Assembly (NCBI RefSeq): GCF_001857965.1
Contig: NZ_CP017774.1
Span: forward strand, 3,787,215-3,851,214
Direction: 5' to 3'
DNA: 64,000 nt
Source of the DNA: Flavobacterium commune
GTDB lineage: Bacteria; Bacteroidota; Bacteroidia; Flavobacteriales; Flavobacteriaceae
Below the pieces are notes generated by a model. The model was not told the origin of the DNA. It saw only the letters and a program-made list of their open reading frames with translations, and searched no databases. The position numbers were made by a program, and so were the translations under genes. Shown in pieces: positions 1 through 64,000 of the stretch (position 1 is its first letter; each line of letters starts with the position of its first letter).

Positions 1-390
1 AAAAAAACTTATACCATTGTTCCTGAAGATGAAGAAATAAACATTTCAACAGTTAACGAAAAAGATGACAGTGCTGTTACACCATCAAAAATGCTAACTT
101 TTTTCAATAGTGGTTACAAATATTCGATGGATATTTTACAAAATGTAAGAGGTCGAAAAATACAGTATGTAAAATTAATTCCAACAAACCCTAAGGATCA
201 AAGAAAAGAAATCCTGTTAGGAATTGATGTGCAAACCAAACACATTTACAACTTGATTGAAACAGGTAAAAAAGGGACAAAAACAACTTTAACCGTTAAT
301 TCTTTTAAAACCAATCAACCTTTGTCAAAAAATCAATTTACCTTTGTAGCTAGCAAATATCCAAATTACTACATCAATAAATTAGATTAA
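1..390 (+). CDS. lolA: LolA-family outer-membrane lipoprotein carrier protein, 5' end cut by window
   Basis: The reading frame is open from base 1 and ends with TAA at 388-390, so this is the C-terminal ~129 residues of a gene that starts outside the window. The visible part (FNSGYKYSM, VRGRKIQYVKLIPTNPKDQRKE, then a strand-rich tail ending YYINKLD) resembles the C-terminal half of LolA-like periplasmic chaperones, which carry lipoproteins to the outer membrane. The next gene starts 9 bp downstream and encodes an LptF/LptG-type permease, another envelope-biogenesis function, which fits an operon. The internal ATG at 91 is not the real start. The family call rests on recalled resemblance of a partial protein. 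Confidence 0.7.
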   Translation, partial: KKTYTIVPEDEEINISTVNEKDDSAVTPSKMLTFFNSGYKYSMDILQNVRGRKIQYVKLIPTNPKDQRKEILLGIDVQTKHIYNLIETGKKGTKTTLTVNSFKTNQPLSKNQFTFVASKYPNYYINKLD

Positions 391-398
391 TCCATTTC

Positions 399-1868
399 GT
401 GAAAATCCTTGACAAATACTTATTAAAAACATTCCTGATTACATTTACTACGGTATTTGTAATCTTGTTTTTTATATTCATACTCCAAACTATCTGGCTT
501 TTTATAGCTGAACTGGCAGGAAAAGATTTAGACTTTGGGTTAATTATCAAATTCTTACTCTTTTCAATGCCACGTATCATACCATTGGTATTGCCATTAT
601 CCATCTTGTTAGCATCGATTATGACTTTTGGTAATTTGGCTGAAAACTATGAATTTGCCGCCATGAAATCCTCAGGAATTTCTTTGCAAAGAGCCATGAG
701 AAGCCTTACCTTATTCATTCTGTTATTGAGTATTGTAGCTTTCTTTTTTGCCAATAACGTAATTCCGTTTGCCGAATACAAATTCATTAATTTCAGAAAA
801 AGTATTGCCCAATTAAAACCTGCAATGGCTATAACTGAGGGACAATTTAGCGATGTAGGATACTATAACATCAAAGTCAATAAAAAGTCGGGAGAAAATG
901 GTAATAAACTAACTGGAATTACCATTCACAAAAAATCAATGAACGGCGACGGTAGCAAAACAGTCATAAAAGCTAAAAAAGGAGAACTAATAAGTAGCGA
1001 AAGTTCAAGTGTTCTTCAAATGATTTTAAATGACGGAAATTACTATGAAGATATTACTCCTAAAAAATTCTCTGACCGAAACAAAATTCCTTTTGCCAAA
1101 AGTTCCTTTAAAAAATATACTATTAACATTGACTTATCACAACTAAACGAAGTTGATGTAGATAAAGAAAAAGTAGCCAATACAAATACCATGTTAACGG
1201 TAAACGAATTAAATTACACCTTAGATTCTTTAAACAAAAACTTCAAAACTGAAGTCGCCTCTTATTCTGAAAACATTAATTTAAGAACTGTTATTGAAAA
1301 CAAAACTTTCAATGATATAGCTAACAAAGAAATGGTCAAAAAGAGAAAACCGCTTCCTTCGGACATACTTTCTTTGTATGACAACAAGAAAAAATCGGAA
1401 ATTTTGCGAACAGCCAGCAGTAATCTCAGCAGTATCGGATACAGCATTGACGGTAGCAAAATCAATTTGCAGGCGAAACAAAAAAACATCAATAATCACC
1501 TATTGGCATTTTATGATAAATTTGTAATCGCTTTTGCTTGTATTATGATGTTTTTTATAGGAGCACCACTGGGAGCAATTATTAGAAAAGGAGGACTTGG
1601 ACTACCAATTATTTTTGCTGTACTAATATTTATTAGCTTCCATTTTATCAATACTTTTGGAAAAAGATTTGCGCAAGAAAACGGAATAAGTCCATTCTTA
1701 GGAGCCTGGATGTCTTCATTTATCCTATCCCCTCTTGCTATATTATTAACCTATAGAGCTACAAATGATATTGGTTTAATCAATATGGATGTTATACTGG
1801 CTCCATTTCAAAAAACACTACAAAAAATAGCACAAAAATTTACCACTAACAAAAAAACAACAACCTAA
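399..1868 (+). CDS. LptF/LptG (YjgP/YjgQ) family permease
   Basis: A 489-residue inner-membrane protein. LptF and LptG form the membrane part of the ABC machine that extracts lipopolysaccharide from the inner membrane. The layout is typical: an N-terminal start MKILDKYLLKTFL, hydrophobic segments around residues 10-35, 55-75 and 100-120, a large soluble periplasmic domain (~130-370), and a C-terminal hydrophobic cluster (~370-465) containing FIGAPLGAIIRKGG, characteristic of the family. The start is GTG at 399, chosen because the family motif begins immediately. It follows the lolA-like gene by 9 bp and precedes ribB by 1 bp, so the three are probably co-transcribed. F or G cannot be assigned from sequence alone. 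Confidence 0.9.
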   Translation: MKILDKYLLKTFLITFTTVFVILFFIFILQTIWLFIAELAGKDLDFGLIIKFLLFSMPRIIPLVLPLSILLASIMTFGNLAENYEFAAMKSSGISLQRAMRSLTLFILLLSIVAFFFANNVIPFAEYKFINFRKSIAQLKPAMAITEGQFSDVGYYNIKVNKKSGENGNKLTGITIHKKSMNGDGSKTVIKAKKGELISSESSSVLQMILNDGNYYEDITPKKFSDRNKIPFAKSSFKKYTINIDLSQLNEVDVDKEKVANTNTMLTVNELNYTLDSLNKNFKTEVASYSENINLRTVIENKTFNDIANKEMVKKRKPLPSDILSLYDNKKKSEILRTASSNLSSIGYSIDGSKINLQAKQKNINNHLLAFYDKFVIAFACIMMFFIGAPLGAIIRKGGLGLPIIFAVLIFISFHFINTFGKRFAQENGISPFLGAWMSSFILSPLAILLTYRATNDIGLINMDVILAPFQKTLQKIAQKFTTNKKTTT

Positions 1869-1869
1869 A

Positions 1870-3003
1870 ATGGTCACAGATAAAATACAACTCCACACGA
1901 TTGAAGAAGCAATCGAGGATATTCGTCAGGGAAAAATAATCTTAGTTGTTGATGATGAAGACCGAGAAAACGAAGGGGATTTTTTAGCTGCGGCTGAAAA
2001 AGTAACACCTGAAATGATCAACTTTATGGCAACACATGGTCGTGGATTAATTTGTACTCCACTGACCGAAAAACGTTGTAAAGAATTAGACTTAAAACCA
2101 ATGGTCACAAATAATACTGACCACATGGAAACAGCTTTCACCGTATCAGTCGATTTAAAAGGAAACGGAGTTACCACAGGTATTTCTGCTGCAGATAGAG
2201 CAAGAACCGTACTTTCTTTAATCGATTCTAAAACAAAACCACAGGATTTAGCCCGACCTGGACATATCTTCCCTTTAATTGCTAAAGAAGGTGGTGTTTT
2301 AAGAAGAACGGGGCATACTGAAGCTGCGATAGATTTTGCCAGATTAGCAGGCTTTAAACCGGCAGGAGTTATTGTCGAAGTAATGAACGAAGACGGTACT
2401 ATGGCTCGTTTACCTCAATTGGTGAAAATTGCAAAAAAATTCGATATCAAAGTAGTTTCTATCGAAGCGCTTGTTGCTTACAGAATGCAACACGATAGTA
2501 TTATTGTCAAAAAAGAAGATTTTGATATCAATACCCGCTTTGGAACTTTCCGCCTAAGAGCTTACGAGCAAATTACTAATAAACAAATTCATATTGCTTT
2601 AACAAAAGGAACCTGGAATACCGGAGAACCTATTTTGACACGTATTCACTCCTCTCAGGTAAATAATGATTTATTAGGTACTTTAACTAATAACGTTGAC
2701 CAGCAATTAGACGATATGTTTAAAATAATCAACGAAAACGGGCGTGGTGCAGTAATTTTTATCAATCAGGATATGTCGGCAGTAAATCTCCTTAATCGTA
2801 TTACAGAATTAAAAACACTTCAGGCCGAAGGAACAATGAAAGCTCCTAAAGTAGTCATTGACATTAAAGATTACGGAATTGGAGCCCAAATATTACACGA
2901 TATCGATATTTCAAAAATACGATTGGTATCTAATAGTACACAAACCAAACGTGTAGGAATGATTGGTTATGGTTTAGAAATCACAGAATATGTACACTAC
3001 TAA
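1870..3003 (+). CDS. ribB: 3,4-dihydroxy-2-butanone-4-phosphate synthase with degenerate GTP cyclohydrolase II-like domain
   Basis: A 377-residue riboflavin biosynthesis enzyme. The N-terminal half (about 1-205) is a DHBP synthase (ribulose-5-phosphate to 3,4-dihydroxy-2-butanone 4-phosphate), with the acidic metal/substrate loop DDEDRENEGDF at residues 28-38 and RPGHIFPL plus RTGHTEAAIDF further on. The C-terminal half aligns in shape with GTP cyclohydrolase II (FGTFRLRAY, then TRIHSSQVNNDLLG). The three zinc-binding cysteines expected in the segment after RIHS are all absent, so GTP cyclohydrolase activity is unlikely and a separate RibA should exist elsewhere. It starts 1 bp after the LptF/LptG gene and is followed by a strong terminator. 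Confidence 0.92.
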   Translation: MVTDKIQLHTIEEAIEDIRQGKIILVVDDEDRENEGDFLAAAEKVTPEMINFMATHGRGLICTPLTEKRCKELDLKPMVTNNTDHMETAFTVSVDLKGNGVTTGISAADRARTVLSLIDSKTKPQDLARPGHIFPLIAKEGGVLRRTGHTEAAIDFARLAGFKPAGVIVEVMNEDGTMARLPQLVKIAKKFDIKVVSIEALVAYRMQHDSIIVKKEDFDINTRFGTFRLRAYEQITNKQIHIALTKGTWNTGEPILTRIHSSQVNNDLLGTLTNNVDQQLDDMFKIINENGRGAVIFINQDMSAVNLLNRITELKTLQAEGTMKAPKVVIDIKDYGIGAQILHDIDISKIRLVSNSTQTKRVGMIGYGLEITEYVHY

Positions 3004-3053
3004 AGAATTATTTCAAAAAACTAAAAAATTAACTCCCACAGAATAAAACAGTT

Positions 3054-3084
3054 AAATCAGCTATAAAAAATAGCTGATTTTTTT
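3054..3084 (+). terminator. Rho-independent terminator after ribB
   Basis: An 11-bp inverted repeat (AAATCAGCTAT / ATAGCTGATTT) is followed by a T run. It sits 50 bp after the ribB stop and closes the left core operon. Confidence 0.85.
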
Positions 3085-3158
3085 GTTCAAATATATTTTT
3101 TTATCAATAAAAACCTCCTATATTTGCACTCGCAATCACAAAATGATAGCAACATACT

Positions 3159-3243
3159 GGAGAAATGGCAGAGCGGTCGAATGCGGCAGTCTTGAAAACT
3201 GTTGACTGTAACAGGTCCGGGGGTTCGAATCCCTCTTTCTCCG
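3159..3243 (+). tRNA. tRNA-Ser (anticodon TGA)
   Basis: A cloverleaf can be drawn by eye. The acceptor stem pairs GGAGAAA with TTTCTCC, and the discriminator base is G. The anticodon stem GCAGT/ACTGT encloses the loop CTTGAAA with anticodon TGA. A long class II variable arm is present, and the T arm contains GGTTCGAATCC. CCA is not encoded. The length of 85 nt suits a serine tRNA. The last 21 bases plus one flanking base recur at 50442-50463, which marks this gene as a probable integration target. Confidence 0.95.
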
Positions 3244-3244
3244 C
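3223..3244 (+). repeat. Left copy of 22-nt tRNA-Ser 3'-end repeat (candidate attL)
   Basis: This stretch, beginning GTTCGAATCC and ending TTTCTCCGC, is identical over 22 nt to 50442-50463 in the same orientation. It spans the T-loop through the 3' end of tRNA-Ser, the classical core for tyrosine-recombinase integration. The attachment-site role is inferred. Confidence 0.7.
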
Positions 3245-3300
3245 TGAAGGCTAAAAAAGAGACTTTTCAAAGTTTTCAAAAAAGCGCTAAAAAAGCGGTA

Positions 3301-3337
3301 AACCCTGAAAATCAAACGATTTGCAGGGTTTTTTCTT
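3301..3337 (+). terminator. Terminator downstream of tRNA-Ser
   Basis: AACCCTG pairs with CAGGGTT, with inner pairing AAATC/GATTT, followed by six T residues. A similar AACCCTAAC/GTTAGGGTT terminator follows the tRNA fragment at 50471, as expected if that was the original downstream flank of the tRNA. Confidence 0.75.
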
Positions 3338-3347
3338 TTATACCACT

Positions 3348-3400
3348 TTTCAATATTTATAAAATCACGCAAAATCTTCATGGCGCATTCGTGGCACAGC
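3348..3400 (+). repeat. Left copy of imperfect 53-bp direct repeat near island end
   Basis: About 45 of 53 positions match 50339-50391 in the same orientation. Both copies begin TTTCAATATTTATAAAA and end CGTGGCACAGC. The left copy lies 104 bp inside the tRNA end and the right copy lies 50 bp before the tRNA fragment. No gene overlaps it convincingly. Its role is unknown; recombinase arm sites or relics of a shared element end are possible. Confidence 0.65.
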
Positions 3401-3535
3401 GTGAGTGGAGTTGCCTCCAAAAGTGCTACAAAAAGTTAAGGCGAATTCTGTTTAGACCAGCTTAAAAATTGGAAAAATCTACGTTATAATTCTTACTGCC
3501 CCCTGGGCAGAATAACGCACCTAACTTTTATCAGG

Positions 3536-3931
3536 ATGGGAAACAGCAGAAAAAAATACAGCATTGACTTTATTGATTTTAAAATCTGGGCCGTCAAGAC
3601 CTGCATCGAGCACAAAAGCGTTCGGCTCGCTGCCGATAAGCTGCGGATCAACAAAAACAGCCTACAGCACTGGAAAAATCTGTTCAGAGACGGAAAGCTC
3701 ACCCTGTACCAGAGAAGCGGCCCGGATTCAGACAGAAAGGAAACAACCGGACTTCGGAAGGAAATTAAAAACATTCGGATGGAGCGGGATATTTTACAGG
3801 AAGCTGCAGGAATTCTTCACAGGGACAGAAGAGCTGTTTACAAGTTGATAAGAGTAAATACTGATGATTTCCCATTGGGAAGATGTGCCAGGTTTTTCAG
3901 GCGACTCCCAGCTGCTATTATAAATGGCTGA
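3536..3931 (+). CDS. IS3-family transposase OrfA (helix-turn-helix subunit)
   Basis: The first ~95 residues form a transposase helix-turn-helix domain (SVRLAADKLRINKNSLQHWKN) followed by a leucine-zipper-like segment (LRKEIKNIRMERDILQEA). This is standard for IS3 OrfA, which contacts the terminal repeats. The tail after about residue 110 reads out of the OrfB frame. The OrfB frame is -1 to it, and the coding sense passes to OrfB at about 3865-3880 near a TTTCCC run, consistent with programmed frameshifting. Confidence 0.85.
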   Translation: MGNSRKKYSIDFIDFKIWAVKTCIEHKSVRLAADKLRINKNSLQHWKNLFRDGKLTLYQRSGPDSDRKETTGLRKEIKNIRMERDILQEAAGILHRDRRAVYKLIRVNTDDFPLGRCARFFRRLPAAIING

Positions 3932-4713
3932 AAAAGCTGTCTTCCGGAAGAGCTGCACATAAAGCATTGATCACCTCTGAAATTACCAGAATCTATCACT
4001 GGAGCCAGTGCAGATACGGAAGTCCGCGAATTGCCAAAGAACTCTCCGCAATCGGTATTAAAGTCTCCAGAGCATTTGTTGCTAAAATAATGATGGAAAA
4101 CCATCTGCGCAGCATCGCAAAATCAAAATTCAGAAAAACGACAAGCTCCTCTCATAAACATTTCACGGCTCAGAACATACTGGAGCAGCATTTTAAAACA
4201 TCCCACTGCAATGAAATATGGGTTTCGGATATAACCTATATAGAGACTGACGAGGGCTGGCTGTATCTCACTGTGGTAATAGACCTTTTTGACCGTAAGG
4301 TAATCGGATGGTCGCTCAGCGAAACACTTAAAGCAAAAGAAACAAGCATAAGGGCTTTTAAAAATGCAATACGGAATCGTCCTCTAGAGAGTAACCAAAA
4401 ACTGCTGTTCCACTCAGACAGGGGAACGCAATACGCCTGCCTGTGGTTTGCGTCTTTACTTTAAGAAACCGGACAGATAACCCGGAGCATGAGCAGAAGA
4501 GGGAACTGCTATGACAATGCCGTGGCGGAAAGTTTTTTCAAAACGCTGAAAACCGAACTGGTCTACCATAACACATATGCCACAAAAGAAAAAGCAAATG
4601 AATCTATTTCAGGCTATATAGAAAATTTCTACAACAGACACAGGAGACATTCTGCACTCGGCAATTTGACAATAGAAGAATTTCAGAAACACAATATTTC
4701 TGTAAAAAAATAA
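3883..4713 (+). pseudogene. IS3-family transposase OrfB, interrupted
   Basis: This is the DDE integrase-core subunit of IS3, with WVSDITYIETDEGWLYLTVVID holding the first catalytic Asp, FHSDRGTQYA the second, and NAVAESFFKTLKTEL the Glu. An in-frame TAA at 4462-4464 falls between the second and third motifs. The local text CLWFASLL before the stop reads better in the +1 frame (GLRLYFKK), so two compensating indels are likelier than one point mutation. The frame resumes at MSRRGNCYDN (4489). The full product cannot be made, so this is a dead copy. Confidence 0.85.
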
Positions 4714-4752
4714 ATTGCTTTTGTTTTACAATTATAATTTTTTACTAACTAA

Positions 4753-5673
4753 TTCAAGTTGCTAGTTTAAGTAGTATAAAAAACAAAGCAAAGGATAAGT
4801 AAATTTGTCTTGCCGACATAAAAACTTTACCAATGCTTTGCAAAGACAAAATTATCTCAATTTTTTGTTTAATCGATGATATTTTACAAGGAATTGAACA
4901 CAAAGAAGACAAAAGACGACAAGTAAGCGATAGTGAAATTATATTGACCGCTATTGTATCATCAACGAGTTTTTACGGGAATCATTCCTCTGCTATTCGG
5001 TTTATGAAACAATACGGATTTATTCCCAATACGCTCGATAAGAGCCGATTTAACAGACGAATTCATAAAGTCGGAAAACTTCTTTGTGAGTTATTTGAAA
5101 TTGTAAGTTCTTATTTTAAACGCTTTTGTTGCGAAATGCAATACATTATAGATTCTTTTCCAGTTGCAATATGTAACAATATAAGGATTCTTAATTGTAA
5201 AATTGTTAAAGATAAAAAGTGGAGAGGTTACACGGCAAGCATGAGAAACTATTTTTATGGAGTCAAAGTACAATTAGTTACAACAAAAGATGGTATCCCA
5301 ATAGCCTTTCATTTTACTCCGGGAAAAACGGCTGATGCAAAAGCATTGGGAAAAATGATAAATAAATTGCCTGCAGAAGCATCAATTTATGGAGATAGTG
5401 CCTATTTGGATTATGGTTTGAAAGATTTTGCGCGCGAACAAAAATGTATTTTCTTGAAGATTCAAAAGAAATCAAATTCTAAAAGAATAGACACTTTGGA
5501 ACAAAAAAAAGAAAAATTAAAAATGAGGAAAAGAATAGAAACAACTATTAGCGATATTAAAAAACTTTTCCCAAGAACGATACACGCGGTGACTTTGGAA
5601 GGTTTTCTAATAAAGCTAACTTTGTTTGTCTTCGGATTACAATTAAATAAATCGATTAACTAGCAACTTGAAT
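4753..5673 (+). mobile_element. IS982-family insertion sequence, apparently intact
   Basis: About 921 bp bounded by a good inverted repeat (TTCAAGTTGCTAGTT at the left; its reverse complement, with one extra base, at the right end). A 7-bp direct repeat TAACTAA flanks it (4746-4752 and 5674-5680), a plausible target duplication. The transposase stop codon lies inside the right inverted repeat. Confidence 0.85.
4833..5663 (+). CDS. IS982-family transposase
   Basis: A 276-residue DDE transposase. Recognisable family segments are QYIIDSFPVAICNN (first Asp), KWRGYTASMRNYFYGVKV, ASIYGDSAYLDYG (second Asp) and RKRIETTISDIKKLFP (Glu). Length and motif order match full-length IS982 proteins. It is the only gene between the inverted repeats and has no internal stop, so the element could still move. 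Confidence 0.9.
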   Translation: MLCKDKIISIFCLIDDILQGIEHKEDKRRQVSDSEIILTAIVSSTSFYGNHSSAIRFMKQYGFIPNTLDKSRFNRRIHKVGKLLCELFEIVSSYFKRFCCEMQYIIDSFPVAICNNIRILNCKIVKDKKWRGYTASMRNYFYGVKVQLVTTKDGIPIAFHFTPGKTADAKALGKMINKLPAEASIYGDSAYLDYGLKDFAREQKCIFLKIQKKSNSKRIDTLEQKKEKLKMRKRIETTISDIKKLFPRTIHAVTLEGFLIKLTLFVFGLQLNKSIN

Positions 5674-5693
5674 TAACTAATCTTAAAAACTAA

Positions 5694-7063
5694 GGTAGTG
5701 TCTCACTAACTGTGTAAGTTGAAAAGTTATTCTGAAAAATATTTGAGCTCCTTTAAAAAGCTCAAAAATATTTTTCGGAAATAACTTTTTGTTATTTTTA
5801 ACCTTACATAATTATGATTGACAAAGACGACTTATTAAACAACAAGGATTTCTATAAATCCTTCAAGAATGCAGAAGATTTAACCTCATTCTTTCAAACG
5901 ATGCACAAACGAGCTGTTGAACATATGCTCGAAGCCGAACTTGATGCTCATTTAGACAATGAAAAACACGATAAAACCACTAAGGGTAATTATCGCAACG
6001 GACACGGAACTAAAAAAATAAAGACCTCTTTTGGTCAACAAGAAATCAAAGTTCCTCGTGACAGAGATTCTTCCTTTAATCCCCTGCTTGTTCCTAAAAG
6101 AGAAAATATAGCCCAAGGTATTGAAAATGTCATCATCTCACTTTATGCTAAAGGCATGAGTGTTAGTGATATTGAAGAACAGATCAAGGAGGTATATGAT
6201 TTTGAAGTGTCTTCTTCGACTATATCACGTATTACCAACACAATTACAAATGAAGTAGTTACTTGGCAAAACAGGCCACTAGAAGAGCTTTATTTAATTG
6301 TTTGGATGGATGGTATTGTTTTTAAGGTTAGAGAAGGTTCGAAAGTTATCAATAAAACTATTTATTTAGCTGTAGGGCTTAACAGAGATGGTAAAAAAGA
6401 TGTTTTAGGAATGTGGCTTGGTAAGAATGAAAGCAGTAGCTTTTGGATGAGTGTTTTGACTGATTTAAAAGCCCGTGGCGTTGAAGATATACTTATTACA
6501 GCTACCGATAATTTAAATGGATTTACTCAAACAATCCGAAGTGTTTTCCCTGAATCTCAAACACAAATCTGCGTGGTTCATCAAATTAGAAATGCTTGTA
6601 AATATGTCGTTTGGAAGGATCGAAAACAATTTACTGCCGATATGAAACATATTTATAACGCTCCAACAAAACAAGCAGTAGAGTTGGCTTTAAACGATTT
6701 TGCAGACAAATGGGAATCCAAATATTCTTATGCAATTAAATCCTGGCGAGATAACTGGGATGAATTGACCGTATTTTTTGATTTTCCAATTGAAATTAGA
6801 AAAATCATTTATACAACAAATTTAATCGAGAACTTAAACGGAAAAATTAGAAAATACACTAAAAATAAAATGTCGTTCCCAACAGATGATGCTGTATTAA
6901 AATCGGTATTTTTGGCTTTAAGAGAAGCGACCAAAAAATGGTCAATGCCTATTCAAAATTGGGGAATTGTTTTAAACCAATTTACCCTTATATTTGAAAA
7001 AAGGCTCCGATTATAAAAACGAAGCCTTAACTTTTCAACTTACACACTTTTTGGGATAGTGTC
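5694..7063 (+). mobile_element. IS256-family insertion sequence, copy 1
   Basis: A 1370-bp element starting GGTAGTGTCTCAC and ending GGGATAGTGTC. Inner inverted repeats share GTGTAAGTTGAAAAGTTA. It is nearly identical to the copy at 18367-19736; I see four base differences in the gene. The flanks AAAACTAA and AAAAATAA match at 7 of 8 positions, an eroded or doubtful target duplication. It lies in the same orientation as copy 2, and the two flank the sugar module between them. Confidence 0.92.
5814..7016 (+). CDS. IS256-family (mutator-type) transposase, copy 1
   Basis: 400 residues with the mutator-family layout. The N-terminal region ends in [19 protein letters not shown]. The DDE triad is visible as WMDG (Asp166), TDNLNGF (Asp232) and [14 protein letters not shown] (Glu339), with CVVHQIRN between. 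The protein differs from copy 2 only at residue 129 (Asp here, Asn there) and 289 (Val here, Ala there). No disruption is seen, so it is probably active or only recently silenced. Confidence 0.95.
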
Positions 7064-7133
7064 AAAAATAAAAATTATGAATAATATAGTTTGATTGGTT
7101 TTATCCTAAATTCTATTTAAATGCACCCCCCTC

Positions 7134-7174
7134 AACAGTAAGAGCATTTTAAAAAAATGCTTTGACTGTTTTTT
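7134..7174 (+). terminator. Terminator-like hairpin between IS256 and IS200
   Basis: AACAGT..AGCATTTT pairs with AAAATGCT..ACTGTT and is followed by TTTTTT. No plus-strand gene now precedes it except the IS256 transposase, so it is probably left over from a gene lost to the insertions. The rest of 7064-7288 shows nothing recognisable. Confidence 0.5.
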
Positions 7175-7288
7175 ATCGTCTGAAATTAGTGTACTTAGTC
7201 ATCTAATTCGTCCTAATTTTGATACATTTAATAAACTAGCCTTCTTAAATGTTAAATTTATTTACAAAAAGTAAAAAAACCTGTTACT

Positions 7289-7369
7289 AAACCACTCTGC
7301 ACTGAAAGTGCAGAGGTTTGTTTTACGAGGGACTGAAAGTCCCTCATTTATTTCATTCGAGAATGAAAT
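7289..7369. repeat. Three consecutive hairpins at the tnpA 3' side
   Basis: The first stem pairs CTCTGCACT with AGTGCAGAG around a GAA loop. The second pairs GAGGGACT with AGTCCCTC, also around GAA. The third pairs ATTTCATTC with GAATGAAAT and overlaps the end of the transposase gene. The shared ACT-GAA-AGT heart of the first two suggests duplication or a common protein-recognised shape. Confidence 0.7.
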
Positions 7370-7790
7370 TTGAATTATCATCACTCTCTTTTCTTCTATG
7401 ATGTTCCAAATATTCATTTACCATTTTATCGGTTATATTTCCAGTACTCCAAACACCATAACCACTTGCCCAAAAAAGTTGCCCCAAATAACGTTCTTTC
7501 AATTCGGGAAATTCCATCTGCAATTTTCTTGAAGTTCTTCCTTTGAAACTTTTTAAAATTGAGCTGACGTTATGCTTTGGAGCGTATTCTATATGCGTGT
7601 GAACATGATCTGAACTAACAACTCCTTTTAAAATTTCAATTCCTTCAGCTTCACAGATCTGTATCAAAATCTCACGGCAACGCTTTTGAACATCTCCTTT
7701 GAAAACTTTAAACCTATACTTAGTAACCCAAACAACATGACATATTAATCTGCTGACTGTGTGCGAACCTTTTCTTAAATCTTTACTCAT
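7353..7790 (-). CDS. tnpA: IS200-family Y1 (HUH) transposase TnpA
   Basis: 145 residues, the normal size for IS200 TnpA, a single-strand DNA transposase. The HUH metal-binding motif appears in SSDHVHTHIEYAP, and the nucleophilic tyrosine should be the one in MVNEYLEHHR. The core HVVWVTKYRFKVF and YLGQLFWASGYGVWSTGNIT is typical. No accessory tnpB follows. The surrounding hairpins suit this family. No internal damage is visible. Confidence 0.92.
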   Translation of the reverse strand: MSKDLRKGSHTVSRLICHVVWVTKYRFKVFKGDVQKRCREILIQICEAEGIEILKGVVSSDHVHTHIEYAPKHNVSSILKSFKGRTSRKLQMEFPELKERYLGQLFWASGYGVWSTGNITDKMVNEYLEHHRRKESDDNSNFILE

Positions 7791-7869
7791 AATCTAAAGG
7801 TAAAGATTTTTTCACATTACTAAAGTACTGCAATAAATTGCAGGGTTTTAGACCCTAAACTGAGACCAA

Positions 7870-7901
7870 TAAAAAAGCCTCAAGGATTGATACTCTTGAG
7901 G
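7870..7901 (-). terminator. Terminator of the nagB operon
   Basis: Read on the minus strand, CCTCAAG and CTTGAGG form a stem followed by GCTTTTTTATT. It lies 146 bp after the nagB stop and is the likely end of the five-gene transcript. Confidence 0.75.
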
Positions 7902-8046
7902 TTAAAAAAAAAAATAAAACCATTTTTTTTTTTTCAAAACAAACCTAATACATTCAACTTAAAAAATGCTTACAGAACTGCATAATCAGACGTCCCAATT
8001 TCTTATATGCAGCAGCTTGTTTATCGATTATTAAGAAAATACCAAA

Positions 8047-9975
8047 TTAATACTCCCATCTTACAAAAGCCTCCATAGCAGCGTAACTGGAAAGCCCTAA
8101 TTTATCATATAAGGCTGCTGTTTCACTATTTCGGTCTTCAGCTCTTTGCCAAAATTCTCTGGCATCCGATCCCTGGAAAACAACCCCGTCTTTTTGAGAT
8201 TGGTGTTTAAAAATACCATGTCTTTTAGCTAAAACCTGATCCGGACTCATTGGTACTGCCATTTCAATCTCATCAATTCCCCATTCCTGCCAGGCTCCTC
8301 TGTACAACCACAACCAACAATCTTTCATAAAATCCTTAGATTTTAAATTTTTCACAGCTTCAAAAATAGCATCCAAACAAACTTTATGGGTACCGTGTGG
8401 ATCGGCTAAATCACCAGCTGCATAAATCTGATGTGGTTTAATTTTCTCAATCAAATCCATCGTAATTTGGATATCATCCTGACCAATAGGATTCTTTTTA
8501 ATCGTACCTGTTTCATAAAACGGCAACTCCATAAAATGGATTTGGTCATCAGCTAAACCAACATAATGACTAGTTGCACGCGCTTCTCCTTTTCGAATTA
8601 AACCTTTGATATAACGAACTTCTGGAATGTCGATTTCACTGCTTTTTTTATTTTTAAGAAAAGTAATTGATTTTTTAAAAATAGTTTCAGCTTCAAGACT
8701 TTTTATACCAAATTTCTCATTATAATCGCAAACAAAATTGGCAAAACGTAATGCCTCATCATCGGCTACAGCAATATTTCCTGAAGTTTGATAAGCAACA
8801 TGTACTTCATGTCCTTGTTCTTGTAAACGCATAAAAGTACCTCCCATACTAATGATATCATCGTCAGGATGCGGACTAAAAATCAATACCTTTTTTCTTG
8901 AAGGTAAAGCTCTTTCAGGTCTGTTCTCGTCATTTGCATTAGGTTTCCCCCCTGGCCATCCAGTAATGGTATTTTGAAGTTTATTGAAAATTTTAATATT
9001 GATTTCGTAAGCAGGTCCTGAATCGGCTAATAAATCACTCATACCGTTTTCGATATAATCAGCATCAGTCAACATCAAAATAGGTTTCTTTAATTTTAAT
9101 GCTAAACCTAAAACTGCTTTTCGGATTAATTTATCAGTCCAGACAATTTTTTCAACTAACCAAGGAGTATTGATTCTTGTTAGTTTTGAAGAAGCTTCTT
9201 TGTCTAAAACAAAAACCGCATTATCATGTTCCTGTAAAAAGGAAGCCGGTACCTGATTTGTTACCTCTCCTTCTACAGAGGCTTTGATAATATTCGATTT
9301 TCCTTCGCCCCAAGCCATCAAAATAACCTGTTTAGCTTCCATTATTTTTTTTACTCCCAAAGTAATTGCTGTTCTTGGCGTATTACTCAACCCTGAAAAA
9401 TCTCCACTTGCCGCAACTCTGGTAATATGATCTAAGGCTACTAATCTGGTTTTTGAATTCTGTAAAGAACCTGATTCGTTAAAACCGATATGACCGTTAC
9501 CTCCAATTCCAAGAATCTGCAAATCAATTCCTCCCAAAGATTCAATTTTAGCTTCATAATTAGCACAATAATCGGCTATAGCTTCTTTTGATAAAGTTCC
9601 ATCTGGAATATTTACGTTTTCAGGCAGAATGTCAACATGGTTAAAAAATAATTCTTTCATGAATCGCACGTAACTGTTTATCGAATCCGGTTCCATTGGG
9701 TAATATTCATCCAGATTGAAGGAAACCACATTTTTAAAACTCAAACCTTCTTCTTTGTGCAAGCGTACTAATTCAGCATATAACCCCTTTGGTGAAGAAC
9801 CTGTTGCCAAACCTAAAATACATAATTCATTACTTACCTGTTTTGATTTGATCAATGAAGCTATTTGTTGAGCAACAGCCTTAGAAGCCTCCGTTGAATT
9901 TTCAAAAACTACTGTATCAATATTTTCAAATCTTTTTTCAAAACCTGTCGCTTTGTCTATATTACTTTTTAACAT
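8047..9975 (-). CDS. nagB: Glucosamine-6-phosphate deaminase fused to PIG-L/LmbE-type deacetylase domain
   Basis: A 642-residue two-domain protein. Residues 1-300 are a NagB/SIS-like deaminase (GlcN-6-P to Fru-6-P + NH3), with LGLATGSSPKGLY (phosphate loop, ~54-66), FNLDEYY (Asp89) and GIGGNGHIGFNE (His162). The Asp of the classical NDGH motif is Asn160 here, a variant also known in other NagB proteins. Residues ~360-640 form a PIG-L zinc deacetylase domain with SPHPDDD (368-373). The long form is common in Bacteroidota. The natural inference is that the second domain deacetylates GlcNAc-6-P (or a related amino sugar) to feed the first, replacing NagA. It is the last gene of the operon from 14410. 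Confidence 0.9.
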   Translation of the reverse strand: MLKSNIDKATGFEKRFENIDTVVFENSTEASKAVAQQIASLIKSKQVSNELCILGLATGSSPKGLYAELVRLHKEEGLSFKNVVSFNLDEYYPMEPDSINSYVRFMKELFFNHVDILPENVNIPDGTLSKEAIADYCANYEAKIESLGGIDLQILGIGGNGHIGFNESGSLQNSKTRLVALDHITRVAASGDFSGLSNTPRTAITLGVKKIMEAKQVILMAWGEGKSNIIKASVEGEVTNQVPASFLQEHDNAVFVLDKEASSKLTRINTPWLVEKIVWTDKLIRKAVLGLALKLKKPILMLTDADYIENGMSDLLADSGPAYEINIKIFNKLQNTITGWPGGKPNANDENRPERALPSRKKVLIFSPHPDDDIISMGGTFMRLQEQGHEVHVAYQTSGNIAVADDEALRFANFVCDYNEKFGIKSLEAETIFKKSITFLKNKKSSEIDIPEVRYIKGLIRKGEARATSHYVGLADDQIHFMELPFYETGTIKKNPIGQDDIQITMDLIEKIKPHQIYAAGDLADPHGTHKVCLDAIFEAVKNLKSKDFMKDCWLWLYRGAWQEWGIDEIEMAVPMSPDQVLAKRHGIFKHQSQKDGVVFQGSDAREFWQRAEDRNSETAALYDKLGLSSYAAMEAFVRWEY

Positions 9976-10014
9976 TGTTAGTTTATTTTTAAATTTTATA
10001 TTGTATTTATTCGC

Positions 10015-11397
10015 TTATTTTCTTGACCAGCTGGTGTATTTATGCCCTTTATGTGCAAAGAAGAAAATCATTAAATAAGCAGGTAAAAGCATTAAATATG
10101 CTATTTGATTTCCTGTTTTTGCTGTGGATAAAGCTGCTGTAGCTTGATTAGACATATTGATACTTTCGGCTAAAAGCCCATATAATAAAGGAAAAATTGC
10201 TCCACCTATGATAGACATAATTAGTATTGCTCCACCAATTTTTGTGTATCCTCCTAAATTCTGAAGAGCCAATGGCCAAATTGCCGGCCAACAAAGTGCA
10301 TTGACCAAACCGAATAGTGCTACTAAAATAATTACCAAAGGCAAAGCGGGAATAAAAGGTAATTGAATCATAATACTCGGAGACAGCAACACAATGGAAA
10401 TCACTAAAATCACTCCCAAAATACCTGAAATTTTTAATGCATTAACCTGAGATAAGTATTTAGGTATTAATGCGATTCCAACAATATAACCTATCAACAT
10501 TGCTGTCATGGTAAACGAGGTCAACTTAAGATAAAAATCCCCATTTTCACCATAAACTCCGAGCTGTTTTCCAAAAGTTCCTATTGTATCTCCCGCTATT
10601 ACCTCTGCTGCAACATACAACATCAGAGTTATTGCCCCCAAAACAAGTTGTGGATACTTGAATGCATTACTAATTTGTTTATAGATACTCAAATGAGCTA
10701 CATGGCCATCTTCATCTAAATCAATTTCAGGAAGAGGGGATAACTTCGCTAAGATTGCTAAAATTAAAATTACGATTCCCATATAAATATACGGTGTTTG
10801 CAATTGAAGTGCCAGCGTATCCAATGCTTCTGATCTAGACACAGTGCCAAGCATAGCTATTTTTTCTTTAGTATAATCCTTCATGTTAGACAATACCAAA
10901 GCAGTTAATACTAAAGGTGCTATAAATCCGGCTAATTTGTTGGCAATTCCTAAAACACTAATTCTTGCCGCTGCACTCTCCCTTGGACCAATTACAACGA
11001 CATAAGGATTTGCCGCAGTCTGTAAAATGGCTAATCCTGTTCCCATTATGAACAAAGCTACTAAGAACAAAAGAAAAGTTCTCATTTCAGCAGCTGGATA
11101 AAACATGAATGCCCCAATAGCAATTACTATTAAACCGAGTGAAATACCATTTTTATACCCAACTTTTTCTATAATCCAAGAAGACGGAATAGCCATTACA
11201 AAATAAGCAATATAAAAAGCAAAAGCTACAAAATAAGCCTCTGATGGTGATAATTCACAGGCTATTTCAAAAAATGGAATCAAAGGTCCATTTAACCAGG
11301 TAACAAACCCTAATATAAAAAATAACAGAGTTAAAATAGCCATCGGTATTAAAACTTTACTTTGACTTTTTTCTAATGTGTTTTTAATTTGTGTCAT
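10015..11397 (-). CDS. MFS sugar permease, FucP/GluP/NagP type
   Basis: A 460-residue major facilitator with 12 hydrophobic segments. Features of the fucose/glucose/N-acetylglucosamine permease family are the start ILTLLFFILGFVTWLNGPLIP, then AYFVMAIPSSWIIEKVGYKNG and ILQTAANPYVVVIGP. It should carry a neutral monosaccharide or N-acetylhexosamine with protons across the inner membrane. It sits 39 bp upstream of nagB and downstream of the kinase-transferase-epimerase trio, so GalNAc or GlcNAc is the best substrate guess. The substrate cannot be read from the protein alone. Confidence 0.88.
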   Translation of the reverse strand: MTQIKNTLEKSQSKVLIPMAILTLLFFILGFVTWLNGPLIPFFEIACELSPSEAYFVAFAFYIAYFVMAIPSSWIIEKVGYKNGISLGLIVIAIGAFMFYPAAEMRTFLLFLVALFIMGTGLAILQTAANPYVVVIGPRESAAARISVLGIANKLAGFIAPLVLTALVLSNMKDYTKEKIAMLGTVSRSEALDTLALQLQTPYIYMGIVILILAILAKLSPLPEIDLDEDGHVAHLSIYKQISNAFKYPQLVLGAITLMLYVAAEVIAGDTIGTFGKQLGVYGENGDFYLKLTSFTMTAMLIGYIVGIALIPKYLSQVNALKISGILGVILVISIVLLSPSIMIQLPFIPALPLVIILVALFGLVNALCWPAIWPLALQNLGGYTKIGGAILIMSIIGGAIFPLLYGLLAESINMSNQATAALSTAKTGNQIAYLMLLPAYLMIFFFAHKGHKYTSWSRK

Positions 11398-11469
11398 TTT
11401 GCTTATCGTTAAATTAATTTATCATGCTTTAAATAATAACCAATTCGTCTGGAATCCCAAACCCTTCTT

Positions 11470-12393
11470 TTATTTTAGCAATTCCTGATGATAAAAAGCA
11501 ATGGTTTCTTCTAAAGCTGTTTCAATAGAATGAGCTGGCTTAAAACCTAAATTATTGAATTTTGATGGATCTGCTTTCGAATGCTTAATATCACCTGAAC
11601 GTTCTTCTAAGAATTGTATTTGGGATTTAGAATTTGTTATTTTAATTATTTTTTCTGCCAATTCTAAGATAGAAGTACTATACCCCAAAGCTACATTATA
11701 GGTTTCATTACCAATTTGAGATGCCAAAATATTGGCTTTCACAACATCTTTCACATAAATAAAATCTCTAGTTTGTGAACCGTCTCCATAAATAGTTATC
11801 GGCTGGTTTTGAAGGGCTTTATTAATAAAAATAGGCACTGCTGCCGCATAAGCTGATTGAGGATTTTGCCTTGGTCCAAAGACATTAAAATATCGCAATG
11901 AAGCTGTCGGAACATTCCATTGATCCTGATACATCTTTAAATAGAATTCTCCATCTAATTTTGTAATTGCATAAGGAGTCATTGGCTCAGGAATCATAGT
12001 TTCTACTTTAGGCAAAACAGGATTATTTCCATAATTAGCAGCTGATGAAGAAAGCACCACTTTGCAGCCATTGTTTTTTCTTGCTGCCTCCAGGATATTA
12101 ATTGTTCCGATGGTGTTGATATCAATACATTCATCCAAACGCAATAATGATTCAGGAACACTAACTAAAGCTGCCAAATGAAAAATACTACTTGCTCCTT
12201 GAACTAACTCATCAACAAGCCCCTTGTCTCTAATATCTCCTTTAACAAACTGAACATTTAATCCGTCGAGATTTTTTTCGAATCCAGTTCTTAGACTATC
12301 TAACACAATAACTTGGTGTCCTTCTCCAGATAAATGTTCAGCAATATGACTTCCTATAAATCCCGATCCTCCTGTAATTACATATTTTTTCAT
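11470..12393 (-). CDS. NAD-dependent UDP-sugar 4-epimerase family protein
   Basis: An extended short-chain dehydrogenase, 307 residues from the chosen start. Motifs are GGSGFIGSHIAEHL (NAD binding at the N-terminus), LSSSAANYG (Ser), PYAITKLDGE (YxxxK catalytic pair) and SLRYFNVFGPRQNP with YGDGSQTRDFIYV, as in UDP-glucose/UDP-GlcNAc 4-epimerases. I take ATG at 12393 (MKKYVITGG) as the start; an alternative at 12441 adds 16 residues and overlaps the upstream gene. In this operon it could interconvert UDP-GalNAc and UDP-GlcNAc (inferred). Confidence 0.87.
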   Translation of the reverse strand: MKKYVITGGSGFIGSHIAEHLSGEGHQVIVLDSLRTGFEKNLDGLNVQFVKGDIRDKGLVDELVQGASSIFHLAALVSVPESLLRLDECIDINTIGTINILEAARKNNGCKVVLSSSAANYGNNPVLPKVETMIPEPMTPYAITKLDGEFYLKMYQDQWNVPTASLRYFNVFGPRQNPQSAYAAAVPIFINKALQNQPITIYGDGSQTRDFIYVKDVVKANILASQIGNETYNVALGYSTSILELAEKIIKITNSKSQIQFLEERSGDIKHSKADPSKFNNLGFKPAHSIETALEETIAFYHQELLK

Positions 12394-12431
12394 TTCTTTC
12401 TGTTTTTTTTTAAAATTGTTTATTAAGTTAT

Positions 12432-13310
12432 TTAATTCCAATCCAATACAGGAAAATGTTTTTTCAAATAAGCCTTTACTTCTACAATATCTTCTTTTGC
12501 AGTTAAATCAGGCACATGTTCTGAAAAAGGAATTCCTAAAGCAGTATTAGGGAAATCCTGTAATAAGTTTAAAAGCACTGTTGGTAATTCTTTTTCGTCC
12601 CTTTCAGGGTGAACCGGACAATTTTTAAGATAAGGATATAAAGTTTCACCTTTGAACTTAAAGGCATTCATACTTACCCTAATTTTTCCATCAGCATCCT
12701 TAAAGGATTCTACAACGTCAGCCTCTGGCTTTTCAATAATATCAAGAAGACAGCTGTTTTGATTCAATTTTGCAACTGCAAAACGGGAAATACGCTCAGC
12801 AGGAAATTCCATTGCATCACGATCATAGCTAATAAACGCATTAGGACTATTGGTTTCACGAAGTGCATACAATGCCTCAGCTGAATATAAATTATCACTA
12901 TTACAAACCGAATAAAATTGGGTATTTAATTCAGGATATTGCTCAACTGCCTGAAATAAAGCGTCGGCAGTTCCAAATGGTTTGACTCTTCCTTCTGGAA
13001 CGTATTGAACAGCAAAAGAAATATTCAATCCGTGAAAATCATTGTTCTTATCCTTATTACCATAAAACGATTTAAACAACTCTCCCTGTTCCCCTATAAT
13101 GATATAGATGTTTTTATATCCCGCTTTTTTTGCATTTACTAAAAGATAATCCATTAAAGGTCTTCCATTAGGACCAACTCCTATCAAACCTTTACTTCTT
13201 TCGTTTGCTTGTGCGATTTCCTCTTCTGTCAAATTTTCAACTATCGCTTCTTTTTTCATTCTTGAAGAAGCTCCCCCTGCTAAAATTATTAAATTAGTAT
13301 GCATATTCAT
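12432..13310 (-). CDS. Sugar-1-phosphate nucleotidyltransferase
   Basis: 292 residues. The N-terminus LIILAGGASSRMKK is the nucleotide-binding signature of sugar nucleotidyltransferases. Further on are KGLIGVGPNGRPLMDYLL, a GTADAL segment (~112-117) and CNSDNLYS, the position of the metal-binding Asp. IEKPEADV follows, as in uridylyltransferases. It lies 14 bp after the GHMP kinase and leads into the epimerase, so it probably couples a hexosamine 1-phosphate with UTP. The enzyme is reversible, so it could also release GlcNAc-1-P from UDP-GlcNAc. Substrate specificity is inferred from context. Confidence 0.85.
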   Translation of the reverse strand: MNMHTNLIILAGGASSRMKKEAIVENLTEEEIAQANERSKGLIGVGPNGRPLMDYLLVNAKKAGYKNIYIIIGEQGELFKSFYGNKDKNNDFHGLNISFAVQYVPEGRVKPFGTADALFQAVEQYPELNTQFYSVCNSDNLYSAEALYALRETNSPNAFISYDRDAMEFPAERISRFAVAKLNQNSCLLDIIEKPEADVVESFKDADGKIRVSMNAFKFKGETLYPYLKNCPVHPERDEKELPTVLLNLLQDFPNTALGIPFSEHVPDLTAKEDIVEVKAYLKKHFPVLDWN

Positions 13311-13324
13311 TTTTATTAAAAAAT

Positions 13325-14410
13325 TTACAATGTTTTTACTATTCTTGCTCCTGGATCTACATTTACAGCATAAGCAGCAACTGCTCCAGCAGCCAACATT
13401 GCTTCTACCACCTTAGATTCTTTTCCTGGTTCAGCTATCGCTACAATACTGCCTCCACCTCCTGAACCAACAATTTTAGCTCCATAAGCGCCTGCCTCTA
13501 GTGCAGCATTAATCATAGCATCAATTCTTGGAACTGTTATTTTTAGTAAATCTCTCAAAACAGCATGATGACAGTTCATTAATTCGCCAATCTTTTTTAA
13601 ATCAAGAGAAGGTTTTTGAAATTCAATTAAAGCCATTTTAGTATAATGGTGATTCTTGATTGCTGCTTCAAAATAAGGAATCAATCGGTCTGGCAAAAAG
13701 TTGCAGTACTGCTTTAAATCCTCAATTTCAGTCTTATTCAAATCGAAGTTTTCAAAATGACTTTTTACAATTTCTATTGCCAATAATGCATTTGCTTTTA
13801 ATTCCCCTATTAAACCAATGGTCTCTTTTGGAACTCCTGAAACCCCCGTTACCAGACCATCTAAGCCTTTTCCTATGACCGTAACCGAAAATGGATTTAC
13901 AGTATTTATATGTACCACATTGCCAACACCGATACTAAAATGATCCATCATACCTCCAGGCTCACCGTGCTCCACAACTTCAGACAAATAACCTATTTTA
14001 GAAATAAATTCCGGTGTTACTTCTTCATTAACACCAAAAGCTTCGACCAAAAAATTAATCCACGCCAACAATAAAGCTGATGAACTTGATGTCCCAGAAT
14101 TGATTGGAATATTACCAGTTATAGTAATATCATATCCTACATTAGGTACACAACCATACCTTCTTAAAACCCTTAACGAAGAAGCAAAATAATCACGAGG
14201 TTCTAACTCCGAAAAAACCTCATTGATATCTATCACTCTAAGCTGATTAATATCGACCATATCCAACTTGAATACACCTGTTTTATTTTGTACTGCAGAA
14301 AGCTTTATATTTCTACTTATTGCACAAGCAATAACAGGCAATCCAAGATAATCCTGATGATCTCCAAAAAGGCAAGTTCTCCCTGGCGCTAACGATACAA
14401 TATTTTTCAT
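13325..14410 (-). CDS. GHMP-family sugar 1-kinase (candidate GalNAc kinase)
   Basis: 361 residues. All three GHMP motifs are present: PGRTCLFGDHQDYLGLP (residues 9-25, galactokinase-type sugar/ATP entry), PINSGTSSSSALLLA (102-116, phosphate loop) and KIVGSGGGGSIVAI near the C-terminus. GGMMDHFS places the catalytic Asp at 156. It is closer in style to galactokinase-like anomeric kinases than to mevalonate kinases. It is the first gene of the operon and lies directly downstream of the paired operators. Given the chondroitin lyases nearby, GalNAc is the likely substrate; galactose or a uronic acid remain possible. Confidence 0.85.
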   Translation of the reverse strand: MKNIVSLAPGRTCLFGDHQDYLGLPVIACAISRNIKLSAVQNKTGVFKLDMVDINQLRVIDINEVFSELEPRDYFASSLRVLRRYGCVPNVGYDITITGNIPINSGTSSSSALLLAWINFLVEAFGVNEEVTPEFISKIGYLSEVVEHGEPGGMMDHFSIGVGNVVHINTVNPFSVTVIGKGLDGLVTGVSGVPKETIGLIGELKANALLAIEIVKSHFENFDLNKTEIEDLKQYCNFLPDRLIPYFEAAIKNHHYTKMALIEFQKPSLDLKKIGELMNCHHAVLRDLLKITVPRIDAMINAALEAGAYGAKIVGSGGGGSIVAIAEPGKESKVVEAMLAAGAVAAYAVNVDPGARIVKTL

Positions 14411-14541
14411 TTTAACAAATTAAATAACTAATAAACAATACATTAAACAACTTAAAACTCAAAACATCAACCCCATTTTTTAAGTTTTATAATGCGAAAC
14501 TATAGATTTAATTTAAGTAAAACAAGAAAAAACAATAAAAA

Positions 14542-14578
14542 TGTGCTCGAACACACCAAAACAATGTTCTCGAGCACA
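14542..14578. promoter_or_regulatory. Paired LacI-type operators between sugar operon and lacI
   Basis: Two palindromes, TGTGCTCGAACACA (14542-14555) and TGTTCTCGAGCACA (14565-14578), lie 23 bp apart centre to centre in the 398-bp divergent region 14411-14808. They match the sites at 16561, 35558, 47370 and 47390. A TCTTGTT block follows on the minus strand, as at the susC and lyase promoters. The rest of the region shows a candidate TATAGTTTC element for the minus-strand operon and nothing else I can name. Confidence 0.8.
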
Positions 14579-14808
14579 AAAAATACGTTTTTTACTACTA
14601 AATTTCTATAAAACAAAAAAAAAGTGTATAATTGGATGCTAAAACAAATTTTATTAAAAAAGTAGAACTCTTAAAAGCAAAAACCGATTTTGATATTAAA
14701 AATCCATTAATAAATTTACACTTAATATTAAAAATAACTTTACTATAAGAACTGCTAAAAAAAATAAATTGAAGCATAAAACAGATTAAACCTGATATAT
14801 TAGCATCT

Positions 14809-15849
14809 ATGAATAAAAAATATACTATAAAAGACATTGCACAATTAGCAGGAGTGTCTAAAGGCACAGTCGATAGAGTTTTACATAACCGAGGAAAAGT
14901 TTCTCCAAAGGCGCTTGATAGTATAAATGCTGTTTTAAACGAAATAGATTATGAACCTAATCTAATTGCCCGAAATCTAAAAAACAATAAAATATACACT
15001 ATAAGTGTAGTACTCCCTGATCCGGCATACGATTCATACTGGAAGCCTTGTATCAAAGGGATTCAAGATGCCATAAAGGAATTTAAAGCTTTTAACTTAT
15101 CGATTAAAGCACATTATTTTAATCCCGAAGACACAAATTCCTTTATAGATATAAATGAAAACGTATTGCAATTAAAACCAGATGCCGTACTATTAGCGCC
15201 TTTATTTTTCCATGAAGCCTTGACTGCAATTGAAAACTATAATAAACAGGGAACGCTAGTTAATGCATTCAACAACCAAGTACCATCTGAAGAAATCAGA
15301 AATTTTGTAGGACAAAATCTTTATCAAAGCGGTAGAGTCGCAGCTAAATTAATGGAAGTTATAACTCAAAATGGACAAATTGCAATTATTCATATTGATG
15401 AAAAATTCAAAAATGCTATACACATGCAGGAAAAAGAAAAAGGTTTTAGAAATTATTTTCTTGAAAATAAAAAATCAGATCAGGATATAACAACTTTAAA
15501 ATTAAAAAAATCAACTTACGAAATAAAATTTACTGCTTTTTTAAAAGAAAATCCAAATCTATCTGGTATTTTCATAACTACTTCTAAGGCTTATCAAGTT
15601 GCTAGAATTATTAATGAAACTAACAATAACAAGATCTCAATTATTGGTTATGACCTACTAGAAGACAACATCAATTATTTAAACAAAGGAACAATAGATT
15701 TTCTAATTAATCAAAATCCAAAACAACAAGTATACCTAGGAATCTGTTCATTGGTAGATCATTTTATATTTGGAAAAAACATCACTCCCGAAACACTCTT
15801 ACCTATAGACATAGTTAACTCTGAAAACGCCAGTTATTACATGGAATAA
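14809..15849 (+). CDS. LacI-family transcriptional regulator
   Basis: 346 residues. The N-terminal helix-turn-helix is textbook: YTIKDIAQLAGVSKGTVDRV, then LHNRGKVSPKA and a hinge around YEPNLIARNLK. A periplasmic-binding-protein-like sensor domain follows (about 60-340), with VVLPDPAYDSYWKPCIKGI and IIGYDLLEDN. It should bind CG-centred palindromes. TGTGCTCGAGCACA sites lie in its own upstream region and before three other transcription units in the window, making it the best candidate regulator of the chondroitin/GalNAc genes. The ligand is unknown; a GalNAc-derived sugar phosphate or free amino sugar is a reasonable guess. Confidence 0.92.
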   Translation: MNKKYTIKDIAQLAGVSKGTVDRVLHNRGKVSPKALDSINAVLNEIDYEPNLIARNLKNNKIYTISVVLPDPAYDSYWKPCIKGIQDAIKEFKAFNLSIKAHYFNPEDTNSFIDINENVLQLKPDAVLLAPLFFHEALTAIENYNKQGTLVNAFNNQVPSEEIRNFVGQNLYQSGRVAAKLMEVITQNGQIAIIHIDEKFKNAIHMQEKEKGFRNYFLENKKSDQDITTLKLKKSTYEIKFTAFLKENPNLSGIFITTSKAYQVARIINETNNNKISIIGYDLLEDNINYLNKGTIDFLINQNPKQQVYLGICSLVDHFIFGKNITPETLLPIDIVNSENASYYME

Positions 15850-15853
15850 AAAT

Positions 15854-16504
15854 TTAAAACATTAAATGCAATACTCCAAAAGAAGATGGAATATGAAAAT
15901 CAGGAGTCTCAGTATTAGGATTTACCCAGGAAATCCAAGTTGGCTCAAAATTAATTCCATCTTCAGAATTATATTTTGCTCTAAAAATTCCAGCTTCAAT
16001 CTTATTATCTTTAATCAAATTAAACTTATTAAAAGAATCGATACTAATAGCTCCTTCTACTGTAAAACTCTTATCATTTTTTGATGATTTTACTTTGATA
16101 TCATTTTTTGGCCAGTTCCAGTTAAAATCAAATTTTTTATCAGGATAAGCTATAAAATCCATTATTCTTGCAGCAGTATCGATTTCTAAACAGTAATAAG
16201 GATTTAACGAAGTATCAGGTCTAAAAAAAAGTTCAACTCTGTCAGAATCATTGATACTGACAAAACTGTCGTCTTTGGCTACGATATGGATTTTAGAATC
16301 AAAAACTCTAAAACAAAAAAAGAAATACACTCCATCCCATAAGGCTCTAAATTCTATTTTTGAAGGCTCCTTTATATCCCAAGGAGAAAGAAACTGAGTC
16401 AATACTTCTGCTTTATCCCAGACACCCCCCTCCCCTTTTCCTGTAATTTCCAACTCCAATTTCTCTATCAAATTAACCCTGTAAATATTGCTCTCTCTTT
16501 TCAT
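15854..16504 (-). CDS. CBM9-like carbohydrate-binding protein
   Basis: 216 residues from ATG 16504 (MKRESNIYRV). A longer frame from GTG at 16552 runs through the promoter -7 element and is rejected. The sequence resembles the carbohydrate-binding family 9-like fold: WDGVYFFFCFRVFD, DSDRVELFFRPD, YYCLEIDTAARIMD, then FTVEGAISIDSF and SFGVLHLMF at the end. There is no signal peptide, which is unusual for a glycan-binding domain and suggests a cytoplasmic or unknown export route. It is convergent with lacI and has its own operator-controlled promoter. Its role is unknown. Confidence 0.75.
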   Translation of the reverse strand: MKRESNIYRVNLIEKLELEITGKGEGGVWDKAEVLTQFLSPWDIKEPSKIEFRALWDGVYFFFCFRVFDSKIHIVAKDDSFVSINDSDRVELFFRPDTSLNPYYCLEIDTAARIMDFIAYPDKKFDFNWNWPKNDIKVKSSKNDKSFTVEGAISIDSFNKFNLIKDNKIEAGIFRAKYNSEDGINFEPTWISWVNPNTETPDFHIPSSFGVLHLMF

Positions 16505-16551
16505 ACTATTTTTTATTTTAATGCTAATAGAACTCTTATTTCTTTTAAACA

Positions 16552-16582
16552 CAAATATAGTGTGCTCGAGAACATTTTCAAT
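16552..16582 (-). promoter_or_regulatory. Promoter of CBM9-like gene with operator between -33 and -7
   Basis: On the minus strand, a TTG element (about 16579-16581) is followed after 19 bp by TATATTTG (16552-16559). This is the Bacteroidota -33/-7 arrangement. The palindrome TGTGCTCGAGAACA (16561-16574 on the plus strand) fills the spacer, so a bound repressor would block RNA polymerase directly. Confidence 0.75.
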
Positions 16583-16850
16583 ACATTTTCTTGGAATTTT
16601 ATTATCATATAGCTACTTTTGGCCTTCAAAAGAGTAAGAACACCAGAGCAACAAAAAACAACAAGCTGATTTTAAACAAAAATAAAGAAAATCATTCTCT
16701 TAAATCTTTTTGGTCTAATACTTTTATATTTCTCAAAAAGTAAAAAATCAATTCACCTCTTCAATCTACATTTTCTTTTGAAAAACTCCATCATCAAAAT
16801 AATTTTATGTATAAAATAAACACAAGTAATTTTAATAAAAATCAATAATT

Positions 16851-18224
16851 ATGACTTTAATAAAATCCATCTCAGGAATAAGAGGAACCATTGGAGGAAC
16901 TACAGGAAATGCTTTTACCCCAAATGATATTGTCACTTTTACAGCAGCTTTTGGTTTTTGGCTAAAATCTAAAGACACTACAAGAAAAAAAATAGTAATT
17001 GGTAGAGATGCCCGCCTTTCAGGAGAAATAGTTTCTAGGATTGTAAGTGGCACGCTACAATCAATGGGGTTAGACGTTGTTGATTTAGGATTATCTACAA
17101 CACCAACTGTAGAAATGGCAGTAGTTGCCGAAAAAGCTTTAGGAGGTATCATCCTGACAGCCAGTCATAATCCTAAGGAATGGAATGCCTTAAAATTACT
17201 AAATGAAAAAGGAGAATTTATTTCGGCCAAAGACATAACAACTATTTTAAAAAGTATTGAGTCTGAAAATTATGAATATGCTGATGTAGACCATTTAGGT
17301 AATTATACTATTAATACCGATTATTTTAACTTCCATATCGAAGCCATTAAAGCTTTGCCTTTAATTAATACGGAAGCTATTCAGAAAAGGAAATTCAAAG
17401 TAGTCATTGATGCGGTGAATTCTACCGGAGGAATTGCTGTTCCTTTATTATTGAATAGTTTGGGAGTAGATCAGATTGAACTATTGAATTGCGATCCCAC
17501 AGGCCAATTTGCACATAACCCGGAACCACTCACAGAAAACTTAACCGAATTAATCGCAAGAATGAAAGAGGGTAATTTTGATATTGGTATTGCAGTAGAT
17601 CCAGATGTCGACAGATTGGTTATTATTTGCGAAAATGGTGAGCCATTCAATGAGGAATATACGCTGGTAGCCGTATCGGATTATATATTATCGCACCAAA
17701 AAGGAAATACAGTTTCAAATTTATCCTCTACCCGTGCCCTAAAAGATATTACGGAAACAAGAGGAGGAAAATATTATTCAGCTGCTGTGGGAGAAGTAAA
17801 TGTGGTTGAAAAAATGAAAGAAGTCAATGCCATAATTGGCGGAGAAGGAAACGGCGGAGTAATCTATCCTGAATTGCATTATGGAAGAGATGCCTTGGTT
17901 GGAATTGGTTTTTTACTAAGTTATATGGCTGAATCTGGTCTATCATTATCTGTATTAAAAGAAAGATTCCCATTATATGCTATGTACAAACACAAAATAG
18001 ATCTTCCTGACAACTTATCAATGGATAGAATTTTGGAAAAAATAAAAGCAAAATTTTCCAATTATCCTATAATTACTATCGACGGAATCAAAATTGAAAT
18101 GGATAACAGTTGGGTTCACCTAAGAAAATCAAATACCGAGGCTATTTTACGTATCTATTCAGAAGCCAACACCTATGAAAAAGCTAAGGGAATTGCGTTA
18201 GAAATTAGCGATTTAGTTCTTTAA
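16851..18224 (+). CDS. glmM: Phosphoglucosamine mutase-like phosphohexomutase
   Basis: 457 residues of the alpha-D-phosphohexomutase superfamily. Visible are the phosphoserine loop ILTASHNPKEWNALK, the metal loop DPDVDRL, the sugar-binding loop GGEGNGGVIYPE and the phosphate-binding end RKSNTEAILRIYSEA. The usual Pro of SNTEP is Ala here. Members interconvert hexosamine 1- and 6-phosphates. It could be a housekeeping GlmM, or it could convert GlcNAc-1-P to GlcNAc-6-P for the NagB fusion. Location next to the GalNAc operon, inside the IS256 pair, favours the catabolic reading. A strong terminator follows. Confidence 0.85.
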   Translation: MTLIKSISGIRGTIGGTTGNAFTPNDIVTFTAAFGFWLKSKDTTRKKIVIGRDARLSGEIVSRIVSGTLQSMGLDVVDLGLSTTPTVEMAVVAEKALGGIILTASHNPKEWNALKLLNEKGEFISAKDITTILKSIESENYEYADVDHLGNYTINTDYFNFHIEAIKALPLINTEAIQKRKFKVVIDAVNSTGGIAVPLLLNSLGVDQIELLNCDPTGQFAHNPEPLTENLTELIARMKEGNFDIGIAVDPDVDRLVIICENGEPFNEEYTLVAVSDYILSHQKGNTVSNLSSTRALKDITETRGGKYYSAAVGEVNVVEKMKEVNAIIGGEGNGGVIYPELHYGRDALVGIGFLLSYMAESGLSLSVLKERFPLYAMYKHKIDLPDNLSMDRILEKIKAKFSNYPIITIDGIKIEMDNSWVHLRKSNTEAILRIYSEANTYEKAKGIALEISDLVL

Positions 18225-18248
18225 ACATTACTTACAAACCCGATAAAA

Positions 18249-18298
18249 GAAACCGTAAACTCAAAGATTAAGAATACAATCTTTGAATTTACGGTTTC
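18249..18298 (+). terminator. Terminator after the phosphohexomutase gene
   Basis: A long stem: GAAACCGTAAA and TCAAAGATT pair with AATCTTTGA and TTTACGGTTTC, with one opposed mismatch. It lies 25 bp past the stop codon. Confidence 0.8.
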
Positions 18299-18366
18299 AA
18301 TTTAAAGAGATTTGACAAAAATAAATTGGTTACATATCGTTTTTTGTATTCTATTTACATAAAAAA

Positions 18367-19736
18367 GGTAGTGTCTCACTAACTGTGTAAGTTGAAAAGT
18401 TATTCTGAAAAATATTTGAGCTCCTTTAAAAAGCTCAAAAATATTTTTCGGAAATAACTTTTTGTTATTTTTAACCTTACATAATTATGATTGACAAAGA
18501 CGACTTATTAAACAACAAGGATTTCTATAAATCCTTCAAGAATGCAGAAGATTTAACCTCATTCTTTCAAACGATGCACAAACGAGCTGTTGAACATATG
18601 CTCGAAGCCGAACTTGATGCTCATTTAGACAATGAAAAACACGATAAAACCACTAAGGGTAATTATCGCAACGGACACGGAACTAAAAAAATAAAGACCT
18701 CTTTTGGTCAACAAGAAATCAAAGTTCCTCGTGACAGAGATTCTTCCTTTAATCCCCTGCTTGTTCCTAAAAGAGAAAATATAGCCCAAGGTATTGAAAA
18801 TGTCATCATCTCACTTTATGCTAAAGGCATGAGTGTTAGTGATATTGAAGAACAGATCAAGGAGGTATATAATTTTGAAGTGTCTTCTTCGACTATATCA
18901 CGTATTACCAACACAATTACAAATGAAGTAGTTACTTGGCAAAACAGGCCACTAGAAGAGCTTTATTTAATTGTTTGGATGGATGGTATTGTTTTTAAGG
19001 TTAGAGAAGGTTCGAAAGTTATCAATAAAACTATTTATTTAGCTGTAGGGCTTAACAGAGATGGTAAAAAAGATGTTTTAGGAATGTGGCTTGGTAAGAA
19101 TGAAAGCAGTAGCTTTTGGATGAGTGTCTTGACTGATTTAAAAGCCCGTGGCGTTGAAGATATACTTATTACAGCTACCGATAATTTAAATGGATTTACT
19201 CAAACAATCCGAAGTGTTTTCCCTGAATCTCAAACACAAATCTGCGTGGTTCATCAAATTAGAAATGCTTGTAAATATGTCGTTTGGAAGGACCGAAAAC
19301 AATTTACTGCCGATATGAAACATATTTATAACGCTCCAACAAAACAAGCAGCAGAGTTGGCTTTAAACGATTTTGCAGACAAATGGGAATCCAAATATTC
19401 TTATGCAATTAAATCCTGGCGAGATAACTGGGATGAATTGACCGTATTTTTTGATTTTCCAATTGAAATTAGAAAAATCATTTATACAACAAATTTAATC
19501 GAGAACTTAAACGGAAAAATTAGAAAATACACTAAAAATAAAATGTCGTTCCCAACAGATGATGCTGTATTAAAATCGGTATTTTTGGCTTTAAGAGAAG
19601 CGACCAAAAAATGGTCAATGCCTATTCAAAATTGGGGAATTGTTTTAAACCAATTTACCCTTATATTTGAAAAAAGGCTCCGATTATAAAAACGAAGCCT
19701 TAACTTTTCAACTTACACACTTTTTGGGATAGTGTC
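18367..19736 (+). mobile_element. IS256-family insertion sequence, copy 2
   Basis: 1370 bp, same ends and orientation as copy 1 at 5694-7063. It has a perfect 8-bp target duplication, ATAAAAAA at 18359-18366 and 19737-19744, so this copy arrived by its own transposition and quite recently. Confidence 0.95.
18487..19689 (+). CDS. IS256-family (mutator-type) transposase, copy 2
   Basis: 400 residues, identical to copy 1 except Asn129 and Ala289. The DDE triad (Asp166, Asp232, Glu339) is intact. It lies between the phosphohexomutase and the PL6 lyase and interrupts no recognisable gene. Confidence 0.95.
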
Positions 19737-19908
19737 ATAAAAAAACAGCTTACAAAAAATATTATTCAGATAGATTTTTTAGAATAAATTGTTTTATTGT
19801 TTATACATCTAATATCATTATCAAAATAAGAGCTTAATAATATTGTAAACTAATACAAATAATTATCGTGAAAACCAAAATAAATTCATTAACTTGGTTG
19901 TAAATATA

Positions 19909-21483
19909 TCATTCTTCTCTTGTAGCTGAAATTCGTTTCAACCTTACTTCTAACTCAGGAGATAACTTTCCTGTTTTATAATAATCCCCCAAAGTATTTA
20001 ACATCCATTTAGGAATCACTTGTTCAATACTAAGCGGTTTTTGCATAGTAGAATTACTTACAGCCTCATCAAAATTCAGCTCAATACCTTCAATATTATT
20101 ATAAAAGTTAGGCAATCCTGCAAGACTACTTTGAGCATTTTTGTTTTTCAAAAAATAAAAACCATTTTGTAAAACCATTTCAAATTGCTTTTCTTCAAGA
20201 CCTAACAATGGAGTAAGACCTGTTTGTTTACCCCAATAAATATTTTTATTCCACTGATTATTCCTATTCAAATCTTTATAATCATCTTTAAAAAAAGTGT
20301 AACCATACTTTTTATTGTCAAAAAAGGTGTTATCACTAAGCGTAATATGGTGAGGCACATTGTAGGGAAGGTTTTTCTCTTTTGAAAAATTCTTTCTAAG
20401 CTCTTCTAAAGGATTAAAATGGATGGTGTAACCATTGTTATTAACAAACATATTTTTAGCAATAATGCTTCCAAATGCAAGCGCATGTTCCGTTCCCTCA
20501 GCGCCAGTATTAAGATAAATAGCGGCATTACCCCTAGATTCAATTGTTTTTGACAAACTAAAATAATTCCCGGCTATAATGTGTTTGCTACCCCATATAT
20601 ACATGCCTCCATAGCCTTTATATTTTTCATCATCTGATAAAAAGAAATTATTAATCGCTACTTGTTTGTCACCATGACGAAAATTAAGAGTTCCTTGGCA
20701 ATTTAAAACTGTATTGGCATAATATACATTTTCCATTGACTTGCTGGTTACTATTTCTGATTCCGAATCCTGACGAATAAAAAGATTTGAATCAACTAAA
20801 CAACGACCAAGTGCATTTCGGTAATACCCTACACGGATAGCACCTCCGGCATTACCTTTCTTTTTGGGATTCGAGAAAAAGCAATGATCCACACGATGGT
20901 ACATTGGTGGTGCAATTACCTGGCTTGTTTTGTCTGGAGCTTTTTGATTGTTTAAGTTAATAACCTGATCGAAGGTAAGTTTATTCGTAAAACTACAATG
21001 GTCAATGCGACAATGTGTGGGGACATTTCCGTTTTCGTCCAATGATGTAGTAATGTATGCTGAATTAGCTTCATCGAAATTGTTAAATGCACAATTGGAA
21101 ACCCTGCAATAGCTGGCATACATAGCAATAAGTCCGGGTCCATGTGACTTCCATTGATTTGGATTACGGTTTCCATTGGTAAAATAAATGCCGTTAAGCT
21201 CTGTGTATGTACCATACATAGCCACTTTCACGTCTCCACAGAAAATTACACTACCTGGTGTTTCCGCAATTAAAACAATTGGTTTACTGCTGCTTCCATT
21301 TTGTTTAAGCAATAATTGAATATCCTTATATTCTCCCTTTTTAAATACCAGGCTGTCTCCGGGTCTCAAATTATTTAAGACTTTATATGTTTGAGCAACA
21401 TTATCAACATAGATTTTTTTGGCAAAAATGTTAGTGTTAATACCAATTAATACAACGAAAGATAAAAAACATTTAATGCGCAT
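19909..21483 (-). CDS. cslB: Chondroitinase B-type polysaccharide lyase, family PL6
   Basis: 524 residues from ATG 21483, chosen because MRIKCFLSFVVLIGINTNIFA is a signal peptide; an upstream ATG adds 31 unlikely residues. The right-handed beta-helix protein strongly resembles Pedobacter heparinus chondroitinase B. SEIVTSKSMENVYYANT and GTLNFRHGDKQVAINNF carry the catalytic Lys and Arg, 21 residues apart (K279 and R300 in the longer numbering), as in that enzyme. The calcium-binding Glu region is also present. It should cut dermatan sulfate at iduronate-GalNAc linkages by beta-elimination, in the periplasm or outside. It is the last gene of the susCD operon. Confidence 0.9.
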   Translation of the reverse strand: MRIKCFLSFVVLIGINTNIFAKKIYVDNVAQTYKVLNNLRPGDSLVFKKGEYKDIQLLLKQNGSSSKPIVLIAETPGSVIFCGDVKVAMYGTYTELNGIYFTNGNRNPNQWKSHGPGLIAMYASYCRVSNCAFNNFDEANSAYITTSLDENGNVPTHCRIDHCSFTNKLTFDQVINLNNQKAPDKTSQVIAPPMYHRVDHCFFSNPKKKGNAGGAIRVGYYRNALGRCLVDSNLFIRQDSESEIVTSKSMENVYYANTVLNCQGTLNFRHGDKQVAINNFFLSDDEKYKGYGGMYIWGSKHIIAGNYFSLSKTIESRGNAAIYLNTGAEGTEHALAFGSIIAKNMFVNNNGYTIHFNPLEELRKNFSKEKNLPYNVPHHITLSDNTFFDNKKYGYTFFKDDYKDLNRNNQWNKNIYWGKQTGLTPLLGLEEKQFEMVLQNGFYFLKNKNAQSSLAGLPNFYNNIEGIELNFDEAVSNSTMQKPLSIEQVIPKWMLNTLGDYYKTGKLSPELEVRLKRISATREE

Positions 21484-21594
21484 GGTTATTCTACTTTGGA
21501 TGTTATATGCCTTTAATTTGGAGTTGAAATATAAAAATGATTCTGGATTTAATGACCTAATATCCTTTTTGTTCATTTTTATGAAAATTATGAT

Positions 21595-22947
21595 TTACTC
21601 TTCCTGTTTATCTGTTTTTCTAATTGGATACCATTTGAACGGAGGTAACTGTTTTTTCCAACGCATGTATTCTTTGGTCATGGCATCAGAAATTATTATT
21701 TCAGTGCCAAGTAAATCTTTAGTTTCAGAAATATCATTTTTCAAATTATACAATTGAGGCTGCTGATTTGGAAGAAAAACCATTTTAAAATCTCCTTTAC
21801 GCATACATCCTCTATTGGTATTTACATACCAGAAAAGGGAACGATTATAATCCTTATCCGTAGGTGAATTAATCATTCTTATGAGATTCCTACCTTCAAG
21901 CCTAGCGTAAACACTATCTTTCAATTTGGCTCCTGCGGCAGTTAAAAAGGTAGGTAAAAAATCAAGTGTGGTAACTGGTATTTCGAATACAGTCCCCGGC
22001 TGTATTTTACCCTTCCAGCTCATAGCCATTGGCACTCGAATACCTCCTTCATACACATCACTTTTCATTCCACGCAATGGATAATTATCAGCAAAACTAT
22101 GTTCTACCTGTCCACCGTTATCATTCGTAAAAACAATAATAGTATTTTCTAATAAATTCAATTGTTCAAGTGCTCTATATATTTTACCCACGTTTTCATC
22201 CATATTGTAAGTGAGAGCGGCATTTAATGCGCGGTTACGATTGTTTAATTCTTTAGTAAACCTCTCCAACAATTCCGGTTTAGCTTGCATAGGTGTATGC
22301 GGTGCATTGAATGACACATAAAGATAAAAGGGTTTATCCTTATTCGCTTTAATGAACTCTACCGATTTATCTCCAATTGCATCTGTCGTATATGGAATGG
22401 TTGAAGCATCCAGTTGATTCCCGTTTTCTTCAATAAACCGTTTTTTGGTTACATCATAAGCACTGCTACCCCAGAGAAATCCCCAGAAATAATCAAAACC
22501 TCTTTTATTGGGATGAAAAGGAGCAGACAATCCCAAATGCCATTTACCAACAATACCTGTAGTATATCCCAAAGGTTTTAGATAATCACCAACTAATTTT
22601 TGTTTTGTTGGTAAACCAAGGCTATCAAGCGGAAGGTTATATTTTACCCCTTGAATAAAGTTTGTAGTGTGACCAAATTTTGCCTGATACACTCCTGTAA
22701 GCAAACCTGCCCTCGATGGACTACAAACAGCACCCGTAACATATCCATTAGTAAATTTTACACCTTCCTTCGCTACACGATCAATGTTTGGAGTAGGTAT
22801 TAATCGTGAAGATTGAAAACTAAAATCGGCATAACCAGCATCATCAGAAAGGATAAAGACAATATTAGGCTTTTGCTGCGCAAGGGAGCAATTAAAAATT
22901 AAGATACAACAGCTAATAAAAACTATATGAAATAATTTAGAACTCAT
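21595..22947 (-). CDS. S1-family sulfatase (exported)
   Basis: 450 residues with a signal peptide (FISCCILIFNCSLAQ). The alkaline-phosphatase-fold sulfatase signature is intact: metal-site PNIVFILSDDAGYAD, then the formylglycine site VCSPSRAGLLTG with Cys in a CxPSR context, GKWHLG, and FTNDNG for the remaining metal ligands. It should remove a sulfate ester from a chondroitin or dermatan oligosaccharide. The position (4-O, 6-O or 2-O) cannot be told by eye. It sits between the FGE and the PL6 lyase, on the same strand. The Cys needs conversion to formylglycine, which the FGE at 23073 can supply. Confidence 0.9.
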   Translation of the reverse strand: MSSKLFHIVFISCCILIFNCSLAQQKPNIVFILSDDAGYADFSFQSSRLIPTPNIDRVAKEGVKFTNGYVTGAVCSPSRAGLLTGVYQAKFGHTTNFIQGVKYNLPLDSLGLPTKQKLVGDYLKPLGYTTGIVGKWHLGLSAPFHPNKRGFDYFWGFLWGSSAYDVTKKRFIEENGNQLDASTIPYTTDAIGDKSVEFIKANKDKPFYLYVSFNAPHTPMQAKPELLERFTKELNNRNRALNAALTYNMDENVGKIYRALEQLNLLENTIIVFTNDNGGQVEHSFADNYPLRGMKSDVYEGGIRVPMAMSWKGKIQPGTVFEIPVTTLDFLPTFLTAAGAKLKDSVYARLEGRNLIRMINSPTDKDYNRSLFWYVNTNRGCMRKGDFKMVFLPNQQPQLYNLKNDISETKDLLGTEIIISDAMTKEYMRWKKQLPPFKWYPIRKTDKQEE

Positions 22948-23072
22948 GATTATTTGTTTGGTTAATGGATTAATACTTTACTTACTATACAAGAATATTA
23001 TCTACACTAAAAGCATAAATAATAATTTAAAACTGTTAAAGCGATACTCTTTTTCTATATTCTATTGTACAA

Positions 23073-24182
23073 TTACTTGACATCTGCCACACATCTAAAA
23101 CCAGTGTGTTGCAAACCAGTATCGGGTGATGACTTCATTCTTGCCGTAACGCGGTATCCTTTACAGTAAGAAGCATTACAAAGAAACGATCCTCCTCTAA
23201 CCACTTTTTTAGGAATAGTAGGCTCCATTGGGTCATGACTCTTTGAAGGTCCTTTGGGATTTTCTGAGACAGATTGTGTTAATTCTTTATAATACTCAGG
23301 CGTGTACCAATCACTACACCATTCCCAAACATTTCCTGCCATATCATACAAACCATAACCATTAGGCGAAAATGATTTTACAGGAGCTGCTACTGTAAAT
23401 TTATCAACAGCAGTATTCAAATAGGGAAATTTTCCCTGCCAAATATTTGCCTTGGGTTTCGCTTTTTCGGGCTCTTCATTTCCCCAAAAATATTTTTTAT
23501 CAATCAATCCTCCTCGAGCTGCAAACTCCCATTCAGCTTCGGTAGGTAATCTTTTGCCAGCCCATTTTGCATATGCATTTGCATCGTCCCATGAAATGTG
23601 TACTACAGGATAATTTTCTTTTCCATTAATAGTACTTTCAGGTCCGTGCGGATGTTTCCAGCTAGCCCCTTTAGTCCATGTCCACCATTGGGATGCATCA
23701 TTTAAATTAACTGCAGTAGTAGTAGGCGTAAAAACCAATGATGCCGCAACTAATAAACTTTCATCAGGTTTTGGAGTACCTGGAGGTAATTGTTTTTTTA
23801 TTTCTTCCCAATTGGGTTTTATTTCAGCAGTTGTGATATAGCCTGTTGCCTTTACAAATTTCTCAAATTGGGCATTAGTTACTTCGGTAGCATCCATCCA
23901 AAAACTTTTGACAATAACCTTATGTTGAGGATACTCATCGGATCTTCCTTCTTTATCCGAAGCCCCCATCAGAAATTCACCTCCGGAAATCTTCACCATC
24001 CCTTCGTAAGAAACTTTTTTTGATTTATTAACTGTATCTGAAGTTTTTCCAACAGAAAAACGAGCTGGTAAAGAAGCTTCACAACTCATTGTTTCATTAA
24101 TAGCTTTTTTATCATCCTGCTTATTTTTACAAGCAAAAAAGAAAAAAGATAATAATCCAAAAATGGCAACATTAGATTTCAT
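23073..24182 (-). CDS. Formylglycine-generating enzyme (SUMF1/FGE family), lipoprotein
   Basis: 369 residues. The N-terminus MKSNVAIFGLLSFFFFAC is a lipoprotein signal with the lipobox Cys. The FGE-sulfatase domain begins at MVKISGGEFLMGAS and contains NYPVVHISWDDANAYAKWAG, RLPTEAEWEFAARGG and GNVWEWCSDWY. RGGSFLCNASYCKGYR holds two cysteines (335 and 340) five residues apart, matching the copper-binding catalytic pair of true oxygen-dependent FGE. It should oxidise the CxPxR cysteine of sulfatases. A periplasmic, membrane-anchored location implies that the sulfatases in this operon are matured after export. It is flanked by a DUF4861 gene and a sulfatase on the same strand. Confidence 0.9.
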   Translation of the reverse strand: MKSNVAIFGLLSFFFFACKNKQDDKKAINETMSCEASLPARFSVGKTSDTVNKSKKVSYEGMVKISGGEFLMGASDKEGRSDEYPQHKVIVKSFWMDATEVTNAQFEKFVKATGYITTAEIKPNWEEIKKQLPPGTPKPDESLLVAASLVFTPTTTAVNLNDASQWWTWTKGASWKHPHGPESTINGKENYPVVHISWDDANAYAKWAGKRLPTEAEWEFAARGGLIDKKYFWGNEEPEKAKPKANIWQGKFPYLNTAVDKFTVAAPVKSFSPNGYGLYDMAGNVWEWCSDWYTPEYYKELTQSVSENPKGPSKSHDPMEPTIPKKVVRGGSFLCNASYCKGYRVTARMKSSPDTGLQHTGFRCVADVK

Positions 24183-24198
24183 TAACTATAATTGAATT

Positions 24199-25329
24199 TT
24201 ATTTTAAAATTACCAACAATGGATTCTTTAATCCCTGAGAAAAATGATTGAGATACTCAAACCATTGCGCTGAATTTGTAATTTTCCCTGCCTTATCCCA
24301 AACAGCTCCTGCATAATAAACTATTGGCTCACTATTTTTTGCCTCGGTTAGAGCTAATAATTGATTATTTCCTACCAACATATTCTTGACTTCAGTAGTT
24401 AAAACAGCACCAACCCCAGTCGTACCATCATTACCATGAGTAGGTTCCCAATACCCTATAATTCCTTGTTGCTCATTTAACAAAAGTACTCCACTTTCAG
24501 GTCTTTTACTTATACCAACTGCAACTGGTAATACTTTACTATCCACATAAGTGTAACTATTTTCTATTCGATTCAGTTGTAAACCTGCATCTAATGAAAT
24601 TATTCGAGTACATCTAACTTTGATACCAACTGCATCCCAAGTATCGTACTCCAATTGAAAAGTAGAACGTAAAGGACCATTATCCAGTAATTTCCATCGA
24701 TTGTAATTTCCGGAATAACGCACAGTATCTTTAATATAAGGTGCCATACTGCCTGCTCCTAAAGTAAAACCGACTTTGTAGTAATCTAATCCATTCCCGT
24801 GATCAACATGATACTCTCCTACCTTGTAGCGTTCATTTATAACCATTTTATCCGTTCGCTTTACCCAAACATCTAAACCATAAGCATCATCTCTTTTGCC
24901 TTCCAATGCTCTACCATAAGCTCTAAATGCAATACGGTCATTTTCCCAAGCAAAATCATCCAGTCTCTCAGGAACATAACGGGCAAAGGTTTTGGTTTGC
25001 AATACCATTGGTTTTCCTTTTTGTATAGATAGACCAACTGTTGTTTTGGCTTTGATACTTACTTGCACAAGTAAATTTTGAATTCCCGGAAGTCCTTTGT
25101 GTTCCAATTGATAGGGAATCTGCTTTTTAGTCTTAGCATTAATCACAACAAAATTTAACGTATCTATTTGAGGATAATGAGATAAGATGGTTTCCCATTT
25201 GATTGCTATAACAACTTCGTTTCTTTCTAAATTCGAATTATTCTGTATTTCAATAATTCTTTTTGTTTGGGACAAAAGTAGTAATGGAAAAAAAAGAAAT
25301 AATAAGCAAGCACTCTTAATGTATTTCAT
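24199..25329 (-). CDS. DUF4861 family exported protein
   Basis: 376 residues with a signal peptide (ACLLFLFFPLLLLSQ). It has the hallmarks of DUF4861: ARYVPERLDDFAWENDRIAFRAYG, DVWVKRTDKMVI, YHVDHGNGLDYYKVG and GPLRSTFQLEY. A second member lies at 62613-63812 in the other polysaccharide locus. Such proteins recur in loci that make unsaturated uronates, so a lyase or hydrolase role on oligouronides is plausible, but I assign no reaction. The conserved HVDHGNGLDYY and WEPTHG segments could supply catalytic or metal-binding residues. Confidence 0.8.
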   Translation of the reverse strand: MKYIKSACLLFLFFPLLLLSQTKRIIEIQNNSNLERNEVVIAIKWETILSHYPQIDTLNFVVINAKTKKQIPYQLEHKGLPGIQNLLVQVSIKAKTTVGLSIQKGKPMVLQTKTFARYVPERLDDFAWENDRIAFRAYGRALEGKRDDAYGLDVWVKRTDKMVINERYKVGEYHVDHGNGLDYYKVGFTLGAGSMAPYIKDTVRYSGNYNRWKLLDNGPLRSTFQLEYDTWDAVGIKVRCTRIISLDAGLQLNRIENSYTYVDSKVLPVAVGISKRPESGVLLLNEQQGIIGYWEPTHGNDGTTGVGAVLTTEVKNMLVGNNQLLALTEAKNSEPIVYYAGAVWDKAGKITNSAQWFEYLNHFSQGLKNPLLVILK

Positions 25330-25361
25330 GATAGTATTTTAGATTTTGTTCTGATATTTAT

Positions 25362-25400
25362 TTCCACTAACACTGCTTTTTGAAACAGTATTAGTGGAAA
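25362..25400. repeat. Intercistronic hairpin between kduD and DUF4861 gene
   Basis: TTCCACTAA and ACTG pair with CAGT and TTAGTGGAA around a 10-nt loop. It has no T run after it on the minus strand, so it is more likely an RNA stabiliser or processing site than a full terminator. Confidence 0.6.
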
Positions 25401-25416
25401 TAGCTTAAAATATTTA

Positions 25417-26199
25417 TTATTCATTAGAAGGTTTTCCAATGGTAGCAAGAATTCCTCCATCTACATAAAGGATGTGTCCGTTTACAAAATCACTCGCTTT
25501 TGAGCTTAAAAATATTGCCGCACCCTGTAAATCTTCTGGATCTCCCCATCTATTAGCAGGAGTTCTACTGATGATAAATTCATTAAATGGATGTCCGTCA
25601 ACTCTGATTGGAGCTGTTTGGCTGGTTGCAAAATAACCTGGACCAATACCATTAGTTTGAATATTAAATTTGGCCCATTCAGTTGCCATATTTTTAGTTA
25701 ACATTTTCAAACCTCCTTTAGCTGCAGCGTAAGCACTTACAGAGTCTCTTCCTAATTCGCTCATCATTGAACAAATGTTAATGATTTTACCTCCTCCGCG
25801 TTGAATCATCCCTTTGGCAACATTTTTTGAAACAATAAAGGGACTTATTAAATCTACATTTATTACCGCAGCGAAATCCTTAACCTCCATTTCGATAATA
25901 GGAGTTCTTTTGATAATACCTGCATTATTAATTAAAATATCAATTGGAGCCACTTCAGATTCTATTTTACTGATGCTGGCAATTACTGCTGCTTCATCAG
26001 TTACATCAAATACATATCCATAAGCTTCTATTCCTTCCGATTTGTATTCTGCGATAGCTTTGTCTATGTTTTCTTGCGAAAGATCGTTTACTACAATTTT
26101 TGCTCCGGCATATCCTAATCCTTTTGCCATAGCCATTCCTAAACCGTGAACTCCTCCTGTAATTAGTGCTGTTTTCCCTGTTAAATCAAATAAATTCAT
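25417..26199 (-). CDS. kduD: KduD-type short-chain dehydrogenase, paralog 1
   Basis: 260 residues, starting MNLFDLTGKTALITGG to match its paralog; an ATG 6 bp upstream is possible. Classical SDR features are GGVHGLGMAMAKGLG (NAD binding), NNAG, Ser in ICSMMSELGRDS and YAAAKGG (YxxxK). The C-terminus FVNGHILYVDGGILATIGKPSNE is almost identical to the copy at 51491. Family members reduce 2,5-diketo-3-deoxygluconate to KDG after unsaturated uronate release. It is cytoplasmic and sits in the chondroitin operon behind a sulfatase gene. KDG kinase and aldolase are not in the window. Confidence 0.87.
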   Translation of the reverse strand: MNLFDLTGKTALITGGVHGLGMAMAKGLGYAGAKIVVNDLSQENIDKAIAEYKSEGIEAYGYVFDVTDEAAVIASISKIESEVAPIDILINNAGIIKRTPIIEMEVKDFAAVINVDLISPFIVSKNVAKGMIQRGGGKIINICSMMSELGRDSVSAYAAAKGGLKMLTKNMATEWAKFNIQTNGIGPGYFATSQTAPIRVDGHPFNEFIISRTPANRWGDPEDLQGAAIFLSSKASDFVNGHILYVDGGILATIGKPSNE

Positions 26200-26225
26200 T
26201 GTCATTTTTTTTATTAAATACTTAA

Positions 26226-27704
26226 TTATTCTAAAATAAAGCCATCTTTAGTTTTTTCAAGCCATTGCTTTAAAACGGGCTGTAATTTTTTTACAATTGG
26301 TAAATCTGGTTTATAAATATTAGTCAATTCAAAAGGATCTGCTTTTAAATCATATAATACATATTCCCCTTTCTTTTTTTTCTTTACAAACGAAAGTTTA
26401 TAATCTTTAGTTCGGATTCCCCTAAAACCAGTATTCATATCAACATTGTCACTAATAATAGCACCTAAAATATATTGCTCGGTTGGCTTTTTCCCTTTAC
26501 CGTTCAGATAATATTGAGCATAACTTTTACCATCTAAATTTTTAGGTATTTTATTTTTCAACCCCATAAGTTCTAATAGTGTTGGATAAATATCAGGCAA
26601 ACTTCCTAAAAAAGTACTGTCTTTTCTTGGAACAATATGGTTTTTCCAACGAACTATGAATGGTATTCTTAATGATTCCTCAAAGATGTTATTTTTTGAT
26701 ATTTCCGAATGTTTACCTAAACAATTACCATGGTCAGCCATAATCACTACGATAGTATTGTCGTCTAATTTCATATCTTTAAGACCATTCAAAATACGTC
26801 CAATTTGTTCATCAACTCCCGTAATATTTGCATAATAATAACGAATATCTTTTCGATAAGTATCTCCCATTTTTGTCCCTGCAGCAGGAATATTGGGATC
26901 TTTAATAAGGTCTTCTAATGGAACATCTTTATAAAGCTGATAATATTTTTCAGGAACTCTTTGGTATTCTGAATGGGGTGGATTCATAGATACTACTAAA
27001 GAAAATGGCGCATCCGAATTTCTGATTTTACCTTCTTCATTTTTCATATATGCCAATGCTTTATCAGCTTCATGTATTGGTCCCCATTCATTTACATATT
27101 TAAATTCATCTCTTTTATCATAGGTATCCCAATACATTGGTCTATCGTGCTCATCATAAGTTCCATAAGCATACCAATAATCAAAACCGTGTCTTTTATC
27201 AGGTGAAGTCCATTCGTTCCATGCCACTGATCCTACATTATTAGATGTTGGCACATAAGGTTTATATGGTGAATCCAAATGCCATTTCCCAATATATCCA
27301 TTAGAATATCCATTTTCTTTTAAAATATCAGACCAACATATAGCATTCTCCTGCAATTCAATTCCAAAAGGAGCAGATGCAGAATTTACATTACTGTAAA
27401 CCTTATTTTTAATAGGATATTGACCAGTCATGAGCATAGCCCTGGCTGGCGAACAAACAGGATAATTACTGACCATCTGTTCCAACACTAAACTTTCCTT
27501 AACGTATTGATCTAAATAAGGAGTCATAACTGGCTCTCTCCCTTCAAAACCTACTGCTTGAGCTCTCCACTGATCAGCAAGAATAATAAGTAAATTTGGT
27601 GCTTTTTTATATTTAACATTATTTTGAGCATCACAAGAAATTCCAAAAACTATTGAGAGTAAAAGGAAAAATTTTGTACAAATACTATATCTTATATATT
27701 TCAT
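26226..27704 (-). CDS. S1-family sulfatase (lipoprotein or exported)
   Basis: 492 residues from ATG 27704, where a signal MKYIRYSICTKFFLLLSIVF ends in a GISC lipobox. The sulfatase signature is present: APNLLIILADQWRAQ, then CSPARAMLMTGQYP (formylglycine Cys in CxPxR with Ala in place of Ser), GYIGKWHLDSPYKP and VVIMADHGNCLGKH. The DQWRAQ style of the first metal site is shared with uronate 2-O-sulfatases and related exo-sulfatases, so desulfation of a terminal residue is possible. Substrate position is not assigned. It is located between kduD and the beta-helix gene in the susCD operon. Confidence 0.88.
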   Translation of the reverse strand: MKYIRYSICTKFFLLLSIVFGISCDAQNNVKYKKAPNLLIILADQWRAQAVGFEGREPVMTPYLDQYVKESLVLEQMVSNYPVCSPARAMLMTGQYPIKNKVYSNVNSASAPFGIELQENAICWSDILKENGYSNGYIGKWHLDSPYKPYVPTSNNVGSVAWNEWTSPDKRHGFDYWYAYGTYDEHDRPMYWDTYDKRDEFKYVNEWGPIHEADKALAYMKNEEGKIRNSDAPFSLVVSMNPPHSEYQRVPEKYYQLYKDVPLEDLIKDPNIPAAGTKMGDTYRKDIRYYYANITGVDEQIGRILNGLKDMKLDDNTIVVIMADHGNCLGKHSEISKNNIFEESLRIPFIVRWKNHIVPRKDSTFLGSLPDIYPTLLELMGLKNKIPKNLDGKSYAQYYLNGKGKKPTEQYILGAIISDNVDMNTGFRGIRTKDYKLSFVKKKKKGEYVLYDLKADPFELTNIYKPDLPIVKKLQPVLKQWLEKTKDGFILE

Positions 27705-27717
27705 AATTAGTTTTTTT

Positions 27718-29284
27718 TTATTCAAGTTCCTTAATCCATTTTGGTAACTTATCCAATCTTAATTTTAATTGAGCTAAATACAAAGAAGCAGGCTCTACAG
27801 CTTTTCCTATTGATTCTGATTGTCCTAGTTGATCCATTCTAAAAGTTGTTCCCTTACTGGTAAATCCAACAATAACAGGTTTAGGAATTTTCCAATATTC
27901 ATATACTTTAGATGATGGCCAAAACTCAAAATCTTTTACCGGTTCATTAGTTTGTTTATAATTCCATAGAACTAAACCTTGCATATGATTAGGCATATTT
28001 TCTAATGCACCTCCTCCTCTATTTTTCATCAAACCGCCTTCAACACCATCTAATAATGTATTTCTTGGCTGGCTTGCGTGAGATTCAAAACAAGTTGTCG
28101 AAGGATAAGTACAATTTAAAATTACAGTATTCATTGATCCATGTGATGAACCAAAGGAATGCCATTGGGATGCTTCATCAACACAATTCGCAATTAATAC
28201 ATTGGTAGAACCATTAGAAGTAATGGCTTCATGACCACTGTTGCCGTCAATTTTACAATTTAATACAGAAATATTAGCACTTTGTAAAACTATTGCTGCA
28301 ACACTACAATCGGTTAAAACGACAATTTTTCATCCATGAATTTGTTGTTCTATTGATTCGCAACATCGTATAGCCACTATCATCTTGCCATGAACGATGA
28401 TGAACAAATTTTTCTTTCCAATTGCCCACAAATGCAACATCCTCTATACCAATCTCTTCACTATTAGCAAATTTAGAAACTTCCCATTTGTATTTTGGAT
28501 CAATAGTATACGAAACAGGTGCTTTAAGAATGAGCTTATTGTTTTTAATACTTTTGATTTGATAATAAACCTTAACATCAATTCCTTTATTAACCAGATA
28601 ACTCCATGTTGGTTCAACTTGTTGAGTCTTCAATTCCGCTACAATTAAATCTTTATTATTATCTAATAATTTTAAAACAATCCAATCTCCTGACTCTAAA
28701 CCTTCAATCGTATTTAACTCAATAGTACAATCTCCAACTGCTGCTGCTTTAGTAATAAATCCTATTTTTTTATCAGCACCTCCGCTAGTAAAAAGAAATA
28801 ATGGTGGAACGGTCCACATTTTTGATGGATCTGCTGGCGGAAGTGTATTTTTCATATACAATTCAGTACCATTCAAACCAGAACCACTTCCTCTAAAAAT
28901 GATATTGCCTTTCTTTGATATAATAGAATTTGTTGCATCACTTTCTTCATTCACTAAAAATCTTCCTTTAGGGAAAAAAACAATTCCAGAACCATTTTTA
29001 TTAGCCGCATCTATTGCTTTTTGTATGGCAATTTTATCTGAAATATCATCATTAGGCTTTGCTCCAAAAGTGGTGACATCAAAAATCTTATAATTAGTAA
29101 CATTGGGAATTTCTTTTTCTCCCTGATGATAACCTACATAAGAGAAATCAGGTAAAAGATTTCTATCTTTCTTATAATCTTCAAATATTTTAGATTTATC
29201 TTGAGCAAAAACATCTGTTAAAGCTAATAAATTCAGACAGACAATTAATATATTTTGAATAGGGCTTTTATTACAATTATACAT
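27718..29284 (-). pseudogene. Right-handed beta-helix (DUF4955-like) exported protein, one frameshift
   Basis: Two frames join to ~521 residues: 28304-29284 (signal peptide, then FGAKPNDDISDKIAIQKAID, the pectate-lyase-superfamily N-cap) and 27718-28134 (LDGVEGGLMKNRGGGALENM, ending PKWIKELE). Removing one A at about 28310-28315 restores the frame through TDCSVAAIVLQSANI and HEAITSNGSTNVLIANC between the parts. The fold suggests a lyase or glycosidase on an acidic polysaccharide; the mid-region HSFGSSHGSMNTVILNC looks catalytic-site-like but is unassigned. It lies in the chondroitin operon between GH88 and a sulfatase. The gene may be intact in reality if the indel is a sequencing error. Confidence 0.7.
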
Positions 29285-29324
29285 TTTAATAGATTTTATT
29301 TAATTCATTAATGAATATTCTTTT

Positions 29325-30539
29325 CTACAAATACCAATCTTTGTAACGTAATAATGCTTCTAGGAAATAATAATCGGCATAAGTAAGAGGTACATCAATT
29401 TCACTTTTATGAGGAATTGATCCTACACTATGCTTCAAAAGAAAACCACCATTAGAACCTAATTGTGCTCGATATTTAGGACTAGATAATGACTTTAAAA
29501 TAATTTTAGCAACATCAACATAATTTTGTTTTTCTTTTCCTGAAGTATATTGTCCTAATTCCAGCAAGGCTGAGGCAAACACGGATGCCGCTGATACATC
29601 TCTTAGCGCATCAGGGATTTTAGGGTCATCAAAATCCCAATACGGAATTTTATCGGCGGGTAAATTAGGATGGTTCAATATAAATTTTGCAATTCCTTGT
29701 GCCTGATTTAAGTAAACAGGATCTTTTGTAAAACGGTACATCATAGTATAACCGTAAAGTGCCCAACCTTGACCTCTACTCCATGAACTAGAATCTGAAT
29801 ACCCTTGAGCGGTAACTTTTTTACGAACTTCTCCAGTATTTAAATCATAATCTAGTACATGGTAGCTACTATAATCAGGTCTAAAATGATTTTTAATTGT
29901 GGTATTAGCATGATTTCTTGCTATATCGGCAAAACTTTTATCAGTACTATTTTGGCTTGCCCATTCCAGCATTTCAATATTCATCATATTATCAATAATA
30001 ACCGGACCTACAAATCCTTTTTGTCTCAAGCCTCCATCGGTAATTTCCCAAGATTGGATCACTTTGGCATTAGGACGGTATCTTGTTGCCAATGATTTAG
30101 CCGATTCCAGAATTACTTTTTTATACTCTTCATTTTTAGTTAATCGAAACGCATTCCCATAACTGCAAAACATCATAAAACCTAAATCATGGTTTTTAGT
30201 GAAATACTTTACTGTATCTAAAATCGCTAATCTTTTTTTAGCATCTTCAAATACCCATGGTTTTTTAGTATATTCATAAATATATAGAAGCGTTCCCGGA
30301 TAGAAACCACTACACCACCAGTACACATCAGAATTAATATGCTTGTTATTACTAAATGTTCTTGGCATTGAATCCAAAGGAGTCGCTTTCTCCAAATATT
30401 TATATTGCTTTGCTGCAAATACAAAATTATCCTGAATCATTTTTTTCATTACTGTCTTTTCTTTCTTATTAGCTTTTTGTGCAGAAACTGACAAGCTATA
30501 AAAAGATAGCAGTAATAAAAGATATTTAAGTATTTTCAT
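29325..30539 (-). CDS. GH88 unsaturated glucuronyl hydrolase
   Basis: 404 residues with a signal peptide (LLLLLSFYSLSVSA). It removes the 4,5-unsaturated uronic acid left at the non-reducing end by lyases. Family motifs are WWCSGFYPGTLLYIYEYT, HDLGFMMFCSYGNAFRLT (first catalytic Asp), VIIDNMMNIEML (second Asp), YSDSSSWSRGQGWALYGYTM and IPYWDFDDPKIPDALRDVSAA. The C-terminus is complete, unlike the paralog at 53713. It is the first gene after susD, separated by a hairpin. The product feeds the KduD pathway. Confidence 0.93.
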   Translation of the reverse strand: MKILKYLLLLLSFYSLSVSAQKANKKEKTVMKKMIQDNFVFAAKQYKYLEKATPLDSMPRTFSNNKHINSDVYWWCSGFYPGTLLYIYEYTKKPWVFEDAKKRLAILDTVKYFTKNHDLGFMMFCSYGNAFRLTKNEEYKKVILESAKSLATRYRPNAKVIQSWEITDGGLRQKGFVGPVIIDNMMNIEMLEWASQNSTDKSFADIARNHANTTIKNHFRPDYSSYHVLDYDLNTGEVRKKVTAQGYSDSSSWSRGQGWALYGYTMMYRFTKDPVYLNQAQGIAKFILNHPNLPADKIPYWDFDDPKIPDALRDVSAASVFASALLELGQYTSGKEKQNYVDVAKIILKSLSSPKYRAQLGSNGGFLLKHSVGSIPHKSEIDVPLTYADYYFLEALLRYKDWYL

Positions 30540-30580
30540 AAGTTGTTATTTATTGTTTTTTTTAAAGAAATATAATATCA

Positions 30581-30610
30581 CCATGATTCATTATATACAA
30601 TGAATCATGG
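30581..30610. repeat. Perfect hairpin after susD
   Basis: CCATGATTCATT and AATGAATCATGG form a 12-bp stem with a 6-nt loop. It lies between susD and GH88. Such hairpins may lower expression of genes downstream of susCD or protect the susCD message. A similar sequence lies at 63848. Confidence 0.65.
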
Positions 30611-30625
30611 CAATTTGATAATTTA

Positions 30626-32287
30626 TTAATTTAACCAAGGCTCACTTTGTGTTAATGCTTTATTTGACAATATTTCTACTGAAGGGATAGGGAATAATAC
30701 GTTTCTTGCAGTAACATTTCTCCCTCCTAAACCTCCATACTGTTGGTTTGCTGGAGTTGGGGCTGCACTCATTTCAGCACCTACAGCATTCATTGTGCTA
30801 ACAAATTTATTCCAACGAATTAAATCAGAACGACGTGTACCCTCAAAACACAATTCACGCATACGTTCATCTTCAATAAATAGTTGAAAAGCACTTTTAG
30901 ACGCTGCTGCCGTTGCTGTTGCTACATCAGATGTTGGATAAGCTAGTGTCAAATTAGTTTGTCCATATCCTCTACGACGTACTTTATTAACTGCTTCAAC
31001 AGCTTCTTCAGTTGGCCCATTTACTTGATTTTCAGCTTCCGCATACATTAAAAGAACATCCGCATATCTCAAAACAGGAAAATTAATAGGAGTATGATTT
31101 TTATTTTTAGGTGTTAGAATTTCATACTCTCTTCTCCATTTTCCACAATCTCTACCATAAGCCATTGTTTTTGCAATAGCAGTTTTGGCTCCAGTATTAT
31201 TATTAAAAGTATAAGTTGTTAAGACCCAATCACGACGTAAATCGCCAGTGCCATATTTATTAAATAATCGACCTGTACCTTTAATAAAACCATAACTATA
31301 TCCTATTGTTGATTCAAAATTAACTCCAGTCATAGTAATTCCATTGGTGTTTCCCACACGACCAGTTTCAGTATAGGAGTCAGTACGATTTCCTTTGAAA
31401 TCAATTTCCCAAATACATTCTTTTACATCATAGATATCCTGTGCTTGGTTGATAAATATTTGACGGTATCCATTATTAGAGGTATTAGCTGTTATAGTTG
31501 GGTTAAAAGGTGCTAAAGCAGGATTAGTATCAAAACTAACATTCAAAGAATGTTCTCCTGAATCTATTACTTTTTTAGACCAAGCTAAAGCATCTGCATA
31601 CTTTGAACTATCCATTAAAGGATAGCCAGCCATTTGCAAACAAACCCTAGCAAGAATACCCTGTACTGCTGTTTTAGAAATTCGACTAGAGTATCCATAA
31701 GAGGTAACAGTTCCAACTTTTGCTTCAGCTTCTGTCATATCTTTTAATATTTGAGCATACACTTCAGCAATTGAAGATTTAGCAATTTGAACCCCATTAG
31801 GACTAGTTGTAGGTGTAGTTTTTAAAGGTACTTCTCCAAATCTAGTTACTAGCATAAAGTAATAATAGCCTCTCAAAAATAAAGCTTCGCCTAAAATAAC
31901 CTCACGTTTATTTTCATCCATCTTAGGAACATTTATATTTGCGATTAAATCATTAGCCCTATTTATTCCATTGTAGAGTTCACTCCATAATCCAGCCACA
32001 TCAGCTGCAGTAGGATCAAAATTATACACCTGTGTACCTGTTACTTGAGCAGAACGAGCATAATAACCTTCATCAGTACAAGCCTCTAAAGTTGTATACA
32101 TTGCATTTCCATACAATTTATCTGAACCTAAAGGATCATACACTCCAGCTAGAGCCTGTGTTAATCCTTCTTCATCTGTATAATATTGTTCTAAAGCAAT
32201 TTTATTCTTTGGTTCGGTATTTAAAAAATCCTCGCATGAACTAGTGAAAATTGAGACCAGTAATAATCCTATATATATATTTTTCAT
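30626..32287 (-). CDS. susD: SusD-like outer-membrane glycan-binding lipoprotein
   Basis: 553 residues from ATG 32287, where MKNIYIGLLLVSIFTSSC is a lipoprotein signal; an ATG 42 bp upstream is ignored. SusD features are CEDFLNTEPKNKIALEQYYT, helical repeats (ALFLRGYYYFMLVTRFGEVPL), FPVLRYADVLLMYAEAENQ and the C-terminal FEGTRRSDLIRWNKF and RNVLFPIPSVEI. It caps the SusC channel at the cell surface and binds the oligosaccharide. It starts 20 bp after the end of susC. No frameshift is seen. Confidence 0.93.
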   Translation of the reverse strand: MKNIYIGLLLVSIFTSSCEDFLNTEPKNKIALEQYYTDEEGLTQALAGVYDPLGSDKLYGNAMYTTLEACTDEGYYARSAQVTGTQVYNFDPTAADVAGLWSELYNGINRANDLIANINVPKMDENKREVILGEALFLRGYYYFMLVTRFGEVPLKTTPTTSPNGVQIAKSSIAEVYAQILKDMTEAEAKVGTVTSYGYSSRISKTAVQGILARVCLQMAGYPLMDSSKYADALAWSKKVIDSGEHSLNVSFDTNPALAPFNPTITANTSNNGYRQIFINQAQDIYDVKECIWEIDFKGNRTDSYTETGRVGNTNGITMTGVNFESTIGYSYGFIKGTGRLFNKYGTGDLRRDWVLTTYTFNNNTGAKTAIAKTMAYGRDCGKWRREYEILTPKNKNHTPINFPVLRYADVLLMYAEAENQVNGPTEEAVEAVNKVRRRGYGQTNLTLAYPTSDVATATAAASKSAFQLFIEDERMRELCFEGTRRSDLIRWNKFVSTMNAVGAEMSAAPTPANQQYGGLGGRNVTARNVLFPIPSVEILSNKALTQSEPWLN

Positions 32288-32306
32288 CTGAAAAGAATTA
32301 ATGTTA

Positions 32307-35300
32307 TTAAAATGAAATATTTGTACCAAAAACTATAGTTCGTGCACGAGGATAGGATGAGAAATCGAATCCTGGTGTTAATGCTGAACTATAGGTATTT
32401 ACCTCCGGATCTGGACCGGAATAATCAGTCCAAGTAATTAGATTTTGTCCTGACACATAAAATCTTAATGATTTTAAACGTAATTTTTTAAGAAAACTAG
32501 CATCAAAATTATAACCTAAAGAAACTGTTTTTAATCTTAAATAAGAACCATCTTCTACAAAATTAGATGAGTAACCTCCACCAAAGTAACCTCTGGTACG
32601 AAAAATATCTGAATCTGAATTCTCTGGTGTCCATCTATTTTCATAGCTGGCAAATTGATTTAAATAACCTTGGTTTTTTGTATTCCCTTCAAATAAAACA
32701 CGATTAGCATTCAAAATGTCATTTCCATAAGACCACTGAAAAAAGATATTCAAATCAAAACCTTTATAAGTAAAGTTATTAGAAAATCCACCTGTATGAA
32801 CAGGTAATCCTTTCCCAATTACAGTATAATCATTAGAATTAACTACTAAATCACCATTTTGATCTTTGTATTTTATATCTCCTGGTTTAATATTAGCTCT
32901 TGTATTACCGTTAGTTGTAACATCTGGCTTTAATGTATAAATACCTGTAGTTGTATCTAAATTAAAATCTTCATATTTGTAAGTTCCCAATGACTCATAA
33001 CCATACATCAAACCCAAAGGTTGTCCTATTTTAGCTATGTAAGCACTTGTAGTATTCCATTGATTATCCCAATTTACAGTACTCTCAAGAGATTCTTGAT
33101 CCTCACCTAAAGCAATTAACTTATTTTTATTAAAAGCTATATTAGCACTAGTAGTCCATGTAAAATCTTTTGTATTAATATTTTTAGTAGTTAAAGTTAA
33201 CTCCAATCCTTTATTTTCAACACTTCCAATATTTTTTATTGCTGAACCAAATCCAGAAGAAGGAGGGAGTTGAGTATTTAATAATAAATCTTTTGTTATC
33301 TTCCTATATATGTCAGCAGTCAAAGTAATTCGTTGATTGAAAAAACCTAAATCAATACCTGCATCAACTTGCTCAGTTGATTCCCATTTTAAATCAGAAT
33401 TTCCAAGATTTGTAGCAACAACTCCGGGTACATATTCATTATTAAAAACGTAACTATTCCCTATTGGGTTAAAATAAGTCGAAAGGTAATCAAAGTCTCC
33501 TACTCTATTATTTCCTGTCACACCATAACTTACTCTTAATTTACCCTCAGATAAAGTTTTATTATTTTTAAGAAATTTTTCTTTATCAAATCTCCAAGAA
33601 GCAGCAGCTGAAGGAAAGTAACCCCAATGGTTTTTAGAAGGAAACTTTGATGAACCATCTGCTCTGAACGATGCTGTTAAGAGATATTTAGAATCATAAT
33701 TATAGTTAATCCTACCTAAGAAAGATGACATTGTCCAAACTGATGCCAAAGAATCTACACGTTGGGCTACTCCTTGATCTAATCCTGCTAATCCCAAATC
33801 TTCATTTGGTAATTGAGTAGCCGAACGACCATAAGACCATGAATCTCGTTTTTGGATTGTAAATCCTCCTAAAACATTAATTTTTGATTTTTTAGAAACT
33901 TTTTATCCCAGGTTAATGTATTCTCATTTAACCAATTGCTAGAATTACTGTGTAAAATTCTTCCGTTTACTCCATTTGTATTTCCTGGAAATCCATATTG
34001 AGTCTTTGAATTATTAAATTGATCTTGTCTTAACCTATTTTCAATAATTCCAAACGAAGTTCTGAGTTTAAGGTCTTTTGTAAACAAATATTCTAAATAT
34101 CCATTAGCATTAATATTTTTAGTAGTGTTCAAACGATACAAATTTTGTAAATTTAAAAGTGGATTCACTCTATAATCATTTGCTGAATTAACATCCGGAT
34201 CCTGAAGTAAATCAAGTACTGAAGAATCAGTTGCAATTGGTCTGTATCCCCATACCGAAACCATAATATTTGTAGTAGCACTTCCTGTTGACATGGCTGG
34301 ATTAATTCCTGATTGTTCTAAATGGCTATAATTAGTATTAATTCCTATTTTCAATTTATCGGTAATTTTATAATCCAAAACTGCACGACCTTGATATCTT
34401 TTATAATTGGAATTCAATAAAATACCATCTTGATCACTTGTCGAACCAGAAAATGCGTATTTTAATTTTTAGTCCCACCTCTTACAGAAAAATCATTATT
34501 TTTAAACAAAGCAGTTCGAGTAGTCAAGTCTTGCCAATCGATACCTTTCTGCGTTTTATAATAATCTAGGGTTTTTCCATCAGAAAGATAAATCTCTGTC
34601 GGTGAACGCGGTATTGACGTTTCAGCAGGATTAAGCTCTAGTTGATATTTCACAAATTCATAAGGACTCATCAATTCCATTTTACTTATATTATTTTGAA
34701 CCCCTACTGAACTTGAGAAACTAAATACCGCTTTGCCAGCCTTACCTTGTTTTGTAGTAATCACAACAACCCCATTAGCTCCTCTAGCACCATAAATAGC
34801 AGTAGCCGATGCGTCTTTCAAAATATCAATCGATTCAATATCACTTGGATTCACAACATTATTATCAGGATCTTCAATCAAAAAACCATCCACAACATAT
34901 AACGGACTATTAGCCTGTGTAACTGAGTTATTCCCTCTAATTACTATATTAATACCTGCTCCAGGTCTACCATCTGAAGATGTGACCTGAACTCCCGCTA
35001 CTCTACCAGCCAATGCCTCATCAAAAGAGCGAACAGGCGCTTTATTTAAATCACTCATAGCTACGCTAGAAACTGCCCCTGTCAAATCTTTCTTTTTAAC
35101 TGTTCCATATCCAATTACAACAACTTCCTCCAAAGCACTGGTTGTCGATTTTAAAGTAACAGCTACAGTTGTTTTATCTTGAACAGCAAGAGTACTGGTT
35201 TCAAAACCGATGTAAGTAAAAATCAATTGATCTTTTGATGCAGCGGTTATTTTAAATTGACCATTTCCATCTGTTAAAGTAGCTACTTTAGTCCCTTTTA

Positions 35301-35470
35301 CAGAAACTGTAACCCCAGGAAGAGGTTCATTTAGATTATCATTTACTGAACCTGATATTATTCTGTTTTGTGCATGTATAAATGCTGGAGCAATCATACA
35401 AAAAAACGCCCATTAAAAACTGCTTTAAAGCAATATTAAATATTGGGAATTTCAATTGGTAATTTTTCAT
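32307..35470 (-). pseudogene. susC: SusC-like TonB-dependent transporter, frame broken at three sites
   Basis: The full locus runs from ATG 35470 (MKNYQLKFPIF) and covers ~1050 residues in four frame segments. Breaks lie in the signal peptide at an A7 run (35400-35406), at ~34464 (one T missing) and at ~33890 (one A missing); each is a single base in or beside a homopolymer. Reassembled, it has the carboxypeptidase-like domain (GSVNDNLNEPLPGVTVSVKG), the SusC signature LEEVVVIGYGTVKKKDLTGA, the plug (VVDGFLIEDPDNN) and a TonB-dependent barrel ending PRARTIVFGTNISF. It should import chondroitin oligosaccharides with SusD. Its promoter carries the LacI-type operator. Confidence 0.88.
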
Positions 35471-35508
35471 AAGCCTCTATTTATATGGTTAATATGTTAG
35501 TTTATACT

Positions 35509-35571
35509 ACAATATTATGCAAACGTTATTATATAAACAAGATAAAGCATGAAAAAATGTGCTCGAGCACA
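35509..35571 (-). promoter_or_regulatory. susC promoter block and perfect operator palindrome
   Basis: TGTGCTCGAGCACA (35558-35571) is a perfect 14-bp palindrome 88 bp upstream of the susC start. Toward the gene lies a block (35509-35542: ACAATATTATGCAAACG, then AACAAGA) that recurs almost unchanged at 47324-47357. The remainder of 35471-35873 holds AT-rich spacer and the terminator at 35792. Confidence 0.8.
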
Positions 35572-35791
35572 AAAAATTAACTAAAATGTAATAAAATGAC
35601 CCTTGTTTTAATTTTATTTTTTTTATTAGCTTAAAAAAAACCATATTATTAACTATAAAAAAGTCATTTAGTTAGAATTATTATTTTTAAATTTTATTGT
35701 GGAAATAAGAACTAAAAAGTTGCTGAAATTAACTTAAAGAAAACCAACAATGTAAAATCTTAAAAACTAAAAAAGAATTAATTTAATAAAT

Positions 35792-35848
35792 AAAAAATTG
35801 CATTCATAAAGCCAATTTCGAATTGGAAAATGAATGCAATTTTTTTTA
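35792..35848 (-). terminator. Terminator of the lyase/sulfatase operon
   Basis: AAATTGCATTCAT pairs with ATGAATGCAATTT, with inner CCAATT/AATTGG, and T runs occur on both sides. It lies just past the restored stop of the sulfatase gene at 35874 and separates that operon from susC. Confidence 0.82.
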
Positions 35849-35873
35849 AAATTATTTTCTAATTTACTCTTTT

Positions 35874-37412
35874 ATCTGAGTCTTTTCTTTTAACAACTTG
35901 GCTAACTCATTAACTTTATTTGGAAATTTTTAGCTAAATTATTTTTTTCACCTAAATCTTCGTTTAAATCATACAATTGGGGTTCATTCGCATTACCTGT
36001 TTCAATACCCACTAATTGATCATAAGAAATTCCATCATTAGCAGGGATAAATTTCCAATTGTCTTTTACTATAGCAAGAGTTCCACCTTTACCTAATGTG
36101 TTTCCTCCTTGTTCTATTAAAATAGTTCTTCCTTTTTCTGATTTACCAAGAAAAGTTTCTAATGTATTTTCACTGTCTGGCGCATCTTCTTTTAGAATAG
36201 GTTGTTCCAATAAATTAGAAAAAGATGCTAATAAATCCATTTGACAAACCATTCCAGAAGATACTTTTGGTTTTACAACATCCGGCCAACTTAAAATAAA
36301 TGGCACTCTTGTTCCCGCTTCCAGAACACTATACTTTCCACCTCTTAAAATTCCATTTGGGGTATGTCCATTTAGTTGACTTACTGCTTCATCTTGATAG
36401 CCATCATCCAAAACTGCACCATTATCACTTGTAAAAATAACCATCGTATTTTGGTTAATTCCCAATGTTTCTAGCTGTTTCATGATTTGACCTACCGTCC
36501 AATCTAACTGCAAAATTGCATCTCCACGATAACCCAGACCACTTTTTCCCTTAAACATCGTGGCAGGCATACGCGGAACATGAGGTTCAGTAAGAGCAAA
36601 ATACAGAAAGAATGTTTTCTTATGATTCTCCTCTATAAATTCTTTTGCTTTTTCTAAAAAAGTTGTAGAAACTTCCTCATCAACCCATCTTGCTTTATTA
36701 CCACCACTCATGTAACCGATACGTCCAATACCATTAACAATTGTATTGTCATGTCCTTGTCCTGGAGAAGATTTCATTTTTAATAATTCAGGATGCTCTT
36801 TCCCCGTAGGATCATTACCTACTTTACTACTGTAATCTACTTGAATTGGATCATTAGTATCTAAGGCAACAACCTTGTGATTTTCCATAAAAACGGATGG
36901 TACCCTATCAGCCGTTGCAGGGAAAATAAAGGAATAATCAAAACCAACTTCATTTGGGCCTGGCTTTATTTCTCCATTCCAATTTTTAGCTACCTGATCT
37001 CCTAAACCTAAATGCCATTTACCTACATTGGCTGTTCTATAACCTGCCTGCTGAAATAATTTTGGCAAAGTCATTTTATTGTTGGAATAATTAAAGCTGC
37101 ATCTCCCGGTAAAATCCCCGTTCCTGATTTTCTCCATGGATATTGCCCCGTAAGCAATGCGTATCTGGAAGGAGTACATGTTGCCGAAGTACAATGAGCA
37201 TTGGTAAAACGTACCCCTTGATTAGCCAGTTTATCCAAATTTGGAGTTTTAAGCTTAGTTGCTCCATAGCAGCTTAAATCACCATATCCAAGATCATCTG
37301 CGTAAATAAAAATCACATTGGGTTTGGCTGAAATTTGTTTATTTTGAGACTCTTGGGAATAAAAACTAAAAGTTATTAAAGTTAAACAGCCAGTAATAAT
37401 TGATTTTATCAT
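35874..37412 (-). pseudogene. S1-family sulfatase, two single-base frameshifts
   Basis: Starting at 37412 (signal peptide IITGCLTLITFSFYSQ), the frame holds PNVIFIYADDLGYGDLSCYG and CTPSRYALLTGQYPWR (formylglycine Cys). It then ends early at ~37072, where one A is missing from TAAAATGAC. The main part continues with LPKLFQQAGYRTANVGKWHL and VIFTSDNGAVLDDG. A second missing T at ~35930 hides the last ~20 residues, and the restored stop is at 35874-35876. Joined, it is ~512 residues with every sulfatase motif, so it may well be functional. It is the last gene of the operon led by the operators at 47370. Confidence 0.85.
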
Positions 37413-37437
37413 TTTTAAAATTTATTTAAAGTTATTA

Positions 37438-38859
37438 TTAATATGGCTTGTCAAAAAGAGCACTAGAAGACAATTTACTGTTACTTGGTAAGATTACTTT
37501 TTTTAGAAAAGAGGCGTCACCTGTAGATTTACACCAATCTAATAAATACTCTCGGTATTGATCTAAAATTTTTGAATGGGATTTAGAATCAGTTAAATTA
37601 TTCATTTCTAAAGGGTCATTTTCAAGATCAAATAACTGTTCTCTATTTTTACCCCAACTGTATAAAACATATTTAAAACGTTTCCCAACAACCGCTCTAC
37701 CACTTGAACCAAAAGCATTCTTACCTTCAAATTTAGTCTCAACAACAATAAAATCTCTATCTAAAGTACTATTTGATATTTCAAAAACCGTTTTTAAACT
37801 TTTTCCGCTTAATTGTCTTGGTACTTCAACACCAGCATATTCACAAATGGTAGGATACAAGTCAAGTCCATTCGAAATCAAAGTAGTATTGACTTGATTG
37901 GTTTTAATTTTTCCTTTATAACTAGCGATAAAAGGCACTTTAACAGACTCTTCAATAAGTGCCGTTTTTTGATTCCATCTGTGTGAAGCATTACCATCAC
38001 CGTGGTCACTTGTAAATAGTATTAAAGTATTTTCTCTAAGATTAAGTTTATAAATAGCATCTAGAATTTTTCCAATTTCCAAATCTACTTTTTCAATCAA
38101 TTTATAATAAGTATATCTATATTGACGCCAGTCTTCTTCTGTATAATTAGCAGTTGGATAAACTTTTTTGTTAGCATCTTGTTCCATTTTAAGAACTTCT
38201 GGAAATGAGTTCCCTTGCTGATAATTTTTAGGTAACTGTGGTGTCTCATATAATGGTACACTCAAAATATTTCCATAAGGTAATGGCTCATTTCTTGCCC
38301 ATTCGCATATATTATGAGGATTATCAAAAGACACCGTCAAAAAAAATGGCTTTTTTGATTCTTTTTTTGCTTTTAAATAATCAATACTTTTTTCAGCTAA
38401 ACCAATGTCTCCCATAGGAGCTATCATATCAAAACCATTACCGGCAACCATACTTGATTCATGTGCGTGCCACTTTCCTCCGTATGCACAATCATAACCT
38501 GCAAGCTGTAGTGCTTTAGCAAGCATCAATTCTTTTTCAGATGATTTTATAATATTATCTCCAACTTCATTCGAATTTACGCCTAAATTATGAGGCATTT
38601 TACCTGTAAAAATGCTTGACCTTGACGGAGTACACAAAGGAAAAGTTACATACGTTTTTTCAAATCGCATACCACTTCTTGCTAACCTGTCTAAATTAGG
38701 AGTTTTTACATCTGCATTACCTGCAACACTCAATGCTTCTGCCTGATGTTGATCCGTCATTATTAATATAATGTTCGGTTTTTCTTTTTTTTGGGCATTA
38801 ACTCCAATAAAAGCTCCAACAAACATTACAAAAAATAATATTTTAAATTTAGTAATCAT
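37438..38859 (-). CDS. S1-family sulfatase (exported)
   Basis: 473 residues with a signal peptide (FKILFFVMFVGAFIGVNAQ). Motifs are PNIILIMTDQHQAEALS, LCTPSRSSIFTGKMPHN (formylglycine Cys), CAYGGKWHAHESS and ILFTSDHGDGNASHRWNQK. The DQHQ start and YGGKWHA form place it in a sulfatase subfamily different from the one at 35874. The pair follows the chondroitin lyase directly: it begins 7 bp after the lyase gene ends. It probably desulfates lyase products. Sulfate position is not assigned. It needs the FGE encoded at 23073. Confidence 0.9.
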   Translation of the reverse strand: MITKFKILFFVMFVGAFIGVNAQKKEKPNIILIMTDQHQAEALSVAGNADVKTPNLDRLARSGMRFEKTYVTFPLCTPSRSSIFTGKMPHNLGVNSNEVGDNIIKSSEKELMLAKALQLAGYDCAYGGKWHAHESSMVAGNGFDMIAPMGDIGLAEKSIDYLKAKKESKKPFFLTVSFDNPHNICEWARNEPLPYGNILSVPLYETPQLPKNYQQGNSFPEVLKMEQDANKKVYPTANYTEEDWRQYRYTYYKLIEKVDLEIGKILDAIYKLNLRENTLILFTSDHGDGNASHRWNQKTALIEESVKVPFIASYKGKIKTNQVNTTLISNGLDLYPTICEYAGVEVPRQLSGKSLKTVFEISNSTLDRDFIVVETKFEGKNAFGSSGRAVVGKRFKYVLYSWGKNREQLFDLENDPLEMNNLTDSKSHSKILDQYREYLLDWCKSTGDASFLKKVILPSNSKLSSSALFDKPY

Positions 38860-38866
38860 AATAAAT

Positions 38867-41800
38867 TTATTTGGTCAAATTAATTTTATTAGAAAATCCA
38901 TGTCTACACTCTATAGTTATTAGTGTATTGTTACCCGCAATCACAATAGATTTGACTACTGAATTAGCTGCAAGTTTCCATTGCCCTTTTAAAGTAATAC
39001 TCAATTCAACAGGCAAGCTATAGCCACTAATTGTCTTATCTTTTACTTCAGAAAAATTAAGATCTGGCTGAACCGCACTTATGGTAACATTTTCTCCTTT
39101 GTTTTTAATCATCAAAAGCGAAGGGACTGAAACACCTTTCAAAATAGAATTATCCAACTCTTTACTCGAATCAAATATTACGAAGCCTGTTGTTGAACTC
39201 TCATTATCTCTTACAATATGAGCCGTGTTATCAGCTCTCAAAATCTGATAGGATTTATCTTTTTCAATTTTATTTTCAAAAGAATTAATATCTTCCTTTT
39301 GAAGACCGGGATAAATAACATACTGATAAGAGGCGTCTTTAGGAGCTTTACCGTGTTCAATCCATGAAGAAGTAAAATTGCCTCTAGTAACGCTAATTCC
39401 TTTGTTTATTGAATTAATCTCTTTTGTTCTTATAGAATAACTATTAATATAAGATTCTTGAGTTTGTCTTCTAATTTCAATTGTATTGGGGGATAAAATA
39501 TAGTATCCATTTTGATAAGCATCAATTAACCATTTTCGGGAATTACCAACTACTTCTATCTTCGATTGATAAGGAAACGTCGAAATGTCTTTCTTTTCAG
39601 ATAAATAAATAGGCATCGAAGTACTACTCAGGAAATTTTGAAATAAGTTTGTTTGTATTGGATTTACAGTGTCAACGCTTGAAATTCCTGTTCCAATACA
39701 AATTAATTTATCTCCAAAAGAAAAAACAGATTTATTAGCCTTAAGTTTTCCTGGAAATCCTATATTTTTTTCTGGTCCATCTGCATTAGAACCTTTTGAT
39801 TCATTTAATTTCATTCCAAAAACACCATTATTATCTAAAATTACTGCTCCTGCAAAAGTCTCCTCAGACCTAAACATTAACAATGGTGTATTAGGCTCTA
39901 ATTCTTTAAACGGAAGATTTACAACTGTTGTTCCCGGATAACGATTCCAATCCCAACCTTCTTGCTTAAAACCACTCGCTTCATCTCCTCCAATATTATT
40001 TATCTGAATACTCCCATTTGCAGGATATCTTCCATATCTATTGGCATCAACATATATCTCTGAGGCCCAAACATATTTACTGTATCCTTTGATAAATGCG
40101 GCCCAATCATTTCTCCTATGAATAGCAGTTGCTGCATAAGTGAGTACATGATACCCCGGCAAAGTATCCTTTCCAACATTATCTATATCTGCAAATAAAG
40201 TAGTATTTAATTTATCGCTTTCGCCCCACAATCTTAAATAAGCAGCTGCCACTTCATTATCTATTTTGGAAGTACCTTCAGGATTTCCTGAACGAGCCAT
40301 TAACAAAAATGAATTTTTCAAGGACTTAATAGAATAGTCTTTTAACGGATGGCGCCCTGCATTTCCAAAACCAAAATCCAACAATTGACTGTACAACCTT
40401 GTTGTCATTAATGCTTTCTTAAAGTTTTTGTGCCCGGCCTCGTTAATTCTAAATTGAGTTCCGGAAAGTGTAAAAATCACAGGAGGTATACTAGTAAAAG
40501 CTCCTAATCCATAAGCTGGATAATGCCCATTGTGATGCCATGAAGTACCATCTATCTTAAACACACCTATTTCGTTGTCCTGAGCCAGAGTTTTTGATAT
40601 ATAATTAGAATAAGCCTCTAATAATGCTGTTTGTTTTTCAACATTATCCGACATAAAAATTAGCATCAAATGATAAAAAGATTGAGTATTAAAATAATCA
40701 ATATTAGCTTCAAATTCTTCTTCTGGTCCCAAAATCTTACCCAAATTAAAAATCCATTGTAGACTATTCCCCACCTCATTTAGTAAACCTGCATTCTTTA
40801 ATGGTTCTTTCATCATATAAAAAGCATCTGTAAGCTCTCGAACATTATACCCTATATGATGTCTGGTACCTCCTGACGCTCCTTCCTGCCAACCTTGATC
40901 TAAAAAATATTGGGATGCAGTAATAAACATTTCTTCTATTTGAGCCTTATTTTCATCAGTGCTTTGAAGGTAATAACTAGCTATTTTCTTTAAAACTTTA
41001 CCAAAATCTTGAATTTCTAAAAAATTTTTCTGATTTACATCTTCTCTATCAAAGTAAACCTGTTCAATTTTAAATGTCAAAGGAGCTCCTAAAACAGTCT
41101 CATTTTTCACCAGATTTAATTTAGCATATTCTTTTTTCGCTTTTAATAAATTATCACTCTTTTCAGTACTTTTATCAAAAGTATCATCAATACGTTGTTT
41201 AATAATCCGTATTTCTTCTTTTTGTAGATTTGAAACTGGTTTTACAAGCATTTCCTGAATGCGTTTCATATCTCGAATCAAAGGCATCCAATGATCTTTT
41301 CCTTCTTCTATATCTTTTTTAATAAAAGGTACCATCACATCTGGATAAGAGTGACGATCATCTTGATATTGAGAAAACACAATATCATCAAAAAACAATT
41401 TCCCTTTGCTCCTAATAGAACTACAACTTACTTTAAAAGTATCATAAGCTATAGCATCTCCTTTTTTGGGCGGATTACCATTCATCTCATAAAAAGGAAC
41501 CCAAATAGTACGCCATCCAGTAAAATTTAATTTGATAGAAAACCAAACTTCTTCTTTACCTTCTTTTTCATAAGAAATTTTAATGATTTCATCCTGAGAT
41601 TTTTCATTATACAAAGACATTACCAAAGTTGGGCTCGCAGGAAAATGATCTCCATATTTCAAAGGGCTATCCTTTTTACTCAATATTCCAAAATTAGAAG
41701 TTTTAAAAAAACTCACTCCTGACCATTCCCATTGTAATGATGATTTCCCAAATTGATGGTGTTTATTACTAATTGATAAACTACTCGACTTATTTTTTTT

Positions 41801-41956
41801 GAAATTGATTATCGAAGATTCACTCTCAAAGGATTCTTTAGCCGGATTACTTTCTTTTAGCTGCGCAAAAGACAAAACCCCTGTTATAAGAGTTATGGCT
41901 GTAATAAACTTTTTAGTCATTTTGATTCTTTTCATTTTTTTTACTATTAATTTCAA
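38867..41956 (-). CDS. Chondroitin ABC lyase-like polysaccharide lyase, family PL8
   Basis: 1029 residues, the size of chondroitin ABC lyases. The signal peptide lies within MTKKFITAITLITGVLSFAQ; the start could be residue 1, 8 or 13. An N-terminal beta-sandwich carbohydrate-binding domain (~40-195, QWEWSGVSFF, FFDDIVFSQ) precedes the alpha-toroid catalytic domain with DGTSWHHNGHYPAYG (His475 and Tyr482, spaced as in the known enzymes) and GFGNAGRHPL (Arg535). A C-terminal beta-sheet domain holds EGWDWNRYPGTTVV. It should cleave chondroitin and dermatan sulfate by beta-elimination, probably in the periplasm or at the surface. It is the second lyase of its operon. Confidence 0.9.
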   Translation of the reverse strand: MKLIVKKMKRIKMTKKFITAITLITGVLSFAQLKESNPAKESFESESSIINFKKNKSSSLSISNKHHQFGKSSLQWEWSGVSFFKTSNFGILSKKDSPLKYGDHFPASPTLVMSLYNEKSQDEIIKISYEKEGKEEVWFSIKLNFTGWRTIWVPFYEMNGNPPKKGDAIAYDTFKVSCSSIRSKGKLFFDDIVFSQYQDDRHSYPDVMVPFIKKDIEEGKDHWMPLIRDMKRIQEMLVKPVSNLQKEEIRIIKQRIDDTFDKSTEKSDNLLKAKKEYAKLNLVKNETVLGAPLTFKIEQVYFDREDVNQKNFLEIQDFGKVLKKIASYYLQSTDENKAQIEEMFITASQYFLDQGWQEGASGGTRHHIGYNVRELTDAFYMMKEPLKNAGLLNEVGNSLQWIFNLGKILGPEEEFEANIDYFNTQSFYHLMLIFMSDNVEKQTALLEAYSNYISKTLAQDNEIGVFKIDGTSWHHNGHYPAYGLGAFTSIPPVIFTLSGTQFRINEAGHKNFKKALMTTRLYSQLLDFGFGNAGRHPLKDYSIKSLKNSFLLMARSGNPEGTSKIDNEVAAAYLRLWGESDKLNTTLFADIDNVGKDTLPGYHVLTYAATAIHRRNDWAAFIKGYSKYVWASEIYVDANRYGRYPANGSIQINNIGGDEASGFKQEGWDWNRYPGTTVVNLPFKELEPNTPLLMFRSEETFAGAVILDNNGVFGMKLNESKGSNADGPEKNIGFPGKLKANKSVFSFGDKLICIGTGISSVDTVNPIQTNLFQNFLSSTSMPIYLSEKKDISTFPYQSKIEVVGNSRKWLIDAYQNGYYILSPNTIEIRRQTQESYINSYSIRTKEINSINKGISVTRGNFTSSWIEHGKAPKDASYQYVIYPGLQKEDINSFENKIEKDKSYQILRADNTAHIVRDNESSTTGFVIFDSSKELDNSILKGVSVPSLLMIKNKGENVTISAVQPDLNFSEVKDKTISGYSLPVELSITLKGQWKLAANSVVKSIVIAGNNTLITIECRHGFSNKINLTK

Positions 41957-42011
41957 TACTAAGCTGGTTCTATTTTTATTACCTAAACTAAAACTTAAAA
42001 TCTATATGTTT

Positions 42012-42056
42012 AAAATTCCTAATCAAAATTTAAAACTTATTTTGATTAGGAATTTT
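42012..42056. repeat. 17-bp perfect inverted repeat between the two PL8 genes
   Basis: AAAATTCCTAATCAAAA pairs perfectly with its reverse complement across an 11-nt loop. It sits between the T9SS lyase gene and the chondroitin ABC lyase gene on one transcript. It may be an attenuator or a processing site; no strong T run follows on the minus strand. Confidence 0.75.
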
Positions 42057-42072
42057 CATGTTTTCTAATCAC

Positions 42073-45000
42073 TTATTTTTTTATAATGGTGTACTGCGCT
42101 ATTTGATTTCCATTTTGAATCACTACAAAATAAGTTCCAACAACCAGATCGCCAACATATAAATTTTGAGGTATAGTAGTAAATGCTATTTCCCTCATTT
42201 TATTTCCGTAAAAATTATACAAACTTATTTTTGCATTTACCGCTAATTCAGTTACACTAACATTTAGAAAATCCTGAACCGGATTTGGATAAACAACAAC
42301 TGGTGTTGATCCATCTAAACCATTACCCGAACAAGTCCCCAAATGATCACCATGATCCAGATGTGATTGAACTGCTGATTTGGCTACACAAATGATTTTT
42401 CCGTTATGACAAATTTGTACTTTATCTGTATTATTACCACAGGATACATCCAAAGTATTAATAGTAATGGAAGCCGATGCATGGCCCCCCCCTGCATAAG
42501 TTATTGTTACGGTATAAGTTCCTGCTTCTGAAACTTCAATAGTAGCTGTTTTCGCTCCCGTATTCCAGCTATATGCCTCAGCCTGATTATCTAAAACCAA
42601 GGCTGTTAGTGTCAATGATGATGGGCCATAACCGATATAGAGTGTGTTTTTCAAATCTACACTTGGATCCATTGCATAAACATCTGGAATTAACAATTGT
42701 ACAGGAGGACATGCTACATTTACATTAACTATTTCTGATGTACTAACCGCATTATCATTATCAGTAGCTTTAGCGGTTATCGAATAATTTCCTGCCAAAA
42801 CATTATCCCATTCAAAACTATACGGTCCAGTTACAACTTCTCCTAACTTATTCGCTTCATTAAAAAATTCAACCTTTGTAATTGTTCCATCTGCATCTGA
42901 TGCATCTGCAGTAAGAATAATTTTTGCAGGAGCATAAAAACTTTTATTTGACAAAGACGAATCTATTGTTACCAGTGGTGCGACAGGCTGCGGATCAATC
43001 ACGGCATTAGTTCCTGAAGAAATACATCCATCGGCATTTTTAGCATATACCGTATAATTACCCGGTGACAGATTCTCAAAAAGACCTGTAGTATTATCAA
43101 ATGTGATTTCATCCAAACTAAAACTCAAATTAACAATTGTACTGCTAACCTGAATACTTCCTGCTTCAGTATACGTTGGCTGTGTAATATCTAAAATGGG
43201 GGCTTCAGGCGTTCCGTTTAACAGTGCACATGGATTTTCTAAAGCCAATTTTATTTCTACCGGAAGTCCATCAGAAGTAGTAAATGCAATTGTTGTAGCT
43301 GTTTCAGTTGCCGAAACAATATTGGCATTAGGATTAGTTTCCAGTAAATTCCATTTATTATTTAATGTTAGTGTGATTACTTTAGGAGAAGAAGGTGAGG
43401 CACCTAAATCAGGATTACTTACTGACAAAACAATTTGAGAATAGTTTTGATTTAAAGACCGATACATAACCAAACAAGGAGTATCATTTGCGTTAACAAA
43501 ACCATTTGTTATGTCTGTATTTGCAGCTGGCAAAGCATAAGCCCAGGTCTTAGAAGTTATATGTTCGATTATTTGTTGGTTAGTGTTATTCTGATAAACT
43601 TTATAAGGTTTGTCCTCTGCTGATTGCATTTGCTGTGCAAAGTTGGTCATTTGAGATGAATTTGTAGCAGGTACACAAACAAACTCATACGAGTCATTTG
43701 CAGGAGCATTTCCATGATCAAGATAAGCCAGATGGTAATTATTTCCACTATTACTTGCGATAGTCTCATCCGATGGATTAACTTGATTTTGATAAGGAGT
43801 AATTTGGTTAGAATTTCTAATTTTTAAAGTTCCGGAATTAGGTAAGATGTAATAACCCGTGTTATAATTATCAATTATCCAGTTAGCCGAAGTCTCTCCA
43901 AATGATTCAGCACTTTGGTTGGTTTTTACCGCTCCATTAACCAAAATATCAGCTGAATTATTATTGAGTCTTTGAAACAAGGTTGTTACAGTCGAATTAA
44001 CATCATCATTATTTTTAATACCATTTGCCAGACAAATAATGTAATTATCAATTGCAAAATAGGTTTTTGTAAACTCAAATGTAGCATTATGAGTTATAGT
44101 TCCATAAGAAATTCCAAACCCTAAATTATTACGCTCTTTAAATTTCATAGCAAACAAACCTGATTGTCCAACAGTATTAGACAAAACATCATTATTGATC
44201 TGATTTAAAGCTAATGAACCTGCAAAGCCATAGGTATTATATTCATCTACACGTTCTCTTTCGGCATGTAACTTATTCCAAGGTAAAACAATCGTTGTTG
44301 TACCCGGATTATAATTCCAGTCCCATCCTATATCACTATATCCATTTCCGGTTGTACTATTTCCTGGATATATAATTTCTAAAGCACCGTAGCTTTGATA
44401 TCTTCCAAATCTATTTTGACCGGCATAAACCTCAGACCCCCATAAAACATCAGACTGTCCTTTCATGGAAGCAATCCAGTTATTTTTTCTATACACTCCT
44501 AAATTACCCGAGTTAAACTGAATGTAACCTTCTTCAAAAGGAGTAATTGTATTGTTGTTGAATTGGCTGTTAACACCATACTTTCTATTGTAAATTCCTA
44601 CCAAAACCGGATCTGCACCACCTAATCCTAAAATTTTACCTCCAGTTATTGCTACATTGGATAATGTTTGTGAGGATAAGGAAGTAGTTTTAATTTGTGG
44701 ATTTCTTCCTGCCAAAGCAAAAGGTTTAACACCTGTGTCATTGCTATACATCGCTTGTGCATAAACGGCATCCCTAAATCTCTGATAAGTAGGTTGATCT
44801 ATTTGAAAATTAGTTCCTTCTAAAGATTTCAATGCAACGGAAATTGTATTAAAGGCATACATATAACCGTCATAACCAACCCCATGATGATATGATAAAC
44901 CATCTTTTTTCAAACCATCTTCCTGACCATAAGTATATATTAAAAAACGATCTAAAAATCTTTTTACCGTTTTTAAATAGCGTATTTTTTCATCATTAGT

Positions 45001-46605
45001 TTTAAACCAATCAGCATAAGCAAACAAGACATCAATATCCAAATACATTATATCAGTAAGAATAGCTCCGTTACTTTGTGTAGTACTAAAATCATAACTT
45101 GAATCAAAAAGATATTTAAATGAATCAGTCTCTATAGAAAGAGTATTCCCAAACAAATCTTTCACATTGTCGGGAAGAAAATTATTCAGAAAAATTGCAG
45201 GACGGGTAAATGTGGGATAATCATAAAAATCAACTGCAGAATAAGCACTCGTTCCGTTATTACAAAACAAGCTTGATATATACCAAACAGTTTTAACTGC
45301 CTTATCGCTAATATTGGTATCGCTTGGATTGAATTTTAAATATCTGGCAAAAATTTTCAAGAAACCAATCTGTGCAGCACTTGTTATAGGATTTCCTGTT
45401 ATAACATTCCCTGAAGCTGTAATATTCAACGCGTTATAATCACTAATTGCAGTATTTAATTGAGCCATTGTTGGAGCAGATGTTCCTAAAATCTGATTAG
45501 ACAAACTCGCACGGATAGCTGCTAAATCATCTATTTCTGAAGTGGTAGCAGCTGTAAGTGGTAAATCGAAATTAAAGACAGGCTTACATACCGGAAGCAT
45601 ATTTATGAATTGTCCATTCACTTTTACATAATCTAAACCAGCCTGACGAACAGGATTCAAATCATCGGCACGAACAAATTGTATCCTAATTTGATCTCCA
45701 TCACTTGATGCAGTAAAAATATGATTTAATGTAAGTGTTCCCACACTACCTGACGAGGTAGTAACTGCAGCAGTTTCTGCTAAAACAACATTATCAGTTA
45801 CATTATAAATCTGCAACTTGAATTTGCAGTAAGAAACTGCGGTTTGCCAATATTTAGTTTCAATTGTAATTTGACCATTTGCAAAAGGGCTTCCAGTCAA
45901 CAAATATTGAATTCCCTGTAAAGCAGGTGTATTGGAAGTTCCTTTAATAAGTACAGCCCCATCATTAAGACCATCTCCATTATCAGCATCAGTTTTAACG
46001 GTAGAAACAGGAGTAGTATCTTCAATTTTGGACCAGGAAAAATCACTTACATCGAAGTTAATCTGCGGTGCCTGCATACTAATAAATTGTCCATTTACTT
46101 TTAAATAGTCTATACCTGCCTGACGAACAGAATTTAAGTCATCGGCACGGACAAATCGAATTATAATTTGGTCACCAACACTTGAAGACGTAAAAGCATA
46201 AGATAATGGAGTTGTGCCTATACCTCCAGTTGTTGTAGTAATCACTGCTGATTCTGCCAAAACAACATTATCGGTTACATTATAGACCTGCATTTTAAAT
46301 TTCAAAAACGAACTCCCTATCTGATAATAATTTAGCTCAAGATTAATTTGTTCACCAACAACAGGACTTCCAGCCAGTTGATATTGAACTCCTTGTAACG
46401 CAGGTGTATTTGCAGCACTTTTTAGCAACATTGCCCCATCGTTAAAACCATCGCCATTATCGGCATCAGTATTAACCACAGTTACGGGAGTAGTATTTTC
46501 AATTTTAGACCAATTAAAATGAGTAATGTCAATTGTAATTTGTCCTTGCATAACGCTTGAAATTAAAATCAAGCAAATGATTAAATGAGTAATTTTAATT
46601 TTCAT
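42073..46605 (-). CDS. Multidomain PL8 lyase with duplicated N-terminal module and T9SS sorting domain
   Basis: 1510 residues. In order: signal peptide (LIICLILISSVMQGQ); two ~150-residue beta-rich repeats (about 23-172 and 178-330, each starting FNWSKIENTTP-like and ending VKVNGQFI); a PL8 alpha-toroid domain (~340-720) with DGLSYHHGVGYDGYMYAF; PL8 beta domains with DIGWDWNYNPGTTTIVLPW; Ig-like modules (~1165-1300, including KVEFFNEANKLGEV); and a C-terminal VVVYPNPVQDFLNVSV sorting domain ending YTIIKK. T9SS proteins go to the cell surface or medium, so this lyase probably starts glycan breakdown outside the cell. It overlaps the preceding small gene by 4 bp. Chondroitin AC or hyaluronate specificity is possible. 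Confidence 0.88.
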   Translation of the reverse strand: MKIKITHLIICLILISSVMQGQITIDITHFNWSKIENTTPVTVVNTDADNGDGFNDGAMLLKSAANTPALQGVQYQLAGSPVVGEQINLELNYYQIGSSFLKFKMQVYNVTDNVVLAESAVITTTTGGIGTTPLSYAFTSSSVGDQIIIRFVRADDLNSVRQAGIDYLKVNGQFISMQAPQINFDVSDFSWSKIEDTTPVSTVKTDADNGDGLNDGAVLIKGTSNTPALQGIQYLLTGSPFANGQITIETKYWQTAVSYCKFKLQIYNVTDNVVLAETAAVTTSSGSVGTLTLNHIFTASSDGDQIRIQFVRADDLNPVRQAGLDYVKVNGQFINMLPVCKPVFNFDLPLTAATTSEIDDLAAIRASLSNQILGTSAPTMAQLNTAISDYNALNITASGNVITGNPITSAAQIGFLKIFARYLKFNPSDTNISDKAVKTVWYISSLFCNNGTSAYSAVDFYDYPTFTRPAIFLNNFLPDNVKDLFGNTLSIETDSFKYLFDSSYDFSTTQSNGAILTDIMYLDIDVLFAYADWFKTNDEKIRYLKTVKRFLDRFLIYTYGQEDGLKKDGLSYHHGVGYDGYMYAFNTISVALKSLEGTNFQIDQPTYQRFRDAVYAQAMYSNDTGVKPFALAGRNPQIKTTSLSSQTLSNVAITGGKILGLGGADPVLVGIYNRKYGVNSQFNNNTITPFEEGYIQFNSGNLGVYRKNNWIASMKGQSDVLWGSEVYAGQNRFGRYQSYGALEIIYPGNSTTGNGYSDIGWDWNYNPGTTTIVLPWNKLHAERERVDEYNTYGFAGSLALNQINNDVLSNTVGQSGLFAMKFKERNNLGFGISYGTITHNATFEFTKTYFAIDNYIICLANGIKNNDDVNSTVTTLFQRLNNNSADILVNGAVKTNQSAESFGETSANWIIDNYNTGYYILPNSGTLKIRNSNQITPYQNQVNPSDETIASNSGNNYHLAYLDHGNAPANDSYEFVCVPATNSSQMTNFAQQMQSAEDKPYKVYQNNTNQQIIEHITSKTWAYALPAANTDITNGFVNANDTPCLVMYRSLNQNYSQIVLSVSNPDLGASPSSPKVITLTLNNKWNLLETNPNANIVSATETATTIAFTTSDGLPVEIKLALENPCALLNGTPEAPILDITQPTYTEAGSIQVSSTIVNLSFSLDEITFDNTTGLFENLSPGNYTVYAKNADGCISSGTNAVIDPQPVAPLVTIDSSLSNKSFYAPAKIILTADASDADGTITKVEFFNEANKLGEVVTGPYSFEWDNVLAGNYSITAKATDNDNAVSTSEIVNVNVACPPVQLLIPDVYAMDPSVDLKNTLYIGYGPSSLTLTALVLDNQAEAYSWNTGAKTATIEVSEAGTYTVTITYAGGGHASASITINTLDVSCGNNTDKVQICHNGKIICVAKSAVQSHLDHGDHLGTCSGNGLDGSTPVVVYPNPVQDFLNVSVTELAVNAKISLYNFYGNKMREIAFTTIPQNLYVGDLVVGTYFVVIQNGNQIAQYTIIKK
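45600..46539 (-). repeat. Tandem duplicated module in the T9SS lyase
   Basis: Two copies of about 155 codons lie head to tail (roughly 46078-46539 and 45600-46077). The single-module gene at 46602-47144 is a third copy. The copies share SKIE(N/D)TTPV, DADNGDG, NDGA, NTPALQG and IRFVRADDLN. Confidence 0.8.
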
Positions 46606-47144
46606 TTCTTGCTTTTTTTGAGTTCAATAAACTGATCATTTATCTTTAAATAATCTAAAGCTACTACTCGTACTATATTTAGATCATCAGCTCGGACAAA
46701 TCGAATAACAATTTTATCTCCTACGCTAGTATCAGTAAACTTATAATCCAAAGAAGCCGTACCTACTACTCCAGTAGAGGTGGTGATTACATCTGTCTCA
46801 GCCAATACAAGATTCTTAGTTAGATCATAAAGCTGCATTTTAAATTTCACATATGATGCTGCATTTTGGTAATATTTCGCTTCAAGGCTAATCTTTTCAC
46901 TATTATGCGGACTTCCCGATAAAGAATATTGTATCCCTTGGAACTCTGGCGTGTTTGCAGTCCCTTTAATAACAATTGCACCATCATTAAGACCGTCTCC
47001 ATTGTTGGCATCATTATTAACAATAATAACTGGGGTTCTATTTTCAATTCTAGACCAATTATATCCGACTTTGTCAATAGTAATTTGTGCTTTAGTAAAA
47101 GTTGTTATCAAAAACAAACAAATTGTGAGATGAGAAATTTTCAT
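46602..47144 (-). CDS. Small secreted protein consisting of one carbohydrate-binding-like module
   Basis: 180 residues: a signal peptide (LTICLFLITTFTKAQ) and one copy of the module duplicated in the next gene (YNWSRIENRTPVIIVNNDAN, GLNDGAIVIKG, NTPEFQGIQYSLSGSP, KIVIRFVRADDLN). It has no catalytic domain or sorting tail and ends in a Lys-rich KKSKK. It is the first gene of the lyase operon and overlaps the lyase gene start (ATGA). The module looks like a beta-sandwich, so a glycan-binding role is likely but unproven. I do not recognise a named CBM family. A free module could act as a soluble or surface glycan-binding protein that helps the lyase. Confidence 0.75.
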   Translation of the reverse strand: MKISHLTICLFLITTFTKAQITIDKVGYNWSRIENRTPVIIVNNDANNGDGLNDGAIVIKGTANTPEFQGIQYSLSGSPHNSEKISLEAKYYQNAASYVKFKMQLYDLTKNLVLAETDVITTSTGVVGTASLDYKFTDTSVGDKIVIRFVRADDLNIVRVVALDYLKINDQFIELKKSKK

Positions 47145-47323
47145 TTTGTGATTTTTGGTTATTTTTTAGTAAATGTTTCTTCAAAATCATTTCAACATTT
47201 AAATTCGAGTTCTAAAATGTTGTACAAACCATTTTATCATTTTTTTAATCTTGTAATTAAGAAAACAAAAGAATCTATTCAAATCAAAATGCTAATCAGA
47301 TTAATTATAAAGGCTTAAGCTAT

Positions 47324-47403
47324 ACAATATTATGAAAACGCTTTTATAAGAACAAGAAAAAAAACAAAATGTTATCGAGCACATAATTATGTTTTCGAGC
47401 ACA
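47324..47403 (-). promoter_or_regulatory. Promoter block and paired operators of the lyase operon
   Basis: TGTTATCGAGCACA (47370-47383) and TGTTTTCGAGCACA (47390-47403) are half-conserved copies of the TGTGCTCGAGCACA operator, 20 bp apart. The block ACAATATTATGAAAACG with AACAAGA (47324-47357) matches that before susC. The rest of the 583-bp gap 47145-47728 is AT-rich with nothing recognisable. Confidence 0.75.
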
Positions 47404-47728
47404 TTTCAATAAATTCAGGGCTTAAAGAGCTAAAAAAAAATCAGAAAAAATAAAAAAATATGTAATTTCTTTCTAAAATTAAGACATATGTCAACAAAAT
47501 AAATTAGAAATTAGTATTATAAAACCTTTTGATTTTTTACAATGATTATTCAACCATTTTCAGTATTCAAAAAAACTTCTCAAATTGTAAGTGGTTAAAT
47601 AAACTAAATACTTTTCCAAACGAGCAAGAAAATTATAGAAAATAAGATTATAATCTTTAAATACCAATATCAGGTATATTCATCAAAAGAATGAAGTATT
47701 GAAAACTATATTTTATTTATAATTCTAA

Positions 47729-48724
47729 TTATCCTACAAATATTTTCAAAATCCAATTAATACACGAATCAATCCAATTGATATCACTTGTTGGATTAAC
47801 TATACCATAACCATGTCCCCCATTAGCATAGAAGAAAGATTCGACAGGAACTCTATTTTTTTGTAATGCAGCAATAAATAAAATTGAATTCTGTACTTTG
47901 ACTGTATTATCATCAACAGAATGGGTAATAAATGTCGGAGGAGTTTCCGAAGTTACTTGAAGTTCATTCGAATATTCATTAATCTTTTGAGGATCTATAG
48001 ATAAATTTGCTAATTTTTGTCTCGAGGTTTTCTTATCCATCAGAATTAGATTTAATTCTTTTGGGGATAACCCTTCTCCAATCAAATTGTATCTTGAAAC
48101 AAAATCAGTTAAACTATCTGCCATGCTGATAACTGGATAATTTAAAATCATAAAATCAGGACGCAAACTTATTTTTAAAGGATTGTCAATAAATTCTTTA
48201 TTAAAATGTGTGCCTGCGGTAGAAGCCAAATGACCTCCGGCAGAACTTCCAGCAATTCCAATTTTATTGGGATTGATACCAAACATTTTAAAATTTCTCC
48301 TTACTATCTGAATAGCACGTTGAGCATCTTGTAAAGGAACAATTTGTTTATTGATAACATACTCAGTATTGGGTAAACGATACTTTAAAACAAAAGCTGC
48401 AATACCTTTTTCATTTAATTTTTTAGCTATATCATAACCTTCGTGATTAATTGCTAAACCCAAATAAGCCCCACCAGGACAAATAATAACTCCTATTCCT
48501 GTAGATTTACTTTTATCGGGTAAAAAAACTGTTAAATCTGGAGTATGAACTCTTGTAACAAATGAAAATTCTTCTGTTTCTGTCGAAAAAATGTCGGTGG
48601 TATCTACATCTTTAGAATTAGGTATTTTTTCATCATAAAGTGGAATCACTTTTTGTACATTACTAATTGTAAAACACGATAATTGGTCTATATTTAAAGA
48701 TTGTTTTTTCATTTTTGAAATCAT
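47729..48724 (-). CDS. Alpha/beta-hydrolase esterase (acetyl-esterase/lipase type)
   Basis: 331 residues, or 327 from a second ATG at 48712. It has the oxyanion segment VIICPGGAYLGLAINHEGYD, the nucleophile elbow KIGIAGSSAGGHLAS, an Asp region (ITHSVDDNTVKV) and a His (YANGGHGYG), the full triad of carbohydrate acetyl-esterases. The N-terminus MKKQSLNIDQLSCFTIS is not a convincing signal peptide, although relatives are usually exported, so the start may be damaged or the protein cytoplasmic. It lies upstream of the lyase promoter in the same direction but apart from it. Removal of acetyl or other acyl groups from sugars is a guess. Confidence 0.8.
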   Translation of the reverse strand: MISKMKKQSLNIDQLSCFTISNVQKVIPLYDEKIPNSKDVDTTDIFSTETEEFSFVTRVHTPDLTVFLPDKSKSTGIGVIICPGGAYLGLAINHEGYDIAKKLNEKGIAAFVLKYRLPNTEYVINKQIVPLQDAQRAIQIVRRNFKMFGINPNKIGIAGSSAGGHLASTAGTHFNKEFIDNPLKISLRPDFMILNYPVISMADSLTDFVSRYNLIGEGLSPKELNLILMDKKTSRQKLANLSIDPQKINEYSNELQVTSETPPTFITHSVDDNTVKVQNSILFIAALQKNRVPVESFFYANGGHGYGIVNPTSDINWIDSCINWILKIFVG

Positions 48725-48977
48725 TTAGAGAATAAAAATATACTAAAACTACAAAATTTCATTTAGCGTACTTCAAAATCAAAACCAAAAGTACTATAAT
48801 TCAAGTCTATTAAATATCTATGATCGCAGTAATACGCCCCAATTAATCAAATTTTCTTCAAAGTATATATCAAAAATTACGTCTTTTATCAAACTATCCG
48901 AAAGCTAATTATCGCAAAAGTGGATGTACTAATTTAGCTTACAGTGTTAGTTAAGACTAAAATCTTAATTTTAACAC

Positions 48978-49277
48978 ATGAAACAAGAAAGAAAAATTTA
49001 CGATGCAGCCTTTAAGGTTAAAGCTGTAGAATTAAGTAACGAAAGAAGCAATTTGTCAGAGTTAGCCAGAGAACTTGGAATAAAAGTTTCTTTACTTTAT
49101 AAATGGCGCAAAGATTACCAAGAATATGGTGAAGGCAGTTTCCCTGGAAAAGGAAATTTAAAATTGACACCTGAACAGGAACGTATTCACGAATTGGAGA
49201 AAAAATTGAAAGATGCAGAAATGGAACGTGATATATTAAAAAAAGCAATCAGCATTTTCTCCAAGAGCGGTCGATGA
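48978..49277 (+). CDS. IS3-family transposase OrfA
   Basis: 99 residues. An N-terminal helix-turn-helix (YDAAFKVKAVELSNERSNLSEL, then LLYKWRKDYQ) and a C-terminal leucine-zipper stretch (IHELEKKLKDAEMERDILKKA) are standard for OrfA. Its stop overlaps the orfB start as ATGA, which fits translational coupling or a -1 frameshift to make OrfAB. Confidence 0.92.
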   Translation: MKQERKIYDAAFKVKAVELSNERSNLSELARELGIKVSLLYKWRKDYQEYGEGSFPGKGNLKLTPEQERIHELEKKLKDAEMERDILKKAISIFSKSGR

Positions 49278-50152
49278 AATACAGGTTCATTAAGAACCAT
49301 GAAAGCCAGTTTACGATTGAGAAAATGTGTTTGATTTTAAAAATCAGTTCAAGTGGCTATTATAAATGGAAAAGCAGGGTTGTTTCAGAAAGACTACTAA
49401 AAAAGAATATGCTGAAAGAAAAAATAAAAGCTCTTTATTTTGAATTTAAGCAACGTTATGGTAGTCCAAGAATAACATCTGAGCTACATGCTTTAGGATA
49501 TCGAATATCACGATTTACTGTCGCAAAATACATGAGACAACTTGGCTTACGGAGTAAAGTAAGTAAGAAATTTAAAGTTACAACCAATTCAAAACATAAT
49601 TATCTAATTGTTGATAATGTGCTCAATAGAAACTTTATGGTAACTAAACCTTCAGAAGTATGGGTGTCCGATATTACCTATATTCAAACAAAAGAAGGTT
49701 TTTTGTATTTAACAACTGTAATTGATTTATATGACCGAAAATTAATTGGCTGGAGTTTGAGCAATACAATGAGCACGAATGACACATCACTAGCTGCTTG
49801 GCGAATGGCAATAAAAAACAGAGCTATCAAAAAAGGATTAATATTTCATTCCGATCAAGGTGTACAATATGCTACTAAGAGATTTGCTAATACTATTAAG
49901 TCTTATGGAGTAATCCGGAGTATGAGTAGAAAAGGGAATTGCTGGGATAATGCAGTGGCTGAAAGTTTCTTTAAATCTCTCAAAACAGAACTTATCTACG
50001 GAAATAAGTTACTATCAAAAGAACAAATGAAACTTGAAATATTTGAATATATTGAAATATGGTACAACAGAAAAAGAAGACATCGTGCTTTGAATTATAA
50101 AACAATAGAGGAGTTCAATTATCAAAACGATATTTACAAAAATGTAGCTTAA
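49274..50152 (+). CDS. IS3-family transposase OrfB (DDE integrase core)
   Basis: 292 residues with an HTH_21-like N-terminus (QRYGSPRITSELHALGYRIS) and an integrase core: WVSDITYIQTKEGFLYLTTV (Asp), FHSDQGVQYA (Asp) and NAVAESFFKSLKTEL (Glu). No interruption, in contrast to the IS3 copy at 3883. Confidence 0.94.
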   Translation: MKYRFIKNHESQFTIEKMCLILKISSSGYYKWKSRVVSERLLKKNMLKEKIKALYFEFKQRYGSPRITSELHALGYRISRFTVAKYMRQLGLRSKVSKKFKVTTNSKHNYLIVDNVLNRNFMVTKPSEVWVSDITYIQTKEGFLYLTTVIDLYDRKLIGWSLSNTMSTNDTSLAAWRMAIKNRAIKKGLIFHSDQGVQYATKRFANTIKSYGVIRSMSRKGNCWDNAVAESFFKSLKTELIYGNKLLSKEQMKLEIFEYIEIWYNRKRRHRALNYKTIEEFNYQNDIYKNVA

Positions 50153-50338
50153 CTTAAACTGTAATTTTTATTTGCATATCCACCGTAATCAACTAAAAAT
50201 AATAAATTCCTTAATCCAATTTTCAAAATTTGTTTTCAACATTTTTTGTACTAGTTTGTCATAAAAAAGCATACCTTTGTCTTTGAATTAATTAAGAATT
50301 ATAACTTAAATTTAAGCGGATTTAAACCAGCCTAGAAC

Positions 50339-50391
50339 TTTCAATATTTATAAAAATAGCGAAAATCTTTATGGCACATCCGTGGCACAGC
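50339..50391 (+). repeat. Right copy of imperfect 53-bp direct repeat
   Basis: Partner of 3348-3400, same orientation, about 45 of 53 bases equal. It lies 50 bp before the tRNA-Ser fragment. The rest of 50183-50441 shows no gene. Confidence 0.65.
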
Positions 50392-50441
50392 AATTAAAAA
50401 AATATTAGAAATGCAGTATAAAAGTGGGATGTAACTGTTTT

Positions 50442-50463
50442 GTTCGAATCCCTCTTTCTCCGC
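50442..50463 (+). repeat. tRNA-Ser 3'-end fragment (candidate attR)
   Basis: Identical over 22 nt to 3223-3244. The preceding bases (AAGTGGGATGTAACTGTTTT) do not continue the tRNA, so this is only the 3' end, not a gene. A terminator follows as it would after a tRNA. Confidence 0.75.
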
Positions 50464-50470
50464 GGAATCA

Positions 50471-50508
50471 AACCCTAACAACTACAAATCAGTTGGTTAG
50501 GGTTTTTT
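50471..50508 (+). terminator. Terminator following the tRNA-Ser fragment
   Basis: AACCCTAAC pairs with GTTAGGGTT, then six T residues. It parallels the AACCCTG/CAGGGTT terminator after the intact tRNA at 3301. Confidence 0.75.
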
Positions 50509-50584
50509 ATTTACAATATATCCTCACATTATCCCCACAATTTTCATGAAAAATAATTACTAATTTTACATTAAAACAGTAATT

Positions 50585-50782
50585 ATGAAAACTCAAGTAT
50601 CCGTAAAACATATAGTTATTGATTTCATTTACCTTAAAAATCAATTAAAAGACTTGTTTAAAGACAAGAAAGAATACCAACCTATCATTGATTTTCTTTA
50701 CGATAAAGATTATTTAGACGATGAATTAGACTTTCCTTTTCCAAAACTAAAAGATATATATCTAACAAGCTACTGGACTTAA
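50585..50782 (+). CDS. Small hypothetical protein, possibly truncated
   Basis: 65 residues, MKTQVSVKHIVIDFIYLKNQ, then an acidic middle (DKDYLDDELDFPFPKLKDIY). I recognise no family. The start is plausible (TAATTATGAAAACTC). Translation past the stop in the same frame stays open for another ~40 codons with protein-like text (GFYASLINIGKAVPKLIKKL), so the stop at 50780 may be a mutation in a longer gene. It lies just outside the proposed island end. Confidence 0.4.
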   Translation: MKTQVSVKHIVIDFIYLKNQLKDLFKDKKEYQPIIDFLYDKDYLDDELDFPFPKLKDIYLTSYWT

Positions 50783-50951
50783 ATCTACCCTATCGAAGGT
50801 GGTTTTTACGCAAGTCTTATTAATATTGGAAAAGCCGTACCAAAGCTCATTAAAAAACTTGTATTCTTTTTTATAAATTTAATAACTCACGATCTCTTAT
50901 AATAATGATTAGACATTTATTTGATTTCAATTAAACTTATTTCACCATTTA

Positions 50952-51467
50952 CTACCTCCCAAAATCATCCTGTAAACGAACGATATCCTCTTCATCGGAA
51001 GGATTTTCTCGATCGGTGTGCTGCCAGATTTCAGCAACAACTCCCCATGAATCCAAACCAATTAGACGATGGCGTTCTCCTTTATTCATTTGAATAAAAT
51101 CTCCGGGGGTAAGCTGTTGAATTTCTCCTTCTTCATCTGTTGAACTTGTTTTTACACCCACAATACCGGCTACAATTTTCCAGATTTCAGCCCTGCGAAA
51201 ATGATATTGCCATGACAATCGCTTATCTGGAGCAACAACTAATATTTTAGGGCTTAGCTTATTTGTTATCTTTATTTTATCCATTTCAAGATGAGGAAAA
51301 AATTTTGCGGCAAAAACAGCTGCCTGATTTTCATCAATTACGAAAAAACCGCCCCAGGGTCTTGTTGCATCTTGTTGAACAATAGTAAAATTCTGCTTCT
51401 TTAATTCTGCTGCAATCTGTTCGAAAATTACTTTTTTATCAATAGTATTAGATATATTCAAATTCAT
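50952..51467 (-). CDS. Cupin-domain sugar isomerase-like protein
   Basis: 171 residues resembling the cupin of type II phosphomannose isomerases: TRPWGGFFVID, then RLSWQYHFRRAEIWKIVAG (metal ligands in HxxRxE-like spacing), LTPGDFIQMNKGERHRLIG and WGVVAEIWQH. It is cytoplasmic. It lies 23 bp after kduD paralog 2, at the end of the right-hand polysaccharide operon. Since no KduI or KdgF is seen in the window, it is a candidate for the isomerisation step between unsaturated uronate and the KduD substrate (inferred). A sugar-phosphate isomerase role is the alternative. Confidence 0.7.
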   Translation of the reverse strand: MNLNISNTIDKKVIFEQIAAELKKQNFTIVQQDATRPWGGFFVIDENQAAVFAAKFFPHLEMDKIKITNKLSPKILVVAPDKRLSWQYHFRRAEIWKIVAGIVGVKTSSTDEEGEIQQLTPGDFIQMNKGERHRLIGLDSWGVVAEIWQHTDRENPSDEEDIVRLQDDFGR

Positions 51468-51490
51468 TTTTAATTTCTTTAAAACAACTA

Positions 51491-52273
51491 TTATTCGTTA
51501 GAGGGTTTTCCAATAGTAGCCAAAATTCCTCCATCTACATAAATTACCTGACCGTTCACAAAATTGCTGGCTTCAGATGCTAAGAAAACTGCTGTTCCGG
51601 CTAAATCTTCCGGATTTCCCCAACGTCCTGCTGGTGTCCTGCTAATGATAAAATCGTTAAACGGATGACCATCCACGCGAATTGGCGCTGTTTGTGACGT
51701 AGCAAAATAGCCTGGTCCAATAGCATTTATCTGAATATTATGTTTTGCCCATTCAGTAGCTAAATTTCTGGTTAGCATTTTTAATCCTCCTTTGGCCGAA
51801 GCATAAGCACTCACATTATCACGACCTAATTCACTCATCATTGAACAGATATTGATTATCTTACCCGACTGACGCGCAATCATTCCTTTGGCAACCAATT
51901 TAGACATGATAAATGGTCCCACTAAATCTACGTCAATTACTTTACGGAAATCAGAAACCGGCATATCGATAGCTAAAACACGTAAAATAATTCCGGCATT
52001 GTTAACCAAAATATCAATTTTACCATGATTGGCTACCATGGCAGCCACTTGCTTTTCGGCTTCTACCTCATCAGTTACATCAAAAACATAGCCTGTAGCT
52101 GTAAAACCTGATTTTCTATAGTGCTCAATAGCCACATCCAAAGGTTCCTGAACATTATTGGTAATGATTAATTCTGCTCCGGCTTTGGCTAATCCTTCAG
52201 CCATTGCCATTCCTAATCCGTGAATTCCTCCTGTTATTAACGCTGTTTTACCTTCAAGGTTAAATAAATTCAT
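51491..52273 (-). CDS. kduD: KduD-type short-chain dehydrogenase, paralog 2
   Basis: 260 residues, about three-quarters identical to the copy at 25417 by eye, including ICSMMSELGRD, YASAKGG (YxxxK), TSQTAPIRVDGHPFN and the same C-terminus. Differences cluster in the first 100 residues. It should reduce 2,5-diketo-3-deoxygluconate or a related uronate intermediate. It overlaps the sugar porter gene by 14 bp and precedes the cupin gene, so it belongs to the right-hand locus, which has its own uronate branch. Confidence 0.87.
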   Translation of the reverse strand: MNLFNLEGKTALITGGIHGLGMAMAEGLAKAGAELIITNNVQEPLDVAIEHYRKSGFTATGYVFDVTDEVEAEKQVAAMVANHGKIDILVNNAGIILRVLAIDMPVSDFRKVIDVDLVGPFIMSKLVAKGMIARQSGKIINICSMMSELGRDNVSAYASAKGGLKMLTRNLATEWAKHNIQINAIGPGYFATSQTAPIRVDGHPFNDFIISRTPAGRWGNPEDLAGTAVFLASEASNFVNGQVIYVDGGILATIGKPSNE

Positions 52274-53639
52274 TTTGTTCTACTTTAAAATTATTTTGAT
52301 TACGATTTAATTCACTTTGTGTCGAAAGACTTTCTGATAATTCTTCCAGGGTTCTTCCTTTGGTTTCCGGCATTTTAAAGAAAACCCAAAGCAATTGCCA
52401 AACCATCATCAGACAAAAAATACTAAAAACGGTTGTTGCTCCAATTTCTTTAAACAAAAACGGAATAAAAGAAGGAATCAAGGCTGCCAAAACCCAATGA
52501 ACGGATGTTCCAAAAGAAGTTCCTGCTGCTCTGAGTTTGTTAGGAAATAATTCGGAAATAAATACCCAAATTACTGACCCCTGACCTACAGCATGTGATG
52601 CTATGAATAAAAAGAAAAATAACGGTACAGCCATCCCTTTCCATTCAAAATAAAAAGCCATAGTTACTAATCCTAAAGAAATCACATATCCAACAGAACC
52701 TAAATACATCAGGGTCTTTCTTCCATATTTGTCAATCAATGAAATTCCAATCAGCGTAAAAATTAGGTTTACTACGCCAATCCCGATGCTACTGAAAAAA
52801 GAAGCCGATTTTTCAAGACCCGCCAATTCAAAAATACGCGGCGCATAGTATAAGAAAGCATTAATTCCTGAAAACTGATTGAATAAGGCAATAAAGAAAG
52901 CTAATAACAATGGCTTTCTATATTTTTTCATAAAAATAGACTCATCGAGTACTTCATGCTGTTTTTCATTTTCCATTGCTGCAATTTCTGATGCTACTTC
53001 TTCATCTGAATTGACTTGTTTTAAAATAGCAATCGCTTTTTCACGGTCTTTTTTATACTCAAAAATCCAACGCGGACTTTCCGGAATTCCGAAAACCAAT
53101 AAAGTATATATTAAAGCCGGAGCAGATTGTACTCCTAACATCCATCGCCAGGAATTCTCGCCAATATCCTGTAATAAATAATTCGATAGAAAAGCTATCA
53201 AAATACCAAATACGATATTGAACTGATACAATGCAACTAATTTCCCTCTGTCTTTTGCCGGAGCAATCTCAGAAACATAAGTTGGTGCTGCAATAGTTGA
53301 AGCTCCAATTCCAAGTCCTCCTAAAAATCGGAAAATTGAAAAAACAACAGCATCATTTGCAAAAGCAGTTCCTACAGCCGAAAGAAAGAACAAAACACCT
53401 ATTAATACTAATGTTTTCTTTCTTCCTAAAATATTGGTAGGAATAGCTCCAAAAACAGCTCCAATTACTGTTCCCCAAAGTGCCGAAGACATAACCACCA
53501 ATCCATGGTACAAATCTGAAGATCCCCATAATTGCTGCAATTGTTTGTCGGCTCCCGAAATGACTACGGTATCAAAACCAAATAGAAATCCGGCCAATGC
53601 TACAACTATAGACCAGTATATTATTTTTTTGTTTTTCAT
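52260..53639 (-). CDS. MFS sugar porter (SP family, sugar:H+ symporter)
   Basis: 459 residues with 12 membrane segments. Sugar porter signatures are GRKKTLVLIG after segment 2, PTYVSEIAPAKDRGKLVALYQ, PESPRWIFEYKK before the central loop, NQFSGINAFLYYAP, DKYGRKTLMYLG and FKMPETKGRTLEELSE at the end. It imports a monosaccharide, plausibly the free uronate or hexose released by GH88 or GH97. It is followed by kduD paralog 2 with a 14-bp overlap. Confidence 0.92.
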   Translation of the reverse strand: MKNKKIIYWSIVVALAGFLFGFDTVVISGADKQLQQLWGSSDLYHGLVVMSSALWGTVIGAVFGAIPTNILGRKKTLVLIGVLFFLSAVGTAFANDAVVFSIFRFLGGLGIGASTIAAPTYVSEIAPAKDRGKLVALYQFNIVFGILIAFLSNYLLQDIGENSWRWMLGVQSAPALIYTLLVFGIPESPRWIFEYKKDREKAIAILKQVNSDEEVASEIAAMENEKQHEVLDESIFMKKYRKPLLLAFFIALFNQFSGINAFLYYAPRIFELAGLEKSASFFSSIGIGVVNLIFTLIGISLIDKYGRKTLMYLGSVGYVISLGLVTMAFYFEWKGMAVPLFFFLFIASHAVGQGSVIWVFISELFPNKLRAAGTSFGTSVHWVLAALIPSFIPFLFKEIGATTVFSIFCLMMVWQLLWVFFKMPETKGRTLEELSESLSTQSELNRNQNNFKVEQNEFI

Positions 53640-53712
53640 TTTAATTTTTGTTTGGTTAATTTTTATTCTTTCTAATTGAATTTATAAGTCAATAATGGTT
53701 TCTCACCTGCTT

Positions 53713-54911
53713 TCAGTTTTTATACCTTAACAAAGCTTCTACATAATAGTAATCGCCATAAATGATGGAAGCATCAATTTCTGAACCGGCAGGTTTGTGT
53801 CCTGTTGAATGTAGTAAAAGTGCGGTATTCGTATTTTACTTTGATAATTATCCGAAAGCTCTTTTAACATTCCTTCGGCCTTATCCAAATATTCTTTGGC
53901 CAACACGCTATCCTGGGTATAAGTTGACAATTCCAAAAGAGCCGAAGCTACAACTGCAGCTGCCGAAGCATCTCTGGGCGCATTTGGTATCGCTGGATCA
54001 TCAAAATCCCAATACGGAATCAAATCCTTTGGCAATCGGTCTAAATAAACACGGCTAACCTTATGCGCAAAATCTAAAAATTTAGGATCTTTTGTTTCTC
54101 TGTAAACCATCGTATAACCGTATATAGCCCAGGATTGACCGCGAGCCCACATACTGCTATCACTATAGCCCTGATGTGTTACCCCCTTTATTTTTTTGCC
54201 TGTTTCTTTATCATAAACTACTACATGGTACGAAGTATAATCAGGTCTGAAATGATTCTTCATCGTGACTGTAGCATGACTAACAGCCATATCATACAAT
54301 GATTTACTACCTCCATTTTTAGATGCCCAAAACAATAGTTCCAGATTAATCATGTTGTCCATGATCGTATTATGTTGTGGCCATTCCATATTAGGGACTT
54401 CACGAGGCCAGGACAAGATTGTACCCACTTTTAGATTGAAAAGTGTAGCCAGAGTATCGGCTGTTTTTAAAATCACTTTTTTGTATTCCGGATTTTTTGT
54501 CAAACGATAACCATTCCCATAACTATTGAAAACCTGAAAACCTAAATCGTGATCTAATGCAGGAGTGACAGCAAGTGGTGCTAAATAATTGGTGAATTTA
54601 TCTGCAGCGGTTTCCCATTTATGGTCCGCCGTAGATTCATATAAATACCAAAGTTGACCCGGCCAAAAACCACTTGTCCAATCCTTATAATCTACAAATT
54701 TCCATTGCTTACTTTCAAATGGAATACTCCTTGGAATCGAACCATCATTGGGTATTAATTTTAAGGCATTCGACGATTGTTTCACACAATAAGCTAATTG
54801 TGCATCCACATCCAATTTATCATCCAATTTAGTATTAGTAATAGTACTTCCACAGCCCACCAGCATTAAAGTTGCAACAATGGAACCTAAAATTTGTTGT
54901 TTAATATTCAT
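53713..54911 (-). pseudogene. GH88 unsaturated glucuronyl hydrolase (lipoprotein), one frameshift near the C-terminus
   Basis: About 399 residues when corrected. The signal MNIKQQILGSIVATLMLVGC has a lipobox. Motifs match the paralog at 29325: HDLGFQVFNSYGNGYRLT (Asp), TIMDNMINLELL (Asp), YSDSSMWARGQSWAIYGY and IPYWDFDDPAIPNAPRDASAA. The frame slips by one base at about 53826-53836. Read in the right frame, the end is HSTGHKPAGSEIDASIIYGD, then YYYVEALLRYKN and a stop at 53713-53715, matching the paralog. The enzyme is probably functional if the slip is an error. It lies between the sugar porter and GH127. Confidence 0.85.
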
Positions 54912-54931
54912 AGTAAATTATATATAAATCC

Positions 54932-56862
54932 TTATTTATTTAAATTCCAATAAACGATGTACCTTTCACGGTGTATATCATAAATTGGTTTCAAAGTATT
55001 CGCTGTTCCTTTTATTTTAAACTTTAGAACATTATCATTCTCCTTAACAATGCTTTTTTCTAATTTTTTTCCATCCAGATTCAACTGATTAGAAACACTT
55101 CCAGGAACATGGTAATCATAGGTATAATAATCATTATATAGCTTTGGATTACTATAAGGTCCTGGTTCAAGCATGCCTTCTGTTCCCATTGCACCAGCCA
55201 ACACTATAGGTCCATAGGTTACAGCCGCAACTTTGGGATTATCAGATGTTGGATTGACTTTGATTTGCATATCAAATGAAATTTCAATTGTATCTCCATT
55301 ATCCCATTTACGGTCTAATACTATATAATTCCCTGGCTTAGCTTTAATGGTTTGCTTTTTTTCCGTTTATTTTCACTTCAGCATTAGCTGCCCATGATGG
55401 ATATCTAATACTAATTGGCATACTAACCGGATTAGCAGTACTAAGAGTGAGTTGGGTATTGCCTAAATTTGGAAAATTGGTTTGCTGTTTTACGACAATT
55501 CCTTTTTCCTTCCAGTTCAATTCTGACGGAATAAAAAGATTTACATACAAACCTTTGTTATCATGGTAATAGATAAATTCCCCATATTTTGCCTGATTTT
55601 CAAAACCACTTCCCACACAACACCAAAATGAATTTTCGGGCGTACTGTAAACTTTATGTGCACCGGGTTTCATAGGCAGGAAATAAGCAATCATTCCCGT
55701 TTAGGATCCTGTTGCCCTAAGATGTGATTGTAAAGTGCTTTTTCATAATAATCCACATATTTTATTTGTGGGTTATAGCCATATAAATGGCGGGTAAGTT
55801 TTAACATATTATACACATTACAAGACTCTCCCGTATAACCGCTTAGATGTTCAGAAAGATGATCCGGTTCAAAAAATTTCTCCTTATCACTATTGCTACC
55901 CGTAATAAATGAGTGATGATTAACAACCGTATTCCAGAAGAATTCAGGAATCTCACGATTTTTGTCACCCCCTTCTAGTTCATAGTTACGGGAAAGCCCT
56001 ATCAATTTAGGAATGTAAGTATTGGCGTGTTTTTTATTGAGATTGTCTACTTTACTCAAAAGCGGATCCAGTGCTTCTTCATGATAAAAAAATTCGGCAA
56101 GAAATTTATATTTATTGTCTCCCGTAATTTCATATAGAGTATAAAAAGAGTCATTCATTCCGCCAAACTCATTTTTAAGCATTCTTTTACGCTCTTCATC
56201 AGTCAAAGGCTTCAGCTTTTCATAAGCCCAATCAGCCATTCCTTTAACGATTTCCAATGCTGGTTTACTATCACAATAAAGATATTGATCCATTAAACCC
56301 GAAAAAAGTTTGTGCTGGGTGTACCATGGCGCCCAAACACTTTTTCCTGCAATAGCTCGATCTATTAAGTTTTGAGGAAACGCACTTAAATAACCTTTTT
56401 GATTCAACACTTTTTGTACCTCAACTAATCCTGTAACTAAGCTGTCACTCTTAATTTTATACTTGTTCTCTCCCGTAGCAGCATATAATAAAGCCAAACC
56501 GGAAAGGATATGCCCGGTACTATGCCCCTAAGATCACAATCCAAAGATTCCCAACCGCCTAATTTATCAACCTTAAAATAACCTCCTTCCAAATCACTAA
56601 ATACACCTGCATTGGTTTTAAAACTGTGTAACAATCGCTTGGCATCAATACTCAAAATCCATTTACTTTCGCGCAGCATATTATCCTTAAATGGGCTGTC
56701 CAGTAATTTTACATCTTGGAGGTTAAATCCCAAAACCTTTGCATTTTTGGTATCATCCAGTTTTAATTTCCCCTCGTGTTGTCCGGGATAGTGCGATTGC
56801 CCATTCATATTTATTGACAATCCAACAACAAGAACTAAACATTTAATTGTACCGTATTTCAT
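54932..56862 (-). pseudogene. GH127 (DUF1680) beta-L-arabinofuranosidase-type hydrolase, three frameshifts
   Basis: Four frames join to ~640 residues. The N-terminal part (56437-56862) has a signal peptide and LGFNLQDVKLLDSPF, then GWESLDCDLRGH. The next (55691-56497) has HILSGLALLYAATGENKYK-type text and ESCNVYNMLKLTRHLYGY. The third (55344-55694) carries ENSFWCCVGSGFENQAKYG, the Cys-Cys zinc site of GH127. The last ends in VAAVTYGPIVLAGAMG. Single-base slips lie at ~56525 (G run), ~55701 (A run) and ~55355 (A7 run). The family hydrolyses beta-L-arabinofuranosides and related sugars; the real substrate is unknown here. Confidence 0.83.
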
Positions 56863-57289
56863 ATATTTTTTAAATTATTTTAGTTCTAATTTTAAGCTCT
56901 AAATAGTAACATTTATTAATTTTTGATTCGAAATTTTCTCCCTCTAAAATTCATTCAGCCGAATGATTTTCTCCCTTGATTTATACGCTGTTTTATTAGC
57001 ATCATAAAAACATTCAATGTTAGTCAGAATTAAAAACTTAATAGATAAATTATGATGCAAACACTATAAATTATAGTTCTTATGAGACAAAAACTAAGGA
57101 ATGCTACTCTTAACAGATTTTTTATCTTTTGGCTATCAAATACATGAGTAAAAACTATTATTTTCACTCCTATTTTATAGCTCCTTTTATTCTGAAAAAC
57201 AGAATCGAAATTTTAAATAAAAGTTCCATTTAAAATGAACTCATAACACCGTTAATTGACTTTTTAAAACAGAACGAATATTGTCCCTA

Positions 57290-57329
57290 AAAACAAAAAA
57301 AGCAGCTAATCTAACTAAGATTAACTGCT
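57290..57329 (-). terminator. Terminator after the alpha/beta hydrolase gene
   Basis: On the minus strand AGCAGTTAATCT and AGATTAGCTGCT form a stem followed by TTTTTTTG. It lies in the 490-bp gap 56863-57352. The gap also holds a TAGTGTTTGCAT element near 57058 on the minus strand that could start a separate GH127 transcript. Nothing else is recognisable there. Confidence 0.8.
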
Positions 57330-57352
57330 CCTTTAAATCATTTCGAATCGGG

Positions 57353-58949
57353 TTATTTTACAATAAAAAAACTTTGTTCGACTGACTGAGCTGACTGTAA
57401 TGTTCCCGCTATTCCATATTGCCATGCCACGACAGTAACTTTAATTGGAAACTTTGCCTTCGGTGGAATTTTAGTAAAATGCAGTTTATTGTCTTCCACA
57501 TAAGCAGGACCTTCTTTTACATAATAGCTTACTTTAGTTCCTGCACTCGATGGGCATTCAATGCAATTGTTTCTACACCTACTTTTACATTAGCTATTGG
57601 AGAAAAATCAATCGTTTGTGGTTTTCCTTCTTTATTAACGATAGGAAATCGCAAATGCAGTTGTTGGACAGCGCTTTTATAAATGACATCGCCATTATTG
57701 TGAGCCAAAAGCCAAATATCATTACTGCGTTTGTATTATTGAAACCCAGTTTATCAAATCTAATTTGAAAAGTGGTATCGTTTATTTTTTTCACCGGACC
57801 ACAAATCCGGTCAATCAGAAGTTTAGTTTGGGCAAAATCACTAACTGGTTTTAATCTTAAACTATCCGAGGAAAAAGGCGTTACTACAAAACTTATTCCG
57901 TCACTTAATGGCTGAAAATCTAACTGAAAATTAGCATGACTTTATCTGGTTTTACTATTTCTCCATTTTGTTTAAAACCAAAATGTTGTTTTTCTTTCCA
58001 CGGGCCTGAGCATAAAAAACTTCGGTTGCATTTGCTGTTTTTTCATCAAAAACCCAGGGAAGCTGTATTCTATCACCAACAAATTGGTTAAAAGGGGCAG
58101 GCTTGAATTTTGGAACCGAATCCTTTCTCCATTTATCCATTAACCAACCCGAATCCGGTTTTACTTTTTTAAGATTTGGATAATTTGCCAAAGGCATTTT
58201 AGCAGGAAGTCGCCTTTAGCAGCTTCACGAATGTAATCTGCAACATATTTAACCATTCCATCCGAATAATCAAAATGACCATGTCCTGCATCGGCAAATA
58301 GGGTAATTACACTCTCAGGATGTTTTGCAATATAAGCATAAGCAGGCTGTATCCTTTTCTCCCACCATTCGTACTCTCCCATTACAAACAACGACGGAAT
58401 TCCGTCAATATTTCGATTGCCCCAATCAGGATTGGGTTTACCACTTCCTGTCAAATTACTTTGGGGTGCATCTCCGTGTACAGAAACCAAGGCAAGGGTT
58501 CTATCCGGATTAAAAGCCGCAAAATTCCAAGGAAAACTCGCCATTGCCGAATGCCCAATAGGAACAACCGGTGCGTAAGCCAACTCCTGATAACCCGAAA
58601 CCTCAGCCAATGATTTGAACATTGCATCAATGATCTTTTCTTCATTTTTGCTGGTATCATAAGTCCAACTAACTACAGGAGTTACCCAAACCTCAGCAAA
58701 ACCAAGTTCAGTCATTACTTTTCTGAAATAGGAATTTTCTAGCATCCCTTCTTCTATCATGTTGTGTTGTCCAAACACTACCCCTTTAATTTGCTTACAA
58801 TTTTCCGGCACCCACAAAAAAGCTTGCGGATTATCATTGGTTTCCGGAGAAATCGTATTATTCAACTTTACGCTCCATTGCCAAACCTGAGCATAACTGC
58901 TGAGACAAAAAAAACTACAACAAAGAAGTATATAATTTATCTTTTTCAT
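57353..58949 (-). pseudogene. Exported alpha/beta hydrolase with beta-rich C-terminal region, about five frameshifts
   Basis: The N-terminal frame (58161-58949) is clean: signal peptide (ILLCCSFFCLSSYAQ), VFGQHNMIEEGMLEN and PVVPIGHSAMASFPWNFAAF with a GHSAM nucleophile, then FADAGHGHFDYSD for the His. The remainder can be followed only by switching frame at about 58199, 57987, 57937, 57722 and 57565. Joined, it includes GKPQTIDFSPIANVKVGVET and KVTVVAWQYGIAGTLQSAQS before the stop at 57353. The whole is ~530 residues. An esterase role on a plant or algal glycan is plausible. The slips are mostly in A or T runs. Confidence 0.72.
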
Positions 58950-58960
58950 CTTAAACTAAG

Positions 58961-60911
58961 CTACTTTTTAGAGACTTCAGAAATGATTAATGCTACACCA
59001 CCACTGGCTTTTAAATCAAAAGTCAATGTTTCCCCTCCTTTTATTTTCTGTTCTGAAGCCACTACCTTAGTACGGGTTTGAATCGCATCATTATCTTGAA
59101 AAGACTTCACAATATATTTCTTCCCCTTTTACAAGAAAAGCGGTTGGGATACTTACTTTTCGGGCTTGCTTATTGGTAATCGCTCCCACAAACCAATCGG
59201 CACCACTTCTACGTGCTACAGTTGCATATTCTCCCACTTCTCCATTAAGTACTTTTGTTTCATCCCAAACTGTTTTAACCTTATCAAAAAATTCGATTTC
59301 CGGTTCTCCCTGATAAGCTGACGGTTGGTCGTACCAATACAAAAACTGAATTGGACTATAATAAACCACCGACAAAGCCAATTGATGCGCATGCGTATTT
59401 TGAATACGATTATTATAATAAGCAATGGTATAATCGGCAGCTCCGGCCAAAAAACGCGTAAAAGGTAAAATAGCATTATGATCGGCATCAGGCATTTCTT
59501 CGTTGCCACGAATTCCTTCCTGCGTCATCAAATTAGGATAAGTACGGCTAAAACCAGTTGGGCGATACTCATCATGAATATCCACCATCAAATTATATTC
59601 TGCACATTTTTTAACCGCCTCATGCAACCAGGTCGACCAGCGTTGATTTCCTACCTGCACAAAACCAAATTTAATTCCTTTAATCTCCCATTTTTTATAC
59701 AAAGGCAAAATGGAATCCAATTGTTGTATCAAAGCACGTTGGTTTACATACACCCAAAGCCCAATGCCTTTTGAAGCCGCATAAGCCGATAGTTCAGCTA
59801 TATTGATATCTTTTGTTTCTGAAACCTTAGTAGCATCAGAACTCATTTTCATTTCAGGTCCATACCAGCCTGCATCAAGATGAATGTATTGCAAACCGCG
59901 TTCAGCAGCAAAATCAACACATTTTTTGGCATCTGCCTGCGTCAATTTGGCCACCCGAATTGCTTTTCCCGGCTTAATCCACGAAACATCCTTCATTTGA
60001 TTTTCGGGATTCAAATTCAGAATAATATCTTTATTTAGGATTAAATCAGTTCCTTTATCAGCAGCCATAATCACACGCCAAGGCGTAAAATAAGCCGGAA
60101 TCACATCTACACTACCGTAAAGCGTTGCCTGAAGTGTATTGGGTTTTACAGCATTGAGACTGAATTTCATACGGGCATAGTCGGTCATTTGTGCTTCAGC
60201 AATAGCTACTGTCAAACCATTGGTTAATTTCATTGTTAGTGGACGCTCACTTTGCCCTTTCCAATCTTTTAAAGGAAGTAATGAAATTGGTCCCTGTGCC
60301 CAAGGTTCATAATAAGCCAAAGTCCCTTCGGGCATGGTAAACTGCGTTTGTTCCCCTATAATATGAAGAAACAAACCATTCGTTGGTTCCGGAAAATGGT
60401 ATCGAACAGCAACTCCTTCATTGTAAGCACAAACAATCACGTTCATAAAATAACTTTTATTCTTGTCGTAGCCATCTGTTGAAACTTGCTTTACAGTTTC
60501 TCCTTTTCGAAACGAGATGGTCATCTCATTGTAATTATTTCGAATAGTCGAATTTTCACCATAAACCGGCTTCCAGCTTTCATTAATAGTATTTCGTTTA
60601 GCATCGATAAAATTCAAATTCTCTCCCCAAACCTTACAGCTATCATTAGGGATTGCCAGAGCTGATTCGAAAGTCTGATTTTCTATCAAAACACCCAATT
60701 CTGATTCCAATACAACCGATTTTCCTTTGTAAGAAAGCGTATAGTACATTTGTTTATCATTAGAATTATCCTTTTTTTGATAAAAAGTAAACTCGTAAGC
60801 CCCATCCGGAGACTTCAATTTTTGAACAGTTTCCTCAAGAATAAATTGCGCCTGAGTAGCTAACGTACAAAGGAATAATCCCAGTAAGTGATAAAATTTG
60901 TTTGTCTTCAT
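58961..60911 (-). pseudogene. GH97 glycoside hydrolase, one frameshift near the end
   Basis: About 650 residues when corrected. Signal peptide LLGLFLCTLATQAQ. GH97 features are LKSPDGAYEFTFY near the start, PAYFTPWRVIMAADKG, YIHLDAGWYGPEM, VDIHDEYRPTGFSRTYPN, NLMTQEGIRGNEE and ADYTIAYYNN. The presence of IHDEYRPTG with a nucleophile-like Asp suggests the retaining alpha-galactosidase-type branch, but this is not certain. One base is missing near 59104-59110 (AATATATTGTG on the minus strand). Restored, the protein ends GVALIISEVSKK at 58961. It lies between GH43 and the alpha/beta hydrolase. Confidence 0.88.
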
Positions 60912-60920
60912 TTTTGTTTT

Positions 60921-62583
60921 TTATTTCGTTATTCTAAACCAGTCAAAATCAGCATAACCTCCCATTCTAACATTGGGCTCACTGATGGCAAAAATTCCTA
61001 TTTTGGCCGAAATCCATAAATCTTTTTCGGCTTTAGCTTCTTCTCCTATTTCGAAAAAATCAGTTCCGTTTTCACTGTAACTGAATCGGCAACTGGCATT
61101 AGGAGCCATAATTTTCATACTCAGCTGCACTTCGTTTGAAACCAAAGCTTTTTCAGCTATTATTTTTTCCGCTGTTCCTTCATTAGCATTGGCACAACTT
61201 ATTTGTTGTACCCAATATTGGCTGTCATGAAAAGCAATTGCCAAATAAGTATAGGTTTTTCCCATTAACAACAAGCCTGCTTTCTTGTCTGAAGTTTGCC
61301 ATTCGGTTGTCAATTTTACTTTAGTTGTAGCGGTAAAATTTGGTGCCGGTAATTTTTGCAATAATAAATTGGGAACATTCCAAAGATTAGGTTCTTCTTT
61401 CTGACTGATGGCAAAAAGTCTCAAATAATCTGTTCCCGGGATTTGGGCACTCCATTTTACAGAAGAATTAGCATACCATTGCCATTGTAAACCCGGTTTT
61501 CCGTTTGTAAATTCGTCACTTTCCACCGGATGCATTATCGGTAAATTTTTCCCTATTACGGGTTTTGCACCAGAAAGTATTGGCTCACCTACTCCATTAC
61601 CGTCTAAATCTTTCCCTATTAGAGGCCAATTATCTTTCCACTGCACAGGCTGCAAAAGCAATACCCGACCGTAAACTCCTTGATCCTGAAAATGAATAAA
61701 CCATGAATTATTATCCGAAGTCTCGATCCAGGCTCCCTGATGTGGACCATTGATAACAGTACTGCCTTGTTCCAAAACAACTTTATCTTCATACGGGCCG
61801 TATATATTTTTGGAACGCATAACTACCTGCCATCCTGTTTCCACTCCGCCAGCAGGAGCAAAAATGTAATAATAGCCATCTTTTTTATACAATTTAGGTC
61901 CTTCCATGGTATGATGCTTATCGTGTGCATCAAAAACATTTTGCCCTTCATCCAGCACTGCTGTCCCTTCAGGATTCATTTTATTGATGGTAAGCACGCT
62001 GTTAATCCCTGCCCGGCTTCCAGCCCAGGCATGAACCAAATAGGCATTTTCTCCCTCCCAAAACGGGCAGGGATCAATGATTCCCTTTCCAGCCATTACC
62101 AATACTGGTTTTGACCATTTACCATAAATAGCTTTGGTTTTAATCATGTAAACCCCAAAATCAGGATCGCCCCAATAAATATAAAATTCACCTTTATGAA
62201 AACGTATAGCCGGCGCCCAAACTCCTTTACTGTGTTGCGGAATATCAAACACTGCTTCAGGAATTTGTTTGTCCAAAGCATAATTGATAATCTGCCAATT
62301 CACCAAATTTAGAATGCAAAATGGGTAACCCCGGAGTACAATTGAAACTACTGGCGGTCATATAATAGTCATTCCCTACGTGAATCACATCGGGATCGGA
62401 ATAATCGGCATACAAAATAGGATTTGTATAAGTCCCATCACCACGGTCTGACTGCCAAACTTTGGAAATATAGTTTTGAGAATTATATTGATTCCCAGAC
62501 TGTTTTTCACTTCCTGACTTACAAGAATATAAAGCAAAAAAAGCCATTACAATATAAATTACATTTTGAATTCTAGAGATCAT
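60921..62583 (-). pseudogene. GH43 glycoside hydrolase with C-terminal beta-sandwich domain, one frameshift
   Basis: About 553 residues when joined. The first frame (62257-62583) has a lipoprotein-like signal (MAFFALYSC), then NPILYADYSDPDVIHVGNDY with the catalytic base Asp. It slips by one base at ~62303 (CATTCTAAATTTGG on the minus strand). The second frame continues VNWQIINYALDKQ, SKGVWAPAIRFHKG, DPCPFWEGENAYLVHAW (Asp) and HTMEGPKLYKKDGYYY (Glu), the GH43 triad. Residues after ~340 form a family-typical beta-sandwich (FTATTKVKLT, AYLAIAFHD-like text). Arabinose- or xylose-type substrates are usual. It is 9 bp from GH97. Confidence 0.88.
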
Positions 62584-62612
62584 TAGATTACGTTCTTAAA
62601 TTGGAATTGATA

Positions 62613-63812
62613 TTATTTAACAATCACTTCTAAAGGATTCGCAATAATTTTTGCCTGCTTGGCAAGGATTTCATCCCATTGGGTAACATCTGAAAGCTGT
62701 CCGCTTCCTGTCCATGCAAAACCGGCATAATAAGTCAGTTTAGCTGCAGGATTAGTGACTATCAACAAATTACTTTGGTCTGGCGTTTTAGAATCATTAG
62801 CAAAAAGCTTTGTTTACCACTTCAGGATTAACAACGATACCTTCGCCTACAAAGAACTATCTATGGGTTCCCAATGACGAAACCATCCGTTAATTTTGTT
62901 GATATTGACTTCGCCTTTCTTTTCATGCAGCGTAATCCCCAGCGTATAATTTGGTATCTTTTTATCTGAACGAAGGCTAATTTCAAATTTTGAAAAATTG
63001 GAATCCAAATCCAATGAAATCCTTTTGGTTTCCTGAACTCCATAACTACTCCAGGGTGCATAAGTCAATTCAAAAACCGTACGTAGTGGTCCTGTTGCAA
63101 TTGTTTTATAACTGATATAATTTTTAGCTACCTGTAAACTGTCATTTTCCCAAATTCCTGCTCCACCGGTACCCCGGCTGGCTCCTACATGATAGGGATC
63201 ATAGCCCTCACCGTGTTCGATGTGGTAGTATCCCGAACTTTCTACATTTTTTTTATACCAACTATCAATAATAGAATAGTCTACTTTTTTAAGCCAAAGA
63301 TCAATACCACTGGAAAGTGTACCACCTTCTTTGTGTTGCTCTACCAATTGCTGCGCTGTAGGACCATAAGCCCTAAAAGCTACTTTGTTGTTCTCCCAGG
63401 CATAATCATCAATACGCTCCGGAACAAAACGGGAATAAGTTGTTGCCTTACTTTCAGGAACTTTCGCGGTATCAGAAACTATCGAATAATTTACTACACT
63501 ATTGGCTTTAATGTCTACTTCAAAAAGCAATTCATCTCCTACTCCATCGTTATTATAATCAATCCATTGGGTTCTTAAATAGTCTTTAGCTCCCTGAATT
63601 TTAATACGAACATTTTTCTCTGAAGTATTTTTTAATAAACCCGCTAATTTACCGCTTGGAATACCCACAATTTCCTTACGGTTGAAATCCAGATTATTTT
63701 TCACCTCAATATTAATTCCCTTAAATTTGTTTTTTACAGAACAACCTGACGCATATCCCAGAACAAAAAAACTGCCTAGAATAACACTTAATTTGGAACG
63801 TATTTTTTTCAT
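62613..63812 (-). pseudogene. DUF4861 family lipoprotein, two frameshifts near the C-terminus
   Basis: About 400 residues when corrected. A lipoprotein signal ends in YASGC. It shares with the protein at 24199 the segments YSRFVPERIDDYAWENNKVA, FRAYGPTAQ, DLWLKKVDYSI, YYHIEHGEGYDPYHVG and GPLRTVFELTY. Slips near 62850 and 62810 hide the end, which restored reads NDSKTPDQSNLLIVTNPAAK and YYAGFAWTGSG before the stop at 62613. Function unknown; it recurs in loci with GH88. It is the first gene visible of the right-hand operon, whose start lies beyond the window. Confidence 0.8.
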
Positions 63813-63847
63813 ATTTAGATAATATTTATTTTTTAAAGGAATATGGT

Positions 63848-63888
63848 ATAGCCATTATTCATGTTTGTGATAATTAAATCATGGCTAT
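63848..63888. repeat. Hairpin upstream of the DUF4861 gene
   Basis: ATAGCCAT and ATGGCTAT can pair across a 25-nt spacer, and the sequence is similar in composition to the post-susD hairpin at 30581. By analogy the gene just outside the window may be a susD (inference). Confidence 0.5.
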
Positions 63889-63951
63889 TTCATATATGTA
63901 AATTTTATTTATATCCGTAGCGCATTATATAAATGTCTTTATAACCACCCT

Positions 63952-63980
63952 GCCCGTTGGGCACCCCTCCAAAGGAGGGG
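63952..63980. repeat. GC-rich intergenic palindrome
   Basis: GCCCGTTGGGC and CCCCTCCAAAGGAGGGG are two adjacent hairpins, strikingly GC-rich for this region. Similar CCCTCCAAAGGAGGG sequences are common between genes in flavobacteria (from memory). Confidence 0.6.
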
Positions 63981-64000
63981 AATTCCGAGCGCCATTCCCC

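Follow-up and report, generated by a model that had tools for sequence, protein, structure and literature searches.

A predicted LacI-controlled gene set for GalNAc catabolism through UDP-sugars in Flavobacterium commune

Bacteroidota are major degraders of mucins and glycosaminoglycans, and in the literature searched the entry of GalNAc into glycolysis in this phylum was largely unmapped beyond one kinase of Bacteroides thetaiotaomicron. The question arises at a locus of Flavobacterium commune (NZ_CP017774.1), where a sugar kinase operon lies near chondroitin-degrading genes. We analyzed the whole stretch of 64,000 nucleotides that holds these genes (the window) and compared it with related genomes. 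Judging from its genes, F. commune very probably turns GalNAc into ordinary sugar fuel via UDP-sugars. We regard it as probable that the locus is under LacI control and breaks down GalNAc set free from chondroitin/dermatan sulfate; relatives would obtain the sugar from GalNAc glycans of the mucin type or of other kinds. With the whole gene set, an operator and interchangeable kinase modules predicted, each step is open to testing.

The locus and the proposed route

All genes named below were open ORFs. The minus-strand operon encodes a GHMP kinase, a sugar nucleotidyltransferase, a UDP-sugar 4-epimerase, a NagP-like permease and a NagB/PIG-L fusion; lacI, running divergently, and a gene for a GlmM-type mutase lie beside it. 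ORFs and family matches agreed with the preliminary description of this DNA, which had given this operon order with a phosphohexomutase beside it.

13325..14410, minus: GHMP-family sugar kinase, proposed GalNAc 1-kinase (PF00288, PF08544, PF10509)
12432..13310, minus: sugar-1-phosphate nucleotidyltransferase, proposed UTP:GalNAc-1-P / GlcNAc-1-P uridylyltransferase (PF00483)
11470..12393, minus: proposed UDP-GalNAc/UDP-GlcNAc 4-epimerase (epimerase family; best NCBIfam match TviC, under its cut-off)
10015..11397, minus: NagP-like MFS permease (MFS_1; NF046060 at 448.6 bits, under the curated cut-off of 625)
8047..9975, minus: NagB + PIG-L fusion, proposed GlcNAc-6-P deacetylase and GlcN-6-P deaminase (Glucosamine_iso and PIG-L; NF002557)
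14809..15849, plus: LacI-family regulator, proposed for the GalNAc genes (PF00356, PF13407; in 76/80 loci)
15854..16552, minus: CBM9-like protein (PF06452; in 69/80 loci)
16851..18224, plus: GlmM-type phosphohexomutase, proposed for GlcNAc-1-P to GlcNAc-6-P (TIGR03990 at 497.8 bits, cut-off 439)

The epimerase starts at TTG 12441 in the ORF list and at ATG 12393 by its close homologues; the CBM9-like ORF opens at GTG, and translation more likely begins at an inner ATG near 16504. Window positions 20826-43508 and 48921-62240 also occur at the contig start, differing by gaps only, probably as an untrimmed assembly overlap.

In the proposed route, the permease would import GalNAc, the GHMP kinase would use ATP to form GalNAc-1-P, and the nucleotidyltransferase would convert this with UTP to UDP-GalNAc and PPi. 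The 4-epimerase would turn UDP-GalNAc into UDP-GlcNAc, and the same transferase, running backwards with PPi, would yield GlcNAc-1-P and UTP, so that UTP and PPi would be regenerated. The mutase would then form GlcNAc-6-P, from which the PIG-L domain would take off the acetate and the fused NagB domain would lead to fructose-6-P. The steps from GalNAc through GalNAc-1-P and UDP-GalNAc to UDP-GlcNAc, as first suggested, appear well supported by a shared LacI operator and by a NahK-type replacement of the kinase in relatives. Comparative evidence likewise supports the proposed substrate identity, kinase and epimerase roles, mutase membership and regulation. We infer the nucleotide used, the reverse pyrophosphorolysis, the action of the mutase on an acetylated sugar and the PIG-L deacetylation; the route, initially called closed, is well supported down to UDP-GlcNAc and beyond that depends on reverse pyrophosphorolysis and PIG-L deacetylation in a genome where no NagA was found.

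Chondroitin genes and the predicted LacI regulon

The polysaccharide genes reported near the operon (PL8 and PL6 lyases, sulfatases and GH88) were present, with two PL8 lyases, one chondroitinase B and four sulfatases.

19909..21576, minus: chondroitinase B, PL6 (PF14592, 396.5 bits)
21595..22947, minus: sulfatase (PF00884)
23073..24182, minus: sulfatase-modifying factor family protein (PF03781)
26226..27725, minus: sulfatase (PF00884)
29325..30539, minus: GH88 family protein (PF07470)
30626..35397, minus: SusD and SusC (ORF analysis)
35902..37194, minus: sulfatase, N-terminal part outside the ORF (PF00884 from profile position 78)
37438..38859, minus: sulfatase (PF00884)
38867..41956, minus: PL8 lyase (PF02278, PF09093, PF09092, PF02884)
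42073..46605, minus: PL8 lyase with secretion tail (PF02278, PF09093, PF18962)

Within the window susC was split over several ORFs; the contig-start copy (L136) has an open ORF of 1054 aa. PL8 enzymes also cleave hyaluronan, which contains GlcNAc, and the window PL8 scored weakly on the chondroitinase AC model as well as on that of hyaluronate lyase, so that sequence does not settle the PL8 specificity. In 150 Flavobacterium genomes searched, the kinase was found in 4/8 genomes with PL8 versus 23/142 without (Fisher p = 0.035, kinship ignored), a modest link across the genus. The chondroitin connection proposed at the outset is not general: 23 of the 27 kinase-positive genomes had no PL8 match, and chondroitin was rejected as the general GalNAc source for the genus.

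A LacI operator, TGTGYTCGARCACA, was predicted by footprinting, as a conserved palindrome in sequence comparison. Its sites in the window (unstranded) were as follows.

14542-14555 and 14565-14578: two predicted operators between the kinase gene and lacI (footprint)
16561..16574: predicted operator between the CBM9 gene and GlmM
35558..35571: predicted operator, 161 bp ahead of the chondroitin PUL's first susC ORF
47370-47383 and 47390-47403: two operator-like sites before the PL8 operon, with two mismatches and one mismatch to TGTGYTCGARCACA, respectively

These six sites compare with 0.32 expected from shuffling. Once two motif-defining sites and one assembly duplicate had been set aside, four exact sites remained in the genome, three of them in the window (binomial 1.8e-5), and at least one exact site was found in 79 of 80 kinase loci. 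The sites before susC and PL8 had counterparts in F. hydrophilum (L175:10475 and L175:2535, respectively). In G386 the operator likewise stood before both PL8 and susC, and G411 and L011 had it before PL8; in other relatives it adjoined GH101 or preceded a SusCD-DUF3472-GH109 operon. No exact operator was found before PL8 in L008, L015 or the PL8 stretch of G303, or within the stretches of G433 examined. With these exceptions, the palindrome is conserved before several operons of one pathway, the pattern of a LacI regulon, and the GalNAc genes are apparently on the same switch as the chondroitin-degrading enzymes. The sugar common to the operator targets is GalNAc, and the sharing of the operator among kinase operon, SusCD, PL8, GH101 and GH109 loci supports GalNAc as the substrate.

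A match at C1:14721 was discarded as a second regulon site, being a copy of window site 35558 through the contig overlap. A further exact operator lies at C1:1661664, where no pathway gene could be tied to the site among the ORFs listed.

Proposed deacetylation by the NagB/PIG-L fusion

The fusion matched NF002557 over its full length (residues 8-641; 1062.5 bits, cut-off 384) and TIGR00502 at 249.5 bits, above the cut-off of 236.9. It contains the motifs LDEY, GNGHIGFNE, HPDDD and HGTH, which we take to be catalytic. In the F. commune genome no NagA (TIGR00221) was found above cut-off, the best match being a general amidohydrolase with 24.3 bits against 225.65. Deacetylation was assigned to PIG-L because of this result, and its role as GlcNAc-6-P deacetylase is a less certain part of our proposal. 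Among the 27 kinase-positive Flavobacterium genomes, the fusion occurred in 26 and NagA in 16, so in the latter deacetylation may not depend on PIG-L.

GalNAc might instead enter as UDP-GlcNAc, join the cell pool and leave by peptidoglycan turnover or through another deacetylase. The 16 relatives with NagA fit such an exit, as do the predicted status of the PIG-L activity and the conjectural reverse pyrophosphorolysis. We consider it unlikely, since 11 of the 27 genomes, F. commune included, had no NagA above cut-off, ten of these carry the fusion, and the fusion lies inside the operons. A NagB/PIG-L copy at L192 was also considered as a GlcNAc-kinase locus and found unsupported, as the scanned neighbours were an SSF symporter, a MIOX-like protein and an SDR.

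Mutases and kinase modules in relatives

The genome holds three phosphohexomutases, including the pathway mutase. This enzyme shares 93% identity with the L008 copy and 72% with the G386 copy, both of which lie beside the pathway, and 55% with the second GlmM of the genome. Mutases lie beside the pathway in L008, L015, L016, G386, G433 and G307. Given these six relatives and the distance from the second GlmM, a chance housekeeping neighbour was judged unlikely. The G433 and G307 mutases may have been recruited separately or be housekeeping enzymes, because they are closer to the second GlmM of F. commune (74-75%).

The transferase accompanied the kinase in all 80 kinase loci kept, and the kinase accompanied the transferase in 10 of the 14 loci studied in other classes of the phylum; this pairing is not chance. 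The epimerase was present in only 7 of the 80 loci and adjoined the transferase in 3 of the 14. Its orthologue was found in only 4 of the 27 kinase-positive Flavobacterium genomes, so most of them would need another epimerase. Of the co-occurrence of kinase, transferase and epimerase with PL8 that had been envisaged, the kinase-transferase part held in all 80 kinase loci, the epimerase part in few of them, and the PL8 link was modest.

The operon order in G433 and G307 is NTase2, NahK-type kinase, epimerase (83-84%), MFS permease, NagB/PIG-L (86-88%) and GlmM. A NahK-type (APH) N-acetylhexosamine 1-kinase and a different transferase here take the place of the GHMP kinase and transferase; for the G433 kinase, structures of N-acetylhexosamine 1-kinases were matched at 236 bits. 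G386 keeps the transferase, epimerase and LacI; its GHMP kinase is divergent and adjoins GlmM, and the contig also has three PL8 matches. In other classes the kinase-transferase pair lies beside GH123 (L149) or GH20 (L147). We put forward, tentatively, the following combination: one two-way transferase, allowing UDP-level epimerisation with no net UTP; a PIG-L domain fused to NagB in place of NagA; and three kinase modules, one from each of two GHMP clades and a third of NahK type with its own transferase, that would be interchangeable in otherwise closely similar operons, most of them seen under one LacI operator.

The same first steps could also serve salvage, with GalNAc-1-P or UDP-sugars going to cell-surface glycan synthesis and NagB/PIG-L forming a separate GlcNAc route. 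Kinase, transferase and epimerase alone would yield UDP-HexNAc for biosynthesis; the transferase-epimerase pair of L143 adjoins a DegT aminotransferase, as in biosynthesis, and in L010 operators precede another SDR gene and then an aminotransferase gene. This is nevertheless improbable, as the operator is common to lyases, SusCD and GalNAc-releasing hydrolases, a permease and NagB lie inside the kinase operon, and GlmM directly follows or lies near NagB/PIG-L in G433 and G307.

Transferase and epimerase

The transferase belongs to PF00483, not PF01087, and has no NCBIfam match above cut-off. Its LAGGASSRMKK motif was invariant in 16 aligned sequences, and its predicted structure (modest, pLDDT 68.5, used for the fold only) matched UDP- and dTDP-sugar pyrophosphorylases. 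No GalT homologue was found in the operon, GalT sitting in another cluster, and because of this the route is called pyrophosphorylase-type, not true Leloir.

The epimerase scored 189.3 bits on the TviC model versus 176.3 on the GalE model, both below cut-off. Against solved structures it scored 188.5 bits with WbgU, 185.5 with 4zrm (named UDP-glucose 4-epimerase), 179.0 with WbpP and 116.7 with E. coli GalE. Its Ser272, invariant in 11 aligned sequences, is a small C5-pocket residue (Cys or Ser) of the Group 3, WbpP type. It aligns to an Ala of the genome's own GalE, itself aligned to E. coli Tyr299, a site whose role is treated in PMC6668579. With Ala at this site, the own GalE may be sufficient for UDP-GalNAc epimerisation.

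Could the pathway serve GlcNAc, or both amino sugars, with GalNAc incidental? The permease is NagP-like, most relatives have no epimerase gene, the PL8 lyases may cut hyaluronan too, and NahK-type kinases take GlcNAc as well according to PMC6264712. A 4-epimerase would be superfluous for GlcNAc, however, and the operator stands beside GH101 and before the GH109 operon besides PL8; together with the nearby chondroitinase B and a galactokinase-like kinase fold with a galactose-binding signature, this makes such a reading quite improbable and GalNAc the favored substrate.

The kinase

The GHMP N and C domains and galactose-binding signature of the kinase (PF00288, PF08544 and PF10509, above cut-offs) place it in the GHMP galactokinase superfamily, and its GRTCLFGDHQDY motif and Asp156 align with GalK. 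In structure comparison, galactokinases made up 50/50 among the matches listed. By sequence, the best solved-structure and NCBIfam matches were mevalonate kinases, above galactokinase and human GalNAc kinase. It scored 101.8 bits on the GalK model TIGR00131, below the curated cut-off of 226.65, versus 319.9 bits for the genome's own GalK, to which it is only 23% identical. The operon kinase is most likely a GalNAc 1-kinase, because GalNAc is common to the operator targets and a NahK-type kinase replaces it in like operons. GHMP kinases have varied substrates, and an ordinary galactokinase or an enzyme for uronic acid or another sugar would suit its sequence matches (mevalonate kinases, then galactokinases), but this is highly improbable given the separate galK-galT-galE cluster with its distant GalK, the NahK-type replacement and the operator's other targets.

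Comparison with known pathways

AmgK/MurU anomeric recycling has the same pair of anomeric kinase and nucleotidyltransferase, but acts on MurNAc in peptidoglycan recycling and has no epimerase. The Leloir galactose pathway is alike in its GHMP kinase and 4-epimerase roles and differs in GalT; the earlier label "Leloir-like" is thus loose, with galK-galT-galE elsewhere in the genome. The Bifidobacterium GNB/LNB pathway (NahK, GalT, GalE), as described in PMC6668579, shares an anomeric N-acetylhexosamine kinase, a UDP-sugar stage and epimerisation of UDP-GalNAc to UDP-GlcNAc, but its NahK is of another kinase family, UMP is transferred by GalT and not by a pyrophosphorylase, the epimerase is of group 2, and it starts from disaccharide phosphorolysis. 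The window GHMP kinase is not of the NahK (APH) type; the G433 and G307 kinases are.

The Aga/tagatose-6-P pathway (AgaK or PTS, AgaA, AgaS, aldolase), as described in PMC12118421 and PMC5583593, likewise takes GalNAc to glycolysis, but by a 6-phosphate route. In keeping with the stated contrast, AgaS (TIGR02815) had no match in the F. commune genome, whereas 7 of 14 control genomes matched, E. coli included. In a survey of 397 gut genomes (PMC5583593), the AgaS-type GalNAc route was found only in phyla other than Bacteroidota.

The preliminary description knew of no Bacteroidota pathway with this set, which is partly outdated. According to PMC11992087 (2025), the APH-family kinase BT4240 of B. 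thetaiotaomicron, 39% identical to the B. longum kinase, likely forms GalNAc-1-P; the bacterium requires it to grow on GalNAc, and about half of its growth on chondroitin sulfate depends on it. For the first step, a Bacteroidota kinase that phosphorylates GalNAc, likely at O1, is thus on record, though it is an APH instead of a GHMP kinase. The terms UDP, epimerase and Leloir are absent from the main text of that paper, so the later steps are unassigned there. Among the literature matches listed (titles and abstract openings, with subscription literature thinly covered and absence unproven), no UDP-level GalNAc pathway in Flavobacterium and no NagB/PIG-L activity were found. The module points to a possible role of the NagB/PIG-L fusion and of this nucleotidyltransferase outside the NCBIfam models.

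Gene organization of the window

The proposed GalNAc genes and their chondroitin-related neighbourhood are arranged as follows.

8.0–14.4 kb, minus strand: proposed GalNAc operon, in transcription order GHMP kinase, sugar nucleotidyltransferase (transferase), SDR-type epimerase, MFS permease and NagB/PIG-L fusion
Divergent from the kinase operon: lacI; beyond it a CBM9-like gene, then a GlmM-type mutase gene
Neighbourhood of the operon: two PL8 lyases, chondroitinase B, GH88, four sulfatases, a sulfatase-modifying protein and SusCD

Two insertion-sequence copies (5692–7073 and 18365–19745; ~1382 bp, 99.6% identical, same direction) flanked the GalNAc module in a composite-transposon-like layout, and the first copy ended in 29-nt imperfect (86%) inverted repeats. 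Positions 20826–43508 and 48921–62240 reappeared within the initial 36 kb of the contig, free of mismatches and differing by gaps alone. The probable cause is a circular overlap left untrimmed in a long-read assembly; the frameshifts in the window copy (susC and others) are therefore likely errors. The intervening 5.4 kb (43509–48920), carrying the 5' part of one PL8 gene, the predicted operator pair upstream and an esterase-like ORF, were absent from the contig-start copy, reflecting either a real deletion variant or a misassembly. At 50952–51467, in a KduI-like position next to a KduD-like SDR, the sole Pfam match was to a cupin family (MannoseP_isomer).

A conserved core operon with apparently exchangeable kinases

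From 336 stretches in the genome collection encoding a relative of the kinase, the best 80 were kept (4–21 kb each, 65 at full length), with kinases 73–89% identical to that of the window. Of these best 80, 79 were from Flavobacterium or Flavobacteriaceae and one from [Flexibacter] sp. ATCC 35103. MFS and lacI were each present in 76 of the 80 loci, the fusion in 74 (77 at a looser search setting), CBM9 in 69 and GlmM in three. The transferase was found in all 80 loci, the epimerase in seven and PL8 in four, each of the four PL8 loci also having the epimerase. All three GlmM-bearing loci had both PL8 and the epimerase, and the epimerase without PL8 in view was limited to three loci (L010, L012 and L022), the first two truncated by contig ends. 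Based on these presence counts, the conserved core is kinase–transferase–permease–fusion, which the epimerase joins in PL8 loci, as does the mutase where the flank is long enough. PL8 directly followed the fusion in F. palustre and F. hydrophilum.

Comparison of the window operon with those in three Flavobacterium genomes (G433, G307 and G386) shows three kinase modules in otherwise alike operons. G433 had PL8, and a search at E 1e-60 gave no match to the GHMP kinase. Its operon beside the chondroitin locus comprised CBM9, a different transferase (25% identical), an APH kinase, the epimerase (83%), MFS (44%), a GFO/IDH/MocA protein, the fusion (86%) and GlmM (57%), and the APH kinase matched N-acetylhexosamine 1-kinase structures at 236 bits. 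G307, which had no PL8 match, carried a similar operon without the GFO/IDH/MocA gene (MFS 75%); the LacI controlling it was 59% identical, and its operators were exact. G386 retained the transferase (82%), epimerase, permease, fusion and LacI, and its divergent GHMP kinase, adjoining GlmM, was 37% identical to that of the window and 48–53% identical to kinases of other classes. The family of the G433 and G307 APH kinases is reported to make GalNAc-1-P and GlcNAc-1-P (PMC6264712). No other sequence evidence supports the role of the window kinase as strongly as this replacement.

Predicted LacI operators

The palindrome TGTGCTCGAACACA was found, on either strand, in 70 of 77 kinase–lacI intergenic regions, the window included. 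The degenerate operator TGTKYTCGARMACA was exact in 79 of the 80 kinase loci (the exception being the 4.2-kb locus L078); since those same loci supplied the motif, this count is not independent. Allowing up to two mismatches, the window had six matches vs 0.32 expected: a pair preceding the kinase, a single site between CBM9 and GlmM, another preceding susC and a second pair preceding the PL8 operon. Genome-wide, the operator occurred at 23 places with one mismatch, vs 12 for the reversed pattern, and exactly at seven. Excluding one assembly duplicate and the two motif-defining places left four, three of them in the window (p = 1.8e-5).

The operator also preceded the PL8 operon and susC of a chondroitin-type locus in F. 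hydrophilum, a PL8–sulfatase pair and susC in G386, two PL8 genes on a contig other than the kinase's in the genome G411, and PL8 in the locus L011. In other loci of the genus, it lay between GH101 and a DUF3472 gene in L012, before a SusCD–DUF3472–GH109–sulfatase operon and a GH2 gene in L173, and before a SusCD–DUF3472–GH109 gene order in L187. The exact operator was not found before PL8 in the loci L008 and L015, in the PL8 stretch of the genome G303, or in the fetched stretches of G433, G444, G324 and G360. GalNAc is the sugar common to the activities of the operator-associated GH101, GH109 and chondroitinases; other activities also occur within families such as GH109 and PL8.

Within the fetched stretches of the 80 kinase loci, GH109-like genes were found in 19, DUF3472 in 23, an arylsulfotransferase-like gene in 39, GH101 in two and a GH123 relative in one. 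DUF3472/DUF5077 and arylsulfotransferase-like proteins were encoded near the operon or its SusCD in L173, L187, L012, L006 and L035, and therefore may act on GalNAc glycans.

Co-occurrence among Flavobacterium genomes

All four tests used one set of 150 Flavobacterium genomes, in which the kinase was found in 27, PL8 in 8, NagA in 22, the fusion over the cut-off in 59 and the epimerase in 6. With kinship ignored, the kinase was present in 4/8 PL8 genomes vs 23/142 others (p = 0.035), the fusion in 26/27 kinase genomes vs 33/123 others (p = 8e-12), NagA in 16/27 kinase genomes vs 6/123 others, and PL8 in 3/6 epimerase genomes vs 5/144 others (p = 0.002). Neither kinase type was found in the fetched stretches of the PL8 genomes G324, G360 and G444 (for G360, these were stretches other than the one with PL8).

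Enzymes and the proposed route

All 50 structure matches listed for the kinase model (pLDDT 84.0) were galactokinases, while mevalonate kinases scored best by sequence. The GalK-like motif was conserved, with the Glu of GEH changed to Asp in the window's clade; G386 and the distant clade did not share this change. F. commune also has its own galK–galT–galE. The transferase, in a modest-quality model, had the fold of UDP- and dTDP-sugar pyrophosphorylases. The fusion, present in three copies in the genome, retained the catalytic motifs of NagB and PIG-L. In the locus L192 (9301–13761), a second NagB/PIG-L copy (86%) was accompanied by an SSF symporter and a myo-inositol oxygenase-like protein, with SusCD further on.

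For the epimerase, TviC was nearest among NCBIfam models, and WbgU, UDP-glucose 4-epimerase (4zrm) and WbpP scored about equally among named solved structures. Its Ser272 aligned with an Ala of the F. commune GalE, which in turn aligned with Tyr299 of E. coli GalE, a site described as Cys or Ser in epimerase groups 2 and 3 (PMC6668579). Most relatives would need an epimerase encoded elsewhere, for which GalE (Ala at the pocket site in F. commune) is a candidate.

The closed route of the preliminary description, from GalNAc through GalNAc-1-P, UDP-GalNAc, UDP-GlcNAc, GlcNAc-1-P, GlcNAc-6-P and GlcN-6-P to Fru-6-P, is retained as a proposal with two precisions, a pyrophosphorylase-type transferase and deacetylation by PIG-L. 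Since the transferase would be a pyrophosphorylase, we infer that UDP-GlcNAc is split with PPi from the first transferase step; acetate would be removed by PIG-L, as neither NagA over the cut-off nor AgaS was found in the F. commune genome.

Relation to known systems

The same logic underlies the bifidobacterial GNB/LNB route, in which the enzymes are NahK, GalT and a GalE of group 2 (PMC6668579). In B. theta, BT4240 is reported as a GalNAc kinase required on GalNAc and for about half of growth on chondroitin sulfate; the main text of that paper does not contain the terms UDP or epimerase (PMC11992087). In a survey of gut genomes, the AgaS-type GalNAc pathway was confined to Actinobacteria, Firmicutes and Proteobacteria (PMC5583593). 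The view that no such Bacteroidota pathway had been described needs narrowing: literature searches recognised no gene set like that of F. commune in Flavobacterium, but the GalNAc kinase step was already described for BT4240 (PMC11992087). Given the shared bifidobacterial logic, BT4240 and these searches, we regard the set as new only as a variant, unrecognised in the literature searched, of a known logic.

Transferase relatives outside the class

Among 296 genomes of the phylum, close relatives of the transferase (E below 1e-59) were confined to the genus (6 genomes) and to other classes (15 genomes), and 42 further genomes had weak matches only. At the 14 other-class places inspected (the remaining one lay on too short a contig), the kinase was adjacent in 10 and the epimerase in three. 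One locus (L143, 13684–17013) had a transferase–epimerase pair alongside a DegT aminotransferase with the kinase absent, a possible biosynthetic reuse. Three loci (L153–L155) had distant transferase relatives without a kinase and with an adjoining SDR gene. Informative neighbours among those scanned were SSF symporters (L144, L145 and L156), GH123 (L149, 1506.7 bits), GH20 and GH35 (L147), GH38 (L145) and GH2 (L148), and the remaining ones were unrelated housekeeping genes, such as DNA polymerase III (L144) and YebC (L148).
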